This document shows positions 1-64,000 of a DNA stretch of 64,000 nucleotides, in pieces (the first letter of the stretch is position 1; every line of letters starts with the position of its first letter). Below the pieces are notes generated by a model. The model was not told the origin of the DNA. It made no database searches and saw only the letters and a program-made list of their open reading frames with translations. This stretch comes from Posidoniimonas polymericola (GTDB taxonomy: Bacteria; Planctomycetota; Planctomycetia; Pirellulales; Lacipirellulaceae), in the NCBI RefSeq assembly GCF_007859935.1, contig NZ_SJPO01000001.1, forward strand, positions 806,001 to 870,000, written 5' to 3'. The position numbers and the translations under genes were made by a program.

Positions 1-420
1 GGACCCGCCGTCGTGGAGGATCGCGCCTCCCATGGTGTCCTTGGGGAGGGCCGCGAGGTGGATCGAGACCGCCGCGATCGAGGCCAACGTCAGCCCGCAG
101 AACAGGCCGAAGGCGGGCCCGGCGTACTTCTCCAGCGGGTGCAGGAACTTGACCTGTACTGGCGACAGCGTGGTCCCAAGGGTCTTGAGGACCGTCACTG
201 TGAGGGCGAACAGGCCCCAGAACACCATCAGGTCAAGAATATACGTGTACTCGCCCCCAGCGGCCTCGTCGGCCCAGACGGTTAGCGGCTGGTAGAAGCC
301 AAATGCGACCACGCTGGCCAGGATCATGTGGCAGAGCAGCAGCAGGTTGTGCCACAGGCCCTCGCGGACGGTCATCGCGAACCCGGCGAAGAAGACAACG
401 GCGACAATCGCAATGAACAT
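1..420 (-). CDS. CvpA-like membrane protein, partial (C-terminus outside window)
   Basis: A minus-strand reading frame starts at an ATG (complement of 418-420) and stays open for 140 codons to the left edge, so the C-terminus is missing. The N-terminus MFIAIVAVVFFAGFAMTVRE and three further hydrophobic stretches (about residues 27-45, 68-85 and 107-130) give roughly four membrane helices with short polar loops, which resembles the CvpA (colicin V production) family. It lies 62 bp downstream of the GspE-like gene on the same strand and is probably co-transcribed with it. The family link rests on topology and general sequence character, not on a catalytic motif. Function unknown; an unassigned inner-membrane protein is the safe reading. 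Confidence 0.65.
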   Translation of the reverse strand, partial: MFIAIVAVVFFAGFAMTVREGLWHNLLLLCHMILASVVAFGFYQPLTVWADEAAGGEYTYILDLMVFWGLFALTVTVLKTLGTTLSPVQVKFLHPLEKYAGPAFGLFCGLTLASIAAVSIHLAALPKDTMGGAILHDGGS

Positions 421-482
421 GGGGAACTGGCGGTTGGATCGGGTGGTTGGGGGAAGTCGGAACGCGTGCTGTGGGCCGTGGG

Positions 483-2504
483 TTACTGCTTCAGCACCCG
501 CTGCAGCTCGTTGAGCGAGGTCGTGCCTTTGACGATCAGCAGGATGCCCTCTTCCTGGAGTGTCCGCATGCCGGCGTCCCGGGCCGCCTTGCGGACGTTC
601 TCCAGCTTGGGCTGCTTGCGGAGCACCTCGCGGACCTGATCGTCGACGATCAGCAGCTCGAACAAACCGGTGCGGCCGAAGTAGCCGCTTCCCGAGCACT
701 TGGGGCACGGCTTGTTCTGCTCTTCCGCGGTCGGCGGGCGGTACAGCCGCTCGGCCTTGGCGGCCGGGATCTTCAGCTTCTGCAGCAGGGCCGGGGCCGG
801 CTCGTAGCCGACCTTGCACTCGGGGCAGAGCACCCGGATCAGACGCGTGTTGAGGACCGCCGAGATCGCCTGGCAGAATTCCTTGTGCGGGGCCTTCTTC
901 TGCAGCACCCGTAGCATCGCCTCGGGGGCGTCCTTTGCACGGGTGGTGGTGAGCACCAGCTTGCCGCTGTTGGCCTGCTCGATCAGCTCCTTGGCCGACT
1001 CCGGGTTCTCGAAGTCCCGCACGATGTAGAAGTCGGGGTACTTGCGGATCAGCTTGGGCATCAGCGTGGCGGGGGATTCGCCGGCCGCTGTGTCGTAGAA
1101 GTGCGGGGCGATGTTCTCGATTTCCCGCTGCGGGTCGGACTTCTCCTCGATCGAGAACACGTCCCGCATGAGCCGGTCGGTCTCCAGCAGCGAGACGTCC
1201 ACCAGCGTGGTGAGGCCGCCCTCGGGCATTGCGGAGACCAGCAGCAGCCCCTCGCTCTGCTGCAGGGCGTCGGCCCACGGCTGGGACAGCTTGTCCCGCA
1301 TCCCGAGCTCGGCGAAGGAGTTCAGCGGCTTCGAGTTGGAGCTTTGCAGCGAGACCATCACCCGCTCGCCGGTCTTGACGCCCTGGCTGATGATCGGGCA
1401 GGTAAAATCGGCCCCGTTGTACTTGGCGGCGAACTTGCCGGACTGCTTCTTGACCCGCTCTTTGACGTCCATGTCGGCGAGCTGCTTCATGACGGCCAGC
1501 ATGACGTCGCCGGACTCGCGGTCGCGTGGCTCGCCGACGTCCCAGACGCCGTCGATGTAGTGCCGCACGCCGACCGCCTCCTGGCCGTAGTCGAGCAGCA
1601 CGCGGTCGCTGCGGCGCTTGGTCATGTCGGCGATCAGCTCCTTGACCAGCACGTAGCCTGGCGAGAGCCGGGCGGTCATCAGGTTGGCCTGGTTGGCGCG
1701 GTCGTCTATACCCCCCTTGGCGATCAGGTCGACCGGCGGGCCCTTCTCGTAGTCGGCCTTCTTTTCCACGTCGATCTTGGCCCCGAATTTGTTCGCCAGG
1801 GTCGCCATGGTGTACTGCCACCAATCCTTCGTGAAGACCTTCTGGTGCTGCTGGACCGAGCGGTTGTGGGCGATTGCAAACGCGATAAACGGCCCCAGGA
1901 CGAGCAGGGCGTAGACGCTGATGCCGGCGGCGTAGATTGGCAGCAGGATGACCACCAGTAGGCCAATCAACCCGCAGCCCACGACGATGCCGTTCCACAG
2001 GGCGTAGCCCAGCTTATGGATCTGTGACGCCCGGTTCACCCAGTCACAGGTGCGGATCCAGATCAGGTACAGCAGCAGCACCGGCAGCAGCTTGAGCCAC
2101 GACACAAACGGCCGGGTGTCGCGGTACATGGCGTGCGAGTCGCCCCACTTGTCCTGCAGCCCCTCGGCGCGGCCCCGCTGCAGGCCGTCCGAGTCGGTGT
2201 AGGTCGGGCCGCTCGCCGCGGGGCGGTTGCCCGACACGGGCACCGGGGCGTCGGTCGACTCTGGGTTTTCCGGAGCGTCGGGCGCCTCGGGGGCGTCAAT
2301 AGCTCCCTGGTCGGCGGCGGCGTTGGCCGCCCGCCGAGCGTTCTGCCCCTCGAGCTCCTGCCCAGCCGCTTGGGCGCCAAGCACGTCGCCGAGGCCAACC
2401 TGTCCGAAACAATGAGCAGGACCAAGCAGCAAAATCGCCAGCACGGCCGGCGCAAGGACCCCAAGGGTCCCGGGGAGGGATAGTCGGAGCACAGCTTGCT
2501 TCAT
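483..2504 (-). CDS. Membrane-anchored GspE/PilB-like protein with degenerate ATPase site
   Basis: A 673-residue protein. Residues 1-35 look like a signal peptide or anchor, an acidic Ala/Pro-rich linker follows, and two or three membrane helices lie at about 135-215. The C-terminal half follows the layout of type II secretion/type IV pilus ATPases, including the paired zinc motif CPECKVGYEP...CPKCSGSGYFGR typical of GspE/PilB. The Walker A position reads SAMPEGGLTTL instead of GPTGSGKTT, and the Walker B region reads YPDFYIVRDFENPESA instead of DPDVILVGEIRDxETA, so ATP hydrolysis is unlikely. It is translationally coupled to the upstream PilT-like gene (they share base 2504). It may be a structural partner or regulator of a pilus or secretion motor; that role is inference. 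Confidence 0.8.
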   Translation of the reverse strand: MKQAVLRLSLPGTLGVLAPAVLAILLLGPAHCFGQVGLGDVLGAQAAGQELEGQNARRAANAAADQGAIDAPEAPDAPENPESTDAPVPVSGNRPAASGPTYTDSDGLQRGRAEGLQDKWGDSHAMYRDTRPFVSWLKLLPVLLLYLIWIRTCDWVNRASQIHKLGYALWNGIVVGCGLIGLLVVILLPIYAAGISVYALLVLGPFIAFAIAHNRSVQQHQKVFTKDWWQYTMATLANKFGAKIDVEKKADYEKGPPVDLIAKGGIDDRANQANLMTARLSPGYVLVKELIADMTKRRSDRVLLDYGQEAVGVRHYIDGVWDVGEPRDRESGDVMLAVMKQLADMDVKERVKKQSGKFAAKYNGADFTCPIISQGVKTGERVMVSLQSSNSKPLNSFAELGMRDKLSQPWADALQQSEGLLLVSAMPEGGLTTLVDVSLLETDRLMRDVFSIEEKSDPQREIENIAPHFYDTAAGESPATLMPKLIRKYPDFYIVRDFENPESAKELIEQANSGKLVLTTTRAKDAPEAMLRVLQKKAPHKEFCQAISAVLNTRLIRVLCPECKVGYEPAPALLQKLKIPAAKAERLYRPPTAEEQNKPCPKCSGSGYFGRTGLFELLIVDDQVREVLRKQPKLENVRKAARDAGMRTLQEEGILLIVKGTTSLNELQRVLKQ

Positions 2505-3652
2505 CAGAGGATACCGCCCTGGGACACGTCGATTCCCTTGAGGGCCATTTTCAATTGCTCGGGATCGGGGGCGACTTCCATCGCGACCGTGCGGTCGATC
2601 AGCTCGGCGTCGACCAGGCCCTTGAGGCTTTGGGTGAAGTTTTGCATGCCGTCCTCGGCGCCGATCCGGATGGCGTCACCGAGCTTGGCGTCCTCTTCCT
2701 CGAGCACCAGTTTGCGGATCAGCGGCGTGAAGGTCATGATCTCGACCGTCGGCACCCGGCTGACGCCCGGCTTGATGCTCTTGAGGAGCTTCTGGGCGAC
2801 AATCCCCTTCATGTTGAACGCGATCGCGCTCCGCAGGGCGGGGTGCATGTCCTGCGGGAAGAGGTCGAGGATACGGCCGATGGTGGTCGACGCGCTCGAG
2901 GCGTGGATCGTCCCGAACACCAGGTGGCCCGTTTCGGCCGCGTGGATGGCGGTCATGAAGGTCTCTTTGTCACGCATCTCGCCGACCAGGATGATGTCCG
3001 GGTCCTGGCGGACGGCGTGCTTCATGCCGATCTCGAAGTCGATTACGTCCAGGCCGATTTCGCGTTGATTCACGAGGCACTTGTCCTCGGTGAACACAAA
3101 TTCAATCGGGTCTTCCAGCGTCAGGATGTGCTTGCGGTAGTGCCGGTTGATCCAGTTGAGCATCGAGCCGATGGTCGTGCTCTTGCCGGAACCCGTAACC
3201 CCCGCCAGCAGCACCATGCCCTGGTCGAACTTGCAGAGGTGCTCGACCGAGCCGGGCAGGTACAGGCCCTCGAAGTCCGGGATGAAGTTGTTGACCCGCC
3301 GCGCGACCAGGCCCATGTGGCCGAGCTGCTGCAGCAGGTTGACGCGGAACCGCCAGTCGACGCCGTCGACGTTGACGGTGTGGGCGAAGTCGGCGCCGCC
3401 GTCCCGCTCGAAGATCTTGCGGCTGCGGTCGTTCATCAGCGGGTAGAGGAGGTGCAGCATCTCCTCGTCGCGGATGGCGGGCGAGTTGAGCGCCCGCAGC
3501 GTGCCGCCGACCCGCATCATCGGCGGTTTGCCGACCTTCAGGTGCAGGTCCGAAGCCTCCTGCTTGACGCAGGCGCGGAACAGCTTGTTTACCTCCAGAT
3601 CCGCCGTGTTGGGGATCAGTCCGCTCTTGACGGCCTCGGCGACACTCGCCAT
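2504..3652 (-). CDS. pilT: PilT/PilU-like twitching motility ATPase
   Basis: A 382-residue cytoplasmic ATPase of the PilT group, which powers type IV pilus retraction. Visible motifs: Walker A LLAGVTGSGKSTTIGSML, the Asp-box region LTLEDPIEFVF, Walker B DPDIILVGEMRDKETF, and the His-box ETGHLVFGTIHASSAS. The N-terminal stretch ACVKQEASDLHLKVGKPPM matches the PilT start (SDLHLxxGxPP). The ATG at 3652 suits the family length of 350-380. It is the first gene of a minus-strand pair; its stop overlaps the start of the GspE-like gene, which argues for one functional unit. A DNA tandem repeat lies immediately upstream. The exact subgroup (PilT, PilU or a planctomycete-specific paralogue) cannot be fixed by eye. 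Confidence 0.9.
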   Translation of the reverse strand: MASVAEAVKSGLIPNTADLEVNKLFRACVKQEASDLHLKVGKPPMMRVGGTLRALNSPAIRDEEMLHLLYPLMNDRSRKIFERDGGADFAHTVNVDGVDWRFRVNLLQQLGHMGLVARRVNNFIPDFEGLYLPGSVEHLCKFDQGMVLLAGVTGSGKSTTIGSMLNWINRHYRKHILTLEDPIEFVFTEDKCLVNQREIGLDVIDFEIGMKHAVRQDPDIILVGEMRDKETFMTAIHAAETGHLVFGTIHASSASTTIGRILDLFPQDMHPALRSAIAFNMKGIVAQKLLKSIKPGVSRVPTVEIMTFTPLIRKLVLEEEDAKLGDAIRIGAEDGMQNFTQSLKGLVDAELIDRTVAMEVAPDPEQLKMALKGIDVSQGGIL

Positions 3653-3670
3653 CGGTCGCTCTCCTCTGCG

Positions 3671-3722
3671 TAGCTGTTGGGGGGTAGCTGTTAGGGGGTA
3701 GCTGTTGGTCTAGCCGTTGGGG
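3671..3722. repeat. Imperfect tandem repeat upstream of pilT-like gene
   Basis: Four consecutive 12-14 base units beginning TAGC(T/C)GTT followed by a G run: 3671-3684, 3685-3698, 3699-3710 and 3711-3722. The repeat occupies the region just upstream (minus strand) of the PilT-like start codon at 3652, where a promoter or leader would lie. No known regulatory element was recognised. The rest of 3723-3871 is GC-rich with a strong CCCGGGCGG/GGGGCGGG-type self-complementary stretch but no T tract. Confidence 0.7.
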
Positions 3723-3871
3723 CTTCCCAATTTTCGCCCGACGCGCAGGGCGTTGCCGTGCCCCGTGCCGGGAAACCCCCAGCATACACCGAAGAAGGCG
3801 GCAGGTGGACCTCCTGGAGAAGAATCTAGCGGTCCCCGCCCGGGCGGCCACGCGGCCCGCCCCGGGGCGGG

Positions 3872-5104
3872 TCAGGCGGCCTGCCCGGGCTCGCCGTGGC
3901 GGTCGGCGGCGGGCGGCGCCGCCCAGGCGCTCAGCGCCCAGAATGCCGGTGGCAGCAGGGCCGCCATCCCCAGGCAGCACCACCACGGCAGCCGCGGGTC
4001 GATCTGGTACAGGAGTCCACCGACCAGCGGGGCCCCCACGAACGCGGTGGCGTGCGACACCGAGTTCAGCCCCATGTAGGCCCCTCGGTTGCGGCCACTC
4101 GACCGCCGGGCGACGTGCGTCATGCCGAACGGGGCGTTGAGCATCTCGCCGGCGGTCCACACCACCGCCAACGCCACCGCCCAGGCGAAACCGCCGCCGA
4201 ACGGCGAGCAGCCAAACCCCAGGCAGAACAGCAGCGTGCCGACCGCCACGACCCGCAGCGGCGGCAGCCGGCGGAGCTTCTCGGTCAGGATCATCTCGAA
4301 CACGACAATCAGCGCCGTGTTGACGACAAAGATCGTGCCGATCTGGTCCTCGCCCAGGCCGTACTGCTCGGCCAGGTACATCGGCAGCGTGCTGATGATC
4401 TGGAAGAACACCAGCCCAGCGGCCGACTGCAGCAGCAGGAACATCAGGAACGGACGGTCGGCGAATGGGCCGCCTAGCGAAGTCCGGCGGGGGCTCTCGG
4501 GGGTCGCCGCGGCGGGGCCGGACAGGTCGAAGGCCGTGAGAGTCACCACCGCCGACAACAGCACAAACACGCCGTTAATCGAGAACAGCAGCGGCCACAG
4601 TCCGGCGTGCGCCAGGTAGCCGCCCACCGCCGGCCCGATCGACATCCCCAGGTTCATCGCCAGCCGGTTCAACGCGAACGCCCGCGACAGCAGCTCAGGC
4701 GGGGCGTGGTCGGAGGTCGCGGTGGCGATCGCCGGGCGGATGGTCTCTGCGGCGATGCTCAGGTACAGCAGCACCGCGCCGAACTGCGTGGTCTGGGTGC
4801 AGGCCGCCAGCGCGGCGTAGGCCGGCGCGCTCAGCAGCAGCGAGCCCAGCACCACCCGCATCGCACCAACCCGCTCGGTGAGCCACCCCCCAAGGTACGC
4901 GCCCGCGACTCCTCCCAGGCCGTAGATCGCCAGGAACTGGATAGCCAACGCAGGGTCGACGCCGTGCACCTTCTTGAGGTAGATCGCCAGGAACGGCAGC
5001 ACCATCGTGCCGCAGCGGTTAACAAAGATCAGCGCAGCCAGCAGCCAGACCGCGCGGGGCAGGCCGCTGTACGCTTCGCGGTAGAGGGCAATCAGGCGGG
5101 GCAT
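3872..5104 (-). CDS. Major facilitator superfamily transporter
   Basis: A 410-residue membrane protein with about twelve hydrophobic segments, the size and pattern of an MFS permease. The loop after the second helix reads GGWLTERVGAMRV, a form of the MFS motif A (GxLaDrxGrr). The start is placed at the ATG of MPRLIALYREAY (5104); an upstream in-frame start at 5245 would add 47 residues of Pro/Arg-rich, non-membrane sequence that looks like leader DNA. The substrate cannot be read; the general form is that of a drug or sugar efflux-type permease. It is a single gene flanked by intergenic gaps of about 200 bp. Confidence 0.85.
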   Translation of the reverse strand: MPRLIALYREAYSGLPRAVWLLAALIFVNRCGTMVLPFLAIYLKKVHGVDPALAIQFLAIYGLGGVAGAYLGGWLTERVGAMRVVLGSLLLSAPAYAALAACTQTTQFGAVLLYLSIAAETIRPAIATATSDHAPPELLSRAFALNRLAMNLGMSIGPAVGGYLAHAGLWPLLFSINGVFVLLSAVVTLTAFDLSGPAAATPESPRRTSLGGPFADRPFLMFLLLQSAAGLVFFQIISTLPMYLAEQYGLGEDQIGTIFVVNTALIVVFEMILTEKLRRLPPLRVVAVGTLLFCLGFGCSPFGGGFAWAVALAVVWTAGEMLNAPFGMTHVARRSSGRNRGAYMGLNSVSHATAFVGAPLVGGLLYQIDPRLPWWCCLGMAALLPPAFWALSAWAAPPAADRHGEPGQAA

Positions 5105-5309
5105 GGGCGTCGTCCGTGGACCGGCCGGTGGGGGTCGATAGTGTACCCAGGACGAATCTGCCCCGGCGCCCCATCGGTCCGGACTGCACCCCCTACAGAC
5201 GGTCGCCGGCGTAGAAGGTTCGCCGGAAGCCGATCCTGACTCCACAGCGAACCCGCCGGGAGCGGCTCGCGTTCCAGGCGATGTGCGGGCCGCGCCAAAT
5301 CGAGGTCGC

Positions 5310-6077
<768 letters not shown>

Positions 6078-6197
6078 TTTGGCGTCGGCGGGCGAAGGCA
6101 GCTGGGGTGGAGTCGCTCATCTTACTCGCCCGGCCTCGGTCGCAGGTAGTGACCGCCGGGTCACTTTCCAGCGTTGCGTAAACAGCACGCCCTGCGA

Positions 6198-6593
6198 CTA
6201 CTCGCCCAATTGGCACTCGCCGGCGGAGCACCGCCCGGTGAGCCTCAGCCGGTAGCGGGCGAAGAAGCGGTACGAAAGGTCGAGCAGCTGCCGCACGCCC
6301 GGCCAACGGGTCACCGCGACCGCTGTCCCCCAGCCAGTAGCGGCGTACAGCCGCCGGAACACCTCGACGCCACGGATTAGTTTGCCGTCGGGCAGGCGGC
6401 CGTGGATCTCGGCCATCAGCGTAGCCATGTCGACGCCCAGCGGCGCGGGGTCGAAGCCGGCGGCCGCGATGTCGGTGAACTCGATCTTCTCCTGCTTGTC
6501 CCAGCGACGCAGCATGTCGATCTCCCGCCGGCAGAGCGGGCAGTCGCCGTCGTAGAAGACTTCGACCTCAGTCGTGGCGGGTTGGTGCTGCAT
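6198..6593 (-). CDS. DCC family (DUF393) thiol-disulfide oxidoreductase-like protein
   Basis: A 131-residue protein starting with [20 protein letters not shown], the defining D-x-D-x-C-P-x-C signature (Cys18 and Cys21) of the DCC/DUF393 family, which is thioredoxin-like. The remaining sequence ([17 protein letters not shown], then [22 protein letters not shown]) also follows the family layout. Members are thought to act in redox or lipid-associated electron transfer, but the substrate is unknown. It is transcribed away from the cytochrome P450 gene across a 257-bp divergent region; shared regulation is possible but not shown. Confidence 0.88.
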
Positions 6594-6850
6594 GGTAGGT
6601 TGAGGGCGGCCGTATTGGAGTCCGTATAAACTGTAGCCCGCCCGCCAGCGGTGGACAGGCTCCTCGTCGATTGCGGCAACCAGTAGGTCGAGAATCGGGC
6701 CGAAGTGATCGCGTCGTTCGGCGACCCGATCTACGATAGGGCGAGTTGCATGCGATGCCCACGGCGGTGGATCCGCCTTGCCCCTCTCCCCATCGACTGA
6801 AGCGGCGCCACGGCCGAGCGCGCAGGGTCATTACCCGTGATTGGCGCGCT

Positions 6851-8341
6851 ATGGCGCTCAATTCTGCGGCTCACAATTCCACATCGTCCAGCGGTTCGTG
6901 CCGTTCGTCGCACCCGCCCGGCCCCGCCAACTACAACCGCTGGCTCGGTCTTACCTGGCGGCACGTGGCTTCGTTGTGGCGACAGCCGCTGCAGTACCCG
7001 CTGGAGGTCGCGCACCAGCACGGCGGCCTGAGCAGCTTCCTGCTGCTTTCTAAGCGGGTCTACATCGTTAACCACCCGCGGGTGCTGCACGAGTTCATGG
7101 TCCACCGTCGCGCAGACTTCGTGAAGGCCCCTTGGCAGACCCGCGTCATGCGTCAGGTGCTGGGGGATGGCCTGCTGCTCAGCGAGGGCGAGCTCTGGCT
7201 CCGCCAACGCCGACTCATCCAGCAGGCGTTCCGCGGCGGGGCGATGGACCGCTACGCCCAGATCACGGTCGAAGAGACCGAACGCAGCATCGACGCCTGG
7301 CGTAGCACGCCGCGGATCGATCTGGTCGACGAGATGACCGCCCTGACGATGTCGCTGTCGATCCGCTCGACTGTTGGCTGTCGGCCTGAAGGGCGCGACT
7401 GCCCGTCCCCCGCGGAGCTGGCCGAGGCCGTGATCGAGGGCGCCGACATCCTCAAGCTCGACATGGAGAACCCCCTCTCTCCGCCGGACTGGGCCCCGCT
7501 GCCGAGCCGCCGCCGCAAGCGGGAGGTGATCGGCGTGATCAACCGCTACGTCGCCCAGGCGATCGCCGACCGGCGGGCCGCCCCCACCGCGCACGACGAC
7601 CTGCTCGCCCTGCTGCTCAGGTCGGTCGACGTCGAAGGGGACGGACTCGGCATGAGCGAGCGGCTCGCCCGCGACGAGGTCGTCACGATGCTGCTGGCCG
7701 GCAGTCACGCCTCGAGCGCGACGCTCGGCTGGTTTTGGAAGCTCGTGCTCGGGAAGCCCGACGTGCACCGCAGGCTTGTTGAAGAAGTTGACCAGGTGCT
7801 CGGCGGCCGGCGGGCGACGATCGACGACCTGCCGCGGCTGGCCTACGTCCGCCAGACGCTGCAGGAGACGCTCCGCTTGTTCCCGTCGGCTTGGGTGCTG
7901 TTCTGCCGCCAGGCGGTCCGGTCGACCACGCTCGACGGCTACCGCCTGCGCCGCGGTGCATGGGTGTTCGCTTACCCGTTCGCCACGCACCGCGACCCGC
8001 GGTTCTTTGCCGACCCGCTGCGGTTTGATCCCGAGCGGTTCTCGCCCGAGCGGACGGCCGAGATGGTCGATGGGGCGTACTTTCCGTTCGGGCACGGCCC
8101 GCGGAACTGCATCGGCCAGCACATGGCGATGCTGCAGCTGACGCTCATCGTGGCGACCGTGCTGCAGCGGCTGCGGCTTGAGCCGACCTCGGGCTGCGAC
8201 GACCTGGCCATCCGCCGCGAGCTGTCGATCAGGCCCGCCACGCCCTGCGTGGTCGCGCCGCGGGTGCGGGCGGCGGCCGGCGAGGTGGTTGTGGGCTGGG
8301 CCGCGGCTACAGCCAGTTCCGGCGGCGGAAGTAAACCGTGA
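6851..8341 (+). CDS. Cytochrome P450
   Basis: A 496-residue soluble cytochrome P450. Visible landmarks are the K-helix ETLRLFP (ExxR), the PERF-like FDPERFSPER, and the haem loop FPFGHGPRNCIGQHMA with the Cys ligand. The I-helix reads LLAGSHASSATLGWF, so the usual acid-Thr pair of AGxET is absent. The start is set at the ATG of MALNSAAHN; longer in-frame options (TTG 6746, ATG 6755) add Arg/Pro-rich sequence unlike P450 N-termini. There is no membrane anchor. The last 35 bases overlap the convergent corA gene. The substrate is unknown; general resemblance to the CYP110/CYP102-like bacterial fatty-acid and terpene enzymes is only an impression. Confidence 0.92.
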   Translation: MALNSAAHNSTSSSGSCRSSHPPGPANYNRWLGLTWRHVASLWRQPLQYPLEVAHQHGGLSSFLLLSKRVYIVNHPRVLHEFMVHRRADFVKAPWQTRVMRQVLGDGLLLSEGELWLRQRRLIQQAFRGGAMDRYAQITVEETERSIDAWRSTPRIDLVDEMTALTMSLSIRSTVGCRPEGRDCPSPAELAEAVIEGADILKLDMENPLSPPDWAPLPSRRRKREVIGVINRYVAQAIADRRAAPTAHDDLLALLLRSVDVEGDGLGMSERLARDEVVTMLLAGSHASSATLGWFWKLVLGKPDVHRRLVEEVDQVLGGRRATIDDLPRLAYVRQTLQETLRLFPSAWVLFCRQAVRSTTLDGYRLRRGAWVFAYPFATHRDPRFFADPLRFDPERFSPERTAEMVDGAYFPFGHGPRNCIGQHMAMLQLTLIVATVLQRLRLEPTSGCDDLAIRRELSIRPATPCVVAPRVRAAAGEVVVGWAAATASSGGGSKP

Positions 8342-9284
8342 GCGCGGCCATCACGCCCGCCATCGAGCCGATCACGACCCAGAATGTGCCGGGCCGTGAC
8401 GGGTCGGGCCACAGCGGGACGTTCATGCCGTAGATGCCCGCGATGACCGACACCGGCAGCATCAGCCCGGCAAACACGGTCAGCTTGTTCATCGCGTCGG
8501 CGCTGCGGAGCGAAATCGTGGTCCGGTAGTTCTCGCGGACCTCGCCCACCATGCCGCGGAGGATCTCGACAATCTCCAGCGACGAGGTCATGTGGTCTCG
8601 CACGTGCTCGAGCCGCCGCCGGCCCTCGTCCGAGAGGTGGTCGAGTTCGTTGTCGCACAACTCGATCAGCACCTCGCGCTGGGCCACCTGCACCTGCCAC
8701 AGGTCGAGCACCCGACGGCGGACGTCGGCCAGGTCCTCGAGCAGGTCGTCTTCACAGTCGATGTCGACCGAGCGGTCCTCGAGCACCTCAAGCTCTTGCT
8801 CGTAACGCTTGGCGAGCATCATGCTGTTGTCGACCATCTTGTCGAGGTGCAGGAACAGCAGGTGCCCCACGCCCTTCTTGCTGACCTGGGGGGCGATCCT
8901 CGTGACGCGCCCGACGAGGTACTCGATCGACCCGATCGACTGGGCGTGTACGGTCGCCACCGCCTGGGCGGTGCAGATCAGGTTGATCATGCGGGGACGC
9001 GGCTGGTCGCTCTCTTCGGCGCCGAGCATGCCGTACAGCAGCAGGCCGGCGTAGTCTTCGAAGTAGTCGATGTTGGCCCGGCCGTCGTCCTCGCTCAGCT
9101 CCTCGATCGTGTGGCTCTCGAGGCTCATCAGGTCAGAGAGCGACTGGACCTGCTCCGGGGTTGGAGCCCAGAGATCGAACCACCAGACCGACGGGTTGGC
9201 GCCGTCGTCGGGCAGCCGCGCGGGGAGCGCGTCCCGCGTCTCGACGGTCCCGTCGGGGAGGAAGCGGAAGCAGCGGATGCTCAT
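8307..9284 (-). CDS. corA: CorA-like magnesium/divalent cation transporter
   Basis: A 325-residue protein with a long acidic and helical cytoplasmic N-terminal domain and two C-terminal membrane helices. The first helix ends in the selectivity signature YGMNVPLWPD (GMN), the hallmark of CorA channels, and the protein ends with the short basic tail VYFRRRNWL after the second helix. Length and order fit the family (about 316 residues in enterics). CorA pentamers import Mg2+, with some members moving Co2+ or Zn2+. The 3' end overlaps the convergent P450 gene by 35 bp. It is not obviously in an operon. Confidence 0.93.
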   Translation of the reverse strand: MSIRCFRFLPDGTVETRDALPARLPDDGANPSVWWFDLWAPTPEQVQSLSDLMSLESHTIEELSEDDGRANIDYFEDYAGLLLYGMLGAEESDQPRPRMINLICTAQAVATVHAQSIGSIEYLVGRVTRIAPQVSKKGVGHLLFLHLDKMVDNSMMLAKRYEQELEVLEDRSVDIDCEDDLLEDLADVRRRVLDLWQVQVAQREVLIELCDNELDHLSDEGRRRLEHVRDHMTSSLEIVEILRGMVGEVRENYRTTISLRSADAMNKLTVFAGLMLPVSVIAGIYGMNVPLWPDPSRPGTFWVVIGSMAGVMAALTVYFRRRNWL

Positions 9285-9355
9285 CTTCGGGGCTCGGGCA
9301 GGTCGGGGGAGGCGAATCTCCGGGGCATCCTACCCGATTTCCTGCGGGGCTCGAC

Positions 9356-11371
9356 CTACCACCTCCACTGAATCGAGCCGTAGACGCCACGCCGCCTTTC
9401 CGTTGGCAGGGTCGTCCCTTGTTGCCCAATAAACTCGCGGTGCGTCGAGTCTAGCAGGTTCTGCGCTACCACCGCGCACTCAAGGACGTCGTTCGGCCGC
9501 CAGCCAACCCGCAGATCGAGCGCCACGTTGCTGTCGACGTCCAACGCCGGCAGGCTGTCGACGTAGCGTGTAATGACGTCCAGCTCCCAGTCCTCGGCCA
9601 GGTCCCACGACGACCAGAGCAACGCCTGATTGCGGGGCGAGCCCTGCTCAGACCTCGTGCCGGACAGGGAGGCGAGCGGCTCGGTGTCGACGTCCAGCCG
9701 CAGGAACGAGTAGTTGCCAGAGATCTTCCAGTTCGGCGCCATTTGGAGCTTGCCGGTTAGCTCCAGCCCGTAGCCATGGCCGTTGCCGGTGCTGGCGTAG
9801 GTTGCGGCGGTAGGGAAGGTGGTGAAAGTGCTGTTGATGAGGTTGTCGTAGACGTTGTAGAACGCGGCGGCATCCCACGAGAGGTACTCGGTTGGCTGGG
9901 CCCGGTAGCCAAGCTCGTAGGCCATCAGGTCTTCTGCCTTAAGGTCGCGGTTGCCTGTGAACACGAGCGAGGGCAGGCTCACCGTGACCGCGTCCTCCGA
10001 GCGGGTCGGCGTCCTCACCGCCCGCGACACGGCGCCCCACAACGCCCGCTGCTGGTCGATCGCCAGCAGCAGTCGGACGCTCGGCTGCACCTGAACCCCG
10101 CTGAAGTAATTGTCCTCCAGCTTGACGCCGAGCGTCAGGAACAGGCGGTCCTCGGCCAGCTCAGTTTGATTCTGCGCGAAAGCGCTGGGCAGGCCGTACG
10201 AAAGCGTTGGCGGTTGGTAGCTGGTGGTGCTACCAGGAGGAGACAGCAGCTTGTCGGAGATCTCGCGATAGCCAACCCCCCAGACCATCGACTGCCAATC
10301 GCCCCACCGGTAGTTGTGCTGGAAGTCGAAGTCGAGCGTGTCGATCTGCTGATGGGCGTAGAGGTCCAGGCGATTCGTGCGGTCCCAGTAGAACTGGACC
10401 GACCAGCCACTGTCGTCACTGGTTTGGCGGCTCCACCTCGCGAGCAGGTTGCCGCCCGAGGTGGTGGAGTCGCGGTTCGGCACAACGGTGGGCCCAAACG
10501 CGATGGCGTCGGAGTAGACCTGCTCGTAGTAGTCTCCCTGGAAGGTGAAGGTGTCGGAGCGGGTGGGGGTCCAGTCCATGCGGAACCCGCCGCGTCCCTG
10601 GCTCCACTCGTCATTCACAAAAACGTCCGGCCGGTAGCCGTAGTCGCGTTCGAACCATTTGCCCCATGCACGCCAGTGCAGATCGCCGTCGGCGGTAACG
10701 CCGCCAAGCCTTGCGCCGGCGAACCCTTCCTCGTACGTTCCGCCGCCGGCGATCGCGTACGCGCCCGTGGTGTCGGCGGCCTGCTTCGTGATGACGTTGA
10801 TCACCCCGTTCACGGCGTTCGACCCCCACACCGTGGCGCCCGGCCCGCGGACGACTTCGATCCGCTCGACGTCCTCCAGCAGCAGGTCTTGCACGTCCCA
10901 GTAGACGCCACCGAACAAGGGAGAGTAGACGCTGCGGCCGTCGATCTGCACGAGCAGTTTGTTGGTGTACTGGTCATTGAAGCCGCGGATCGATATCGCC
11001 CACTTGTTGGAGTCGATCTTTGCGACGTTTACCCCCGGCACCAGTCGCAGAGCCTCAGGGATGCTGCGGACGCCGCTGCGGCGGATCATGTCGTTGGTAA
11101 TGACGTACACCGCCGCCGGCGACATGCCGACCGTGCTCTCCTGACGCGTCACGGAAGTGACGGTCTCGTCGAACGACTCGACCGCCACGCTCACGCTGGT
11201 GTTGGAGAGCTGCTCGAGGTCGAGGTTCAGCAGGTCGTCGGACGAGTCCGCCGACGGGGCGGCGCCGCCGATGTCGGACGGGTCGGGTGGAGACTGCCCG
11301 GACGCGGACGAGGCCATCGCCACGATCAGCGACAGAACCAGCGCGCGCAGGCTTGGGGTTGTTGAAAGCAT
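9356..11371 (-). CDS. TonB-dependent outer-membrane receptor
   Basis: A 671-residue receptor with a signal peptide (MLSTTPSLRALVLSLIVAMA then SSASGQ) and a plug domain at about residues 75-195, with AAVYVITNDMIRRSG, ALRLVPGVNVAKID, SIRGFND and IEVVRGPGATVWGSNAVNG. A beta-barrel of alternating aromatic segments follows, ending in an aromatic C-terminal strand (YGSIQWRW). This is the CirA/BtuB/FepA architecture for TonB-energised uptake of siderophores, cobalamin or other large ligands. The start was placed at the ATG before the signal peptide; an upstream start at 11488 would add 39 non-signal residues. No transporter genes lie beside it and no Fur or cobalamin element was recognised, so the ligand is unknown. 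Confidence 0.92.
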   Translation of the reverse strand: MLSTTPSLRALVLSLIVAMASSASGQSPPDPSDIGGAAPSADSSDDLLNLDLEQLSNTSVSVAVESFDETVTSVTRQESTVGMSPAAVYVITNDMIRRSGVRSIPEALRLVPGVNVAKIDSNKWAISIRGFNDQYTNKLLVQIDGRSVYSPLFGGVYWDVQDLLLEDVERIEVVRGPGATVWGSNAVNGVINVITKQAADTTGAYAIAGGGTYEEGFAGARLGGVTADGDLHWRAWGKWFERDYGYRPDVFVNDEWSQGRGGFRMDWTPTRSDTFTFQGDYYEQVYSDAIAFGPTVVPNRDSTTSGGNLLARWSRQTSDDSGWSVQFYWDRTNRLDLYAHQQIDTLDFDFQHNYRWGDWQSMVWGVGYREISDKLLSPPGSTTSYQPPTLSYGLPSAFAQNQTELAEDRLFLTLGVKLEDNYFSGVQVQPSVRLLLAIDQQRALWGAVSRAVRTPTRSEDAVTVSLPSLVFTGNRDLKAEDLMAYELGYRAQPTEYLSWDAAAFYNVYDNLINSTFTTFPTAATYASTGNGHGYGLELTGKLQMAPNWKISGNYSFLRLDVDTEPLASLSGTRSEQGSPRNQALLWSSWDLAEDWELDVITRYVDSLPALDVDSNVALDLRVGWRPNDVLECAVVAQNLLDSTHREFIGQQGTTLPTERRRGVYGSIQWRW

Positions 11372-11663
11372 ACTGATTCTTCCATGATGACGCCGACCGA
11401 ACTTTCCTAGCTCGGACCAGTGTCGGCATCGGCTCCGCGCATCCCCACCCATCAGGGCGAGGCCGACGGGGTGTGCCTGCTGCAACAACCGCTAAACTGG
11501 TGGTGGGTAGCCACACGCCTTGCCGGCGTAAAAGCGCCCCGCGCAGTGGCAAACCACACCGTTGCGACTAGAGTCAGCCGTCAGATTACCCGAGCGGCCG
11601 GACACGTGTTTTGCAGCTCGGTGGTCCAAATGATCGATCTCCCTTCCCCGATAATCGCCAGCG
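11372..11663. other. Divergent intergenic region between TonB receptor and membrane protein
   Basis: About 290 bp with no supported gene. It must hold the promoters for the receptor (minus) and the membrane protein (plus). The minus-strand leader contains GCCACTG and several GC-rich self-complementary blocks. It was inspected for a cobalamin riboswitch, but the box sequences and their order did not match. Confidence 0.5.
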
Positions 11664-12884
11664 ATGCCCACGCCCTCCACAGACGAACACGCTTCGCCCA
11701 CGCGGCCTGTCGTTGAGGTTGGCTGGCTCGTCACCGAGAACCTCGAGGCGCCCGACCGTGAGGCGATCAAGGCCGCCCACCAGCGCGTGACCGAGATGCT
11801 TGCGGAGCACCTGCCGGAGTTCGAGTGGCGGACGCCGCTGGCCGTGCAGGAAGCCCCTTCGACGGCTGGCTCGCACGAGGCGGTCGAGCACCTCGGCTGG
11901 GCCCGTGAGCAGCGGGACCTACGCGGCTGGGACTACGTGTTCGCGTTCGTCGCGCCGGACCTCATCGCCCGGCAACGCGACCACGCCTGGGAGTGCGTGT
12001 CGCGGTCGCTCGACTCGGCGGTGATCTCCACCGCGCGGATCGACCCCCGCGCCCAGGACCCGGACGTAAGCCAGGAGTACCGCGTCGCAACGCTTGCCGA
12101 TCGGCTGGTGACGCTCGTGCTGCGCGGGCTCGCCCACCTGTGTGGCGTGCCGGAGGACGACTCGTCGGGTCGCGTGATGAGCGGGTTTCAGGCGGTGGGC
12201 GAACTTGAGCAAGCCGCTCCGCTGGCTGAAGAAGAGTGGGCGCGGTTGCGTCACACGCTCCGCGAGACCGCCGACCCACGGCTCGAGGAGACCGCCGACC
12301 ACAGCGCCGGGGCCGCGGCGTTCTACCTGCGCGCCGGCTGGCGGAACCGCCGAGAGGTGCTCGAGGCCGTTCGTCAGGCGCGGCCCTGGCAGATGCCGCT
12401 GCGTCTGGCGCGGCTGACCATCGCCGCGGTCAGCACGATGCTGGTGCTCATCATGACCGCCGAGGCCTGGGAGCTCGGCGTGCGGCAGCCGCTGTCGGCG
12501 GTCGCCGCACTGACCGGGGTGAGCCTGGTGGTGACCGTTGTCTACGTGCTGGTGCGGCAGGGTCTGCTGCTCTCGCAGGGATCGGCCGGCCTCAGCGAGC
12601 AGGTGGTGACTACCAATCTCACGACGATCGCCATCATCGCGACCGGCATCGCGACCACGTACGTCTGCTTGTACCTGCTGACGCTCCTGGTGACCGCGTC
12701 GCTGTTCGACGCCGAATTGGTCGCCTCCTGGGCGCCTACGCTGCACGAACGCGCCGACTGGGAGTGCTACGCCACGTTCGCTGGATTCGTGTCGTCGATC
12801 GGGATTGTGATCGGCGCGCTCGGCGTGTCGTTTGAGGGGCAGCACTACTTCCGCCACATCACGTATGTAGACGAAGAAGTGTAG
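11664..12884 (+). CDS. Membrane protein with archaemetzincin-like N-terminal domain lacking HExxH
   Basis: A 406-residue protein. Residues 1-190 are soluble. The segment WDYVFAFVAPDL...AVISTARIDP followed by LVTLVLRGLAHLCGV and later VMSGFQAV resembles the strand order of archaemetzincins (DYVLGVTDVDL, AVVSLARL, HELGHxxGL, then VM). The zinc motif HExxH is replaced by RGLAH, so peptidase activity is doubtful. The C-terminal half has about four membrane helices (about 252-275, 280-300, 318-342, 365-390). The resemblance is by eye and needs a profile search. It stands alone on the plus strand and ends 12 bp before the convergent HMA-GNAT-MauE gene. It could be a membrane-tethered pseudo-peptidase sensor; that is speculation. 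Confidence 0.7.
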   Translation: MPTPSTDEHASPTRPVVEVGWLVTENLEAPDREAIKAAHQRVTEMLAEHLPEFEWRTPLAVQEAPSTAGSHEAVEHLGWAREQRDLRGWDYVFAFVAPDLIARQRDHAWECVSRSLDSAVISTARIDPRAQDPDVSQEYRVATLADRLVTLVLRGLAHLCGVPEDDSSGRVMSGFQAVGELEQAAPLAEEEWARLRHTLRETADPRLEETADHSAGAAAFYLRAGWRNRREVLEAVRQARPWQMPLRLARLTIAAVSTMLVLIMTAEAWELGVRQPLSAVAALTGVSLVVTVVYVLVRQGLLLSQGSAGLSEQVVTTNLTTIAIIATGIATTYVCLYLLTLLVTASLFDAELVASWAPTLHERADWECYATFAGFVSSIGIVIGALGVSFEGQHYFRHITYVDEEV

Positions 12885-12896
12885 CGGGGGGTGGTC

Positions 12897-14075
12897 TTAG
12901 AGCAGCCGCATCAGCAGCATCGCCGCGGCCATCACCGCCATCGTCGCATCCTCGACGATCGTCAGCGTGCTCATCGGCAGGTCAAACGCGGTGCCGAGGC
13001 AACCGCACTGAATGTCCCGCCCACGGGCCACGGCGTTGACCACGCCCGCGGTGCTCACGAGCATCACCACCAGCGTCACGATGTTCACCGCAACCGGCGC
13101 CATGCCCAGCAGGTAGGCCACGCCTAACCCGAGCTCGATAAACGGGTAGACGTAGGCGTACGGCAGCCAGCGGGCCGCGACCAGGTCGTACGAGGTGTAC
13201 GCCTCGGCGAAGCCGCGCAGGTCGAGCATCTTAAACAGCGAGAAGGTCACGAAGAACAATCCCATGAACACACTCATTAGGAACCCGGCGGTCCAGGCTC
13301 CGGCCGCCACGCCCGCGATGACAGTGCCGCCGACCAGGTACGACACAATCAGCAGCAGTGGTTTGTAGGTCGCCAGCCAGCCCTTCTCGCCTCCGTTATG
13401 ATGCTCGTGGGCGTGTCCGCTGTGTTTGTGCTCGTGGCCGCCCTCTCGATGTTCCGCGTCATCGTCGTGCGATTGCCCACTGTGCGGATCGTGTGCGGGT
13501 TCCGTCCGGCTCTTGGTGAGCGGCTCGAACCGCGGGTTCTCTTCGATGTAACTGCGGACGTAGCTGCAGGTCGGCTTCACCCGCAGGCCGTTCTCTTGGG
13601 CGTAGTTCAGCGCCGACTCGGCCAGCCGGGCGCCGATCCCCTCGCCGCGGTCGGCGGGCGGCACAAAGGTGTGCTTAAGGTCAATGACGCCGTCGGCGGG
13701 CCGCTCGTAGTTGAGCACGCTGGCCCGGCCGTCGGTTTTGTAGACGAAGCGCGACTGGTCGGGGTCGTGCTCGACACCCTCGGCGAGCATGCCATTTGAG
13801 TGCTGATCGGACGCGACGTCTGCCGCTTCGCCGGTGGTCGGCTCGGACGGTTCAGGCTCTTGGGCGTCGGCCGGGGCGAGGTGGTAGTCGCCGGCCTCGG
13901 CTGCTTGGTTATTGAGCTCGGCGAGGGAGAGCATTGTGTCGCCGTCGACCGTGACGCGATTCTTCGCAAGCGACACCTCCGCCTGGCTGACGTGTGGGCT
14001 GGCGAGCAGCGACTCGCGCAGTTTCGCTTCGCAGGAACGGCAGTGCATGCCGGTGACGTCGTAAACAGCTCGCAT
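12897..14075 (-). CDS. HMA domain - GNAT domain - MauE-like membrane domain fusion
   Basis: A 392-residue protein of three recognisable parts. Residues 1-68 are a heavy-metal-associated domain with the metal loop GMHCRSC (Cys12, Cys15). Residues 107-187 form a small YjdJ-type GNAT domain (PF14542-like), with the CoA loop RGEGIGAR and the family Cys in VKPTCSYVRSYIEENP. A His/Asp-rich linker (195-227, many HxH) follows, then four or five membrane helices (232-392) ending in QCGCLGTAFDLP, which resembles MauE/DoxX-like proteins of methylamine utilisation and periplasmic thiol redox. The combination suggests copper or another soft metal handled together with membrane redox. It is 143 bp downstream of the sulfatase gene on the same strand. 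Confidence 0.82.
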   Translation of the reverse strand: MRAVYDVTGMHCRSCEAKLRESLLASPHVSQAEVSLAKNRVTVDGDTMLSLAELNNQAAEAGDYHLAPADAQEPEPSEPTTGEAADVASDQHSNGMLAEGVEHDPDQSRFVYKTDGRASVLNYERPADGVIDLKHTFVPPADRGEGIGARLAESALNYAQENGLRVKPTCSYVRSYIEENPRFEPLTKSRTEPAHDPHSGQSHDDDAEHREGGHEHKHSGHAHEHHNGGEKGWLATYKPLLLIVSYLVGGTVIAGVAAGAWTAGFLMSVFMGLFFVTFSLFKMLDLRGFAEAYTSYDLVAARWLPYAYVYPFIELGLGVAYLLGMAPVAVNIVTLVVMLVSTAGVVNAVARGRDIQCGCLGTAFDLPMSTLTIVEDATMAVMAAAMLLMRLL

Positions 14076-14218
14076 GGCAGACCTCCACAGTTCAGCCGGC
14101 TCGCCCCGGGGAAGGCCCGCCCGCTTACCGCGTTAGGGAGATGCCCGGGGCGGCAGACGGCTGCTGACGCGGAGGGCGGACCTGCAGCCTAATGGGTGCA
14201 AGTCGGGCGCCAAGCCGG

Positions 14219-15862
14219 CTAACTCGCCTGCTGCGTTTCGCGGGCCTGCTTTTCCTGCGCCGCTTTTTCCTGCAGGAAGCGGTACATGTTGAAGCGTTCG
14301 GGGAACGCGACGCCGGTTTTCCGCGCCCAGGCCTCCCACTTTGCTACCATCTCGTCCCGCTTGCCGGGCTCGGCTGAGGCCAGATCGTTCAGTTCGGTGC
14401 GATCGGCGTCAATGTTGTACAGCTCCCACGGCTTCTGGTACTCACAGACCAGCTTCCACTTGCCCCACCGCACGGCTGCATTGCCCTCGTGCTCCCAGAA
14501 GATCGGTTCGGTGTGGATCGGCGCATCGTTGCCCCGCAGCAGCGGCGCCAGCGACTCGCCCTCACACGGCGGCACGTCCTGCGGGTAGTCGGCGGCCGCC
14601 AGGTCGACGCAGGTCGCCATGAAGTCGGGCAGGTAGCCGACCTGCCGCACGAAGCCGCCGCGTTCGCCCTCGGCGATGCCGGCCGGCCAGTTGGCGATCA
14701 GCGGGGTGCAGGCGCCCCCCTCGTGGACGAAGTGCTTGTACTTGCGGAAGGGGGTGTTGCAGGCGTTGGCCCAGGCGAGGCCGATCTGCACGCCGTTGGT
14801 GGTGCGGAGCGGCGGGTTCATCACCATCTTGTGGCCGCCGTTGCCGAGCCGGCCCCCTTCCTGGCAGGCGCCGTTGTCGCTGAGGAACAGGATCAGTGTG
14901 TTGTCGCGCTTGCCGATCTGGTCGAGGTGCTCCATAAGTTTGCCGACGTTCTGGTCGACCGAGTCGAGGCAGCCGGCGTAGGCCGCCATCACCGCGTCGA
15001 GCCGGTTGCGTTGCTGCGGCTTGAGCGAGTCCCACTCCGGCCCGAGGTGCTCGGCCGGCGTGACGTCGCCGGCGAACAGGCCAAGCTCACGCTGCTTGGC
15101 CTGCCGCGCCGCCATCATCGGGCCCCAGCCCCCCTCGTACTTGCCGCGGTACTTCTGGTAGTCCGACTCCTTCGCGTTGAGCGGCCAGTGCGGCGCGTTG
15201 TACGCCAGGTACAGGAAGAACGGGCGGTCGTCTGCCTCGGCGGCCTCAGAGATGAACTCCATCGCCTTGTCGGTGAAGGCGTCGGTTGCGTACCATTCGT
15301 CGTCGGTGGGGACCAGCTCGTTGCCCGAGGTGATGCCGCGGCCGCCCCCCGGCTTGAAGTAGTTAATCGCCCCGCTCAGGCAGCCGTAGTACTTGTCGAA
15401 GCCCCGCTGCAGGGGCCACGCCTCCTGCTGAGCCGGATCGACGCCGACGTGCCACTTGCCGGTCATCAGCGTGTGGTAGCCGGCGCCGCGGAGCACCTCG
15501 GCCAGCGTCGCGCAGTTATCGTTCAGGTACCCCTGGTACGGGCCCTCGAACCCAAGCGGCTGCCCGGGGGGCGCGGTCATGTGGCCGATCCCGACCTGGT
15601 GTGGGTGCAGCCCGGTCAGCAGGCTGGCGCGCGTCGGGCAGCAGCGGCCCGCGTTGTGGAACTGCGTGAACCGCAACCCGCCCTGGGCCAGGCTGTCGAT
15701 GTTGGGGGTCTCGATCTCCGAGCCGTAGCAGCCGAGGTCCGAGAAGCCCATGTCGTCGACCAGGATGACGACGATATTGGGCCGGTCGTCAGCGTCGGCC
15801 GACGGGCAGACGGTCAGGCAGGCAAGCAGGCAGAACAGCGACGCGGCTAGGAGTCTTGGCAT
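14219..15862 (-). CDS. Arylsulfatase-type sulfatase, exported
   Basis: A 547-residue sulfatase with a signal peptide (MPRLLAASLFCLLACLTVC). The metal-binding start RPNIVVILVDDMGFSDLGCYG and the active-site motif C-C-P-T-R-A-S-L-L-T-G (Cys74 as the residue converted to formylglycine) are intact. GKWHVG and the later LFLSDNGACQEGG are further alkaline phosphatase-superfamily landmarks. The family hydrolyses sulfate esters on polysaccharides or glycans, often sulfated algal sugars in planctomycetes. The chosen ATG at 15862 directly precedes the signal peptide; an in-frame start at 16000 adds 46 basic residues. It lies downstream of the DUF1501 and PSCyt1/DUF1553 genes and is probably linked to them functionally. 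Confidence 0.93.
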   Translation of the reverse strand: MPRLLAASLFCLLACLTVCPSADADDRPNIVVILVDDMGFSDLGCYGSEIETPNIDSLAQGGLRFTQFHNAGRCCPTRASLLTGLHPHQVGIGHMTAPPGQPLGFEGPYQGYLNDNCATLAEVLRGAGYHTLMTGKWHVGVDPAQQEAWPLQRGFDKYYGCLSGAINYFKPGGGRGITSGNELVPTDDEWYATDAFTDKAMEFISEAAEADDRPFFLYLAYNAPHWPLNAKESDYQKYRGKYEGGWGPMMAARQAKQRELGLFAGDVTPAEHLGPEWDSLKPQQRNRLDAVMAAYAGCLDSVDQNVGKLMEHLDQIGKRDNTLILFLSDNGACQEGGRLGNGGHKMVMNPPLRTTNGVQIGLAWANACNTPFRKYKHFVHEGGACTPLIANWPAGIAEGERGGFVRQVGYLPDFMATCVDLAAADYPQDVPPCEGESLAPLLRGNDAPIHTEPIFWEHEGNAAVRWGKWKLVCEYQKPWELYNIDADRTELNDLASAEPGKRDEMVAKWEAWARKTGVAFPERFNMYRFLQEKAAQEKQARETQQAS

Positions 15863-16080
15863 AGGAGCGAGCAAACGAGCAACCGAGTGGGAATGACCGC
15901 AGGCCCGGCGGGAACGCCGGCGCTTAGTAGACGCCATTTGAGTTTGAAACGTGACGCCAAATCTCTGGGTATTGGCCAAATCGTGGGCAATTTGGCTCAT
16001 CCGAGTAAGGCGCCTCTCGCCCGCTTAGAATCGCGGGCCTCAGCGCGACGCGTTCTGCTGGCTGGCTTGGCTAGTCGCGG

Positions 16081-17511
16081 CTACGCGATCAACTCCGGGA
16101 TAACGTGCGCGGGGACCACGCCGGTCAGCTTCTGGTCGAGGCCCTGGTAGCGGTGGGTGAACCGCTCGTGGTCGAACCCCATCAGCTGCAGGATCGTGGC
16201 GTGGAAGTCGCGGATGTGGATCGGGTCGCGGGTGATGTTGTAGGAGAAGTCGTCGGTTTCGCCGTGGATGTGGCCGCCGTTGGCTCCGCCGCCGGCCATC
16301 CACATCGTGAAGCAGCGGGGGTGGTGGTCGCGGCCGTAGTTGTCGGGCGAGAGGCTCCCCTGGGAGTAGATGGTGCGTCCGAATTCGCCGCCCCAGATGA
16401 CGAGGGTGTCGTCGAGCATGCCGCGTTGCTTAAGGTCCTCGAGCAGCGCGTAGCAAGGCTGGTCGACGTCCCGGCACTGCGACGGCATGCGGCCGCCGAG
16501 GTTGCCGTGGTGGTCCCAGTTGTTGTGGTAGACCTGCACGAACCGCACGCCCCGTTCCGACAACCGGCGGGCCATCAGGGCCGTGTACGCAAAGGTGCCG
16601 GGCTGCTTGGCCGCCTCGCCGTAGAGATCGAACGTGTGCTTTGGCTCGCTGGCCAAGTCGGTCAGCTCCGGCACGCTCGCCTGCATGCGGAAGGCCATCT
16701 CGTACTGGTGGATGCGGGTGGCGGTCTGCGGATCGCCCAGCCGCTGGTAGTTCATCTGGTTGAGGGCGTTGATGCCGTCGATCGACCGGCGCCGCAGGTG
16801 GTCCGGCACGCCCGGCGGGTTGTTGATGTACAGGATCGGGTCGCCCTTGCTGCGGAACGAGACCCCCGCGTGCTCGCCCGACAGGTAGCCAGAGGCCCAC
16901 AAGCGGGACGAGATGGCCTGCTCTTGCTCGCGGTTGGTGGGGACCGCGATCAGCACCGCGAAGGTCGGCAGGTTCTGGTTGATCGGCCCCAGGCCGTACG
17001 ACGCCCACGCCCCCAGGCAGGGGCGGCCCGGCGCCTGGTTGCCGGTCTGCAACGCGGCGATGGCGGGCTCGTGGTTGATGGCCTCGGTGTGCAGCGAACG
17101 CATCCAGCAGATGTCGTCGGCCTTCTTGGAGAGCCAGGGGAGCAGGTCCTGGTTCATCCACATGCCGCACTCGCCCTGCTTGGCGAAGCGGTACTTAGAG
17201 GGGGCAATCGGGAAGCGGGACTGGCCGCTGGTCATCGTGGTGAGTCGTTGGCCCTGCCGCACCGACTCGGGCAGGTCCTTGTCGTACCACCGACGCACCT
17301 GCGGCTTGTAGTCGAACAGGTCCATCTGCGAGGGCCCGCCTACCATGTGCAGGTAGATCACCCGCTTCGCGCGGGGGGCGAAGTGGGGGCCGGGCGCGGC
17401 CGCCGAGGACGACGCCTGAGCGGACTCGCCCAGCAGCGAGGCGAGCGCGGCGCCGCCGAGCAGGTTGCGGCCGCTGGTGAAGAACTGACGGCGGGAGGTC
17501 AGGTCGAGCAT
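16081..17511 (-). CDS. DUF1501 family protein with twin-arginine signal
   Basis: A 476-residue protein of the DUF1501 family (alkaline phosphatase/sulfatase-like fold by family description). The N-terminus LTSRRQFFTSGRNLLGGAAL is a twin-arginine export signal. The family stretches VIYLHMVGGPSQMDLFDYKP, VIWGGEFGRT and GRDHHPRCFTMWMAGGG are clear. In planctomycetes such genes almost always sit next to a PSCyt1/DUF1549/DUF1553 gene, as here (45 bp from the upstream 1068-residue gene). The biochemical role of the pair is not established; a link to breakdown of sulfated or otherwise complex polysaccharides has been suggested by co-occurrence with sulfatases, as seen here. Confidence 0.95.
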   Translation of the reverse strand: MLDLTSRRQFFTSGRNLLGGAALASLLGESAQASSSAAAPGPHFAPRAKRVIYLHMVGGPSQMDLFDYKPQVRRWYDKDLPESVRQGQRLTTMTSGQSRFPIAPSKYRFAKQGECGMWMNQDLLPWLSKKADDICWMRSLHTEAINHEPAIAALQTGNQAPGRPCLGAWASYGLGPINQNLPTFAVLIAVPTNREQEQAISSRLWASGYLSGEHAGVSFRSKGDPILYINNPPGVPDHLRRRSIDGINALNQMNYQRLGDPQTATRIHQYEMAFRMQASVPELTDLASEPKHTFDLYGEAAKQPGTFAYTALMARRLSERGVRFVQVYHNNWDHHGNLGGRMPSQCRDVDQPCYALLEDLKQRGMLDDTLVIWGGEFGRTIYSQGSLSPDNYGRDHHPRCFTMWMAGGGANGGHIHGETDDFSYNITRDPIHIRDFHATILQLMGFDHERFTHRYQGLDQKLTGVVPAHVIPELIA

Positions 17512-17556
17512 GGCGTGGGTCCGTAGGGGCGCCCCGGGGGGCGGTGAAGCGAGGAG

Positions 17557-20500
17557 CTACTTGCAGAGGGCCTCGTCGAGGTTCATCACCTGGCTGCAGA
17601 GCATGGTCCAGCAGGCAAGATCGACCTTCGAGAGACGCTCGTCGAGCGGTGCATCGCCGACGCCGAGCAGCGCGGCGGCGTCTTCGGGCGACGACTGGTA
17701 GTGATCGAGGTAGGCTTGTTTGTCGGCCAGCAGTACTTGCAGCTCTGCCTGGGTGAAGTCGCGGCACAGCACTCGGCTGGCTACGTAGCGGAGCGCCTGC
17801 TGGTCGTCGGCCGCGTGGTCGCGAAGGGTGATCTCGGCGAGCCGCCGCGCGGCCTCGACGAACTGCGGGTCGTTCAGCGTCACCAGGGCCTGGAGCGGCG
17901 TGTTGGTGCGTTCGCGGCGGACGGTGCAAACCTCGCGGCTTGGGGCGTTGAACGCCTCGAGGTTGGGTGGGTGGGCCATCCGCTTCCAGAACTGGTACAC
18001 CGTGCGGCGGTAGTTGCCTTCGCCGGTGTCCTGCACGTAGTCGCGGGTGTCGCCCTCGGGCAGGCCGACCACGTTCCAGAGGTCGCTCGGCTGGTAGGGC
18101 CGCGTGCCGGGGCCGTACATCTTGCGGGAGAGCAGCCCACTCGAGGCGAGCGCCGTGTCGCGGAGCACCTCGGCGTCCATGCGGAATCGCGGGCCGCGGG
18201 CGAGCAAGGCGTTGGCGGGGTCGCGTTCGACCTCGTCGGCCGTGGCGGCCGCTGATTGGCGGTACGCGGCGCTCATCAGCATCATCTTGAAGAGGTTTTT
18301 TACGTCCCACCCCGAATCCTGGAACTCAACCGCCAGCCAATCGAGCAGCCGCGGGTGGCTAGGCAGCATGCCGGTGACGCCGAAGTCCTCCGACGTGACG
18401 ACTAGCCCCTGTCCGAAAACCTCCTGCCAGAAACGGTTCACCGTGACACGGGCGGTGAGTGGGTTGGCTCGGTCCACGGTCCACTGAGCCAGGCCGAGCC
18501 TGTTGTGCGGCGCGCCCTCGGGGAGCGAAGGAAATGCAGACGGCACGTCGGCGGTTACTTCCTCGCCGGGCTGGTCGTAGGCGCCACGCATCAGGATCTT
18601 GGTGGCCGGCTGGCGGTCCTCCCGCTCTCGCTGGATGTGGGTGAGTGGGCTGCGGGCCTCGATCGCCTGACGCTCGGAGCTCAGCGCGGCGACCTGCGCG
18701 TCGAGCCGCTGGTAAGCAGGGTCAACCGAAGTGAGGAAGTGCTCGAGCAAGTCACCGCGTTGCTCGGGGGTGCGGTCGTTGGCGGCCGTATCCAACGCGT
18801 CACGGAGTTGCGGTCGGCTGGCCAGCAGCAGCGCCTCGGCGTCCGAGAGCCTGCGGCGGAAGATTCGCACATCCTGGACCGACCCGCCTTCTAGCACCGC
18901 GCCCTCGCTTCGTTGCCCGATGCGCAGCGGCGTTTCCGTTCGGATCGAGGCTCCGGGGTTGAGCGAGCCTTGGTCGGTGTTGAGTGGGGCGGCCCGCCCG
19001 TTCACGTAGATGCGGATGCCGGCCGCCTTGCCGGAGCCGTCGTAGGTGGCGAGCACGTGCATCCACTGATCTGCCTGAACGACCGACTCCTTCGTGCTAA
19101 CCTTCAACGCGTTGCCGGGCCAGTTGTCGATGATGTGCACCGCCAGCCTGCCGCCGTCCTGCCACAGATCCCAGCCGCGGTAGTTGTTGCCGACGTCCAT
19201 CCGGGCAATGATTCCGGCCCCCGAGCCGGGGCTCGCGCTGCGCACCCAGCCGCCGTAGCTGAACGCCTCGTTACCCTCGAAGTCGCCGGCGTCTTCCAAC
19301 GCGAGGGTCGCTTCGTTGCTGAGGACTACTGCGGGGCCCAGCTTGCCGTCGGGCGTCCAGCGGAGCGGGCCGGTCGCGGCGGGCGCTGCCTGCGACCCGA
19401 CTGTATCTTCTACCTTGTCGCCGGCGCCCTCGGTGAGTGGCAGGTGCGTCTCGAGAGCGTCGGCGCCAACGCTCGCCAGGCTGTCCGGCGTGGCGCCGGC
19501 GAGCCAGGCGTCGAAGTCGGCGCCGGCCGCCACCCGGCGGGCCCCGCGGAGCTGCTCGGCGGCGGCGATCTCGTCGGGCAGGGCGTCCCAGCGGTCTCGG
19601 TCGGCGGCCGCGGGAGTCCTGATGGTCGGTCCGGCGCCGTCGGCGACGTTGCCGTCCTTGGCGGGCGCCTCGGTGTTGTTGAAGAACGCGGCCAGCGCGT
19701 AGTAGTCGCGCATTGTGATCGGGTCGAACTTGTGGTCGTGGCACTGCGCGCAGTTGGTGGTCATGCCGAGGAACACCCAGCCGTAGGTCTGCACCCGGTC
19801 GGCGGAGTAGTTGGCGAGGTTCTCCTCGTCGATCGTGCCCCCCTCGTTGGTGGTGATGTTGCACCGCTGCAGCCCGGTCGCGACCAGCTGGTCGAGCGTG
19901 GGGTCGGGGAGCAGGTCGCCGGCGAGCTGCTCGACGGCGAACCGGTCGAACGGCTGGTTCTTGTTGAACGAGCGGATTACCCAGTCGCGGTACGGCCACA
20001 TCTCGCGGTAGTTGTCGAAGTGCAGCCCGTGGGTGTCGCCGTAGCGGGCGGCGTCGAGCCAGTACCGCGCGCGGTGCTCGCCCCACGCGTTCGACGCCAT
20101 CAGGTGGTCGATCCACTCGCTGAGCGCAAGGTCCTTGCGATTCTCGTAGTCCGCGGCGAACTTGTCGGCGGTCTCCGGCTCGGGCGGCAGGCCGGTGATG
20201 TCGAGGTGCAGCCGCCTGAACAGTTGGTGGGGTTCGCACTCGGCGGCCGGCCCGAGGCCTTCGGACTCGAGCCTCGCCAGGATAAAGCGGTCGATTGGGT
20301 TCCGCACCCAAGCCTCGTTCTGCACGACCGGTGGGGACTGCTGCCGCGGCGGGATCAGCGACCAGTGCGGCTGGTACTCGGCGCCGGCTGCGACCCACCG
20401 GCGGAGCGTCTGCTTCTGCTGGTCGGTGAGTGTCTTCTTGATCTCCGGCGGCGGCATCACCAAGCCCGGATCGTCGGTCAGGATCCGTTCGATCATGCTG

Positions 20501-20763
20501 CTGACGGCAGGGTCGCCGGGCTCGATCGCCCCGTACTCGACCGCCGCCTCGCGCTGGTCCAGCCGCAGGCCCGCCTTGCGCGCCGCGCTGTCGGCGCCGT
20601 GGCAGGCGAAGCAGTTCTCCGCCAGGATTGGCCGGATGTCGCGGTTGTACTGGGGCTCCCCGGCATCGTTCGCGGCTGCCACGGTAGGCAGCGTGATCGA
20701 CACTGCCGCAAGCAAGCACCAGGCTTGGATGCAGAACGGATTACGGGTGACAACGGGTTCCAT
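17557..20763 (-). CDS. PSCyt1 - DUF1549 - LamG-like - DUF1553 exported protein
   Basis: A 1068-residue planctomycete-specific protein. After a signal peptide (to about residue 31) comes the PSCyt1 domain with the single haem-binding site ENCFACHGADSA (Cys51, Cys54, His55). DUF1549 (PSCyt2) follows at about 145-360, with ARYWLDAARYGDTHGLHFDN and NCAQCHDHKFDPI (a further CxxCH). A concanavalin/LamG-like beta domain lies at about 440-640 (DFEGNEAFSYGGWVRS; MHVLATYDGSGKAAGIRIYVN), and DUF1553 (PSD1) occupies about 720-1000 (RVTVNRFWQEVFGQGLV; NTPLQALVTLNDPQFVEAAR). The first gene of the DUF1501/sulfatase cluster, probably periplasmic. The LamG insert may bind carbohydrate; the role of the haem is unknown. 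Confidence 0.95.
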   Translation of the reverse strand: MEPVVTRNPFCIQAWCLLAAVSITLPTVAAANDAGEPQYNRDIRPILAENCFACHGADSAARKAGLRLDQREAAVEYGAIEPGDPAVSSMIERILTDDPGLVMPPPEIKKTLTDQQKQTLRRWVAAGAEYQPHWSLIPPRQQSPPVVQNEAWVRNPIDRFILARLESEGLGPAAECEPHQLFRRLHLDITGLPPEPETADKFAADYENRKDLALSEWIDHLMASNAWGEHRARYWLDAARYGDTHGLHFDNYREMWPYRDWVIRSFNKNQPFDRFAVEQLAGDLLPDPTLDQLVATGLQRCNITTNEGGTIDEENLANYSADRVQTYGWVFLGMTTNCAQCHDHKFDPITMRDYYALAAFFNNTEAPAKDGNVADGAGPTIRTPAAADRDRWDALPDEIAAAEQLRGARRVAAGADFDAWLAGATPDSLASVGADALETHLPLTEGAGDKVEDTVGSQAAPAATGPLRWTPDGKLGPAVVLSNEATLALEDAGDFEGNEAFSYGGWVRSASPGSGAGIIARMDVGNNYRGWDLWQDGGRLAVHIIDNWPGNALKVSTKESVVQADQWMHVLATYDGSGKAAGIRIYVNGRAAPLNTDQGSLNPGASIRTETPLRIGQRSEGAVLEGGSVQDVRIFRRRLSDAEALLLASRPQLRDALDTAANDRTPEQRGDLLEHFLTSVDPAYQRLDAQVAALSSERQAIEARSPLTHIQREREDRQPATKILMRGAYDQPGEEVTADVPSAFPSLPEGAPHNRLGLAQWTVDRANPLTARVTVNRFWQEVFGQGLVVTSEDFGVTGMLPSHPRLLDWLAVEFQDSGWDVKNLFKMMLMSAAYRQSAAATADEVERDPANALLARGPRFRMDAEVLRDTALASSGLLSRKMYGPGTRPYQPSDLWNVVGLPEGDTRDYVQDTGEGNYRRTVYQFWKRMAHPPNLEAFNAPSREVCTVRRERTNTPLQALVTLNDPQFVEAARRLAEITLRDHAADDQQALRYVASRVLCRDFTQAELQVLLADKQAYLDHYQSSPEDAAALLGVGDAPLDERLSKVDLACWTMLCSQVMNLDEALCK

Positions 20764-20903
20764 AGCGTGTCCTTGAGGGACGAAACGCGACCAGCGACCG
20801 AGAAGACGAAGCGATAACGTTTTGGCGCCGAGCTAGCGGATTGCAAGCGAGGCGTTTCCTCTATGATCGCACGCCCCATGGGGCCGTGTCCAGTTCGAAC
20901 GCC

Positions 20904-22913
20904 CTAGGCCCGGTCCACCACCCGCTCGCAGTCGGGCAGGCTCTCGAGGAACAGCCGCCCGTAGCTCTTGGTCGACAGCCGGGGGTCCAGGCACACCACC
21001 GAGCCGGAGTCGCTCTTCGAGCGGATTAGCCGGCCGAAGCCCTGCTTGAACTTGAGGATCGACTCGGGGAGTTGGTAGTCCGAAAACGGGTTGCCGCCAG
21101 ATTGGCGGATGGCGTCGAGCCGGGCCTCGAGCAGCGGGCGGTCGGGCACGCTGAACGGCAGCTTGGCGATGATGACGGTCTTGAGCGCGTCGCCCGGCAC
21201 GTCGACCCCCTGCCAGAAGCTGTCGGCGCCCAAGAGCACGCTCCGCGGGTTGGCGACAAACTGCTCGACCATCTGGGTGCGTGGCAGGCCGTCGGCCTGG
21301 GAGATCAGCTTGAGGTTCCACTCCGAGAGCCACTTCGACAGCCCCGCGCCGACCCGCCGCATCATCTCGTAGCTGGTCAACAGGACAAACGTGCGGCCGT
21401 CGGTTTCCGCGGCGTAACGCTGGATCATCTCGATGCAGCGGCGCTCGTACGCCTGCCGCTCGGTGGTAGGATCGGGCATGCCGGACAGCGTGACCAGCCT
21501 CGCCTGACGCGGGTAGTCGAACGGGCTGCCGAGCTGCAGGCCCTCGGACTGGGTGAGGCCGATCCGCGAGCGGAAGAAGTCGAACGAGGCCTGCTTGCCG
21601 ACCGCGAGTGTGGCGCTGGTGAGGATCACGCTGGGGACCTTGTCGAACAGCTCGCCGCGGAGCGCGGGCCCGACGTCCACCGGCGCTGCGCCGAGCGTCA
21701 TCCGCGGGCCACGCCTGGTGTTGAACGACTCGACCCAGAACACGTTCGACTCATCGCGCTGGGTGCGCCAGGCCTCGAGGTCGCCGGCCAGACCGAGCAG
21801 GCGGTCGTGGGCCGCGTTGTAGTCCTGCCGCTCGACCTCGTTGGTCAGTTGGTTGCCGGCCGACTTCACCTTCCGCGCAAGGGTCTGCAGCTCGACCGCC
21901 AGCTCTGGCGTGCCGAGGTTGGGTTGGGTGACGCGACCGTTATCGGGACCTTGCTGCATGCCCCACTCCCACAGCTCGGCGAAAAAGTCGTCCGCGGCGG
22001 TGCGGGTGCGTTCGACCTGCTTCATCGCGTCGACAAACCCGTGAGCAACCAGCAGGCCTTTGTGCTTACGGTCGTTGAACAGCTTGTTGAGCTGGTACTC
22101 GACCTGGCCGTTGCTGACCCGCAGACCGAGGTGGTCGCCGGCGATCTGCTCGACCGTGTGCGCCTCGTCCAAGATGACAACATCATAGTCCGGCAGCAGG
22201 CTCACCCCGTGCCGCCGCAGCGCGATGTCGGAGAACAACAACGCGTGGTTCACCACCAGCACCTGCGCGTGCTGCATCCGCCGGCGGGCGGCGTAGTAGA
22301 AGCACTCCTTGTAGTGCGGGCAGCGGCGGCCCAGGCAGTTGCCGCTGTCGCTGGCGACCTCGTCCCACACGGTGGGCAGCGGCTTGCGGGCGAGGTCCGA
22401 CTGCGAGCCGTCGTGCGTCTGGGTGGCCCACTGGCGGAGCTGCCGCAGCTCGCTCAGTTCTTCGTCCTCGGCGAACAGCGACCCGGCCCGACTCACCGCG
22501 GCGTCGAGCCGGCGGAGGCTGACGTAGTTCCGGCGGCCCTTGACCAGCACCGCGGAGAACTCGCGGGGGATCACGCTGTTGAGCAGGGGCAGGTCCTTCC
22601 GCAGCAGCTGCTCCTGCAGCGAGATCGTGTGCGTCGAGACCACGATCCGCCGCGGCCGCTTCGCGTCGTCGCCCTTGGCGTCGGCCGCAACCGGCTCCGT
22701 CGCGGCCAGGATCGCGGGGACCAGGTAGGCAAAGCTCTTGCCGACGCCGGTGCCGGCCTCGACGATCAGGTGCCGCTTGCCCGCGATCGCCGACGCCACG
22801 GCGTCGGCCATCTGCAGCTGCTCGGGCCGGTCCTCGTAGCTGGCGAGCCGCTTGGCGATCGAGCCTTCGGCGCCCAGGATGTCGGCGGCGGAGAGGGTGG
22901 TGGATTCTGCCAT
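20904..22913 (-). CDS. dinG: DinG/XPD-like ATP-dependent DNA helicase
   Basis: A 669-residue superfamily 2 helicase. Motif I is IVEAGTGVGKSFAYLVPA (about residues 50-68) and motif II is DVVILDEAHTVEQ (DEAH). Four cysteines around CLGRRCPHYKECFYYAARRR match the iron-sulfur cluster position of XPD/DinG. The C-terminal helicase motifs are FVLLTSYEMMRR, ADSFWQGVDVPGD and GFGRLIRSKSDSG (motif VI-like). DinG unwinds D-loops and R-loops 5'-to-3' in repair. The length is near that of E. coli DinG (716). It is a lone gene, separated by 55 bp from thiG downstream. Confidence 0.93.
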   Translation of the reverse strand: MAESTTLSAADILGAEGSIAKRLASYEDRPEQLQMADAVASAIAGKRHLIVEAGTGVGKSFAYLVPAILAATEPVAADAKGDDAKRPRRIVVSTHTISLQEQLLRKDLPLLNSVIPREFSAVLVKGRRNYVSLRRLDAAVSRAGSLFAEDEELSELRQLRQWATQTHDGSQSDLARKPLPTVWDEVASDSGNCLGRRCPHYKECFYYAARRRMQHAQVLVVNHALLFSDIALRRHGVSLLPDYDVVILDEAHTVEQIAGDHLGLRVSNGQVEYQLNKLFNDRKHKGLLVAHGFVDAMKQVERTRTAADDFFAELWEWGMQQGPDNGRVTQPNLGTPELAVELQTLARKVKSAGNQLTNEVERQDYNAAHDRLLGLAGDLEAWRTQRDESNVFWVESFNTRRGPRMTLGAAPVDVGPALRGELFDKVPSVILTSATLAVGKQASFDFFRSRIGLTQSEGLQLGSPFDYPRQARLVTLSGMPDPTTERQAYERRCIEMIQRYAAETDGRTFVLLTSYEMMRRVGAGLSKWLSEWNLKLISQADGLPRTQMVEQFVANPRSVLLGADSFWQGVDVPGDALKTVIIAKLPFSVPDRPLLEARLDAIRQSGGNPFSDYQLPESILKFKQGFGRLIRSKSDSGSVVCLDPRLSTKSYGRLFLESLPDCERVVDRA

Positions 22914-22968
22914 GAATCAGGTGCCGCCGGAACGAAGGTCGCCTAGGTAATCGATCGCCTGCCGTCCG

Positions 22969-23787
22969 CTAGTTCGGCTGCCAGGTGATCACGCCTTCTT
23001 CCGGGCTGCTGGCGGTTGCGTACAGCCGCTTGGGGATCCGCCCCGACAGCCAGCTCAGCCGGCCCGCCTCGCAGGCGAGCCGCATCGCGTCGGCCATGGC
23101 TAGCGGGTCCTGGGCGTGGGCGATGGCGGTGTTCAAGAGCACGCCGTCGACGCCCAGCTCCATCGCGGCCGCAACGTCCGACGCGGCGCCGACGCCCGCG
23201 TCGACGATCACCGGGTAGGTCGGGTCGCCTTCCTTGAGGTACTCCAGGCAGATGCGGATGTTGTTCGCGTTCAAGACGCCCTGGCCCGAGCCGATCGGGC
23301 TGCCGGCCGGCATCACGCTGGTCGCGCCGGCGTTCTTCAGGCGTTTGGCGATCACGGGGTCGTCGGTCGAGTAGACCAGCACCTGGAAGCCGTCGGCCAC
23401 GAGCTGCTCGGTCGCCTGGAGGGTCTCGACCGGGTCGGGCAGCAGCGTCCGCTTGTCGGCCAGACACTCGAGCTTGACCCAGTCGGCGCCGGGGTTCTCC
23501 AGGCCGGAAAGGATCTCGCGTCCCAGCCTGGCGACCCGCACCGCGTCTTCCGCGTTGAAGCAGCCGGCCGTGTTGGGCAGGATTGTGTACCGCTTGGGGT
23601 CGACGAAGTCGAGCAGGTTCTTCCCGTCGGCGTCGATCAGCCGTTCACGCCGCACCGCCACGGTCACGCAGTCGGCGCCGCTGCGCTCGAGGGCCTCGCC
23701 CATCTGTGCGTAGGTGGCGTACTTCCCGGTGCCGACAATCAGCCGGCTGGAGAGCGTGTGCGTGCCAATCGTGAGCGGAGTCAACAT
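22969..23787 (-). CDS. thiG: Thiazole synthase ThiG
   Basis: A 272-residue TIM-barrel enzyme that joins deoxyxylulose phosphate, dehydroglycine and ThiS thiocarboxylate sulfur into the thiazole of thiamine. Conserved blocks are [42 protein letters not shown], the Schiff-base Lys in DWVKLECL, and [20 protein letters not shown] for phosphate binding. The start is the ATG of [12 protein letters not shown] (23787); longer in-frame starts run into non-coding sequence. thiS lies upstream on the same strand after a 112-bp gap that contains a hairpin. Confidence 0.96.
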
Positions 23788-23870
23788 CGTCGCAGCAATC
23801 GAGTCGTTAGAGAGCAAGGAGTAAGAATCACTACGCAGCGGAATCACAAAGCAGCGGCGAGCCCGATCAG

Positions 23871-23890
23871 CCCACCCCGCCAGGGGTGGG
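23871..23890 (-). other. Intercistronic hairpin between thiS and thiG
   Basis: Perfect 8-bp arms (23871-23878 and 23883-23890, CCCACCCC/GGGGTGGG) with a 4-nt loop, 10 bases after the thiS stop on the minus strand. There is no T tract, so it is more likely an RNA processing or stability element than a terminator. A start codon for thiG follows about 84 bases later. Confidence 0.55.
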
Positions 23891-23899
23891 AGCCGTCCA

Positions 23900-24136
23900 C
23901 TAACCCCCGCCGACCAGTGTGACCACCTCGAGTTCATCCCCCTCGGCGAGCGTGGTCTCGGCGTGCAGGGCACGCGGCACCAACTCTCGGTTCCGTTCGA
24001 CCGCGACGTGCTTCACGCGGATTTCGAGCTGCTCGAGCAGCCCCGCGATCGTGCAGCCGTCGGGGGCGTCGTGGGGGTCGCCATTGACGAGCAGCTTCAC
24101 TGGTGGTCTCTCAACTTGCGGGGTCTCACTGGTCAC
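23900..24136 (-). CDS. thiS: Sulfur carrier protein ThiS
   Basis: A 78-residue ubiquitin-like sulfur carrier. [22 protein letters not shown] and [12 protein letters not shown] are the usual ThiS blocks, and the protein ends EVVTLVGGG, giving the C-terminal Gly-Gly whose thiocarboxylate donates sulfur to ThiG. It has about 12 extra N-terminal residues compared with typical 66-residue ThiS, so an internal start is possible. The start codon overlaps the end of the upstream exported-protein gene by 11 bp, indicating translational coupling. No ThiF or ThiH is visible in the window. Confidence 0.94.
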
Positions 24137-24668
24137 GCACGAAGGTGTCGGCCCGCAGCGGCACGGTGCCGATCTTGTAGAACGTGGCGACCTGGGCGTT
24201 GCCGGCGGCCTGGCGGCTGGAGTTCCAGGGCATCACGTACGCCGACATCTGCCCGCTTGTGGCGTCGGTGATGTAGACCACGCTGCGGGCGAGCTGCGTG
24301 TTGCCCTTGCCGCGGGGGATGTTCGCGATGCCGGTCACCATCAGGTACTTAGGGCTGCGACCGGCGCCGTCGAAGTCTTGGGTGATGTCGTACTCGAAGT
24401 AGGCGGCGAAGCCGGCGTCGCGGCGGTTGATCACGGTCGCCTTGAGTTTGCCGGTCAGGAAGTCGAGGAAGTAGAACGCCTCGACCCCCTCGTCCACCAG
24501 CCCGGTGGCGACCGCAAAGTTCTCGGCGCCCATCGTCGCTGAAGCGTGCGCAGGGATCACCGGCACGGCGATCTGCGGCGCGGTCGATCGGGAAAGCCAG
24601 CCGCCCGCCGCGCCCGCGACGAGGGCCACGCCCGCGATAAGTGTGGTCGTCAGTGTCCGGTGTCTCAT
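24126..24668 (-). CDS. Small exported protein of unknown function upstream of thiS
   Basis: A 180-residue protein with an N-terminal membrane anchor or signal ([19 protein letters not shown]). The mature part contains [31 protein letters not shown] and [14 protein letters not shown], followed by [25 protein letters not shown]. The character is that of a periplasmic beta-rich protein with no known catalytic motif. Its stop overlaps the thiS start by 11 bp, so it is probably the first gene of the thiS-thiG unit, although its relation to thiamine synthesis is unclear. I do not recognise the family beyond an impression that planctomycetes carry similar proteins. Confidence 0.82.
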
Positions 24669-25113
24669 GCTCGTCTGCTCCTTGCTCCAGGGTCCCGGCC
24701 CTGGGCCGGGGAGAAAGTCACGATCACCCTAGAATCGTACCCGCTAGCCAAATTCTTCTCTAGCGGACGGCCTGAGCGGACAAGCGGCGCCTCGGCGGAC
24801 GTATGCGCCGGGGGTTTTGTCCGCCACCATTCCAGCGTCTGGCGGTCGACTCTCGTGGGCGAGGGCGTTTCAACCTGCTATAGCAGCCCAAAACGCATTC
24901 GCCGGTTCGCAGCTGTTTGGCGCGTAAAGTCCGATTTATCGAGCGGAGGGGACAAAACCCCCGCGCGGACTTCTCCCCGGCTGGGGTGCGTGGGCGGAGG
25001 CGGCTTCCGCAGGCGCGCAGCATCCTTGTCGCCGCTGGCGTCTGCCAGCGGCGGCGCCCGCCCATGTCGACTTCCGCACCCCCTATTGGACCGCGCTGGG
25101 TGGTCGAATGCCA
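24669..25113. other. Long intergenic region with several inverted repeats
   Basis: About 445 bp without a convincing gene, although both strands carry frames of about 85-118 codons. Three inverted repeats are visible: CCGCTAG/CTAGCGG at 24741-24747 and 24760-24766; a perfect 14-bp pair at 24809-24822 and 24950-24963 (CGGGGGTTTTGTCC and its complement) that would close a 127-base loop; and a 10-bp hairpin at 25030-25053 with a TCTG-type loop. This could be a structured RNA or leader. No Rfam family was recognised. Confidence 0.5.
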
Positions 25114-25152
25114 CAAAAAAACCGGCGGGCGCCACGAGGGGCGCCCGCCGGT
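25114..25152 (-). terminator. Rho-independent terminator after YugP-like gene
   Basis: Perfect 13-bp arms (25121-25133 and 25140-25152) around a 6-base loop, followed on the minus strand by seven T (complement of the A run 25115-25121). It lies 40 bases downstream of the stop of the YugP-like gene at 25193, which it should terminate. Confidence 0.9.
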
Positions 25153-25192
25153 AGATTCGAAGTGGTTGGCTAGTCGCTGCCGCAGAAGACGG

Positions 25193-25897
25193 CTATTCGT
25201 TGCTGCTGCCGCCGAACCGCATCAGCAGGTACAGCAGCGTGAGGACCGACTGCAGAGTCGCGGCGACGTAGGTCCAGCCGGCGGCGTTGAGCACCTTGCG
25301 GACCGGGCCCATGTCGTGCTCGCTGACGATGCCGTACTCGACCAGTTGGGCCTTCGCCCGGTTGCTCGCGTCAAATTCGACCGGCAGGTTCACCAGCTGG
25401 AAGAACACCACAGCCGAGAAGGCGGCGATGCCAAAGGAGATCAGCATCGGACCAAAGCTCTGGGCGCCTTGGGACGTCAGGATCGCGCCGCCCATAATGC
25501 TCCACATCCCGATGCCGCTGCCAAAGCTGGCCGCCGGCACCGCCAGGTTGCGGATCGTCAGCGGGGCGTAGTTCTTGGCGTGCTGCAGCGCGTGGCCGGC
25601 CTCGTGGGCGGCGATGCCAACCGCGGCCAGGTTACGCTGGCCGTAGACACCCTCGCTCAGGCGGAGCACCCGGGCGCTGGGGTCGTAGTGGTCCGTGAGC
25701 TTTCCGCGGATCGGCTCGATCGCGACGCTCTGCAGCCCGGCCGAGTCGAGCATGTGCCGCGCGGCGGCGGCGCCCGTCAGCGAGGCCGGGTGCTGGCTAG
25801 CCGCGGCGTAGGTAGACTTCACCCGCATCTGCGCCCAGAACGCCAGCAGCATCGCCGGGGCGAGGAACAGGAAGTACATCGGGTCAAAAAACCACAT
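25193..25897 (-). CDS. YugP-like neutral zinc metallopeptidase, membrane-bound
   Basis: A 234-residue integral membrane protease of the YugP/DUF-type zinc peptidase group. The N-terminus WFFDPMYFLFLAPAMLLAFW is a membrane helix. The zinc motif AAHEAGHALQHA (His98, Glu99, His102) is intact, with the later acidic VNLPVEFDASNRAK supplying the third-ligand region. Three further membrane segments follow to the C-terminus, which ends LLMRFGGSSNE. The length (about 230) matches the family. It is a single gene closed by a strong terminator. The physiological substrate is unknown. Confidence 0.93.
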   Translation of the reverse strand: MWFFDPMYFLFLAPAMLLAFWAQMRVKSTYAAASQHPASLTGAAAARHMLDSAGLQSVAIEPIRGKLTDHYDPSARVLRLSEGVYGQRNLAAVGIAAHEAGHALQHAKNYAPLTIRNLAVPAASFGSGIGMWSIMGGAILTSQGAQSFGPMLISFGIAAFSAVVFFQLVNLPVEFDASNRAKAQLVEYGIVSEHDMGPVRKVLNAAGWTYVAATLQSVLTLLYLLMRFGGSSNE

Positions 25898-25999
25898 GGT
25901 ATTGCTTCGTTCTCAGGTGGGTTGAGAGGACTGTCGATTTGGCAGGCCGTAGACCAGCCACATCATAGTACGCAATCGCCGTGCCGCCAGTTCGGACCG

Positions 26000-26401
26000 C
26001 TAATCCCTAGATTCGCTAGAACCCGTAGCGCGTGTATCACCCTGGGCGGCGCCGTCGGCGGCCGCCGCGGGCGGATCCTCGGCGGCCGGTTTCACCCGCA
26101 GCACCTGGCCGAGCTGCTGCAAGAATTGTGGCAGGTACTGCGGGCTGATGCTCAGCACCGGCTGCCCGTTCTGCCGCACGCCCCGGGCTTGGACCTCGCC
26201 GGCGGCCACGCGGTCGGCGCGGACCAGCGGGGCCTGGATCACCTCTCTGGCCGCCAGGTTGTCGCAGATAATGCTCTCGCAGAGCAGCTGCTCGGCAATC
26301 ACCCGTTCGGAGGAGGTCTGCTTGATCAGCTTGTCCCGCAACGCGGCGCCGAGCGCGAGGAACAGCAGCGGGTAGACGATCCAGCGTTCGCGCTCGGACA
26401 T
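26000..26401 (-). CDS. Small planctomycete-type protein with N-terminal membrane helix
   Basis: A 133-residue protein starting MSERERWIVYPLLFLALGAA, a single membrane anchor. A short conserved-looking region follows (LRDKLIKQTSSERV...CESIICDNLAAREV), then a Gln/Pro/Ala-rich tail (VLSISPQYLPQFLQQLGQVLRV). The start is the ATG at 26401; an in-frame extension to 26911 runs through the coding region of the neighbouring lipoprotein in another frame and is rejected. The function is not known. It is 53 bp downstream of the lipoprotein gene, same strand, and may be co-transcribed. Confidence 0.75.
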   Translation of the reverse strand: MSERERWIVYPLLFLALGAALRDKLIKQTSSERVIAEQLLCESIICDNLAAREVIQAPLVRADRVAAGEVQARGVRQNGQPVLSISPQYLPQFLQQLGQVLRVKPAAEDPPAAAADGAAQGDTRATGSSESRD

Positions 26402-26454
26402 TGCGAGGAGTTTTCTGTAGGGCGTGTTGTTCGGAGGAGCGGCTGCTGCTTGGG

Positions 26455-27009
26455 CTACTCGACCCGCCTGAAGTAGAGCCACCCGAATCGCGGGTCGACT
26501 CCTTCTTCGCGGAGGGTGAAGGCGTCGCCCGCTTCGTCGAGCTCGAGCAGGTACCGACGCTTCATCAGGTCGGGCTGCTCTGCTGCGGCGCCCTCGGCAG
26601 GCACGCCGTCGATCAGCTCGATCTGCGACACGCCGACATCGGTCGACAGCACCTTCCAGGTCCCGTCGATGGTCGCCCCGCCGTTGAGTGTCATGACGAC
26701 TTGGTTTTGTGGCTTGAACTCGAGCCCGACGCGGAAGTCGAACGCCTCGAGGTCGGTGGTCTCGCTTGGTTGCAGCTTGGCTAGCTTTCCAGCGGTCTGC
26801 TCCTCCTGGGCGCTCGCCGTCTGCGGGCCGCTGCTTGGGGTGTACCCCGAAGCAGTAGGGATCGGGTTGCGGTCCCGCTTGGCCGCCAGGCTGTCGGGGC
26901 TCCCTTCCCACTTGCCAAGCAGCACCTGAGAAGGCGACGCCGGCCCACAGCCAGTGGCGGTGACCAGCACGAGTAGTAGCAGCGGCAGGGCGGGGGTGAG
27001 GTAGCGCAC
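26455..27009 (-). CDS. Lipoprotein of unknown function
   Basis: A 184-residue putative lipoprotein. The N-terminus MRYLTPALPLLLLVLVTATG ends in a lipobox-like T-A-T-G-C (Cys21). The mature part begins with a WEGSPDSLAA segment and continues with LGLEFKPQNQVVMTLNGGATIDGTWKV-type beta strands (written here only in part: FKPQNQVVMTLNGG, TIDGTWKVLS). A final stretch reads RYLLELDEAGDAFTLREEG. This lipocalin-like or beta-sandwich impression cannot be confirmed by eye. Upstream of the small anchored protein, same strand. Confidence 0.78.
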   Translation of the reverse strand: MRYLTPALPLLLLVLVTATGCGPASPSQVLLGKWEGSPDSLAAKRDRNPIPTASGYTPSSGPQTASAQEEQTAGKLAKLQPSETTDLEAFDFRVGLEFKPQNQVVMTLNGGATIDGTWKVLSTDVGVSQIELIDGVPAEGAAAEQPDLMKRRYLLELDEAGDAFTLREEGVDPRFGWLYFRRVE

Positions 27010-27097
27010 GGCAGGTAGGCAGGCGGTTGGGGGGCAGGGCGTAAGCGGCTCATTCTACGCCGGCGGCTCGGCGCCCGCCACGTTGATTGCCGAGGGA

Positions 27098-29536
27098 TCA
27101 GTAGGCCGGCGTGGCTCCACCGGAGTTGGAAAGCTCGTACGGCAGCCAGGCGAGCACGACGCGGCTAACGTCGATGTCCGACTTGCGGGGAGGCACCTCG
27201 ACCGGGGTCAGCCGCAGCGTGTCGGGGGAATAGGCCGATTTCACGTCGGCGACCGCCTGCTCCTGCTCCTCGCGCAGGGCCTCGAGCTCCGCTTGAGCCT
27301 CCTCGAGGGCCTGCTTGGCGCGGCTCGCCTGGCCGTGCTCGGTGGCGGCCTGACGGGCCGCGGTCACGCTGGTGCTCTGCTTCCGCTTGGTCGCCTTGCC
27401 CCCGGCCAGGCTCAGCACGAGTTCCAGCACCTTCATCAGAAACCCACCAATCCGGCCCCAGAACTGCGACCGCTGCTCGTCGTAGTACGACTGCTTCTTG
27501 GCGACCTTCTCCTCCGCCCGGGCGATTTTCTTGCTGTAGCTTTGCTCGACCTTCTGCTGTTCTTCGAGCAGACGCAGCCGCGCCTGCTCGGCGAGCCGCG
27601 CGCGAAACTGCTGCTCGTCCTCGTCCGGACGCGACACCTCGTCGAGCGATTCGCACTCGTAGAGCGTCAGCCGCTGCTCCTGATAGATCCACTCCTCGAG
27701 GTCTTTGGCGAAGGTCTTATACTGCTTCGCTTCGGCGAGCTCTGCCGGCAGCGGCGCCTGCGCCACACCGGCGACCGGCTGCTGGGTGAACTTGGGGCAG
27801 ACGTCGTACACGAGGGCCCCCTCCCACACGCCGTCGGGGATCAGCTCGTTCTGGCTCTTCATGACGAACAGGTCCCGCCACACGTCGACCTCTGGCTTGC
27901 GGTCGACAAAATGGGCCTTGCCCGAACCGAGCAGGGCAGGGCGGTACTCGACCTGGGCGTCGGCGGGCAGCTGCTCACGGATCGCGACCCACAGCTGCTC
28001 TACGCCATCGGCCACGCTGGCCTGCGCGGCGGGGGTAGGGGCGGGCGCCGGCATGGTGTCGGCCGGCCTGTCTGCCTTGGCGGCTTTGTCCTGGTTGGCC
28101 GGCGCCGGCAGGAACTTCTCACGCACACCGTCCATCAGCCGCTTGATGTGGGTCCGCGTCAGCGGCCCCGCCAGGTACGACATGGCCCAGCGGGTGTGGA
28201 ACACCTCGGGCGCGTCGGCGTGCACGTTGTTGAGCAGGAACACCCGGCTGCCGAGCGCGGCGAGCGTCGCCTCCATGGCTTGCTTGTCGAACCCCGAGCC
28301 CGCCTGCGCGGACGCGCCCTCGAGCCCCTCGATCACGCGGGCCTTGTCGCGCTCGGTCTGCAGCCGTCCCAAGAACCACGCGCCGCAGTTCGACAGCCCC
28401 TTGTAGTCCAGGTCGACCGGGTTCTGGGTCGCCAGCACGCAGCCGACGCCGAACGCGCGGGCCTGCTTCAGCAGCGTCAGCATCGGCCGCTTGGAGGGCG
28501 GGTTCGCGACCGGCGGGAAGTAGCCGTAGACCTCGTCCATGTAGAGCAGCGCGCGAAGGCTGCCCGTGCCGGGCTGCGTCCGCATCCAGGCGAGCATCTC
28601 GTTGAGCAGGATGGTCACGAAGAACATCCGCTGCGCGTCGTCGAGGTGGGCGATCGAGATGATCGACAGCCGCGGCTTGCCCTCGGGGCTGTAGAGGAGC
28701 TGCTGCACGTCGAGCGGCGCGCCCTCCATCCAGCCCGCAAACGACGGGCTCGCCAGCAGGTTGTTGAGGTCCATCGCCAGGGCGGTGCGGTCCTTCTTCG
28801 GAAAGAACGCGTCGAGCTCCATCACGCCGACGGTCTCGAACGGCGGGTCCTGGATCTCGCGAATCATCTCGGCGATGTCGAGGTCCTGCCCCGCCTGCCA
28901 CGCCGTGGTCAACACAGTCGAGAGGAAGATGTGCTCGCGGCTGCGAACCGGGTCGGCGTCGATGCCCAGGAGGGCGAGCAGCCCCGACACGGCCGACGCG
29001 ACCCGCTCGCGGAACATCTCGGCGTCGGCCAGGATCTCGCGTGGCGGGGCGTTGAAACTCTTCATCACCGTCAGCGGGATGCCGGCAGACGAGCCGGGCG
29101 TGAAGATCAGCCGCTCGACCGAGTCGTTGTAGCGCTGGATCCGCTCCGGGCCCTCGCCCCAGCCGGCGAGCCCGTTGCGCCACAGCTCGGCCGTGCTCTC
29201 GGCAAACTGATCGGGCGTCTGACCCTTGCGGCGGGCGACGCTCTCGTCGATCCACGGGCGGAAGTCGCTCGGCGCCAGGTTGGGGAACGCGAGCAGCAGG
29301 TTGCCGAGGTCGCCCTTCGGATCGATCGCGATCGCCGGCACGCCGTCGAGGGCGGCCTCTTCCAGCAGCGACAGGCACAGGCCGGTCTTGCCGCTGCCGG
29401 TCATGCCGACGCAGACCGCGTGGGTAGTGAGGTCGTTGCTCTTCAGCAGCAGCGGGGCCTCGGCGTCGGTCTCGCCGGACGAAAGGTCGTGCCGGCGGCC
29501 GAGGTAGAAGTGGTTCTTGCTGTCCAGGTCGGGCAT
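27098..29536 (-). CDS. HerA/FtsK-like P-loop ATPase with C-terminal coiled coil
   Basis: An 812-residue ATPase of the HerA/VirB4/FtsK-like superfamily. Walker A is VGMTGSGKTGLCLSLLEEAA (from residue 43). IAIDPKGDLGNLL follows, the Walker B is RALLYMDEVYGYFPP, and the sensor region is GCVLATQNPVDLDYKGLSN with an arginine-finger-like CGAWFLGRLQTERD. Residues about 590-780 are a highly charged coiled coil (EARAQ, EEQQKVEQSYSKKIARAEEK). Members move DNA or assemble at membranes; a helicase/translocase, or a partner of an unknown nuclease, is possible. The neighbour across the divergent region is a Fic protein. No partner nuclease is visible. Confidence 0.85.
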   Translation of the reverse strand: MPDLDSKNHFYLGRRHDLSSGETDAEAPLLLKSNDLTTHAVCVGMTGSGKTGLCLSLLEEAALDGVPAIAIDPKGDLGNLLLAFPNLAPSDFRPWIDESVARRKGQTPDQFAESTAELWRNGLAGWGEGPERIQRYNDSVERLIFTPGSSAGIPLTVMKSFNAPPREILADAEMFRERVASAVSGLLALLGIDADPVRSREHIFLSTVLTTAWQAGQDLDIAEMIREIQDPPFETVGVMELDAFFPKKDRTALAMDLNNLLASPSFAGWMEGAPLDVQQLLYSPEGKPRLSIISIAHLDDAQRMFFVTILLNEMLAWMRTQPGTGSLRALLYMDEVYGYFPPVANPPSKRPMLTLLKQARAFGVGCVLATQNPVDLDYKGLSNCGAWFLGRLQTERDKARVIEGLEGASAQAGSGFDKQAMEATLAALGSRVFLLNNVHADAPEVFHTRWAMSYLAGPLTRTHIKRLMDGVREKFLPAPANQDKAAKADRPADTMPAPAPTPAAQASVADGVEQLWVAIREQLPADAQVEYRPALLGSGKAHFVDRKPEVDVWRDLFVMKSQNELIPDGVWEGALVYDVCPKFTQQPVAGVAQAPLPAELAEAKQYKTFAKDLEEWIYQEQRLTLYECESLDEVSRPDEDEQQFRARLAEQARLRLLEEQQKVEQSYSKKIARAEEKVAKKQSYYDEQRSQFWGRIGGFLMKVLELVLSLAGGKATKRKQSTSVTAARQAATEHGQASRAKQALEEAQAELEALREEQEQAVADVKSAYSPDTLRLTPVEVPPRKSDIDVSRVVLAWLPYELSNSGGATPAY

Positions 29537-29642
29537 TGACGAGACGGTCCCAGAAAATCGGTTTCAGTTGCGGCCAAGTGAGTTAAAATAAATCAGCGAT
29601 TGCTTTAATTTGAGTGCCCCGCTTAAAATTGCGCGTAAGTTC
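29537..29642. promoter_or_regulatory. AT-richer divergent promoter region of HerA-like ATPase and Fic genes
   Basis: A short stretch markedly richer in A and T than its surroundings (around 29578-29640, with AAAATAAAT and TTTAATTTG). It separates the minus-strand ATPase and the plus-strand Fic gene. No -35/-10 pair close to consensus with correct spacing was found, so only the general location is offered. Confidence 0.4.
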
Positions 29643-30791
29643 ATGAATATAAAAGACTTCGGGAAACTGGCGGCAGGGTCGATTTCTGAAATAACCCCAT
29701 TCTGGGGCGGAAAGCATTGCTTCGATCCCGAGCCCCTCCCTCCCGCTTGGGAGTTTCCCACAGAGCTGTGGCCTCTGCTCAATGAGGCGGTAGCACAGCT
29801 CATGCTACTTGAGGGCGTCGGGCGGAGTCTACCAAATCCGACCATCCTCCTCGGTCCGATGCGGGACCGCGAGGCCATTCTTTCGTCGCGGATGGAAGGA
29901 ACCTTCGCCACTCCCCAACAGCTTCTGCTGTACGAACTCGAACCGATCGAGGCGAGCACCGAATCAGACCCCCGCAACCAATTCCGCGAAGTGGCGAATT
30001 ATGTGAAAGCGCTGGAGCACGCAGATTCTTCGTCACTGCCGACTGGGCTGCTGCTGATCAGGCAGATGCACGAACGGCTGCTTGACGGCGTCCGTGGCGA
30101 GAACAAGGAGCCAGGCCGGTTTCGACGGCAGCAGGTCGCTATCGGATCCGATGCGAGGTTCGTTCCTCCACCGCCCGAACGCCTAACCGATTTCTTGGAC
30201 GAACTTGACGCCTACCTCGCGGCGGAAGATCGACGCTTCCATCCGTTGGTAGTGTGCTTCCTCATCCACTATCAGTTTGAGACGATTCACCCGTTCTCAG
30301 ACGGGAACGGGAGGGTCGGACGCTTACTATTGACCCATATGATTAAGCAACAGTGCTCGCTCACGATGCCTTGGCTCCATATGAGTGAGTACTTTAGCCG
30401 CGATCATGGCGGGTACTGCAACTATCTCTACCGCGTGAGCTGCTCGGGGGAGTGGCAGAATTGGATCGAGTACTGCCTGCAAGGCGTCGTTCGCCTCGCA
30501 GGGGAGGCGGTGCTGCGTTGTGATCGATTAAGGAGGCTCAGGGACGAGCATTTCGAACGATTGTCGAAAACTCGCGGAGCGGTTCGGCTTCACGGAATAG
30601 TTGAGGGGCTGTACCAGACGCCAGTCGTGACGATCGCTAGCTTGCCCGAGGCATATCAGGTCACGTACCCGACGGCTAAGGCCGACGTCGAAAAGCTAGT
30701 GAAGCTTGAAATTCTGAGCGAGTGGCCCGACAAGCACCCCAAGACCTACTACGCCCCGGAGATCTTTGACATTGCTTACGAGGGGCTCTAA
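29643..30791 (+). CDS. Fic family protein (probable AMP-transferase)
   Basis: A 382-residue Fic/DOC protein. The catalytic loop is intact (HPFSDGNGRVGR, His216), preceded by the usual VCFLIHYQFETI helix. An N-terminal inhibitory helix motif is visible (SSRMEG, residues 81-86, the [S/T]xxxE[G/N] class II form), so the protein is probably self-inhibited. The C-terminal part (about 300-370) ends in a winged-helix-like KADVEKLVKLEIL. Fic enzymes transfer AMP to Ser/Thr/Tyr of target proteins. The ATG at 29643 is preferred over a TTG at 29610. Base composition of its start region is lower in GC than the neighbours, which fits transfer. No antitoxin gene is separate. Confidence 0.93.
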   Translation: MNIKDFGKLAAGSISEITPFWGGKHCFDPEPLPPAWEFPTELWPLLNEAVAQLMLLEGVGRSLPNPTILLGPMRDREAILSSRMEGTFATPQQLLLYELEPIEASTESDPRNQFREVANYVKALEHADSSSLPTGLLLIRQMHERLLDGVRGENKEPGRFRRQQVAIGSDARFVPPPPERLTDFLDELDAYLAAEDRRFHPLVVCFLIHYQFETIHPFSDGNGRVGRLLLTHMIKQQCSLTMPWLHMSEYFSRDHGGYCNYLYRVSCSGEWQNWIEYCLQGVVRLAGEAVLRCDRLRRLRDEHFERLSKTRGAVRLHGIVEGLYQTPVVTIASLPEAYQVTYPTAKADVEKLVKLEILSEWPDKHPKTYYAPEIFDIAYEGL

Positions 30792-30812
30792 ACATCGACG
30801 ACGTCCCCGTTG

Positions 30813-31202
30813 TCACGCCCCCTCGCGGCCCTTCTCGGGCGTGGGGTCCTTCACCACGCCGTAGATCTCACGGCCTTCATGGTCCTCGGGCAGGTGCTCG
30901 GTGATCGGTTTCCCGTCCTCGGTGACGAACAGCAGGCAGTGGCAGTACTTCCACTTCTTCATTTCATCGCAGGCGCAGATCCAGCGGCGGCCGTGCTCGT
31001 CGAGCTCCTTCTGCTTGTCGGGGTAGAAGTTGCAGGGGCATAGCGGGCGGCCCACCTGCTCGATGTTCGCCGCTAGTCCGTTGATAACGACCTCGGTGAC
31101 GCCCGAGTCTGGGTGTCCGACCGTGCCGGTCTTCTCCCAGTACTTCTGGACGTACTTGGTCATCCGATCGATATTCTTCTGAGTGGGTTGGTGTGTGCCC
31201 AT
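30813..31202 (-). CDS. ftrB: Ferredoxin-thioredoxin reductase catalytic subunit
   Basis: A 129-residue protein whose six cysteines match the FTR catalytic subunit: CPC (Cys55, Cys57), CAC (Cys76, Cys78), CHC (Cys87, Cys89), with spacings of 18 and 8 residues. In plants this Fe4S4 protein reduces thioredoxin disulfides with ferredoxin electrons. The other conserved parts (VINGLAANIEQVGRPLCPC; WKYCHCLLFVTEDGKPITE) also fit. No variable subunit (FtrA) lies beside it, as in many bacteria where the catalytic chain works alone. It ends 21 bp from the convergent Fic gene. Confidence 0.93.
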   Translation of the reverse strand: MGTHQPTQKNIDRMTKYVQKYWEKTGTVGHPDSGVTEVVINGLAANIEQVGRPLCPCNFYPDKQKELDEHGRRWICACDEMKKWKYCHCLLFVTEDGKPITEHLPEDHEGREIYGVVKDPTPEKGREGA

Positions 31203-31355
31203 AAGCGTGGCTCCGCTGTTGTTTTTGATGCGTGACCCTACTCAGGATAGCGGCTCACGCCGATCAACGCGAAGCGAACTCAGCGGAGAGTGCTGGCGTG
31301 AAGCGGCCCGGCGCGGACGGTGCGCCTTCAGTAGCGCCGGTTCGGGGCGCGGCTG

Positions 31356-32405
31356 CTACGCCGCCCGGCGGAACGGCTCCGCCGCCGCTGCGCGGGCAGT
31401 CCGGAACGCCCGCTTGAGTTTTTGGCGGTAGAACTCGTAGCTGAGGCCAAGGTCCGTGGGTTTGTCGGGCCGCCAGTCGCGCCACTCGGTGCGCTGCATG
31501 ACGCGGTAGAAGTCGTCGCGGTGGGGGTGATCGCAGTAATAGCGCCAAGGCTTGGCCGGCGAGCAGAAGTGGACAATCCACGGGTCTTGGAGGAGCTGCT
31601 GGTAGGCGTGCTTGTCGAGGGGGGACTCGCGCCAACTGCTGAGCAGGTGGACGCCCGCGGCCTGGTTCCAGCGAGGGTCGAGCGGCCGCCACTGGTCGGC
31701 GAGTCGCACGTTAAGCGCGTACTGATCCCACCACAGGACGTGCTCGCGGTTTGCCTCGAGGCAGTCGAATACCTCGCCGCCGATGTCCTCCTGGCGCCAC
31801 CGCTGCGCGTCGAGCACCATCAGCCCCGAGTTGAAGTACTTCGACTCGGGCCGCAGGCCGAGCTCGCGGTAGTTGGCGATCGGCCTCGCCGCGGTGAGCC
31901 GCCGCAGCAGCGGCTTGCCCGCGGCCGCCACATCGGCGTCGAACCACGGGGCGGTCATCTCCTGCACCGCGAGGGTCAGGTAGTCGCCCAGCGGCTCGGC
32001 GTACAGGTCCGCCAGGCTGCGAAGGACCAGCATGTCGGCGTCAAAGTAGACCAGCTTGCCGACGTCGCTCGGCAGCAATTCGGGGAGCATCAGCCGCAGG
32101 TAACACGCCGGGCTGATGTGGTCGCTGACCGGCAGGTGCTCTACCGCGCCGATGTCGGGCTCGATCCACTCTAGGCGGACGCGCGGGTCTTGCCACGACT
32201 GCTCCAGCCGGTCGCGACTCTCGGGGGACAGGCCGCCATCAAACACAAACAGGCGGAGGCGGCAGTCGGCGTCCAGCGAATCAATCGCCGAGCGGACGGT
32301 CACGCCCAACGGCAGGGCGTAGCCCTCGTCCGCCCCGGTGGCGGCAGTCACTTCGTTGCAACAATCGTGGCCCAAGCTAGGCTCCTTCAGTTGTCTGCGT
32401 GTCAT
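31356..32405 (-). CDS. Glycosyltransferase family 8 protein
   Basis: A 349-residue GT8-like transferase. The start NEVTAATGADEGYALPLGVT matches the nucleotide-sugar-binding beginning of the family (AADexYa-pL). DHISPACYLRLMLPELL follows, and the metal-binding DxD is in LVYFDADMLVL. Later YFNSGLMVLDAQRWR and PLDPRWNQAAGVHLL are the usual family blocks, with VHFCSPAKPWRY near the end. Retaining GT8 enzymes transfer galactose or glucose to lipopolysaccharide or other acceptors. The start at 32405 fits the 14-bp gap to the upstream GT2 gene; the in-frame extension to 32564 would overlap it. Third gene of a methyltransferase-GT2-GT8 set. Confidence 0.9.
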   Translation of the reverse strand: MTRRQLKEPSLGHDCCNEVTAATGADEGYALPLGVTVRSAIDSLDADCRLRLFVFDGGLSPESRDRLEQSWQDPRVRLEWIEPDIGAVEHLPVSDHISPACYLRLMLPELLPSDVGKLVYFDADMLVLRSLADLYAEPLGDYLTLAVQEMTAPWFDADVAAAGKPLLRRLTAARPIANYRELGLRPESKYFNSGLMVLDAQRWRQEDIGGEVFDCLEANREHVLWWDQYALNVRLADQWRPLDPRWNQAAGVHLLSSWRESPLDKHAYQQLLQDPWIVHFCSPAKPWRYYCDHPHRDDFYRVMQRTEWRDWRPDKPTDLGLSYEFYRQKLKRAFRTARAAAAEPFRRAA

Positions 32406-32419
32406 CGGGTGCGGTGGGG

Positions 32420-33439
32420 CTAAGCTGCGGCTCGAGGCGCCGCCGCCGGGAGCGTTTGTTGTCCGTGGGGCAGCGGCAGGCGTTCGCTTGCGGTCCAACC
32501 TTTGGTGGCCGCGTGCCGCAGCGTCTGGAACAGGTAGTCGATTTGAAGCGGGCGGAGTCGCCACGCGGCGAAGAACAGCGGCGCGGCCCGGGAGCGATTC
32601 GCCGAGGGGTCGGCCGTGGGGTGGTTCTTCGCGTGGAGTTTGGCGGACACTGCGTGCGCCCGCGCCGACAGCCGTGCCGCCTCGCCCGGCGCGCCGCCGG
32701 GCATGTCGAGGTTCCAGCTGGTCAGCGTGGCGAACTCCTCGGTGGTGCCCGCGATCCGCTGGGTTGTGGCGCCGTCGTGCTGCTTGCGGTACAGGCAGTG
32801 GACTCCGCCGACGCAGCGGAACCGCTTGCCGAGCTTGGCCACGCGGAAGAAGAACTCGGCATCCTCGCAGTACCGGAATGTTGTGTTCCAGCGGCCGGCT
32901 TCCGCGAGCACGCTCCGCCGCAGCACCGTGGCCGAGGGGGTGACAAAGTTGCGGCCGAGCAACGAGTGAGGGAACCGCAGGACCTCCTCCCGCGAGGGCC
33001 CCCAGAACCCAATCATCTGGTCGGAGCCATCCTCAAACATGGCGGCCGCCGAGTAGGCAACGTCGTCGCCAGAATCACGCAACGCCCCGACGCACGCCCG
33101 CAGGTGGGTTGGCAGCCAGAGGTCGTCGCAGTCGAGGAACGCGACGTACTCTCCCTTGGCGAGCTCAAACGCCAGGTTCCGTGTGGCCGCGGCGCCGAGC
33201 GACTGCTCGTTGCGGCTGTAGCATACGCGGCGCCCCGGGCAGCGGGACGCAAAGCGTTGGACGATCGATTGCGTCTCGCCCTGGGAGCCGTCTTCGATGA
33301 CGATCACCTCCCAGTCGCCGTGAGCCTGCGCGGCGACCGAGTCGAGTGCGGCGCCGATGTACTTGTCGCCGTTGCGGGTCGGGATCACCACCGACACGCG
33401 ACCCTCGGCCGCCGGGTATTGGAACGTCAACGCCTGCAT
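32420..33439 (-). CDS. Glycosyltransferase family 2 protein
   Basis: A 339-residue GT2 (GT-A fold) transferase. RVSVVIPTRNGDKYIGAALD is the N-terminal Rossmann start, WEVIVIEDGSQGETQ holds the first acidic site, and YVAFLDCDDLWLP holds the DxD. CYSRNEQSLGAAATRNLAFE and FFFRVAKLGKRFRC complete the family pattern. It should add a sugar to an envelope glycan; the substrate is unknown. The ATG of MQALTFQYPAAEG (33439) is chosen. It is the middle gene of a compact minus-strand group, 23 bp after the methyltransferase gene. Confidence 0.92.
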   Translation of the reverse strand: MQALTFQYPAAEGRVSVVIPTRNGDKYIGAALDSVAAQAHGDWEVIVIEDGSQGETQSIVQRFASRCPGRRVCYSRNEQSLGAAATRNLAFELAKGEYVAFLDCDDLWLPTHLRACVGALRDSGDDVAYSAAAMFEDGSDQMIGFWGPSREEVLRFPHSLLGRNFVTPSATVLRRSVLAEAGRWNTTFRYCEDAEFFFRVAKLGKRFRCVGGVHCLYRKQHDGATTQRIAGTTEEFATLTSWNLDMPGGAPGEAARLSARAHAVSAKLHAKNHPTADPSANRSRAAPLFFAAWRLRPLQIDYLFQTLRHAATKGWTASERLPLPHGQQTLPAAAPRAAA

Positions 33440-33462
33440 CGCTGCTGCTCCTCGTTGGGCGT

Positions 33463-34089
33463 TTACAGGACCCATACCGTGCCGCCGAGTCGGCGTGGAC
33501 CGCCGCACTCATCCACGATCTGCATCACTCCGGGGAACTTGTCGCAGTAGTCGTGCCCAGAGATGATCTGAGCGCCAACTTCTTTGGCCCAGAGGATGTC
33601 CTTCTTCGTCTCGTCGTAGTCGTGCATGGCGTCGAGGAACACCATCGAGGGCGCCGGTCCGTTGTAGCTCTTGAAGAACTCGTTCTTGTCGCTCCGCACC
33701 ATTTGGACCTCGCCGCGGGCGATGGGGTAGTGCAGGATCTGCGCCGCCAGGTCGTGCTGAACATCGGGTGGCAGGCCCCAAGGATTCCAGCAAAACAAGT
33801 CGACCGTGATGATTTTTTGTTCGGGGGTCTTGGCCAACGCCATGTGGGTGGCCGTGATGCCCAACAGCGTGCCGATCTCGATGATCGGGCCCGCGTGCTG
33901 CGACGATTCTCTGACCAACTCGGTGATCAGCTCTACCCCAGCGGGCTCGACCGTGCAGTCCTGTGGGTGGAAGTCGTGAATGCTACCGCCGGAGCTCGAT
34001 CGGCCGCCGGAGATCTGGCGGAAAGGCCGGACGCACTCTCGCCAGATTTTTTGGTGTGGCGCGAGCGGCGATTTCGTTAGGACACTCAT
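33463..34089 (-). CDS. Class I SAM-dependent methyltransferase
   Basis: A 208-residue methyltransferase of the Methyltransf_24 (CmcI-like) type. The SAM-binding start is GPIIEIGTLLGITATHMALA, and the next strand has IITVDLFCWNP with the acidic residue for the ribose. MVFLDAMHDYDETKKDILWA is the third conserved block, with the Asp-His pair seen in metal-dependent members of this class. The protein is first in the methyltransferase-GT2-GT8 group, so it may methylate the same glycan. The start codon is the ATG at 34089. Confidence 0.88.
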   Translation of the reverse strand: MSVLTKSPLAPHQKIWRECVRPFRQISGGRSSSGGSIHDFHPQDCTVEPAGVELITELVRESSQHAGPIIEIGTLLGITATHMALAKTPEQKIITVDLFCWNPWGLPPDVQHDLAAQILHYPIARGEVQMVRSDKNEFFKSYNGPAPSMVFLDAMHDYDETKKDILWAKEVGAQIISGHDYCDKFPGVMQIVDECGGPRRLGGTVWVL

Positions 34090-34592
34090 GGCAAGTCCTT
34101 ATGGAGGGGGCAGTCTGCTCGCAACCCGCTCCGGGGCGGGGTGGTTGCGGTCAAGCGACGCCGAGTTGGGCGACCCATTTCGGAGTAATTCCGCGGGAAG
34201 CTCGCAGAACCGTCAACCGGCGTCAACCACAATGCCAAGCTGAACAGCCCCCAGCGAGAGCGGGGCGCCCCCCCAATATGTGGGGCTCTAGCAAGGCGCG
34301 CCACGCCCGCGGCCAATGCCGTGAACCGTGGCACGCCACATTGCTCGATGCCCGACCATTCGGTTTCTGGCCCGCCTGGGCGCCGCCGGCCTGGGCGCCG
34401 CATAGATCAGGCTCCGAAGCGTCTCGAGTTCGGCGGCCGCGGCGGGATATTCAAGCCTGGGCTGCAAATCTGGCCCGGCAATTTAGGACCGGCGCAGAAC
34501 TTGCTTTCTGTCCTGGCAGGCGGCTTTCAACCTACCGAGTTGTTGGGCTCTAGGTGACCGGCAACCGAGGTAGAAACGTTAGGAGAGGTGCT
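34090..34592. other. Divergent intergenic region between glycan genes and opg locus
   Basis: About 500 bp with no supported gene. It must carry the promoters of the methyltransferase/GT unit (minus) and the opgG unit (plus). A 13-base direct repeat (GCCTGGGCGCCGC at 34374-34386 and 34389-34401) is the only structure noted. No known riboswitch or sigma-54 box was found. Confidence 0.5.
34581..34588 (+). promoter_or_regulatory. Ribosome binding site deciding the opgG start
   Basis: AGGAGAGG lies 4 bases before the GTG at 34593 and supports that codon over the GTG at 34554, which lacks such a site. Confidence 0.75.
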
Positions 34593-36107
34593 GTGATTTT
34601 GAAAGAAAGCCGCTTGCGATCGGCCTGCGCGCTGGTTTCGGCGCTGGTAGCCTCGGCGCCCGCGTGCGGTGACCAGTCGTTCGGCCGCGCCGACGTTGAG
34701 GCAATCGCTGAACGAATGGGCGCCTCGCCCCACGTGCCGCCTGAGAAAGTGGCGCCAGCATTTCTCGACCTTACCTACGACACCTACCGCCTGATCGCTC
34801 AACGGCACGAGCGAGCTATGTGGCGGGACGCCGAGCTCTCGACCTGGGTCGAGTTCTTTCCGGCTGGGTTCCTGCACCAGTACCCCGTCCGGATTCATGT
34901 TGTGGATAACGGCGCGAGTTCGCCGATCCCCTACAGCAGCCAATGGTTCCAGTTCCGCGGACAGGCCGAGTCGCTGCGCGACGAGCCGGGCGGCGGCTTC
35001 GCGGGCTTCCGCCTGCTCACCAGGCTGCCAGGGAACGAACACCCCACCGAGTACCTGGCGTTCCTCGGCGCGAGCTACTTCCGCGGCATCGGATCGGGTC
35101 AGTGGTACGGCTCGTCCGCCCGCGGCCTGGCGATCGATATTGGTCTGCCCCGCCCTGAGGAGTTTCCGCGGTTCACCGACTTCTGGATCCAACGCCCCGC
35201 CGAGACGGACGCCGGCAGTGCTTCAGAAGAGCAGGTGGTGTGGGCCTTGCTCGAGAGTCCCGGCGTCGTTGGAGCTTACGAGTTCCGCATCCGCCCTGGA
35301 CGCAACCTGCCGATAGGCGTCCACGCCAAGCTGTGGCGGCGGCACGGCATCCAGAAGCTGGCGGTCGCTCCCCTAACCAGTATGTGGATGTGGGACAACG
35401 GCGGCGGCCCCGCCGGCGACAACCGACCCGAGGTCCACGACGCCGACGGGCTGCTCATCCATCGCGACGCCGATCAGTGGGTGTGGCGCGGCTTGACCAA
35501 TCCAGAGACGCCACGCGTCGAGCGTTGGCGGGCAGAAGAGCTGCACGGCTTTGGCCTCGTGCAGCGAGACCGCGACCCCGCGAACTACGCCGACTCCGAG
35601 GCTCGGTACCACCTCCGCCCGAGCGTGTGGGTGCAGCCGGATGCCGACCACCCCTGGGAGGCGGGACACGTTGAGTTGCTCGAGCTGCCGGCGCCCCACG
35701 AGGGGGTAGACAACATTGGCGCCTATTTCGTCATGGATTCGACCTCGCGGACAGCGCGGGACCCTATCGAGCTGGACTACGAGCTCACCTTCGGGGTGGG
35801 GCTGCCCGCAGGCCGCTCGGTCGCAGTGATCAAAACGGAACAGATCGACCAGCCCGCGGGCGAGATCACGGTCCGCTTCCAGGCGGCCGTAGGTCAGCGG
35901 TTCAACTCAACCGCCGCGATTGGCGCAGTGGCCAAGGCCAGCACACCGCTCGAGGTGGTTGTGCGGTCCATCGAGATCGGCGCCGAAGAGATTGAAGTGA
36001 CGGTTGGCGTACCGCCAGCCGGAGAGGAGGAGCCACGCATCGAAGTGTGGCTGGAGCAGGCAGGCAAAACCGTTTCAGAGATTGGGAGTTATAGATGGAC
36101 CCGTTGA
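34593..36107 (+). CDS. opgG: Periplasmic glucan biosynthesis protein OpgG (MdoG-like)
   Basis: A 504-residue exported protein of the OpgG/OpgD family, which acts in periplasmic osmoregulated glucan synthesis. After a signal peptide (CALVSALVASAPACGDQ) come family blocks: DLTYDTYRLIAQRHERAMW, FFPAGFLHQYPVRIHV, FAGFRLLTRLPG, EYLAFLGASYFRGIGSGQWYG with SARGLAID, then MWMWDNGG and LIHRDADQWVWRGLTNPETP. The length is near E. coli OpgG (511). The GTG start is set by a strong Shine-Dalgarno. The next gene overlaps its end by 13 bp, and opgH follows, as in the classical opgGH operon. Confidence 0.94.
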   Translation: MILKESRLRSACALVSALVASAPACGDQSFGRADVEAIAERMGASPHVPPEKVAPAFLDLTYDTYRLIAQRHERAMWRDAELSTWVEFFPAGFLHQYPVRIHVVDNGASSPIPYSSQWFQFRGQAESLRDEPGGGFAGFRLLTRLPGNEHPTEYLAFLGASYFRGIGSGQWYGSSARGLAIDIGLPRPEEFPRFTDFWIQRPAETDAGSASEEQVVWALLESPGVVGAYEFRIRPGRNLPIGVHAKLWRRHGIQKLAVAPLTSMWMWDNGGGPAGDNRPEVHDADGLLIHRDADQWVWRGLTNPETPRVERWRAEELHGFGLVQRDRDPANYADSEARYHLRPSVWVQPDADHPWEAGHVELLELPAPHEGVDNIGAYFVMDSTSRTARDPIELDYELTFGVGLPAGRSVAVIKTEQIDQPAGEITVRFQAAVGQRFNSTAAIGAVAKASTPLEVVVRSIEIGAEEIEVTVGVPPAGEEEPRIEVWLEQAGKTVSEIGSYRWTR

Positions 36108-36544
36108 AATCTTCGCAAACCGACACCCCTCCCAACGCCGAGTGGGCGACAGACGCTGCTTCGTCGGAGGTGAGGACGCTCGTAGCAGACTACGCCCGAG
36201 CGCACGGCGTGCGAGACCCAGACGTGCTGGCTGGATTCTCCCGTCAGTGTGTGGCGATTGCACACCAGTCCCTCGAGCAGCGTCCCGACGGGGAGCACGA
36301 CGACCCCCACGGACGGCTCGAGCGGGAGGCGGTCGCGATCGCTATGCAACACCTGTCCTGCAGCGACGGCGACGCCGCATTGGGTCGGCTCTCCCGCCGC
36401 GACGTCGCCCCGGCCGAGCGGCCTGCCGCGATGCCGCCGCAGCCGCTCGGCGAGTTGCACCCGATCGTGAATCCAGAGAAGTGGGTGGCGGTATTCCAGG
36501 GCGTCGGGGCGACGGTCCGACTGTCCTCGGACCAGCAGCGGTAG
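36095..36544 (+). CDS. Small soluble protein inserted between opgG and opgH
   Basis: A 149-residue soluble protein overlapping the opgG end by 13 bp, so it is translationally coupled. The middle part, VRTLVADYARAHGVRDPDVLAGFSRQCVA (shown only in halves: VRTLVADYARAHG, DPDVLAGFSRQCV), is helical and recalls short regulatory helical domains. The C-terminal third is Pro/Ala-rich. No family was recognised. Its place in the opg operon suggests a role in glucan synthesis or its regulation. The gene is about 100 bp upstream of opgH. Confidence 0.75.
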   Translation: MDPLKSSQTDTPPNAEWATDAASSEVRTLVADYARAHGVRDPDVLAGFSRQCVAIAHQSLEQRPDGEHDDPHGRLEREAVAIAMQHLSCSDGDAALGRLSRRDVAPAERPAAMPPQPLGELHPIVNPEKWVAVFQGVGATVRLSSDQQR

Positions 36545-36646
36545 ACGCCTGGGAACGGGGCCCGCTGGCGGCGGCCCCCGGTTTCACCAGCACTAACTCA
36601 CCAGCAACGGGCGCCCGGGGCGCCGAGAACCAAAGGAATTCGTCCG

Positions 36647-38647
36647 ATGAACCAGCCAGAAGCCAACGCCGCGCCCAGACGCTGGGCGGCGCTGCTCGCC
36701 GTCGTGGCGGCGTGCTCCGCCCTGGTCACGCTCGTCTTCTGGAACCTGGTGGCAGGCCCCTCCGCGACCTTCGCTGACGTGCTGGTTTCATTCCTGTTCT
36801 TCGTGCTCACGGGCTGGATTCTGTTGTGGACCGGCGTCGCGGTGATTGGAGCCTTCCTGCTGCACCGAGCCCACGGTGAGACGCCGCAGTCGTTCTGCCA
36901 GGCCGGTCCAAGCAGCGGCGACCGCCGCTGCGCGGTGCTGCTGCCAACCTACAACGAGGACCCGAGTCTGATCTTCGCGGGGTTGCAGGCGATGGTCGAC
37001 TCGCTGGTCGACACCGGCAACGCCGCGAGGTTTGACTTCTACGTGCTGAGCGACACCACCAGGCCGGCAGTATGGCTCGAAGAGGAACGCCAGTGGCGGC
37101 GCCTTGGCGCCGGGCAGCCCGGCCGTCCCCGCGTCTACTACCGCCACCGCAACGAGAACTCGGGCAAGAAGGCGGGCAATATCGCCGACTTCTGCCGACG
37201 CTGGGGAGCCAAGTACGAGTACATGGTCGTGCTCGACGCCGACAGCCTGGTCGAGGGCGAAACGCTCGTCGAGATGGCCCGCCGAATGGACGCCGACCCA
37301 AAGCTGGGCATCCTCCAGACCCCGCCGCTCCCGCTTGGCGGCGCCTCAACGCTTTCGCGCTGCCAGCAATTTGTCTGCCGGCTCTGCGGCCCGGCGCTGA
37401 CGCGTGGCCTGGCCTACGTAACCGCCGACGGCGGCAACTACTGGGGCCACAACGCGATCATCCGCACCGGGGCATTCATGCGTCACTGCGGTCTGTCGGC
37501 CCTGCCGGGCGCCCCGCCGCTGGGCGGTCAAATACTCAGCCACGATTTCGTCGAGGCCGCTTTGATTCATCGGGCGGGCTACAAGGTGCAGCTCGCCTGG
37601 GACCTCGGCGGCAGCTACGAGCAGAGCCCCGGCACGCTGCCAGAGTTCGCCGTTCGAGACCAGCGGTGGAGCCAGGGCAACCTGCAGCACGCCCGACTCA
37701 TCGTTAGCCGCGACATCCCATGGTCCAACCGCATGCACTTCCTGACCGGCGTCGCTTGCTACGCGGCCTCGCCGGTGTGGCTGGCCTTCTTGCTGCTCAG
37801 CCCGCTGGCGTTCCTCGACACGGGCGCCGCCGCGGTCGTTGGCGGCGGAGGCATCGCGCTGTTCGGTTCCGTCATGGCTCTGCTGCTGCTCCCACGCGCA
37901 ATCGGGCTCTCGCTGGTAGCGCGGAGTCGGGCAGAAATGGAAGGGTTTGGCGGTGCGGCGAGGCTGATTGCGAGCACAGTCTTCGAATTCCTCGTGTCGG
38001 TGCTCATCGCGCCGATCATGATGGCCTTCCACTCAACGTTTGTAGTCTCGACCCTGCTGGGGACCTGCGTCGGCTGGAACGCCCAGGACCGCGACACCGA
38101 GCGGCTTTCCTGGCGGGACGCATTCGCCGTGCACTGGCGCCACACCGCCGCGGGGCTCGCAACCACAGCCGTAGCTGCCTGGGCGTCGCCGACGCTGCTG
38201 CTCTGGCTGTCGCCATTGCTGGCGGGGCTCGTGTTCTCGATTCCCCTCTCGGTTGCGCTCAGCAGTTCTTGGGTCGGAAGGGCCGTCCGCAGCGTTGGCC
38301 TGCTGCAATCGCCGGAGGAGACCAGCCCTCCCGACATTGTGCGGCGCTACCACGCCCACCGTACGGCAGGCGAACAGACGCCGAACGCTGCGGCCCCGAC
38401 CTTCCGCGACTTTGTGCAGGACGGCCTCGGCGTGAGCGATCACATCGTCGCGATATCGGCGACGCGGTCGGTTCAAGTAGCGCCGGTGCAGACGGTCGAC
38501 CGGCTCACGGCCTGGGCCCGCGGCGGGGCCGCCGTCGACCCGGACGAGGACGATCAGCGGGCCGTGCTGTGCGACCCCGATGCGCTGCGCGGCATCCATC
38601 GGGACCTCTGGGTGCACAGCCGCGGCCGCCCACTATCCACCAACTGA
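36647..38647 (+). CDS. opgH: Glucan biosynthesis glucosyltransferase OpgH (MdoH-like)
   Basis: A 666-residue inner-membrane GT2 transferase that polymerises the periplasmic glucan backbone from UDP-glucose. Two membrane helices at about 15-80 precede the catalytic domain: CAVLLPTYNEDPSLIFAGLQ, the ENSGKKAGNIADFCRRWG block, the DxD in MVVLDADSLVEGETL, a GHNAIIRTGAF stretch, and the (Q/R)xxRW-like VRDQRWSQGNLQH. At least five C-terminal helices follow. It is shorter than E. coli OpgH (847) because the long N-terminal cytoplasmic part is missing, as in several other bacteria. An AAAGGA box (36632-36637) precedes the ATG. Confidence 0.94.
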   Translation: MNQPEANAAPRRWAALLAVVAACSALVTLVFWNLVAGPSATFADVLVSFLFFVLTGWILLWTGVAVIGAFLLHRAHGETPQSFCQAGPSSGDRRCAVLLPTYNEDPSLIFAGLQAMVDSLVDTGNAARFDFYVLSDTTRPAVWLEEERQWRRLGAGQPGRPRVYYRHRNENSGKKAGNIADFCRRWGAKYEYMVVLDADSLVEGETLVEMARRMDADPKLGILQTPPLPLGGASTLSRCQQFVCRLCGPALTRGLAYVTADGGNYWGHNAIIRTGAFMRHCGLSALPGAPPLGGQILSHDFVEAALIHRAGYKVQLAWDLGGSYEQSPGTLPEFAVRDQRWSQGNLQHARLIVSRDIPWSNRMHFLTGVACYAASPVWLAFLLLSPLAFLDTGAAAVVGGGGIALFGSVMALLLLPRAIGLSLVARSRAEMEGFGGAARLIASTVFEFLVSVLIAPIMMAFHSTFVVSTLLGTCVGWNAQDRDTERLSWRDAFAVHWRHTAAGLATTAVAAWASPTLLLWLSPLLAGLVFSIPLSVALSSSWVGRAVRSVGLLQSPEETSPPDIVRRYHAHRTAGEQTPNAAAPTFRDFVQDGLGVSDHIVAISATRSVQVAPVQTVDRLTAWARGGAAVDPDEDDQRAVLCDPDALRGIHRDLWVHSRGRPLSTN

Positions 38648-38714
38648 AACGCCTCCTCACCCCGCACCGCCCGCTGCCGCAGCGGGCGAGCAACGGAACG
38701 GAAATCGGAAAACC

Positions 38715-38718
38715 GGAG
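38715..38718 (+). promoter_or_regulatory. Ribosome binding site for the small membrane protein after opgH
   Basis: GGAG (then AAAG) is 8 bases before the ATG at 38727. It favours that start over the in-frame start at 38580, which lies inside opgH. Confidence 0.6.
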
Positions 38719-38726
38719 AAAGTAGA

Positions 38727-39434
38727 ATGTACCGCCCCATGCGAAACGACGACGACGGACACGACGACCCCAGGGATCCCTCACGCCGGCTCCGCAGCCT
38801 GATCAGGGCAATGGAGAGGGGCGCCATGCCCCAGGGGCGCCTTAATGGCGCGGCGCGAATCGGATCGATCGATAGTGACTCCGCAGAGCTCGATCGGCTC
38901 CGTAGAGACTGGCAACGGCGCGAGCGACTCTACGACGCGCACGGCGCTAAGGCCCCAACGCGGTCGCCGCGCGGACGCAAACCACCGGCTCCCGAGCCGC
39001 TGTTCCGTTTGCGCCTGTGGGTGCTGCTTGTCTGGACAGCGGTCGTGGCGGGACTCTGCACCGCGTTCGTGACCGGCGGCGCCCACTGGGCCGCCGCCGT
39101 CGGGACGCTTACCGTGAGCGCTGTGACCGCGGCCGTGCTGCTCGCCGTCCTCCACCGTGGCGCCGACCGGGCCTTCTACGCCGGTTTCGCGGCGTTTGCG
39201 TTGGCGTTCTTGAAGACCGGCGGCGGCTGGATGCCGGTTGGCATCACGGTGTTCTCGCACTGGCCAACGGCGCTCAGCGGCTGGTGGCACGGCAACGGCT
39301 CGCTGTGGCCCGAGGTAATCGCCAAGCACTCGCTGGTCCTGATCGCGGCGACCCTCGCTGCTTACGCGTGCCGTGCCGCGTACCTGCTGCACGAACGTCG
39401 CGACCAGCGTGTGGAAGCGGCAGCTGCCCGCTAA
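38727..39434 (+). CDS. Membrane protein at the end of the opg locus
   Basis: A 235-residue protein. The first 95 residues are polar and basic (RRLRSLIRAMERGAMPQ, then RDWQRRERLYDAHG), followed by four membrane helices at about 98-125, 128-150, 155-172 and 205-225. The segment MPVGITVFSHWPTALSGWWHG lies between the third and fourth (given in part: VFSHWPTALSGWWHG). No enzymatic motif is seen. It follows opgH after 79 bp and is probably the last gene of the unit. An association with glucan export or modification is possible, but nothing in the sequence shows it. Confidence 0.75.
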   Translation: MYRPMRNDDDGHDDPRDPSRRLRSLIRAMERGAMPQGRLNGAARIGSIDSDSAELDRLRRDWQRRERLYDAHGAKAPTRSPRGRKPPAPEPLFRLRLWVLLVWTAVVAGLCTAFVTGGAHWAAAVGTLTVSAVTAAVLLAVLHRGADRAFYAGFAAFALAFLKTGGGWMPVGITVFSHWPTALSGWWHGNGSLWPEVIAKHSLVLIAATLAAYACRAAYLLHERRDQRVEAAAAR

Positions 39435-39486
39435 CTGATTCTCGAAGCGAGCCGACCGCGATTTTGAATCGAGACGCTTCAGGGCA

Positions 39487-40314
39487 TTAGCGTGCCGGCC
39501 GGCGGCCCACTGCCCATGGCGTGAGCAGCAGCAAGGCGATGATTGTCGCGGGTTCGGGAACCGGTCGCCCAACGGTCGCCAAATACTCTTCCAGATAGAG
39601 CGACGCATAATGCTCGCGGGTCAGTTTGTCGGGGCCATCAGGCGCCAGCATGATGTAGATCGGGTCGCTGTCGGCGATCACGTCCTCCACGGATGGATTC
39701 GTCGGCGTCGCCGACAGGGTGAATTCGAGCAGGTGGATGGTGTTGCTCGGGTGACCACCGACCTGATAGTTCACCGGAATGTCGAGGATGCCGCCCGGCG
39801 GCACCGATGGACTTAGCACGAGCGAACCGAGGCCGGTGGTGTCGACCACGCCGCCGGTCGACTCGATCCGGATGACCTGCCCGGCGTCCAGCGGCGTCAG
39901 CGTGGGGACCACTCCGGCGGTCGGCATGGCCGGCGGGTCGGCCCACTGCGATGCCCTGGTCAGATGAAGGCTCAGTTCGTGGTCCTTCAGCAGCGTGAAC
40001 GACGCGTCGATCGGAACCTCAAAATCGGGCAGGAACGCGGATGCAAAGGGCCCCAGCAGTGATCCGGGCGCAGGCGTCACGTTGACCCAATGGTCGTGGA
40101 TCGAGTTCGGGTAGTCGCGGATAGCTGGGGCGCCGTCGCTGGCGCCGGTGTTTTCGCCCTGGACACGCAGTTGCCCCCCCACCACTTCGACTACGAATCG
40201 GCGGCCTGTATGGGCGTCGACGGCTGAGGTGATCAGGCTCACCACAACCATGGCAACAAGAGTCGTAAGCGGATCGTACAGGTTGGCGAATTTCATGACA
40301 GAGCGTTTCATCAT
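39487..40314 (-). CDS. PEP-CTERM exported protein
   Basis: A 275-residue secreted protein. A signal peptide (VAMVVVSLITSAVDAH) is followed by a beta-rich body with FVVEVVGGQLRVQGENTG, GQVIRIESTGGVVDTTGLG and SNTIHLLEFTLSATPTNPSV. It ends in the sorting signal VPEPATIIALLLLTPWAVG with a terminal RRPAR. The PEP motif, hydrophobic helix and Arg end define a PEP-CTERM (exosortase) substrate. In-frame starts at 40311 and 40296 are alternatives. No exosortase or known partner is adjacent. It may be an extracellular matrix component; the body belongs to no family I recognise. Confidence 0.85.
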   Translation of the reverse strand: MMKRSVMKFANLYDPLTTLVAMVVVSLITSAVDAHTGRRFVVEVVGGQLRVQGENTGASDGAPAIRDYPNSIHDHWVNVTPAPGSLLGPFASAFLPDFEVPIDASFTLLKDHELSLHLTRASQWADPPAMPTAGVVPTLTPLDAGQVIRIESTGGVVDTTGLGSLVLSPSVPPGGILDIPVNYQVGGHPSNTIHLLEFTLSATPTNPSVEDVIADSDPIYIMLAPDGPDKLTREHYASLYLEEYLATVGRPVPEPATIIALLLLTPWAVGRRPAR

Positions 40315-40353
40315 GGTTGTAGACCCAGTGTGACCGAGGCGGCGTGAGGGCGC

Positions 40354-43300
40354 CTACCTGCGGGGCGACAACGGCGACTGAGTGGGGCGTCGCAACCCCG
40401 CAAAGGCCGCGTCGCGGTCGGCCGCGGTGGCGTCCTGTTCTGTTTCCGAGGCGGGGGACAGTTCCAGAGTCCAGGCAGGACGCATCGGGCGTCGGCCTCG
40501 TGCGAGGCCCTCGATCGCCTGCACCTGGGCGTCACGCCCGGTGGCGTCCGAGCCGCCGTTCGCCGCGAGTGAATCAAGCGCCGAGGAAGCTGAGGACTGG
40601 GGCGTTGCCTCCGGCGAGAACGCGGCGAACACTGCGTTGGTAAGCAGAGAGTCGTCCGGGGCGGGCTCCGACTGGTCAGCCGCCAGGGAATCGGTTGCAA
40701 CCGCAATCGGCGATTCTGCGGGACTGGGAGCCGGCAACGCTGCCCCGATATTGTCCCGCCACACGGTGTAGTCGGCGGCGTTCACAACGCCGTCGCCGTT
40801 GCCGTCGGCGGCGAGCAGCAGGTTGGAGCCGTAGGTGCTTCTCCAGACGGTGTAGTCGTCCTGGTCGACGTCGCCGTCGATGTCGTAGTCGCCCGCCAAT
40901 TGGTTCACGTAACGGATCCGGTAGATCCGTGCTCCGGGGCCGGTGGCGCCCCCTTCGCCGGTGTCTTCGTAGAGCTCGGAGAAGTACAGGCCGTCATGGC
41001 CAGCGGCCAGGGCGACCACGCTGCTGCGTCCGACGCCGACGTACTCGACCAGCGTGTTGGGGCCGTCGACCAAGTCGCCATTGGCGTCGAGTTCAAACTG
41101 CGTGACCCGTTTCCCGTTGGCCTGCGGGCCGGCGGCGTAGGTCGGCCCCGACTCGCCAATGAAGGCCATGTCTTGGAAGGACGCCGGGAATTGGCTGCCG
41201 TTGAAGGTCTCGGGTTGCACGAAGGTAATGTTCACCGGCGCCGTCGAGGGCGCCCAGTTGTAGATGGCGAACGTCTGCATCGAGGCGTTCGAACCATCCC
41301 ACCCGTAGTTCACCCCCTCGTTGACCTGGGCAAACCGGTCGACGCTGGGGCCGTTCTCGACCTCGTAGTGCTTGCCGTCGGACGCCCGCCACGCGCCGCC
41401 GAACGGGTTGCGGAAGCCGTACGCGTAGACGTAGTCCGTCGGCGAAATCCCGTCGCCCGCGTTGTAGAACGGGTTGTCCGTGGCGGGGGAGCCGTCGGTC
41501 TCCATGCGGAGGATCTTGCCGCGGAACTGGTTGAGGTCCTGAGCCGTGCTGGCGTCGAACCCGTCGCCGACATGCACGTAGAGCTTGCCGTCGGGCCCGA
41601 TGCTGACGTTCGAGATCTGGTGCGACTGGCCCTGGGTCTCGGGCTGCATATTCAGCAGCACCGTGCGCGAGTCCATCGACAGTCCGCCCGCGACGCTGTC
41701 GATCCTCTCGACCTTTGGGTAGTGCGAAGCCCCGCCCGCCGGCGAGCCGTTGTCCCACAACATCCCGACGTACAGGTGATAGACCTCCGGGTCGAGCTCG
41801 TCCCGCTGCACGGCGATGCCGGTCAGCCCCTGCTCGCCCGAGCCCGAGATCGGCCCCTGAGGGTTGTAGTCGAGCAGGCCAGTAGCGAACTCGTGCTTCG
41901 TGCCGTCGCGGGTGACCACCTGGATCGAACCGTAGAGCTCCGTGACGAAGTAGAGCGGGTCGTCGGGGTTCGGGCCCGGGTTGGGCACGAACGCGATGTT
42001 GACCGGCAGGCGGTAGCCCTCGCCCACCTGCTCAACAACAAAGCCCGGCTGGCTGGAGACAAACGGGATATCAAGCTCTGCCGAACGCGCCAGCAGTGAG
42101 AAGTCGGGCGTGGTCTGGCCCTCGGTCCCGTAGTAGGTCCCGCCCGCCGACGAGACCCACAGGTCCAGCCGCTCGCCGGCGGCTAGATCGACCGCCGGGA
42201 GGAAGAGGGTCCTCTCGCCGCCCGCGCCGTCGCCGATAGTGAGGTCCGAACGCGTAAGCGAGAGCGGCCGATCGCCGGCCGTGATCACGATCCTCACCGT
42301 GGCGTGGTTCGCCATCTCCGGGAAGTCGGTTACCAGGTTCCCTGGGAGGTCGCTGCCCTCAATCTGCAGGAACGGCGAGCCGGTCGAGCCCGCCTCGATG
42401 GAGAGCTTGGGGGGCAGGCCGGCGGTCTCGCCTCCGAAGAACTCGACCTCCGAGAATTGCATCGAGTTCGCCGCGTTGACGTCGCGCACCTCGGTGATGA
42501 CCATCCGGTAAGAGGTGAACGCCCCCAGCGTGTTGTCGACCGCGACATCGCCGCCCTGGGTGAACCGCTCGAGCGGCAGGTTGATCTCGCCCGAGTCGAT
42601 CAGGGTCCAGTTTTCGCCGTCGCCGAAGCCGCCGTCGACCGACTGGATCGCCTCGTTTGTGCCGTACAGAGCCCAGGCAGAGGGGTCCCGCTCGGGCGCG
42701 TCGTTGGCGGTGGTCATGCGGAACCCGCTGATGGTGGTCGCCCCTACCTCCGGAGTAATGATGAACCCGGATCGCTCCCTGCCGTGGTTGATGTACTTGG
42801 TGCCGGCATCGCCGTCGATGGCCTTGTCGACCTCCTCGCCGGGAGCCGAGTCGCTGGTGAAGGTCGACGCGATGTCCTGGACCGGGAGGATCGCGTCGCC
42901 GGCCGACAGGACGCCGGGTCCTGCACCGCCGCTCTGCGCGAAGAACTGCGCGTCCGCCACCTGCATGCTGTTGGCGGCGCCCTCGTTCTTGACCGTCGGG
43001 AAGATCAGCTTGTACGACGAGTAGACGGTGTCGTTGGCGAAGCTGACAGCCGCCCCGATCGTCTGCCGGGCGTCCGGCAGGCTGAGCGCGCCCGACGAGA
43101 TTTCTGTCCAGTTCTGCTCGCGGCCCGATCCGTGGGGCGTCGCGGAGATGGCGTCGTTCGTGCCGTACAGGACGTAGCTGGCGGGGTCGCGGGCTGCGGC
43201 GTCGTTCGCGGTGGTGAGGACCAGGCTCTTGACCGCCGACGCCGACGTGGGCGTGACGATGAATCCAGTCAGCAGCTTGCCAAAGTTGAGGTACTTGGTG

Positions 43301-44400
43301 CCCGGGTCGCCGTCGAGGACGTCGACCGCCTGCTCGCCGTTGGGAGATTCGCTGTCGGTGCCGGCGTCGAAGTCGAAGGCGATAATGGCGTCGCCCGGCG
43401 ACAGGAACGAGTCGCCAACCGGCAGTTCGATCGGCGTGCCGAGAGTGCTAGTCCACACCGGCGCCGGCGTGGCCGGGATGTCTTCGAGCTGCAGCGCGAA
43501 CGTGCTCGAGGCTGCGCCGGTCTGGAACAGCCGGCTCGCGTAGCTGCTCACCGAGCCGGCGTCGTCGCGGTACCGAACCCGCAGTTCGTACTGGGTGTTT
43601 GCGTTCAGCTCGATTTGGCCCGCGTGGCTGTTGATGAAGATGCCGTCCCCCAGGTGCGTGTGCAGACGCTCCACCCCCTCGATGCCGAGGGTCTGCCACA
43701 CCGGTTCGGCCCCCCCGCCCGTCGTCCAGATCTCCCAGTCGGTCGACTTGTGGGCGTCGGAGTCCGGATCGAAATAGCCGACCGCCTCCATGTGCACGTC
43801 CGCCGGGTTGACCTCCTGGCCGTCGAAGGCGGGCTCGGTGACATTGGGCGCCGAGGGAACGGCGTTCGGCGTGCTGGGGATGCCAACGATGTGGATGAAG
43901 TCGATGCGCGTCGCCATGTTGGCCGCGGCTCCCGAGTCGAGCGTCAGCCGCCCGTCGGCGACGGTTACTTCCGCGGTGGCGAACATCGGTCCGGCGCCGT
44001 CCTGCACCGCGGAGAAGAAGCTCACGCCCTCGACGTTCACTGTGTGCAGGCCGTGGTCGTTGCCTGGGTCGCCGACCGCGACGGTAACCTCATAGGCGCC
44101 GTTCGCGAGCGCGAACTCCCAGTCTTGCCTGGCCTCGATGTGGATCAGGGTGTCGAGCCGCTGGTCGGCCAAGACGCTGCGCTCCCGCCCCTGATCGGTA
44201 TGATCGCTCGACCAGCCGTAGCTGTAGCCCCCGCCCCGGTCGCCGAAGAGGTTGCCGGAGTCACGCAGGTACCCGGTCGGGGTCGTGCCCTCGTCGTTCT
44301 GAAAATTGACCAGGTAGGTGTCGCCGGCGAGGAGCTCTCGCTGCTCGAGCAGCTCGACACGCAGCGGACGGCGTTGGGGACGCTTGGACTCGGAGCTCAT
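40354..44400 (-). CDS. Giant secreted protein: LEPR-like motif, two repeat modules, PQQ-type sugar dehydrogenase, dockerin-like repeat
   Basis: A 1348-residue protein. The start carries the planctomycete LEPR-like motif VELLEQRELLAG (about residue 14) without a classical signal peptide. A carbohydrate-binding-like domain lies at 28-150, and two copies of the KYLNFG module follow (42937-43404 and 42430-42906). A beta-propeller of the glucose/sorbosone dehydrogenase type occupies about 780-1130 (YRLPVNIAFVPN, GSGEQGLTGIAVQRDEL, SNVSIGPDGKLYVHVGDG, DYVYAYGFRNPFGGAW). The calcium-type dockerin-like pair is YDIDGDVDQDDYTVWRSTYG and DGNGDGVVNAADYTVWR. The ATG at 44400 is preferred to a GTG at 44433. 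It is probably extracellular and calcium-bound. Confidence 0.9.
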   Translation of the reverse strand: MSSESKRPQRRPLRVELLEQRELLAGDTYLVNFQNDEGTTPTGYLRDSGNLFGDRGGGYSYGWSSDHTDQGRERSVLADQRLDTLIHIEARQDWEFALANGAYEVTVAVGDPGNDHGLHTVNVEGVSFFSAVQDGAGPMFATAEVTVADGRLTLDSGAAANMATRIDFIHIVGIPSTPNAVPSAPNVTEPAFDGQEVNPADVHMEAVGYFDPDSDAHKSTDWEIWTTGGGAEPVWQTLGIEGVERLHTHLGDGIFINSHAGQIELNANTQYELRVRYRDDAGSVSSYASRLFQTGAASSTFALQLEDIPATPAPVWTSTLGTPIELPVGDSFLSPGDAIIAFDFDAGTDSESPNGEQAVDVLDGDPGTKYLNFGKLLTGFIVTPTSASAVKSLVLTTANDAAARDPASYVLYGTNDAISATPHGSGREQNWTEISSGALSLPDARQTIGAAVSFANDTVYSSYKLIFPTVKNEGAANSMQVADAQFFAQSGGAGPGVLSAGDAILPVQDIASTFTSDSAPGEEVDKAIDGDAGTKYINHGRERSGFIITPEVGATTISGFRMTTANDAPERDPSAWALYGTNEAIQSVDGGFGDGENWTLIDSGEINLPLERFTQGGDVAVDNTLGAFTSYRMVITEVRDVNAANSMQFSEVEFFGGETAGLPPKLSIEAGSTGSPFLQIEGSDLPGNLVTDFPEMANHATVRIVITAGDRPLSLTRSDLTIGDGAGGERTLFLPAVDLAAGERLDLWVSSAGGTYYGTEGQTTPDFSLLARSAELDIPFVSSQPGFVVEQVGEGYRLPVNIAFVPNPGPNPDDPLYFVTELYGSIQVVTRDGTKHEFATGLLDYNPQGPISGSGEQGLTGIAVQRDELDPEVYHLYVGMLWDNGSPAGGASHYPKVERIDSVAGGLSMDSRTVLLNMQPETQGQSHQISNVSIGPDGKLYVHVGDGFDASTAQDLNQFRGKILRMETDGSPATDNPFYNAGDGISPTDYVYAYGFRNPFGGAWRASDGKHYEVENGPSVDRFAQVNEGVNYGWDGSNASMQTFAIYNWAPSTAPVNITFVQPETFNGSQFPASFQDMAFIGESGPTYAAGPQANGKRVTQFELDANGDLVDGPNTLVEYVGVGRSSVVALAAGHDGLYFSELYEDTGEGGATGPGARIYRIRYVNQLAGDYDIDGDVDQDDYTVWRSTYGSNLLLAADGNGDGVVNAADYTVWRDNIGAALPAPSPAESPIAVATDSLAADQSEPAPDDSLLTNAVFAAFSPEATPQSSASSALDSLAANGGSDATGRDAQVQAIEGLARGRRPMRPAWTLELSPASETEQDATAADRDAAFAGLRRPTQSPLSPRR
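42430..42906 (-). repeat. KYLNFG repeat module, copy 2 of the PQQ-type protein
   Basis: Protein-level repeat of about 155 residues with GDAGTKYINHGRERSGFIIT, then FRMTTANDAPERDPSAWALY and the end NSMQFSEVEFFG. See the other five copies in this window. Confidence 0.85.
42937..43404 (-). repeat. KYLNFG repeat module, copy 1 of the PQQ-type protein
   Basis: Protein-level repeat with GDPGTKYLNFGKLLTGFIVT, then LVLTTANDAAARDPASYVLY and the end NSMQVADAQFFAQ. The same layout recurs in the two PEP-CTERM proteins at 48700 and 51768. Confidence 0.85.
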
Positions 44401-44579
44401 GGTGCGTGCCTTGAGGGAAATCCGCGCAGTCACACCGCCCTCACGATAGCCGCCGTGGGGGCGTCGACTCGGATTGGTTGTTCCGGGAGGAGATCAGACG
44501 CCAGCGGCGGGACGGCCGCCGCGGCCGCTAGTGAGATCGGCCGCCGGTGAGGTCAGCCGGTAGGTGAGCAGTTGAGTTC

Positions 44580-46112
44580 TCAGGGGGAGAACAGCTTGAC
44601 GTAGACCTGCAGGTCTCGCCAGTCATTGTTGTCGATGGAATTCGGCGAATCCTCGAACCCGACAGTAATCGTGCCGTTGTCGCTGTCCGAAACCACGTGT
44701 GGGCTGACGCGCCAGGGCGTTTCGGCCGTGCCGAGGAAGGGCTTGTGGCGGCCCTGGATCTTGTAGCGCCGGATCTTTTCGCTGAGGTTGCGCACAACGT
44801 ACACGCCCCGATTGGTGGGTTGCTTGAGGCCCGGTGCGGACTCGACGCCGTCGTCCGACCACAGCAGCTTGCCGTCCTGCGCGTCAACGATGCGGAACCC
44901 GGTCTGGAACCTCGCCTCGGCTGTCAGGGTCAGCAGGGCCTCTTCGCCGGGACGCAGGTCGAGCGAGAAGCCTTCACTGACGTCCACGTCTTCGGGCTGC
45001 TCGGACGAGGCCATCGGCTCGGGCAACAGGGGCGAGACCGGAAGGCGCGGCGCGCCAAGGCGCTGCGGGAAAGAGAACTTGAGCACGGCCCGGATGTCGT
45101 TGAAGTCGCGGTCGGGCGAGTACATGTCGGCGTCCTCGGCGAGTCCGTCGTAGCCGCTGTCATCCCAGCCGATGACCAGCAGGTCTTCCTCGTCGAATTG
45201 GATAAGGTAGTCGCTCTGCTGCCACTGCTCATTGCCCTCGTTGTCTTCCAGCGCGAACGAACCGGTCAGCAGGTAGTACTTTGTCAGCGAGGAGTCATTG
45301 AACTCAGAGAACGACCCGATCTGGCCGGCGGCCCGCTCCCGTGAGTAGACCTTGATGTCGGCGCTGTGGTCGCCCTGCGACGAGTTGTCGAACATCAACG
45401 CCTTGCCGGTCATGTTGCCAAGGTGGTTCAGCTCGACAACCGCCAGCGAGTTCTTGCCGCGGGCGTCCGTGTCGACCGCCACCTGCATCAGGCAGCCCTG
45501 GGGCAGCGCGACCAAGTACCCTCGTTCGCGGCGATTCCGCACCCGCTCGAACCAGGCGTTGCCGCTGCAGAGCGTGAGTCGCGTGCCCGCCGAATCATCG
45601 GTCTGCGGCAGCACGATATTCGTGAGCAGCGGGTGCCGCGTCAGTTTCTCGAGCAGCCTCAACGAGGTCTTGTCCTCGACTACCAGGCCGGGGGAATCAC
45701 TAGGCGGGTTGGTGTTGCTCGACCAGACCCGGGCGACCTGATTGGAATCGTGGGGATCGGGCACGCCGCTCGATGGCTTCAGCGACCAGACCAGCCCAAA
45801 GAAGAAGACCGCGGCGAGGGCGGCGGCACACACCTGGGCGGTCGGCCACCCACCCGACGCCGCCTGGGGCGAGATGGTCGGCGACTCGGGGCGCTGGGGC
45901 CGCATGCTCGTAAAGTCGAGCACCGGCTGGCCGACGTGTGAGTACTCGAGCTCCAGCACGGCTAGCACGGTCTGCTGGCTGGCGTAGTAGTCTTGCAGCT
46001 CGGGTTGATCAAGGAGAAGGGACTCGAGACGCCCGATGCGATCCACGCTTGCGCCCTCGTCGGCGATAGCCGACAGCAGCGAGTCGATCTCCTGTTTTTG
46101 TGATTCAGTCAT
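44580..46112 (-). CDS. FecR-like membrane protein, likely anti-sigma partner
   Basis: A 510-residue protein. The N-terminus (MTESQKQEIDSLLSAIADEG, ending LDQPELQDYYASQQTVLAVL) is the helical start typical of planctomycete FecR-like regulators next to ECF sigma genes. One membrane helix follows at about 88-108 (AALAAVFFFGLVWSL). A FecR-like beta domain lies at about 165-260 (LTLCSGNAWFERVRN; GYLVALPQGCLMQVAVDT), then a C-terminal beta-rich domain. It is 163 bp downstream of the ECF sigma gene, same strand. It could bind the sigma factor at the membrane and respond to an outside signal. The start at 46112 removes 21 non-conserved residues. Confidence 0.82.
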   Translation of the reverse strand: MTESQKQEIDSLLSAIADEGASVDRIGRLESLLLDQPELQDYYASQQTVLAVLELEYSHVGQPVLDFTSMRPQRPESPTISPQAASGGWPTAQVCAAALAAVFFFGLVWSLKPSSGVPDPHDSNQVARVWSSNTNPPSDSPGLVVEDKTSLRLLEKLTRHPLLTNIVLPQTDDSAGTRLTLCSGNAWFERVRNRRERGYLVALPQGCLMQVAVDTDARGKNSLAVVELNHLGNMTGKALMFDNSSQGDHSADIKVYSRERAAGQIGSFSEFNDSSLTKYYLLTGSFALEDNEGNEQWQQSDYLIQFDEEDLLVIGWDDSGYDGLAEDADMYSPDRDFNDIRAVLKFSFPQRLGAPRLPVSPLLPEPMASSEQPEDVDVSEGFSLDLRPGEEALLTLTAEARFQTGFRIVDAQDGKLLWSDDGVESAPGLKQPTNRGVYVVRNLSEKIRRYKIQGRHKPFLGTAETPWRVSPHVVSDSDNGTITVGFEDSPNSIDNNDWRDLQVYVKLFSP

Positions 46113-46220
46113 CGCCCTGTTCAGATTATGTGCCGCGCCTGCCTGTTCTGCTCCACTATCACGCCCGCTCCTCACACGCCGGCGTCAGTCGCCGCACCCC
46201 CCGATTGGAGCCGGCCAATT

Positions 46221-46267
46221 GGGCCCGGGCAACCGGGCCCGGGCTGTCGCCGCCCCCAGCGGGGGCG
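46221..46267. other. Two GC-rich hairpins between sigma factor and FecR-like genes
   Basis: Perfect 8-bp arms 46221-46228/46233-46240 with a GCAA loop (GNRA-type on the plus strand), and next to it a CGCCCC/GGGGCG hairpin near 46251-46267. Neither is followed by a T tract, so they are not clear terminators. They may affect expression of the FecR-like gene. Confidence 0.5.
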
Positions 46268-46274
46268 TCGCCGG

Positions 46275-46976
46275 TTAGGCGTTCTCTGCAACCTGCCTCT
46301 CGATGCAGCCTTGCAGCGCCCTCCGGATCCGCATCAAACCTACTTTGACCGCCGACGGGCTCTTGCCGATGCTATCCGCAAGTTTCGCGACCGGCATCCC
46401 GTCCTCATATCGCATCCGCAGCATGTCGCGGTTCTTCTTGCTAACGCTCGCCAGGCAGTGACGCAGCGCGAGGCGGACTTCTGCCTCGCGCGGGTCCTGG
46501 GCCTCTTCCCGATTGGTGAGTTGCTCGACGAGCTTCTCGGTGAACACCAATCGGTCGCGGCCCTGGTCCCGGACGTAGGCCTGCACTTGCCAGTACGCCA
46601 CTTTCCTCGACCAGGCGCGGAAGTTGGTCCCTGGCTCGAAGGTCTGGGACTTGCGCCAGATCGCAACGTTGGTCTCTTGCAGGACGTTGCTAGCCGCGTC
46701 TGGGTCGCCCAGCAGCACCGTAATATACCGACGCAGGCGAAACTGTTCGGCAGTCAGCAGCTGGATGAAGGCCTCGTCCACTGGGGCCGGCTTGTCCCCC
46801 GACGATGCGTCCCCCGACGATGCGTCCTGCGGATTGGCGTCGTTGGCGTGCGGTGTGCCCAAGTTAAGTCCTGCCGTATTTCTTCGCTCGCCAACGCCCG
46901 TACAAGCAATGCCCGTACAAGCAATGCCCGTACAAGCAATGCCGTGTCGCAGCGACAGACCCTCGGCGTTCCGCAC
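46275..46976 (-). CDS. ECF RNA polymerase sigma factor (planctomycete type)
   Basis: A protein of up to 233 residues. Region 2 is FRLRRYITVLLGDPDAASNVLQETNVAIW with the FRAWSRKVAYWQVQAYVRDQ end (quoted in part: FRLRRYITVLLGDPDAASNV, LQETNVAIW), and region 4 is LRHCLASVSKKNRDMLRMRY then DGMPVAKLADSIGKSPSAVK with the HTH. This is the ECF family common in Rhodopirellula-type genomes. The first 65 residues are not conserved and contain three GIACT repeats and SSGDASSGD; the assigned start is a GTG, so a shorter start is possible. It probably activates a promoter in this region. The FecR-like gene follows. Confidence 0.9.
   Translation of the reverse strand: MRNAEGLSLRHGIACTGIACTGIACTGVGERRNTAGLNLGTPHANDANPQDASSGDASSGDKPAPVDEAFIQLLTAEQFRLRRYITVLLGDPDAASNVLQETNVAIWRKSQTFEPGTNFRAWSRKVAYWQVQAYVRDQGRDRLVFTEKLVEQLTNREEAQDPREAEVRLALRHCLASVSKKNRDMLRMRYEDGMPVAKLADSIGKSPSAVKVGLMRIRRALQGCIERQVAENA
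46796..46825. repeat. Two tandem 15-base repeats in the sigma factor gene 5' part
   Basis: CCCCCGACGATGCGT occurs twice in a row (46796-46810, 46811-46825). It encodes the repeated ASSGD stretch. Confidence 0.85.
46897..46941. repeat. Three tandem 15-base repeats at the sigma factor 5' end
   Basis: CCCGTACAAGCAATG is repeated three times without mismatch (46897-46911, 46912-46926, 46927-46941). On the minus strand it encodes GIACT three times if the far start is used, or is leader DNA otherwise. Confidence 0.88.
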
Positions 46977-47467
46977 GCCGCAACTTTTGACGCCGCACGC
47001 GCTGCCTATACCCGTATCGCAGCTGCGGCCACTTTACGGCTTACTCCTTGATACCGAGCCACGGCTCACGGTTACACAAGTTCTGCAAAAGAATTAGCAA
47101 AACGCGGGCGTCGCCCTGTGCGTTGACCCGATGGCGCCTGCTTCAAGTTGGGGCTCGAGCAGCGGTTCTCACAGGAATGTCTTGGAATTCCTGTAACCCT
47201 TGGATAAACCTCGGTATTAGGAGGTGGCGGTCAACCCGCTCAACGGCGTGGCACGCGTGTCCCGGGCAAGGCGCCGGGCGGTGGATGATGTGCTTGGGCT
47301 GTTGCTTTTCATTGGTGGGTATGCCGCCTGATTCGAAACACACGCAGTTGCGAAGCACGCCAGGTGGCAGCACCGATCGCTCACGGCGTTTCGGTCTGAG
47401 GGTTCACTTTTCGCCTTAAAACGTCGGTCGCTATCAACTTTTTTCAGTCAGTGCCAAGGAGCGAAGC
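46977..47467. other. Divergent region between ECF sigma and DUF1559 genes
   Basis: About 490 bp with no supported gene; the reading frames at 47048-47419 (plus) and 47143-47373 (minus) have no recognisable content. A perfect 8-bp inverted repeat lies at 47171-47178/47187-47194 (ACAGGAAT...ATTCCTGT), possibly an operator. The AAGGAG box at 47456-47461 serves the DUF1559 gene. Confidence 0.55.
47171..47194. promoter_or_regulatory. Inverted repeat, candidate operator
   Basis: ACAGGAAT (47171-47178) and ATTCCTGT (47187-47194) are exact complements around an 8-base spacer. It is placed centrally between two divergent genes, where a regulator could act. There is no other evidence. Confidence 0.35.
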
Positions 47468-48607
47468 ATGTTCGCTGAGGCGACAAATTGTCGTGTGCAT
47501 TCGGAAGCCCCCAGTCTGGTCATCGGGCCGAGTGATCCACCGCGATCGACCCGGTTGCGGCGACCCGGGTTCACACTTGTCGAGCTGTTGGTGGTCATCG
47601 CTATCATCGGCATCCTAGTAGCTTTGCTACTTCCCGCAGTTCAGGCCGCACGGGAAGCCGCTCGGCGAACCAAGTGTGTCAACAACTTGAAAAACATCAC
47701 CCTCGGCATGCTCAATCATGAGTCGACCTACGGCAACCTGCCGTCGTCGGGCTGGGCCGGCAACTGGACCGGCGACCCAGACCGCGGCGCCGGGGCGACT
47801 CAGCCCGGCAGCTGGCTGTACAGCATCCTGCCGTTTATCGAGGAGACCCCGATCTACGAAATGGGCAGTGGGCTCACCGGCGCGGCTCGGTTCGCTAAGT
47901 TGGCAGAGCGTGACGCGACCCCGATTGACGTGTTGAACTGCCCCTCACGCCGTGAGGGGGGACCGTACGCAGCCAGCAACACGGCGAAGTCGGGCGATGG
48001 AACGGGTGGTGTAGGGCAATATGTACAACGGGTGGGCGCGCGAGCCGACTACGCGGTTAGTGTCGGCGATGAAACCCAGTACGACGGCAACTGCATCGGT
48101 CTCTGCCCGAGCGATTACAAGAAGACCAGCTACGACCCCAAGGATTTTCCCCCGAAGGCCGCCAAGTTCACCGGGATCAGCTACTGCGGCGCCGCAGTCA
48201 AGCTTAGACAGATTACCGACGGGCTCAGCAAGACAATCGCCCTCGGCGAGCGCTGGGTCCCCGAAGAGATCTACGCTGATGGCGAGAACTGGGTGGCAGA
48301 CGACTGGGGCATGTACGCCGGGTTCCAGGACGACATGGCGAAGTCGACCTACTACAACGGCCGCAACCCGACGCACCGCCCGCGCGGCGACTTCGAATCG
48401 CTCGAGGCAGTTCAGACCGAACTCGGCACTTTCGGTGACCGAACCCGCGAGTTCTTTGGCGGCCCGCACACCGGCGGCTGCATGTTCTCGATGTGCGACG
48501 GGTCCGTCAGCCTGCTGAACTACGACGTCGACGTCGAAACCTTCCGCCAGATGGGCGCCCGCGCCGATGGCGGTCAGATCAAAGAGTTCGCTCGCACCCG
48601 CAATTAG
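47468..48607 (+). CDS. DUF1559 prepilin-like protein
   Basis: A 379-residue protein. A type IV prepilin signal is clear: RRPG-FTLVELLVVIAIIGIL with cleavage after Gly34 and the Glu at +5. The helix continues ALLLPAVQAAREAARRTKC into the DUF1559 (SBP_bac_10) domain, with NNLKNITLGMLNHES and the usual late H-x-G-G region (FFGGPHTGGCMFSMCDGSVS) before the VDVETFRQMGARADGG end. Planctomycetes have dozens of these; their roles, beyond pseudopilin-like export or surface localisation, are unknown. AAGGAG is 6 bases before the ATG. It begins the plus-strand run that ends at the terminator near 53050. Confidence 0.95.
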   Translation: MFAEATNCRVHSEAPSLVIGPSDPPRSTRLRRPGFTLVELLVVIAIIGILVALLLPAVQAAREAARRTKCVNNLKNITLGMLNHESTYGNLPSSGWAGNWTGDPDRGAGATQPGSWLYSILPFIEETPIYEMGSGLTGAARFAKLAERDATPIDVLNCPSRREGGPYAASNTAKSGDGTGGVGQYVQRVGARADYAVSVGDETQYDGNCIGLCPSDYKKTSYDPKDFPPKAAKFTGISYCGAAVKLRQITDGLSKTIALGERWVPEEIYADGENWVADDWGMYAGFQDDMAKSTYYNGRNPTHRPRGDFESLEAVQTELGTFGDRTREFFGGPHTGGCMFSMCDGSVSLLNYDVDVETFRQMGARADGGQIKEFARTRN

Positions 48608-48685
48608 CCAGGGCTGCACCAAGGCCAAGCGCCACGCGGCCTCGTCCTATTCACAACGATGCACGTTTACTTCAGATGAACACGC

Positions 48686-48690
48686 AAGGA
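48686..48690 (+). promoter_or_regulatory. Ribosome binding site for the double PEP-CTERM protein
   Basis: AAGGA ends 9 bases before the ATG at 48700. The in-frame ATG at 48676 has no such site, so 48700 is preferred. Confidence 0.6.
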
Positions 48691-48699
48691 TTTTCGACA

Positions 48700-51600
48700 A
48701 TGGCGAAGAATAGCATTGTGCCCGCCCTCGGGGGGCGCGCCTTACTACTAGCGGGCGCCCTCTTCTGGCTCGCCTCGCCTGCCCATGCATTCAACGTGAT
48801 TACCCCCGGCGACCCGATCATCGCCATCGACCTCGACTTTACGATTGGCAGCAGCTTCCCCCTCGCCGAGGGGCCGGAGAATATCCTCGACAACAACATC
48901 AGCACCAAGTACCTCAACTTCGGGACCAGCGACACGGGTTTCATCGTGAACCCGGCCGGTTCGCCGACCGTGCGGAGCTTCACGCTGACCACCGCCAACG
49001 ACGCGCCAGAACGCGACCCCGCGTCATGGGTGCTCTACGGCACCAACGATCCGATTGTCTCGGAGTCGAACAGCAACGGCCGACTCGAGAACTGGACGCA
49101 GATCGACATGGGCGCGCTGTCTTTGACCAACGATCGCCAAACGCTGCAGGGCGCTTTCAACGTCAGCAACTCGACCGGCTACGACTCCTACAAGATGATC
49201 TTCCCGACCACCAAGACCCCCGACACCATTATGCAGGTGGCGGATGTGTCGTTCTTCGACGCCCTCGATGGTGGCGGCAGCAGCCTGCTGAACATTGGTG
49301 ACCCGGTGCTGGCGATCCGCGATGTCGACCCGTTCCCCTCTAGCAACTCCCCGGCGAATGAGCTCGCCGAGCGGCTGATCGACCGTGACCTGAACACCAA
49401 GTACCTGAACTTTGGCAAGCAGAACTCGGGCTTCATTATCTCGCCGACGACCGGCTCGACCGTTATCAACAAGTTCAGCATCACCACGGCGAATGACTTC
49501 CCCGACCGCGATCCGGCGACCTGGGAGCTCTACGGCACCAACGAGGCGATCACCACCGAATCGAACGGCATCGGCGACGAGCAGAACTGGACGCTGATCG
49601 ACTCCGGCGCCTTCACCGCCAATGAGGCGCCCATCGGTCGCTTTACCAAGGGCGACGACGTCACCGTCAGCAACAACACGGCCTACTCGTCGTACCGGAT
49701 GATCTTCCCCGACGTGCGCAACAACGATACCGCTTGCTGCATGCAGATTTCGGAGATCTCGCTCGACGCGCAGGACCTGGCGATCCTGACGGTCAATCGC
49801 CAGACCGGCGCGGTTGAGATCGAAGCGGTTGTGGATGTCGCCCTGGGCAACTACGAGATTGTCTCGAACTCGACCGAGGGCCTGACCCCTGCGAACTGGA
49901 CCTCGATTGCGTCCACAAACGGCGACCCCAACGACGCGTGGGTTGAAGAGTCGGCGGAGGCCACGCTGCTCAGGGAGAGCGACGAGGCGGGCACAGGCGC
50001 CGACGACGGCCGCACCCTGCTGGCCGGCCAGTCGATCAGCCTGGGCAATATCTGGCAGTTGCTGCCCAGCTCGTTTGAGGATCTACAGTTCAACGTTCGT
50101 GGCAGCGACGGCTCGCTCATCGGCGGCACCGTCGAGTACACCGGCCCGGAGATTCTACTCGGGGACTACTCGGGTAACGGCAGTGTGGGCGCCGAAGACT
50201 GGCCGGCCTTCAAGGCCGTCTACGGCGGCACTTACGAGGGCGCAACCGCGCTGGAGGCCTACCTTGGTGGCGACCTCGACGGCGACTTTGATTCCGACAT
50301 CCACGACTTCAACCTGTTCGTCGCCGCGGCGGGCGGGGCTGCGGCTCTCTTTGGAACCGTTCCCGAGCCGTCTTCGCTGATGCTGTTCGGCGCCATGGCC
50401 GCTGGCCTCGGGCTCCGTCGGCGCCGTGCAATCGTGGCGAAGGCCCCGGTCGCGGCGGCGGTAGCCCTGAGCGTGCTGTGCGCCTCGCAGGCCTCGGCCC
50501 AGTACCAACTGGTTGGCCCGATCGATCAGACGACTATCGTCACCTCGATCCCCGCTGGTCAGGAGAATGAGAACGAGAACTCGGGTCCCGAGAACCTGCT
50601 CGAGGACCCCTTTATGGCTCCGGACCTCGACATCAACCTCGACCTTTTTAACTTCAGCTACGCCACGCCCGACCTTGATCCCGCGCCGCTGCAGTACGCG
50701 GGTCTGGGCGTCGCCCCGAAGACGGTCTTTTTTGACTACGGTTCGAGCGTCACGGCCAATCACTTCGTGTACGCCCAGCGTTCCGGCGGCAACCCGATTG
50801 CCGACCGTGTTGGCCAGTTCGAGTTCTGGTTCAGCAACACCGACTTCGGCGGCGTGGTCCCGACCGGCGAGCCGGACTCTGTGTTTAACCTGTCGCCGAC
50901 CGACAACCGACTGCTCGACAGCGTCATCCGTCCGTACCCGCTGTACGGGAGCCAATCGGGCCGCTACGTCGCGGTGCGGTTCACCGTTTCGGAGATCTCC
51001 GGGGACGCCGGCAACATCGGCGGCCACGAGTTCCACCTGGCGACTGGCCCTACCGAGCCCGTGGTTGAGGTGAACCGCGCGACCGGCGCCATGACCCTCC
51101 GCAACAACCTGTCCGGCGCGGCCGCGGTTGACATGAAGTCGCTCACCATCGAGAGCCCCTCCGGCGGTCTTGATGCGTCCAGTTTCAATGGCCTGGGCGG
51201 CGACTCTGGCGCATTCCCGCTCGGCAACGGCAGCGGCAACGGCTGGGAGGTCGGTGGCGGCTCCGACTTCTTCCGGCTGGCCGAGGGCTACTTCGCGTCG
51301 GAGTCGACCCTGGCCGCAGGCGTGTCGGGCTTGTCGCTCGGCAACGGGTACAACCCGCTGTCGGTGGCTGAGGACCTGATCATCACCTACAGCAACGCTG
51401 CTGGCGAGGTCTACAACGCCCGCGTGACCTACACCGGCACGGCGCCGGACGTGCTGCTCGGTGATTTCAATGACGACAACGTCGTCGACGCGGCCGACTA
51501 CACGGTCTGGCGGGACGCGTTCGGCACTACCACCGTGCTCCCGAACGACAAGACCCCTGGCGAGGTTACGGACCTCGACTACATGGACTGGGTGGCCAAC

Positions 51601-51705
51601 TACGGTACGGTTGGCGCCGCCCCCGCGGCTTCAGCCCCGGAGCCAACCGCCGCCCTGCTGGCCGGCGTCCTTTCACTGGGTTTCGCGTCGCGCCGTCGAC
51701 GCTAA
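48700..51705 (+). CDS. Double PEP-CTERM protein with internal signal peptide
   Basis: A 1001-residue protein that reads as two exported proteins joined in frame. Part one (1-576): signal peptide (RALLLAGALFWLASPAHA), two KYLNFG modules (48808-49260, 49297-49770), a dockerin-like stretch (LLGDYSGNGSVGAEDWPAFK) and a full PEP-CTERM tail VPEPSSLMLFGAMAAGLGL-RRRR. Immediately after comes a second signal peptide (KAPVAAAVALSVLCASQASA-Q), then a different beta domain, a second dockerin-like stretch (GDFNDDNVVDAADYTVWRDA) and a second PEP-CTERM tail APEPTAALLAGVLSLGFAS-RRRR. Either a real fusion or two genes that lost a stop. It is upstream of the PEP-CTERM gene at 51768 on the same strand. Confidence 0.88.
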   Translation: MAKNSIVPALGGRALLLAGALFWLASPAHAFNVITPGDPIIAIDLDFTIGSSFPLAEGPENILDNNISTKYLNFGTSDTGFIVNPAGSPTVRSFTLTTANDAPERDPASWVLYGTNDPIVSESNSNGRLENWTQIDMGALSLTNDRQTLQGAFNVSNSTGYDSYKMIFPTTKTPDTIMQVADVSFFDALDGGGSSLLNIGDPVLAIRDVDPFPSSNSPANELAERLIDRDLNTKYLNFGKQNSGFIISPTTGSTVINKFSITTANDFPDRDPATWELYGTNEAITTESNGIGDEQNWTLIDSGAFTANEAPIGRFTKGDDVTVSNNTAYSSYRMIFPDVRNNDTACCMQISEISLDAQDLAILTVNRQTGAVEIEAVVDVALGNYEIVSNSTEGLTPANWTSIASTNGDPNDAWVEESAEATLLRESDEAGTGADDGRTLLAGQSISLGNIWQLLPSSFEDLQFNVRGSDGSLIGGTVEYTGPEILLGDYSGNGSVGAEDWPAFKAVYGGTYEGATALEAYLGGDLDGDFDSDIHDFNLFVAAAGGAAALFGTVPEPSSLMLFGAMAAGLGLRRRRAIVAKAPVAAAVALSVLCASQASAQYQLVGPIDQTTIVTSIPAGQENENENSGPENLLEDPFMAPDLDINLDLFNFSYATPDLDPAPLQYAGLGVAPKTVFFDYGSSVTANHFVYAQRSGGNPIADRVGQFEFWFSNTDFGGVVPTGEPDSVFNLSPTDNRLLDSVIRPYPLYGSQSGRYVAVRFTVSEISGDAGNIGGHEFHLATGPTEPVVEVNRATGAMTLRNNLSGAAAVDMKSLTIESPSGGLDASSFNGLGGDSGAFPLGNGSGNGWEVGGGSDFFRLAEGYFASESTLAAGVSGLSLGNGYNPLSVAEDLIITYSNAAGEVYNARVTYTGTAPDVLLGDFNDDNVVDAADYTVWRDAFGTTTVLPNDKTPGEVTDLDYMDWVANYGTVGAAPAASAPEPTAALLAGVLSLGFASRRRR
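48808..49260 (+). repeat. KYLNFG repeat module, copy 1 of the double PEP-CTERM protein
   Basis: Begins GDPIIAIDLDF; contains ISTKYLNFGTSDTGFIVNP and FTLTTANDAPERDPASWVLY; ends IMQVADVSFFD. Confidence 0.85.
49297..49770 (+). repeat. KYLNFG repeat module, copy 2 of the double PEP-CTERM protein
   Basis: Begins GDPVLAIRDVD; contains LNTKYLNFGKQNSGFIISP and FSITTANDFPDRDPATWELY; ends CMQISEISLDA. Confidence 0.85.
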
Positions 51706-51767
51706 CTTTAGCGTCTTCTGTTATGCATCTCTGAGTCTTCCACTTTGCCTCTTCTGGAGTAAGTATC

Positions 51768-52910
51768 ATGAGAGTAGCGTCCGCGTTCCTGGCGGCCCTA
51801 GCCGGTCTGGGCCTTGTCGCCCAGCAGGCGATGGCGGTGGCGATCCTGTCGCCGGCCGACACCATTATCGGCGTCGACTTCGACGGCCCCCACTCAAAGA
51901 GTTCTTACCCAGGCGGTGAGAACCCGGGCTTTGCTATCGACGGCACCGCGTCGAAGTACTTGAATTTCGCCGGCTCCAACTCGGGCTTTATCGTCACCCC
52001 GTCGATTGGTAGCTCGACCGTGCAGAGCATGGTCCTTACCTCGGCCAACGACGACGCGACGCGCGACCCGACATCGTTCCAGCTGTTTGGCACCAACGAT
52101 CCGATCGTGAGCCTGGACAACTCCTTGGGAATTGACGAATCCTGGACCCCGATCGACGGCTTCGACCTGACGGGCGGGTTCGAGGTTCCCGCGGCGCGTA
52201 ACACGGTTGGTCCGGTCATCCCGTTGACGAACGCGGCCGGAGCCTTCACCTCGTACAAGTTGCTGTTCCCCACGGTGGGCGGCAGCAACCTGATGCAGAT
52301 TGGTGAAGTCGATTTCTTCGCGAGCACCGACGGCACGGGATCCGACCTGCTGACCCCGGGCGACCCGATCCTCGCCATCGACGCGGATCTCGCTCCCGAT
52401 AGTGAGTACCCCGGCGCCGAGTCGCCCGCCAAGCTGATCGACGGAGACGGCGGATCGAAGTACCTGAACTTCGGTAAAGAGAACGCGGGCTTCATTGTGA
52501 CCCCCGCGATGGGCGCCGAAGTTGTCAAGACGTTCCGCTTGACCACAGCTAACGACGCGGAAGCTCGTGACCCGAGTAGCTGGCAGCTGTACGGCACCAA
52601 TGATCCGATCCAGAGCCTAGACAACAGCCAGGCCGATGGCGGCGAGGTGTGGACGCTGCTGGACGAGGGCGCCGTCGCCCTGCCGACCGACCGCAACGCG
52701 CTTGGTCCGTTTGTGAAGGTCGACAACGACTCTGCCTACGCGTCTTATATGATGGTGTTTCCGACCCTGCGAGATGTGGACGGGGCCAACTCGCTGCAGT
52801 TCTCGGAGGTCCAGTTCTTCAGCACCAGCATCCCCGAGCCGACGACCGCGGGCCTAGCTCTGCTGGCCAGCATCTGCGGAATGGGAATTCTACGTGGGCG
52901 TCGAGGGTAG
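51768..52910 (+). CDS. PEP-CTERM protein made of two KYLNFG modules
   Basis: A 380-residue protein built almost wholly from the repeat. After a signal peptide (FLAALAGLGLVAQQAMAVA) come two modules (51850-52322 and 52356-52818) with TASKYLNFAGSNSGFIVTP / LTSANDDATRDPTSFQLF and GGSKYLNFGKENAGFIVTP / LTTANDAEARDPSSWQLY. It ends in a PEP-CTERM tail IPEPTTAGLALLASICGMGI with RGRRG. The GGAG at 51756-51759 is 8 bases before the ATG. It is the minimal form of the module and a good case for its study. It is 62 bp downstream of the double PEP-CTERM gene and 110 bp upstream of a strong terminator. Confidence 0.92.
   Translation: MRVASAFLAALAGLGLVAQQAMAVAILSPADTIIGVDFDGPHSKSSYPGGENPGFAIDGTASKYLNFAGSNSGFIVTPSIGSSTVQSMVLTSANDDATRDPTSFQLFGTNDPIVSLDNSLGIDESWTPIDGFDLTGGFEVPAARNTVGPVIPLTNAAGAFTSYKLLFPTVGGSNLMQIGEVDFFASTDGTGSDLLTPGDPILAIDADLAPDSEYPGAESPAKLIDGDGGSKYLNFGKENAGFIVTPAMGAEVVKTFRLTTANDAEARDPSSWQLYGTNDPIQSLDNSQADGGEVWTLLDEGAVALPTDRNALGPFVKVDNDSAYASYMMVFPTLRDVDGANSLQFSEVQFFSTSIPEPTTAGLALLASICGMGILRGRRG
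51850..52322 (+). repeat. KYLNFG repeat module, copy 1 of the 380-residue protein
   Basis: Contains SKYLNFAGSNSGFIVTPSIG and the end NLMQIGEVDFFA. Confidence 0.85.
52356..52818 (+). repeat. KYLNFG repeat module, copy 2 of the 380-residue protein
   Basis: Contains SKYLNFGKENAGFIVTPAMG and the end NSLQFSEVQFF, close to the copies in the PQQ-type protein. Confidence 0.85.
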
Positions 52911-53020
52911 TGGCTGAGTTCCGGGAGGGGGCCTGCCAGCCCTTACTGGGAAAAGCCGCTGCAAGAGTTTGACTAGGCGGGCAGCGTGGTTCGCCACGAG
53001 CCCTAGTCAATCAAAGTAGA

Positions 53021-53057
53021 GCCGCTCAACCGGCGAGTCCGGTTGAGCGGCTTTTTT
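53021..53057 (+). terminator. Rho-independent terminator after the PEP-CTERM run
   Basis: Perfect 13-bp arms (53021-53033 and 53039-53051) around CGAGT, followed by six T (53052-53057). It closes the plus-strand genes ending at 52910. The rest of 52911-53200 holds no gene and must carry the promoter of the glycosidase gene. Confidence 0.93.
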
Positions 53058-53200
53058 ATTGGCATTGATGTCGCCCCGCCGAGTGCGACGGCCATGGACG
53101 CGTTCGTTGAATCCGCAGCGACTCTGGCTGCAAAATTCGCGGCGTTGATTCGTCTGCGGTAAGCTCGTAGCAGAATTCTCATCTGTCTGCGGGGTCCACC

Positions 53201-55369
53201 ATGCCGAGACGAATCGATTACTGCCTGCGCAGGGCTCACACGCTCGCGGCGTGGCGCGCGATGCTGGTCGCGCCGGCGGTGCTGTGCCTGCTCTCCCCCA
53301 CCCCCGCCGCGGCGGCTGGCGGCGAGATCGATCGCCGCGAACTGGTGAGCAGGCACAACATCGTGCTCGACCGGCACACGCCACGGGCGCCTTGTCAGGT
53401 CGGCAACGGTCGGTTCGCGTTCGCGTTCGACATGACAGGGCTGCAGACGTTTGCGAGCGAAGAGCCGGACGCGCCGCCGCTCGGAACGATGTCCGACTGG
53501 TCGTGGCACTCGTTCCCAGAGAGGCAGGCCTACGCCTACGAAGACACGCTGCGTGAGTTCGACGTCCACGGCCGATCGGTGACCTACGCCACCGAAATGA
53601 AGAGCGACGCCGCGGTCGCGCTGCGGAGCAACCCCCACCGATTCAACCTGGCGCGGGTTTCGCTACGGCTCTCTCGCGATGACGGCACGTCGGCAGAGGT
53701 TGGCGATCTGGGTGGCGCCTCGCAAACGCTCGACTTGTGGACCGGTCAGGCAACAAGCCGATTTGAGTTTGCCGGCCAGCCGGTTGAGGTCCGCACGGCC
53801 GCCCACCCCGACCAGGACGCGATCGGGGTCTCGGTGTCCTCACCGCTGATCGCCACTGGGCAGATTGCCATTGAGGTCGACTTCGCCTACCCGGCAGGCG
53901 TTTGGGGGCCGCGTGTCGACAGTGAATCATGCGATCAGCGGCACACGACGCAATTGGTTCAGGCTGAGCGAGGCGGGCGGCTGCTGCGGACCATCGATGC
54001 AACCAAGTATGCCGTCGACGTCAGCACCAGTGGCGTAGTGCGCGCAACCGAGCGTACGCACCGATACGCGATCGAGAACACAGATTCGGAATCGCTGCAG
54101 GCGGTTATTCACTTCAAGCAATCAGCCGATCATCCCGTTGTCGCTCTCGACTTTGAGCAACTCTCGAACGCGGCGGCCAGAAACTGGGAAGCGTTCTGGT
54201 CTCGGGGGGGCGCGATCGACCTCTCGCGGAGCAGCGACCCTCGCTGGCGGGAGCTCGAGCGACGGGTCGTGCTGTCGCAGTACCTGACAGCCATTCAGTG
54301 CGCCGGCCAGATGCCGCCGCAGGAAACCGGCTTGCTGTGCAACAGCTGGTACGGGAAGAGCCACCTCGAGATGCACTGGTGGCACGCCGCCCACTTTTCG
54401 CTGTGGGGACGCCAGGAGCTGTTGGAACGCAGCCTCGGCTGGTACCAGGACATCCTGCCGGCGGCGAGGTCGATTGCCGCCCGGCAAGGCTACCAGGGCG
54501 TGCGGTGGCCGAAGATGACGGGTCCCGCCGGCGTGAGCTCACCGAGCGAGGTGGGCGAGTTGCTGATCTGGCAGCAGCCGCACCCCATCTACTTCGCCGA
54601 ACTCGCCTTTAGGAGTCGTCCCACACGCGAGACGCTCCTGCGCTACCAACAGATCGTCGATCAGACGGCCGACTTCATGGCGTCGTATGCGCACCTCGAC
54701 CAAGCGACCGAGAAGTACGAGTTGGGGCCGGTACTGATCCCAGCGCAGGAGTGCTACGACGGCCGCTCCCCGTCGGGCGTGCTGAACCCGACGTTCGAGC
54801 TCGCCTACTGGCGGTGGGGGCTCGAGGTCGCGAATCGGTGGCGACTGAGGCTCGGCCTGCCGGCAAACGAGGAGTGGTCGCGGGTCGCCGACCAGATCAA
54901 CCCGCTGCCGATCCGCGCAGGACGCTACGCAGCAATCGAGAACGCCCCCTACCTGCGCCGTCGGGACCACCCTTCGATGCTGGCCGCGTTTGGCGTGCTG
55001 CCGGACACCGGGTTGGTAGACCGAGAGGCCATGCGGCGTACGCTGCTGGATGTGCGGCGCGACTGGGACTGGGAGTCGACCTGGGGCTGGGACTACCCCA
55101 TGATGGCGATGACGGCTGCCCGGCTGGGCGAGCACAAGCAGGCGGTTGATTGCCTGCTGCTTGACACGCCCAAAAACGACTACCTTCAGAACGGCCATTG
55201 CTTCCAAGCCGACCGCCTGCCGGTCTATCTCCCCGCCAACGGCGGGCTCCTGACCGCGGTGGCGATGATGGCCGCCGGCTGGGACGGCGGGCCCGAGGGC
55301 GACGCCCCCGGCTTCCCGGACGACGGGTCGTGGGTGGTGCTCCACGAGGGGCTGAAGCCGATGCCGTAG
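53201..55369 (+). CDS. Exported (alpha/alpha)6 six-hairpin glycoside hydrolase-like protein
   Basis: A 722-residue exported protein. After a signal peptide (MLVAPAVLCLLSPTPAAAAG) comes an N-terminal beta-sandwich (NIVLDRHTPRAPCQVGNGRF) as in GH65/GH95-type enzymes. A helical barrel then has NSWYGKSHLEMHWWHAAHFS, WPKMTGPAGVSSPSEVGELL, GPVLIPAQECYDG and WDWESTWGWDYPMMAMTAAR. The Glu/Asp-rich blocks in the barrel are likely catalytic, but the exact residues cannot be assigned. Families with this fold cleave trehalose, maltose, fucose or rhamnose linkages. The GH29 gene follows after about 100 bp and may act on the same glycan. Confidence 0.82.
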   Translation: MPRRIDYCLRRAHTLAAWRAMLVAPAVLCLLSPTPAAAAGGEIDRRELVSRHNIVLDRHTPRAPCQVGNGRFAFAFDMTGLQTFASEEPDAPPLGTMSDWSWHSFPERQAYAYEDTLREFDVHGRSVTYATEMKSDAAVALRSNPHRFNLARVSLRLSRDDGTSAEVGDLGGASQTLDLWTGQATSRFEFAGQPVEVRTAAHPDQDAIGVSVSSPLIATGQIAIEVDFAYPAGVWGPRVDSESCDQRHTTQLVQAERGGRLLRTIDATKYAVDVSTSGVVRATERTHRYAIENTDSESLQAVIHFKQSADHPVVALDFEQLSNAAARNWEAFWSRGGAIDLSRSSDPRWRELERRVVLSQYLTAIQCAGQMPPQETGLLCNSWYGKSHLEMHWWHAAHFSLWGRQELLERSLGWYQDILPAARSIAARQGYQGVRWPKMTGPAGVSSPSEVGELLIWQQPHPIYFAELAFRSRPTRETLLRYQQIVDQTADFMASYAHLDQATEKYELGPVLIPAQECYDGRSPSGVLNPTFELAYWRWGLEVANRWRLRLGLPANEEWSRVADQINPLPIRAGRYAAIENAPYLRRRDHPSMLAAFGVLPDTGLVDREAMRRTLLDVRRDWDWESTWGWDYPMMAMTAARLGEHKQAVDCLLLDTPKNDYLQNGHCFQADRLPVYLPANGGLLTAVAMMAAGWDGGPEGDAPGFPDDGSWVVLHEGLKPMP

Positions 55370-55450
55370 TCAGCCGCGGGCCCCGCCATGGGGTCGGTAG
55401 TATTTCGAGCAATCCGTTCGCGCTGGTGGGCCTGCCGCGCGGCTCATCCC

Positions 55451-55457
55451 AGGGGAG
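55451..55457 (+). promoter_or_regulatory. Ribosome binding site for the GH29 start
   Basis: AGGGGAG ends 8 bases before the GTG at 55466. The protein from that codon begins with a proper signal peptide, which favours it over the ATG at 55388. Confidence 0.6.
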
Positions 55458-55465
55458 TACTCACG

Positions 55466-57166
55466 GTGATCCACTCGCATCAGTCTTCGAGACGCTTGCG
55501 TCGCATCCTGCAAAATCTTGGCCTGGCGATTGTCTGTTGGGCCGCGGTTGGGATCGCCAGCGCCGAGGTCGACGTCGATTCGTTCCCGGTTGAGCACCTC
55601 GACTTCAGCATCGCCGAGGGGCCGTTCGAGCCGACCTGGGAGTCGATTGCCGAGCAGCACCCAGGGGCGGCGCCGTGGTTCCGCGACGCGAAGGTCGGCA
55701 TCTGGATCCACTGGGGGCCGCAGGCCGCGGGAGAGGCGGGCGACTGGTACGCCAAGAAGATGTACCTGGAGGACGACTCCGCGGCGGCCAAGCACCGGGA
55801 ACGCTTTGGCCACCCTTCGGAGTTCGGCTACAAGGACGTGCTAAATCAGTGGCGCACCCCCGACTTCGACGCCGACGCCCTGATGACGCGGTTCCACGAC
55901 GCCGGATTCCGCTACGCAATCATCATGGGCGTTCACCACGACAACTTCGACCTGTGGGATTCTCGCCACCAGCCGTGGAACTCGACCCGCGTGGGGCCGC
56001 GGCGAAACTTCCTGAAGGAGTGGCTCACCGCGGCCAAGCGGCACGGCGTCCGCTCTGGGGTGAGCTTTCACCACGAGTACACCTGGTGGTGGTGGCAGCC
56101 GGCGTTCGGCGCCGACTCGTCCGGCCCCATGGCGGGCGTCCCTTACGACGGCCTGCTGACCGCGGCTGATGGGAAGGCAAAGTGGTGGGACGGCCTCGAC
56201 CCCCGCGACCTCTACGGCAGTCCCCTGCAGGGCTACCCACAGTACGAACCGGTCCACCTGATCGCCCACGGACGCCAGGGGATCTTCGATCACCACCTCG
56301 ACTACGCCCGCGAGTACGCGACCAAGTGGGCCGCACGGATCATGGACGTGGTCGATCGGTACGACGTCGACTTCATCTACACCGACGGCAACTCGACGCA
56401 GCCGTTCAGCGGCAAGCGGAGCGGGTCCGGCTACAAGTGCGACGCCGCGCAGCGGGTTGTGGCCCACTACTTCAATCGGACCCTCGAACGCCGTGGCAAG
56501 GTCGATGCGTTTGCGGTCGTGAAGTTTAGCAAGCCGCAGAACGGCCTGGCGTCGACCAGCGAGAGCCGGATCGGGGGCGGCATCAACACCGAGCGGATGT
56601 GGATGGGCGAGCGGGCCGTGGGGAGCTGGTTCTACGCGCCGGGCTTTGTCTACGATTGCAAGTCCGCCGTCCAGTCGCTGCTCGAGTACGCGTCGCGCGA
56701 CGGCAACTTCGCGCTCTCGGTGCCGATCACGCCCTCGGGCGGTCTGACGCCCGATGCGGTGGAAATGCTCGAAGGGTTCGGCCGCTGGATGAAGATCAAC
56801 GGCCGCGGCATCTACGGTTCAACCGCGTGGCGAGTTTTTAGCGAGGGGACCGGCAAGCTGCCCGGCGGCGCCATCGGCGCCCGGACCGCCGACTATCAAT
56901 TCTCGAACGAGGACTTCCGATTCACCGTGGGCGCCGACGGCGCACTCTACGTCTGGTGCATGGCGACGCCGGAGAGCGGCGCTACGCTGCTGGTGCGTTC
57001 CCTCGCGTCCTCGTCAGCCAACGCCAAGGAGACAATCGAATCGGTCGAGCTGCTCGGGTCCGAATTGGAGGTCGTGTGGGAGCGGCTTGAGGAGGGGCTC
57101 CGGATAACGTGCCCCGACATGTCGGCGCTCCGGCACGCGGTTGGCTTCCGGGTGGTCCTCGAGTAG
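55466..57166 (+). CDS. Alpha-L-fucosidase (GH29), exported
   Basis: A 566-residue GH29-type hydrolase with a signal peptide (NLGLAIVCWAAVGIASA). The barrel start is WFRDAKVGIWIHWGPQA, with FGYKDVLNQWRTPDFDADAL then GFRYAIIMGVHHDNFDLWDS, the strand holding substrate His residues, and HGVRSGVSFHHEYTWW. The nucleophile position is DVDFIYTDGNS (Asp of YTDG). A beta domain follows from about residue 450. Removes alpha-L-fucose from sulfated or other glycans; fucose-rich polysaccharides such as fucoidan are plausible targets. The GTG start is chosen for its Shine-Dalgarno and signal peptide. It ends 86 bp from the convergent CotH-type gene. Confidence 0.93.
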   Translation: MIHSHQSSRRLRRILQNLGLAIVCWAAVGIASAEVDVDSFPVEHLDFSIAEGPFEPTWESIAEQHPGAAPWFRDAKVGIWIHWGPQAAGEAGDWYAKKMYLEDDSAAAKHRERFGHPSEFGYKDVLNQWRTPDFDADALMTRFHDAGFRYAIIMGVHHDNFDLWDSRHQPWNSTRVGPRRNFLKEWLTAAKRHGVRSGVSFHHEYTWWWWQPAFGADSSGPMAGVPYDGLLTAADGKAKWWDGLDPRDLYGSPLQGYPQYEPVHLIAHGRQGIFDHHLDYAREYATKWAARIMDVVDRYDVDFIYTDGNSTQPFSGKRSGSGYKCDAAQRVVAHYFNRTLERRGKVDAFAVVKFSKPQNGLASTSESRIGGGINTERMWMGERAVGSWFYAPGFVYDCKSAVQSLLEYASRDGNFALSVPITPSGGLTPDAVEMLEGFGRWMKINGRGIYGSTAWRVFSEGTGKLPGGAIGARTADYQFSNEDFRFTVGADGALYVWCMATPESGATLLVRSLASSSANAKETIESVELLGSELEVVWERLEEGLRITCPDMSALRHAVGFRVVLE

Positions 57167-57203
57167 CCGCCCTGCGCCGCCACTGCCTAGGCGTGCCTGT
57201 CCC

Positions 57204-57251
57204 AGTCGCTTCGGTTCGTAGTCGCGTCGGTTCGCAGTCGCGTCGGTCGAG
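57204..57251. repeat. Three 16-base tandem repeats between convergent genes
   Basis: Units beginning AGTCGC(T/G)TCGGT at 57204-57219, 57220-57235 and 57236-57251 with few mismatches. They fill most of the 86-bp gap between the GH29 and CotH-type genes. Confidence 0.75.
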
Positions 57252-57252
57252 A

Positions 57253-60200
57253 TCAGCCCTCGCCGGTGAGCCGACGACGGGGCACGTGTGCCGCGTTGCC
57301 GCCAAGAGAAGCGAAGGCCTGATCAACCGACGCGACCATGGTGTTCCGGGCGCTGGGGCTGTGGTCTTCAGTCGCCCCCGGTTCATTAGGCAGCGACTCG
57401 TCGGCAACAATCGATCGCGACAAACTTCTGGCGACGTGGCCTCGCGCGAGCAGACGCTCGGCGTGCGCGGCGTCCAGCCGGGCCTCGCCAGACACCAGGC
57501 GATCGCCGGTCGCCATCGCGGCGACGCCAGGCGATTTTTTTGCGTGCGGGACGCTCGCAAACGGCGTGGCAGGCAGACTCCAGAATCTAAAGAAGGGCGT
57601 CGCCGCTGCCGAGGCAAACTCAGCCGTCGGCTCTCCGTACGCATGCAGGATCGGCTCGTTAGAGGCGTCTACTGGCGCCCGGGCGGCGAGTGGCTCGCTT
57701 GGCGCCGCGGCCGCGGGCTCGACGAAGTTCGCTTCGGCGGAATCGGCCGGAGAAGCGGCCGGCTGTGCGAGGGCGTCTCGCCAGATCGCGTAGTCGGCGG
57801 CGTTGACCACTTGGTCGTGGTTGCCGTCGGCGCGGAGGTCGGAGGTCGATCCGTAAGTGCTTCGCCAGAGGTCGTAGTCGGCCTGTTCGACCAGTCCGTT
57901 GTCGTCGTAGTCTCCGGGCCGGCTGTCGACGGTGTAGGAAGCTTGCACCAGTCCGGTCCAGTAGCCGCTCGCCGCGAGCGTCCTGGAGAAGACGACCGTG
58001 TCCTCGACGAGCACGATGGGACCACTTCCCGACAGGACGTTGGCCGACTGGTTGATTCCGCCGTTGGCGCCGCGTGGATCCTGCCCGTCAGTGGTGTAGT
58101 AGACCGTGCCTCCTCGGACGCCGTTCGCCAAGGTTATGGAGAGGCCATAGGGGACGGCGCCGCTCGGTTGGCTGGGGGTGGGGGCCGGTAGGTAGAGCCC
58201 GTCTTGCAGCAACTGACCCAGCACCATGTCGTGGCGGGCGGGGAAGTAGACATCCAACAGCCACTCGACCTCGTTGTCCCAGTCGGTCTTGTTGTAGGGG
58301 GTGAACCGCTTGGCATCCCCCCACCGGGCCGCCTCGGCGATGATGGCGCCGGCGACTTGGTCTGCCCGCTCGGCCATTCGGGCGATGTTGGCGTCGGGTG
58401 TGAGGACGCCGTCGTCGAACATCAGCTCCTGCACCCGGTCGATAATCCGCTGGACGTAGGCGGGGTGGCTGAGCAGGTCCTGGTGCAAGTAGACCGGGTT
58501 GAAGAAGTCGTAGTTGTCGTCGAGCGCGTTGCGGAACGGGCCGGTGCGGTCGATGTCGAATGTCCCGTGCAGCGTCCCGGTAAGCTCCCCCGAGCCGAGA
58601 GAGTGTTCGTTGTCGTGCAGGAAGAACTGGAAGCCCTGGTCAGCGGTCTCGCGGTTGCGGATGCTAAACCAGTTGTTGGCTCGGTCGTTCCCGAGGAACG
58701 CCGAGATGCCGGTGTCGTGGCCCCCGGTGTAGATGATGATCATCATGTAGTCGACCAGGTTGTCGACGTCGAGCAGCACCTCAAGCTGTTCGTCCCGCAC
58801 GCCTTCGGGAGTGAGCCCCTGCATGGCCCAGAAGTTGTCGGCGTTGGCGGTTGGGTTGTCGTCGAGGTCCTGCGCGAGGTCGAACAACTGCCGCCAGGCG
58901 ACGTCGTTGCCGTCGGAGATCTCGAAGGTGTAGGCCTCGGTCGAGTCCGCTTTGAGGACGTCGTAGTCGCTCTCGTCGCCGCCGAAATACGCCTCTGCGA
59001 ACTGCTCCTGCACGCGTTCCTGCGTCTGGTACAGCCCCCAGTACTGCCCGTTGAGATAGAGGTGGTAGTAGTTGCTGCGGGTGGTGGGGTGACCCATGTC
59101 CGCCTGGGTGTCGCGGGAGAACACCTCGCGGAGGTAGGTGTTCTGCTGCCCGTTCACCGAGTCGCCCCACGCGGCCCACGAGTAGTTCGAGGCGGTGCGC
59201 AGGTCGAGCACGTCAAACTCGTCGGCCCCGTCCTCCCCGAACAACGGGTAGTCGAGCAGACCGTCGCCGTAGTCGCCGCGGAAGTAGAGCCGGAAGGCGT
59301 GCTTCGGGTTGTAGTCGTTGCGGCCGGCCCCGCCTCGGATCCGCAGGCCGGCGTTCGTGGAGAACCCCTCCGAGCCGTCGGGGTTGATCAGCTCGACCGA
59401 CGCCAGCCGCTCCCAATCGAATCCGCGGTTCAGCGCGTTGACATAGATGCCCGTAGCCGGGTCAAACAGGTTCTCTACATCGGTAGTGAGTGTGAGCGAC
59501 GGGATCGCGGCCAGCGAGTCCTTCACCGCCTGCTCGCCGTACAGCGAGAGGATGGCGGGGTCGACGCCGTAATCCAAAAACTGCCCATTGACGTTGTAGC
59601 CGGGCCACCCGGACGGAGCCTGACCGGCGGGGGATTGATCGACGACGTCGTCCAGAAACAGGTAGCTGGCCGCCTGCACGAACGACGGCCGATAGTCCTG
59701 CTTGAACGTGGTCGCGCGGATCGTCGTCGTGCCGGTCACCACGATCGGTCCGGAGTAGACCGAGCCGTTGACCGGGTTGAGGTTAGCGTCGACCGCGGGC
59801 GTTGAGCCATCGGTCGTGTAAACGATCTGAGACCCGGCGGTTGCCGAGCTGAGCTGCACCAATTGAGGCGAGTCGTAGAAGCCGTGGGGGACGTTAAACT
59901 CGGCGGCGGCCGCGAACCCCGCGAACCCGTCACCATTGCCGAACCCAGGCGTGGGCGCGTCGAAGTAGTTGTAGGCGTCGGGGGCGACAATCGCCGCTTG
60001 GGAAGTTATCAGTTCCGGCGCAACGAGGAAGTCGGAGCTGCCCGACGAGCGGTTCAAGGCGTGGATCGCCAGCACGTTATCGCCACTAATCAGCAACGGG
60101 ATCGCCGACGACACGTCGAAATCTTGAAAGGAGATTGCGTCGAAATCGTCGTGGCTGCTCGTGGCGGTCGAGTTCCATCTCGTCGCGTTCGGTGCGTTGG

Positions 60201-60996
60201 CCGCAGCAATCTGCACGCCATTCAGGTAGGCGACGAAGCCGTCGTCGTACTTCATCCGCAGCGTTAGCTGAGTGACTCCGGTCGTCGAATCGACGGTGAA
60301 CGGCGTCCGCACGTACAGCGATGAGGTTCCGTTCGGGACCGCCGTGTTGTACTCGCCCACAAAAGTCGGCCACGGGTTGAAGGAGTCCTCGTACCCGAAG
60401 CCTGTGGGGCCCTGGATGTTGAACACGTTGTCGTTGAACCCAAGGCTGGTCCAGACGGCGTCGTGAACGCCGCTGGTCGGAACCCAAGCCCGCGCAATCG
60501 CGCCCTCGGCCACCAGAGTGTTCGGCGAGCTGGACATCGTGAGCCCGTAGGAGACGTCTTTCTCCTGGGCTGGGAATTCGGGCGAAAACGCGTCGATGAC
60601 CGACTGCCCGTCGACGTCCACCAGGCCAAGGTACTCACCGTCCGCCGAGAGCCTGAAGCTGGTGTGGTACTCACCATTGGGGGCCACGACGTCCTTGCCC
60701 GAAGCAAATACCACAAGGTAGCCGCCCGCGTCGATCGCGGCGCCCGATGGGAACTGCCACTGGGTGAGTTCGTCGCTGTCGTCGGTCAGGTAGAGCCCGG
60801 CGAGCGACACCTCGCTCGCCAACGGGTTGAACAACTCGATCCAGTCGGAAGAGTCCCCCTCGAAGTCCTGAAGGGTGTCGTCGTTGGACGCCATGAACTC
60901 AGAGATCCGCAGCCCGGACGCGTCCAGCACGCACCGCGCTTCCAACTGCTGGAATTTGAGGTGTCGCGAGGAGTGGCACGAGTGATTGCGGGGCAT
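57253..60996 (-). CDS. Giant secreted protein: LEPR-like motif, lamin-tail domain, CotH kinase, dockerin-like repeat
   Basis: A 1247-residue protein. An N-terminal LEPR-like motif (FQQLEARCVLDA) is followed by a lamin-tail domain (27-140; LRISEFMASNDDTLQDFEGD, SSDWIELFNP). A chitobiase-type beta domain lies at about 382-449 (SQIVYTTDGSTP). The CotH kinase domain occupies about 500-830 (GLRIRGGAGRNDYNPKHAFR; EDGADEFDVLDLRTASNYSW; YLNGQYWGLYQTQERV; LHDNEHSLGSGE). A second YTTDG domain follows at about 955-1020, then the dockerin-like pair (GDYDDNGLVEQADYDLWR and DGNHDQVVNAADYAIWRDAL). The C-terminus contains ASVDQAFASLGG. CotH kinases phosphorylate spore or surface proteins elsewhere. Probably exported and surface-bound. 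Confidence 0.92.
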   Translation of the reverse strand: MPRNHSCHSSRHLKFQQLEARCVLDASGLRISEFMASNDDTLQDFEGDSSDWIELFNPLASEVSLAGLYLTDDSDELTQWQFPSGAAIDAGGYLVVFASGKDVVAPNGEYHTSFRLSADGEYLGLVDVDGQSVIDAFSPEFPAQEKDVSYGLTMSSSPNTLVAEGAIARAWVPTSGVHDAVWTSLGFNDNVFNIQGPTGFGYEDSFNPWPTFVGEYNTAVPNGTSSLYVRTPFTVDSTTGVTQLTLRMKYDDGFVAYLNGVQIAAANAPNATRWNSTATSSHDDFDAISFQDFDVSSAIPLLISGDNVLAIHALNRSSGSSDFLVAPELITSQAAIVAPDAYNYFDAPTPGFGNGDGFAGFAAAAEFNVPHGFYDSPQLVQLSSATAGSQIVYTTDGSTPAVDANLNPVNGSVYSGPIVVTGTTTIRATTFKQDYRPSFVQAASYLFLDDVVDQSPAGQAPSGWPGYNVNGQFLDYGVDPAILSLYGEQAVKDSLAAIPSLTLTTDVENLFDPATGIYVNALNRGFDWERLASVELINPDGSEGFSTNAGLRIRGGAGRNDYNPKHAFRLYFRGDYGDGLLDYPLFGEDGADEFDVLDLRTASNYSWAAWGDSVNGQQNTYLREVFSRDTQADMGHPTTRSNYYHLYLNGQYWGLYQTQERVQEQFAEAYFGGDESDYDVLKADSTEAYTFEISDGNDVAWRQLFDLAQDLDDNPTANADNFWAMQGLTPEGVRDEQLEVLLDVDNLVDYMMIIIYTGGHDTGISAFLGNDRANNWFSIRNRETADQGFQFFLHDNEHSLGSGELTGTLHGTFDIDRTGPFRNALDDNYDFFNPVYLHQDLLSHPAYVQRIIDRVQELMFDDGVLTPDANIARMAERADQVAGAIIAEAARWGDAKRFTPYNKTDWDNEVEWLLDVYFPARHDMVLGQLLQDGLYLPAPTPSQPSGAVPYGLSITLANGVRGGTVYYTTDGQDPRGANGGINQSANVLSGSGPIVLVEDTVVFSRTLAASGYWTGLVQASYTVDSRPGDYDDNGLVEQADYDLWRSTYGSTSDLRADGNHDQVVNAADYAIWRDALAQPAASPADSAEANFVEPAAAAPSEPLAARAPVDASNEPILHAYGEPTAEFASAAATPFFRFWSLPATPFASVPHAKKSPGVAAMATGDRLVSGEARLDAAHAERLLARGHVARSLSRSIVADESLPNEPGATEDHSPSARNTMVASVDQAFASLGGNAAHVPRRRLTGEG

Positions 60997-61332
60997 TATC
61001 GTCGCTATTCGAGCCGCTGAAGCCGCGGCAAAAGATCAGGGCAGGGCGAGGCAGAACCAGGGGCCGAGGGCCCGGGCGACGCCTAGCGGGGGCGCGGGAG
61101 AAGCGCCCCACTTCCAGACTATCTGGCGCTTGGCTGTCTGTCGAGGAATTCAACCGCCGCGGTCGCCCGCGGCGCCGATCGCCGAGTGCATTCGAATGTC
61201 CGACCGTTGCATGCCAGGGCAGCACCGGGCCCTCTGGCTGCAAGGCGTTCGCGCAGGCGAGCGGTACTCATTGGCTCTTGCGCCGCCAATGAGCCGAAGC
61301 CGATCAGCGGGAGTGGCCTGCTATCGAAAATC
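60997..61332. other. Intergenic region between CotH-type gene and insertion sequence
   Basis: About 336 bp with no gene. It includes the promoter of the CotH-type gene. A perfect 9-bp inverted repeat CTCATTGGC/GCCAATGAG (61267-61275, 61285-61293) lies about 40 bp before the insertion sequence. Function unknown. Confidence 0.5.
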
Positions 61333-61385
61333 TGATCCACCGGTTATGAAGGTCTCACCCGCCGCTTAGGCCAGGAGACCGCAGG

Positions 61386-61673
61386 ATGAGTTCGAAGCGA
61401 AGAAGGCGACACAGCCCGGAGCAGATCGTTAAGAAGCTGCGTGACGCGGACGCGATGCTGAACGCCGGTAAGGACCTGGCGGCGGTGCTGCAGGCGTTGG
61501 AAGTCAGCGAGTCGACGCTAGAGCGCTGGCGTAAGCAGTACGGCGGGATGAAGTCGGAGGAGGCGGTTCGGCTGAAGAAGCTGGAGGACGAGAACCGCCG
61601 CCTGAAGCAGCTGGTGGCGGATCTCTCGCTCGACAACCAGGCGCTCAAGATCGTCGCGGAGGGAAACTTCTGA
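61386..61673 (+). CDS. IS3-family transposase OrfA
   Basis: A 95-residue DNA-binding subunit. KRRRHSPEQIVKKLRDADAM, then LAAVLQALEVSESTLERWRK is the helix-turn-helix, followed by a leucine zipper (RRLKQLVADLSLDNQALKIV) that joins OrfA and OrfB. The end LKIVAEGNF followed by TGA is the usual IS407-group OrfA end. The orfB frame is open through this stop, so -1 frameshifting could make the fused transposase. Confidence 0.93.
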   Translation: MSSKRRRRHSPEQIVKKLRDADAMLNAGKDLAAVLQALEVSESTLERWRKQYGGMKSEEAVRLKKLEDENRRLKQLVADLSLDNQALKIVAEGNF

Positions 61674-61696
61674 GCCCTTCCCGGAAACGAGCGGCG

Positions 61697-62573
61697 GTGG
61701 CCAAGCTGCGTGAGCAGTTGGGCCTCTCCGAGCGGAGGGCGTGCCGAGCAATCGGCCAGCCGCGGTCGAGCCAGCGTTACGAGTCGAAGCCACGGAGCGA
61801 CGAGCCCCGGCTGCTGAAGCGGATGCTGCAGCTGGCGCGGAGGCGGCCGCGGTTCGGCTACCGCCGCATCGCGGCGTTGTTGCGAGCGGACGGCTTCCGG
61901 GCGAGTGCATCGCGCATCCTCCGTCTCTGGCGCCGTGAGGGGCTGAAAGTGCCGCAGAAGAAGCAAAAACGCCGCCGATTGGGAGTTGCGGAGAACGGCT
62001 GCGACCGCCAGCAGGCGACGCACAAGAACCACGTCTGGGCGTGGGACGACCTTGCATGGGACGCAGCTGAAGTGGCTGTCGATCGTCGATGAGCACACGC
62101 GGGAGTGCCTGACTCTCAAGTGCGATCGGAGCATCACGAGCGAGGACGTCATCGACACGCTGGCGGAGCTGTTCGCGATGCGGGGCGTGCCCGCGCACAT
62201 CCGCTCGGACAACGGCCCGGAGTTCACCGCCAACGCGATCCAGCGCTGGCTCGAGCAGCTGGATGTCGGCGTGCTGTACATCGAGCCGGGCAGCCCGTGG
62301 CAGAACGGCTACGCGGAGAGCTTCCACAGCCGCCTGCGTGACGAGTTCCTGGCCGTCGAAGAGTTCGAGACCATGGTCGCAGCGAGGAAGCTCACGGCCG
62401 CCTGGCGAGACGACTACAACCACTACCGGCCGCACAGCTCATTGGGCTACCAGACCCCGGCCGAGTACGCGGCGAGCAGCCCCCACTCCGCTCCGGAGCT
62501 TGCTTCGGCTACGCCTCAGCAAGCTCCTCCGCTGCGCGGGGGCTGCCAGATTAACCAACCCGTACCTTCATAA
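61697..62573 (+). pseudogene. IS3-family transposase OrfB, frameshifted
   Basis: The first frame (61697-62092) encodes the OrfB N-terminus LGLSERRACRAIGQPRSSQR and FGYRRIAALLRADGFRAS, ending soon after NHVWAWD. The second frame (from about 62057) resumes with HGTQLKWLSIVDEHTRE, IRSDNGPEFTANAIQRWLEQ and WQNGYAESFHSRLRDEF, so all three catalytic acids (WD, SDNG, AES) are present but in two frames. Compared with relatives, about five codons between NHVWAWD and LKWLSIVDE are lost; a 14-base deletion would fit the frame change. Not able to make a full transposase. Its stop lies inside the right inverted repeat. Confidence 0.88.
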
Positions 62574-62584
62574 CGGGTGGTACA

Positions 62585-63105
62585 GGAAATCGATGCTGGT
62601 CAGGAGGTCGGTTCTCGTGCGTATAGGCCCAACGCGCCCGGCTCATCCGCCGCGCAATTGACTATTACGCAGGGAGAGTAGCCGCAGTCATTCCCAATGA
62701 CACTCCTGCACGGTGGGCACGCGCCGGCGTGGGACTCATCGGTGGCGCTTGGTGCACGGAGAAGGTAGTGAATTGCGGCCACGGCTTGATGCGTCTGGAT
62801 TCGGAATCGGTCGATTCTCCAGTCGACTTCGTTTCCGTGGACGTGTGCTAGGTGTGGAGTTTGGTAGGCTGAGGCCCCCAGCCAGCGACGTGGGCAGCAG
62901 GACCGCTGGTCTTGCAATGCAGTCGCTTGGAAAGTTGCGTCGCTGCTAGTGCGTCGCGGCGGGTTAAAGCCCTAGAGTTCCTTGGTCTGAACGCCTCATG
63001 CGGTTGGCGATCTCTTGACAGCTGGTAGGGGCCGGGGCGTGTGATTAGTATGGGTCGGGGATCCGACGCAGTCTCAGCCGATTAACCCGCCCTTCGATTT
63101 CCGCG
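62585..63105. other. Intergenic region right of the insertion sequence
   Basis: About 520 bp with no convincing gene. Frames at 62600-62917 (minus, 105 codons) and 62713-62949 (plus, 78 codons) lack recognisable motifs or a signal peptide; the plus frame contains a repeated RLRF/GRVLG-type composition only. Remnants of an older gene are possible. Confidence 0.45.
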
Positions 63106-63261
63106 ATGAAAATCCTGTCACAATTCTGGACGATGCTCCGCGGGCCCTGGCTGAGAGAGACGCACGTCACCCTGAACGGCTACTGCGAGCAGTGCGGCGG
63201 GACCACGCTGCTGCGTTCTGAACGCTCTGGCCGTATCACTTGCCCCCAGTGTCGCGACTGA
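63106..63261 (+). CDS. Small zinc-ribbon protein (51 residues)
   Basis: A 51-residue frame. It starts MKILSQFWTMLRGPWLRETH and contains two CxxC pairs 16 residues apart (CEQCGG and CPQCRD), the layout of a rubredoxin-type zinc ribbon. It ends directly after the second pair. The frame has no known homologue in my reading, but the two knuckles and the compact length support a real gene. No clear Shine-Dalgarno. It lies between the insertion sequence and the secreted protein gene. Confidence 0.55.
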   Translation: MKILSQFWTMLRGPWLRETHVTLNGYCEQCGGTTLLRSERSGRITCPQCRD

Positions 63262-63405
63262 TTCGAGGCCCGCGACTGAGTCGGGGTTTCGGACGACGCG
63301 GACCCTGCGAGCGCCGTGGCGCGACACCGACTGCGCACCACGCCCGGTGAAGTCGCGAGGTCGATCGAACCTTCGCGGACCTTCGCGCGCAGGGACGCCT
63401 TGCGT

Positions 63406-63810
63406 CTAACGCCGGCGCTGGCGAGTGATCTGGGGGGCAGGGTAGAAGTGGGAGTAGTTCTGGTAGGTACCCGATGCACTCGGGACCATGAACCCGGCAG
63501 CGGTTCCAGTCACTGGTGTTTGGGGCTGCAAAAACCGCTGTTCGATCTCCGCGTTCTCTAGCGTCTGGCGCCTCGCGAAGTCTTGCACTTGGCGGTTGAA
63601 TTCAATCTGCCGCTGCTGCGGCCGCACTAGGGAGAAGTAGTTGGTCAGCGCCCCGCCGTTTGGTCTCAGGAGGTTGAGGTACGGGCTGGTCGTTGGGGTC
63701 GCGGGTTGGTACCGCGGGACTGACTGTCCGCCGATCTGCGCAGACGCGTCGGAGCAGCAAACCGTTAGCCCGATCGCGGTCGTTAAGGCTGCTAGCAATG
63801 TCTTCTGCAC
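63406..63810 (-). CDS. Small secreted planctomycete-type protein
   Basis: A 134-residue exported protein. A signal peptide (LLAALTTAIGLTVCCSDASAQ) is followed by a Pro/Gln-rich body with SPYLNLLRPNGGALTNYFSL and VRPQQRQIEFNRQVQDF. The YLNLLRPNGG...NYFSLVRPQQ pattern is, as I recall, shared by short secreted proteins of several planctomycetes, but no function is known. The tail has MVPSASGTYQNYSHFYPA, a Tyr-rich region. It is a single gene with its promoter in 63811-64000, where no other gene is seen. Confidence 0.8.
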   Translation of the reverse strand: MQKTLLAALTTAIGLTVCCSDASAQIGGQSVPRYQPATPTTSPYLNLLRPNGGALTNYFSLVRPQQRQIEFNRQVQDFARRQTLENAEIEQRFLQPQTPVTGTAAGFMVPSASGTYQNYSHFYPAPQITRQRRR

Positions 63811-64000
63811 GTTGGTTCTCCGTTAAGTGTCGCGCTGCAATTGTCGGTCGTGGCGCGCCCGCGACGCTAGCACTGCGTGCGTCAAGCTTCGCCACGAACT
63901 GTCTAAGTTTTCGGCAGATTGGCGGGGAAATCGTTCAGGATTTTACCCTGTTTGTCGATTCTACCAGGGCGCCCAGTGCTAAGCCAAATCCTCATTGTAC

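Follow-up and report, generated by a model that had tools for sequence, protein, structure and literature searches.

In the mercuric transport fusion MerTP, an HMA domain and a small membrane domain lie in one chain, and MauE proper, the protein of methylamine utilisation, sits in the mau gene cluster. The small GNAT acetyltransferases of the YjdJ type (Acetyltransf_CG) have been solved as chains of 89-103 residues that consist of the domain alone, as in At1g77540, E. coli YjdJ and S. aureus 1r57; to our knowledge, the substrates of this family are largely unknown. We know of no membrane protein so far in which a metal-carrier domain and an acetyltransferase are joined, and the literature searched, in which few subscription papers were reached, held no such protein and no paper on an HMA-MauE or three-domain protein. 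In the accessible part of PMC6199490, YjdJ appears in strain lists only. By its described domains, SmGrx3 of Sinorhizobium is of a glutaredoxin-MauE type: the portion of PMC6315971 available to us reports low deglutathionylation activity for it and no phenotype of the Smgrx3 mutant in the states reported, and gives its function as not elucidated.

Results

Three domains in one membrane protein

In the window (the whole 64,000-nucleotide stretch of Posidoniimonas polymericola DNA analysed here), an open frame at 12897-14075 on the reverse strand starts with ATG and encodes 392 residues. Its features are:

12897..14075, (-): fusion gene, 392 aa, in the order HMA, GNAT, His-rich linker, MauE; identical order in G404, a second genome of the genus
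13926..14066, (-): HMA domain, residues 4-50; Pfam HMA E 8.9e-12; fold match to Ccc2a and CopZ
14031..14042, (-): CxxC of the HMA domain, residues 12-15; both Cys in 30/30 aligned rows with an HMA domain
13524..13751, (-): Acetyltransf_CG domain (YjdJ/At1g77540-type GNAT), residues 109-184; Pfam 3.6e-23; Foldseek matches 1xmt, 2il4, 5i0c
13566..13568, (-): Cys170 of the GNAT; aligns with the Cys of At1g77540 and of 9 other GNATs
13380..13505, (-): His-rich linker by composition, residues 191-232, 11 His in 42; pLDDT below 50 at 190-230
12912..13283, (-): MauE membrane domain, residues 265-388; Pfam E 3.5e-16; hydropathy
12999..13007, (-): CxC of MauE, residues 357-359; both Cys in 31/31 rows

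A preliminary description of this DNA had proposed an HMA domain, a YjdJ-type GNAT and a MauE-like domain in one chain with a His-rich linker, and each of these parts was recovered. All three domains score above their Pfam cut-offs: HMA (PF00403) reaches 45.7 bits against 24.8, with C12 and C15 in place; Acetyltransf_CG (PF14542) reaches 81.9 against 30, in agreement with the fold search; and MauE (PF07291) reaches 60.1 against 27, with helices both in the structure model and by hydropathy. The hydropathy profile has an extra hydrophobic helix at about residues 237-258, N-terminal of the MauE match. Chance domain matches are ruled out by the E-values and the fold matches.

The fusion protein was modelled alone, from its single sequence, with AlphaFold, and the low scores of the model (mean pLDDT 62.4, pTM 0.30) make the small domains alone usable. 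These comprise an HMA-like order of strands and helices at residues 1-68 (block pLDDT 63-76) and a GNAT-like part at about 101-190 (pLDDT 77-90). Both linkers are poorly modelled, with pLDDT below 50 at residues 71-95 as well as in the His-rich stretch, and helices follow from residue 230 onward. In a Foldseek search of the PDB, At1g77540 entries took ranks 1-4 and E. coli YjdJ (5i0c) rank 5, followed by S. aureus 1r57, the yeast Ccc2a copper domain, CopZ and other HMA proteins; the probability of the GNAT fold was 1.00 for 1xmt, 2il4 and 5i0c. These ranks show that the label 'YjdJ-type' is correct. The domain thus shares its fold with all three solved proteins, and with At1g77540 also the Cys and its surrounding residues, but in the fusion it forms an insert within a membrane protein of metal type. 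A promoter scan at the locus found 0 sigma-70-like sites, and the 5 terminator-like sites found there all lie on the strand opposite to the gene.

An unbroken counterpart in a second genome of the genus

The G404 genome carries the whole chain at 72% identity and with no stop, and its protein has the identical three Pfam domains in the identical order. The flanking genes are also common to both genomes in order: upstream the sulfatase, DUF1501 and planctomycete-cytochrome genes, and downstream a convergent gene for a 406-aa protein. The planctomycete-type cytochrome/PSD1 and DUF1501 genes fit a placement of the source genome in Planctomycetota. Since the same chain recurs between shared flanks on both sides, a sequencing frameshift that joined separate genes, which the preliminary description had named among the findings that would refute its reading, is excluded. 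Farther downstream the loci diverge, and the TonB-receptor, CorA and P450 genes of the window are without counterpart in the 18 kb of G404.

Between the two proteins, identity is 71% in HMA, 69% in GNAT and 86% in MauE; it is 58% in the first linker (14 gap columns) and 32% in the His-rich linker (11 gap columns). The dN/dS ratios (NG86) are about 0.17 for HMA, 0.44 for GNAT and 0.14 for MauE, values that rest on one sequence pair with high dS, and dN itself is nearly equal in HMA (0.22) and GNAT (0.223). All three domains look to be under constraint, the GNAT possibly the least.

Other genes of the window deserve mention. The convergent 406-aa protein (11664-12884, forward strand) ends 12 bases from the fusion gene and is 71% identical in G404 at the same place; it has hydrophobic stretches in its second half, judged by eye, and no Pfam match at E 1. 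About 6 kb from the fusion gene lies a DCC1-like thiol-disulfide oxidoreductase (6198-6593, reverse strand; 75% identical in G404). A cytochrome P450 frame (6746-8341, forward strand) and a convergent frame for a CorA-type transporter (8307-9284, reverse strand) share 35 bases at the 3' end of the latter.

The three-domain chain is rare

We searched overlapping genome samples for matches to the full three-domain chain. There were 2 in the 43 genomes of the family sample, 2 in the 396 of the order sample and 2 in the 397 of the class sample; the phylum sample (294 genomes) held 1, the source genome itself. Among 398 genomes of Caulobacter's phylum, none of the matches listed, best first, covered the three domains. 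A search for related loci in genome contigs returned two distant loci only and missed the relatives found in the genome samples, so that it says little on distribution. Among plasmids and phages, no record contained a single place that covers 80% of the fusion protein, viral contigs gave no relative of it, and a mobile origin of the gene is accordingly without support from these searches. The three-part protein is therefore real, rare and limited to one genus within the samples searched.

HMA-MauE is a common backbone

Parts of the chain are much more widespread. At 70 other places in the class sample the match (E <= 3.7e-33) aligns with the MauE part but not with the GNAT; the N terminus was read for part of these. 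We assembled a set of 30 proteins, namely the fused pair and 28 relatives, all found via the window protein; the locus L085 of genome G067, which is absent from the called genes, lies outside this set. The Cys pair of the HMA domain is kept in all 30, and that of the MauE CxC also in a 31st row, a MauE protein of Bernardetia. Further invariant residues of the 31-row alignment are K282, Y296, D297, E314 and E375. Eight relatives added later all have the N-terminal CxxC and a CACLG motif, and an N-terminal CxxC is present in 36/36 relatives read. When six GNAT-less relatives were scanned with Pfam HMA, three passed the cut-off of 24.8 bits (L056, L079 and L084), two fell below it (L058 at 22.6, L059 at 19.2) and L062 gave no match; the HMA domain is thus divergent in many of the relatives. 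Among strong matches, the MauE part is 43-64% identical to that of the window protein.

The HMA-MauE proteins of the phylum (such as L056, L079 and L084) share with the fusion the N-terminal CxxC domain, a MauE with CxCLG and the order of the two, but they have no GNAT. Their linker is short and His-poor: all 28 relatives have 12-44 aa with 0-2 His at this point, whereas the linkers of the two fused proteins reach 168 aa (14 His) and 147 aa (12 His). A tree built on the MauE part, using the last 165 residues of 31 rows, groups the two fused proteins with G392 (support 95/98), and this nearest relative has neither the GNAT nor the His-rich stretch. Both were therefore probably added in the ancestor of the genus, which is the simplest history, although their loss in G392 is possible. 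The statement in the preliminary description that no protein with this set is described agrees with the literature searched as far as the whole chain is concerned; HMA-like plus MauE alone, by comparison, is a common architecture in the class. What is new is the GNAT together with the His-rich insert, which the samples show in a single genus, and the backbone is a common yet undescribed membrane protein family.

MauE is paired with other carrier domains

On a plasmid of Bernardetia, double HMA and MauE are encoded by two separate, adjoining genes, and near the pair lie genes for a multicopper oxidase and for a copper-binding protein of the four-helix kind. In Pseudomonadota and Cyanobacteria a glutaredoxin domain precedes MauE, with Pfam Glutaredoxin above its cut-off in 6/7 proteins scanned, and all 12 glutaredoxin-MauE proteins examined keep two Cys, one residue apart, near their end. 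Proteins of the SmGrx3 type (Sinorhizobium, cyanobacteria, some proteobacteria) thus resemble the fusion in having a thiol domain ahead of a MauE with the same CxC, but theirs is a glutaredoxin in place of HMA, and there is no GNAT. In genome G067, a YHS domain followed by MauE (L011, 1066-1968, forward strand) presents a third metal-type partner of MauE; the 7.8 kb of this YHS-MauE locus (L085) hold one CusB-like match.

We also inspected 11 plasmid loci, hand-picked among the 30 matches listed out of 273 records, with Bernardetia included and with no control set. Copper-named genes occur in 6 of them (Bernardetia, Leptolyngbya, Picosynechococcus, Methylobacterium, S. yanoikuyae, Paracoccus), other heavy-metal genes in 3 (S. 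baderi, Gloeocapsa, Phaeobacter) and a MerR gene only in 2 (S. paucimobilis, S. insulae). Of the 10 glutaredoxin-MauE loci among them, genes named for copper or heavy metals lie within 3-5 kb in 8, and a MerR gene only in the other 2. The glutaredoxin-MauE genes of Alphaproteobacteria and Cyanobacteria at L143-L152 lie repeatedly near MerR/CueR, copper or heavy-metal genes.

The presence of glutaredoxin as carrier raises the possibility of a thiol redox relay, in which MauE would move reducing or oxidising equivalents across the membrane as a DsbD-like partner, glutaredoxin or HMA would be the cytosolic thiol donor, and copper genes would be neighbours because copper stress oxidises thiols. 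The redox-associated annotation of MauE/DoxX fits such a relay, and the low activity reported for SmGrx3 in the available part of PMC6315971 would fit as well. However, the partner is HMA, a metal-carrier fold, in the window's phylum and in Bernardetia, and YHS in G067, and this MauE has one conserved CxC with no second Cys pair for a relay. We consider this explanation rather doubtful.

Copper-type genes surround many relatives

We examined 29 neighbourhoods of 5.7-18 kb in 25 genomes, comprising 28 HMA-MauE genes and the fused gene of G404 (L074 and L085 were not counted), by tblastn at 1e-8 with nine reference proteins, of which CusA, CusB, multicopper oxidase, CopA-type ATPase, CsoR and MerR formed the core. 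At least one core gene was present in 18/29 neighbourhoods as compared with 3/20 control windows taken from 18 of the same genomes, a comparison biased in favour of the copper link, since the reference set had been picked for recurrence near these genes. The metal role that had been suggested for the protein is thereby supported for its HMA-MauE part; its coupling to acyl transfer, also raised in the preliminary description, would be possible. The three positive controls consisted of three ATPase matches, one of them with an RND gene. Per 29 neighbourhoods there were 15 with a CusA-like RND, 14 with CusB-like, 11 with MerR, 11 with outer-membrane factor, 9 with multicopper oxidase, 8 with Cu-type ATPase and 6 with CsoR-type genes. 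Two of the 18 positives (L057 and L083) were so by MerR alone, and 11/29 neighbourhoods had no core gene. Four close relatives added later contributed one MerR match and nothing else, giving 19/33 overall. By NCBIfam, the reference RND belongs to the CusA/CzcA family (703.5 bits, cut-off 701.45) and the reference ATPase is copper-translocating (606.8 bits, cut-off 397); for the reference oxidase, CsoR-type protein and MerR, even the best-scoring model stays under its cut-off.

The neighbours of the same fusion in G404 were surveyed, as had been suggested at the outset, and none of the nine copper-cluster proteins was found within its 18 kb, nor within the 18 kb of the window locus or of G392. 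The window locus (0/9 reference proteins) is thus not a Cus/Cop copper-resistance cluster, and copper is argued from more distant relatives. On another contig of the source genome, a Cu-type ATPase gene and an RND-type gene are some 2 kb apart, and elsewhere in that genome two RND genes score above the CusA/CzcA cut-off.

In each of the 11 loci with a MerR gene, that gene immediately adjoins HMA-MauE, and two of these regulators, when scanned, scored best to the mercury MerR model (139.6 and 131.6 bits, cut-off 150.85) and lower to the CueR model (103.5 and 96.1 bits, cut-off 147.4). Taken with weak matches of the HMA domain to MerTP and MerA models, and with merA/merB near the glutaredoxin-MauE gene of the Methylobacterium locus, this could indicate a MerT/MerP-like protein that moves Hg(II). 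The MerR scores nevertheless stay under the cut-off, and the 11 MerR rows have no Cys at what we take to be the position of Cys82 in mercury MerR. Moreover, an annotated cueR adjoins one glutaredoxin-MauE gene and lies one gene away from another, and genes for Cus-type RND proteins, multicopper oxidases and Cu-type ATPases are the more frequent neighbours. The fusion itself resembles MerTP (NF033556) in joining HMA to a small membrane domain, but it has another membrane domain and reaches 18.3 bits against a cut-off of 180, in the HMA part only. We therefore regard mercury handling as very unlikely. Similarly, no mau-type domain was found among 11 neighbours scanned (3872-22913), which sets the protein apart from MauE proper.

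The inserted GNAT domain

The RGxG loop is present in 9/10 aligned GNAT rows and the Cys in 10/10. Both features are kept in the two fusion species, and the GNAT may therefore be an active enzyme held at a membrane site: a tethered, apparently intact cytosolic acetyltransferase. Acetyltransf_CG is above its cut-off in 5/43 genomes of the family, the fused pair included (85.7 and 82.7 bits). One of these genomes, G315, has a separate Acetyltransf_CG gene of 123 aa (86.6 bits); its product shares 44% identity with the GNAT of the fusion, and no match to the nine copper-cluster proteins lies near it. Weak matches of 30.3-32.1 bits occur at four places in G404, G511 and G483. A GNAT gene adjoining the backbone in relatives was considered as a source of the fusion, and none was seen.

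The GNAT might also be a passenger, that is, a small stable fold that came to lie in a tolerant linker and serves as a spacer with no acetyltransferase role; this proposal concerns the GNAT alone and is compatible with any reading of the rest. Its restriction to one genus within the samples, the highest dN/dS of the three domains and the freely varying linker length of the relatives all speak for a passenger. Retention of the RGxG loop and Cys in both species, at 69% domain identity and a dN/dS below 1, speaks against it, and we hold it to be tenable but unlikely.

Predicted topology

Hydropathy gives five helices, with boundaries set by hand, at about residues 237-258, 263-284, 304-324, 328-348 and 367-388. 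Averaged over the 31 rows, a sequence carries 2.39 K+R in loop 2 and 2.68 in loop 4, but 0.03 in loops 1 and 3. By the positive-inside counts, the N terminus, the GNAT, the His-rich linker and the CxC are predicted to lie in the cytosol, which is the site of acetyl-CoA.

Discussion

We propose that the fusion is a membrane-anchored protein handling Cu(I) or thiols, a member of an undescribed carrier-MauE family to which a tethered GNAT has been added. We give this reading a probability of roughly 55%; the missing phenotype reported for the Smgrx3 mutant speaks against it. In such a protein, a cytosolic carrier domain with reactive Cys would serve the membrane MauE; the carrier would be HMA in the window's phylum, glutaredoxin in Pseudomonadota and Cyanobacteria, and once YHS. 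The only conserved thiols of MauE are those of the CxC, which would sit at the cytosolic face. HMA would take up Cu(I) in the cytosol and pass it on by metal or metal-thiol exchange to the membrane CxC, and this handover might aid Cus-type export, and with it the oxidation carried out in the periplasm by multicopper oxidase, wherever a species keeps these together. The YjdJ-type GNAT and the His-rich stretch would have been inserted into the linker in this genus only; the His-rich stretch could add a metal buffer, and the tethered GNAT could possibly act on its own protein or on a partner.

An extension of this proposal is a metal-gated tethered acetyltransferase, where Cu(I) bound to HMA and to the His-rich linker would move or open the GNAT, which would then acetylate a copper-handling partner, or the HMA of its own chain, at lysines or N termini. 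We consider this improbable; if true, copper status would be written as acetylation at the membrane.

The Cu(I)/thiol-handling reading reaches beyond one genus. The alignments and gene neighbourhoods suggest that MauE domains that have a CxC and an exchangeable carrier domain (HMA, glutaredoxin or YHS) make up a family linked to copper, present in no fewer than four phyla, namely the window's, Bacteroidota, Pseudomonadota and Cyanobacteriota. This wider family is of more use than the fusion itself, since through it the role of SmGrx3-like proteins becomes testable: the orphan SmGrx3 would have a direct test in copper stress. The presence of a GNAT inside a metal-type membrane protein, in turn, narrows where the substrate of a YjdJ-type acetyltransferase may be sought.
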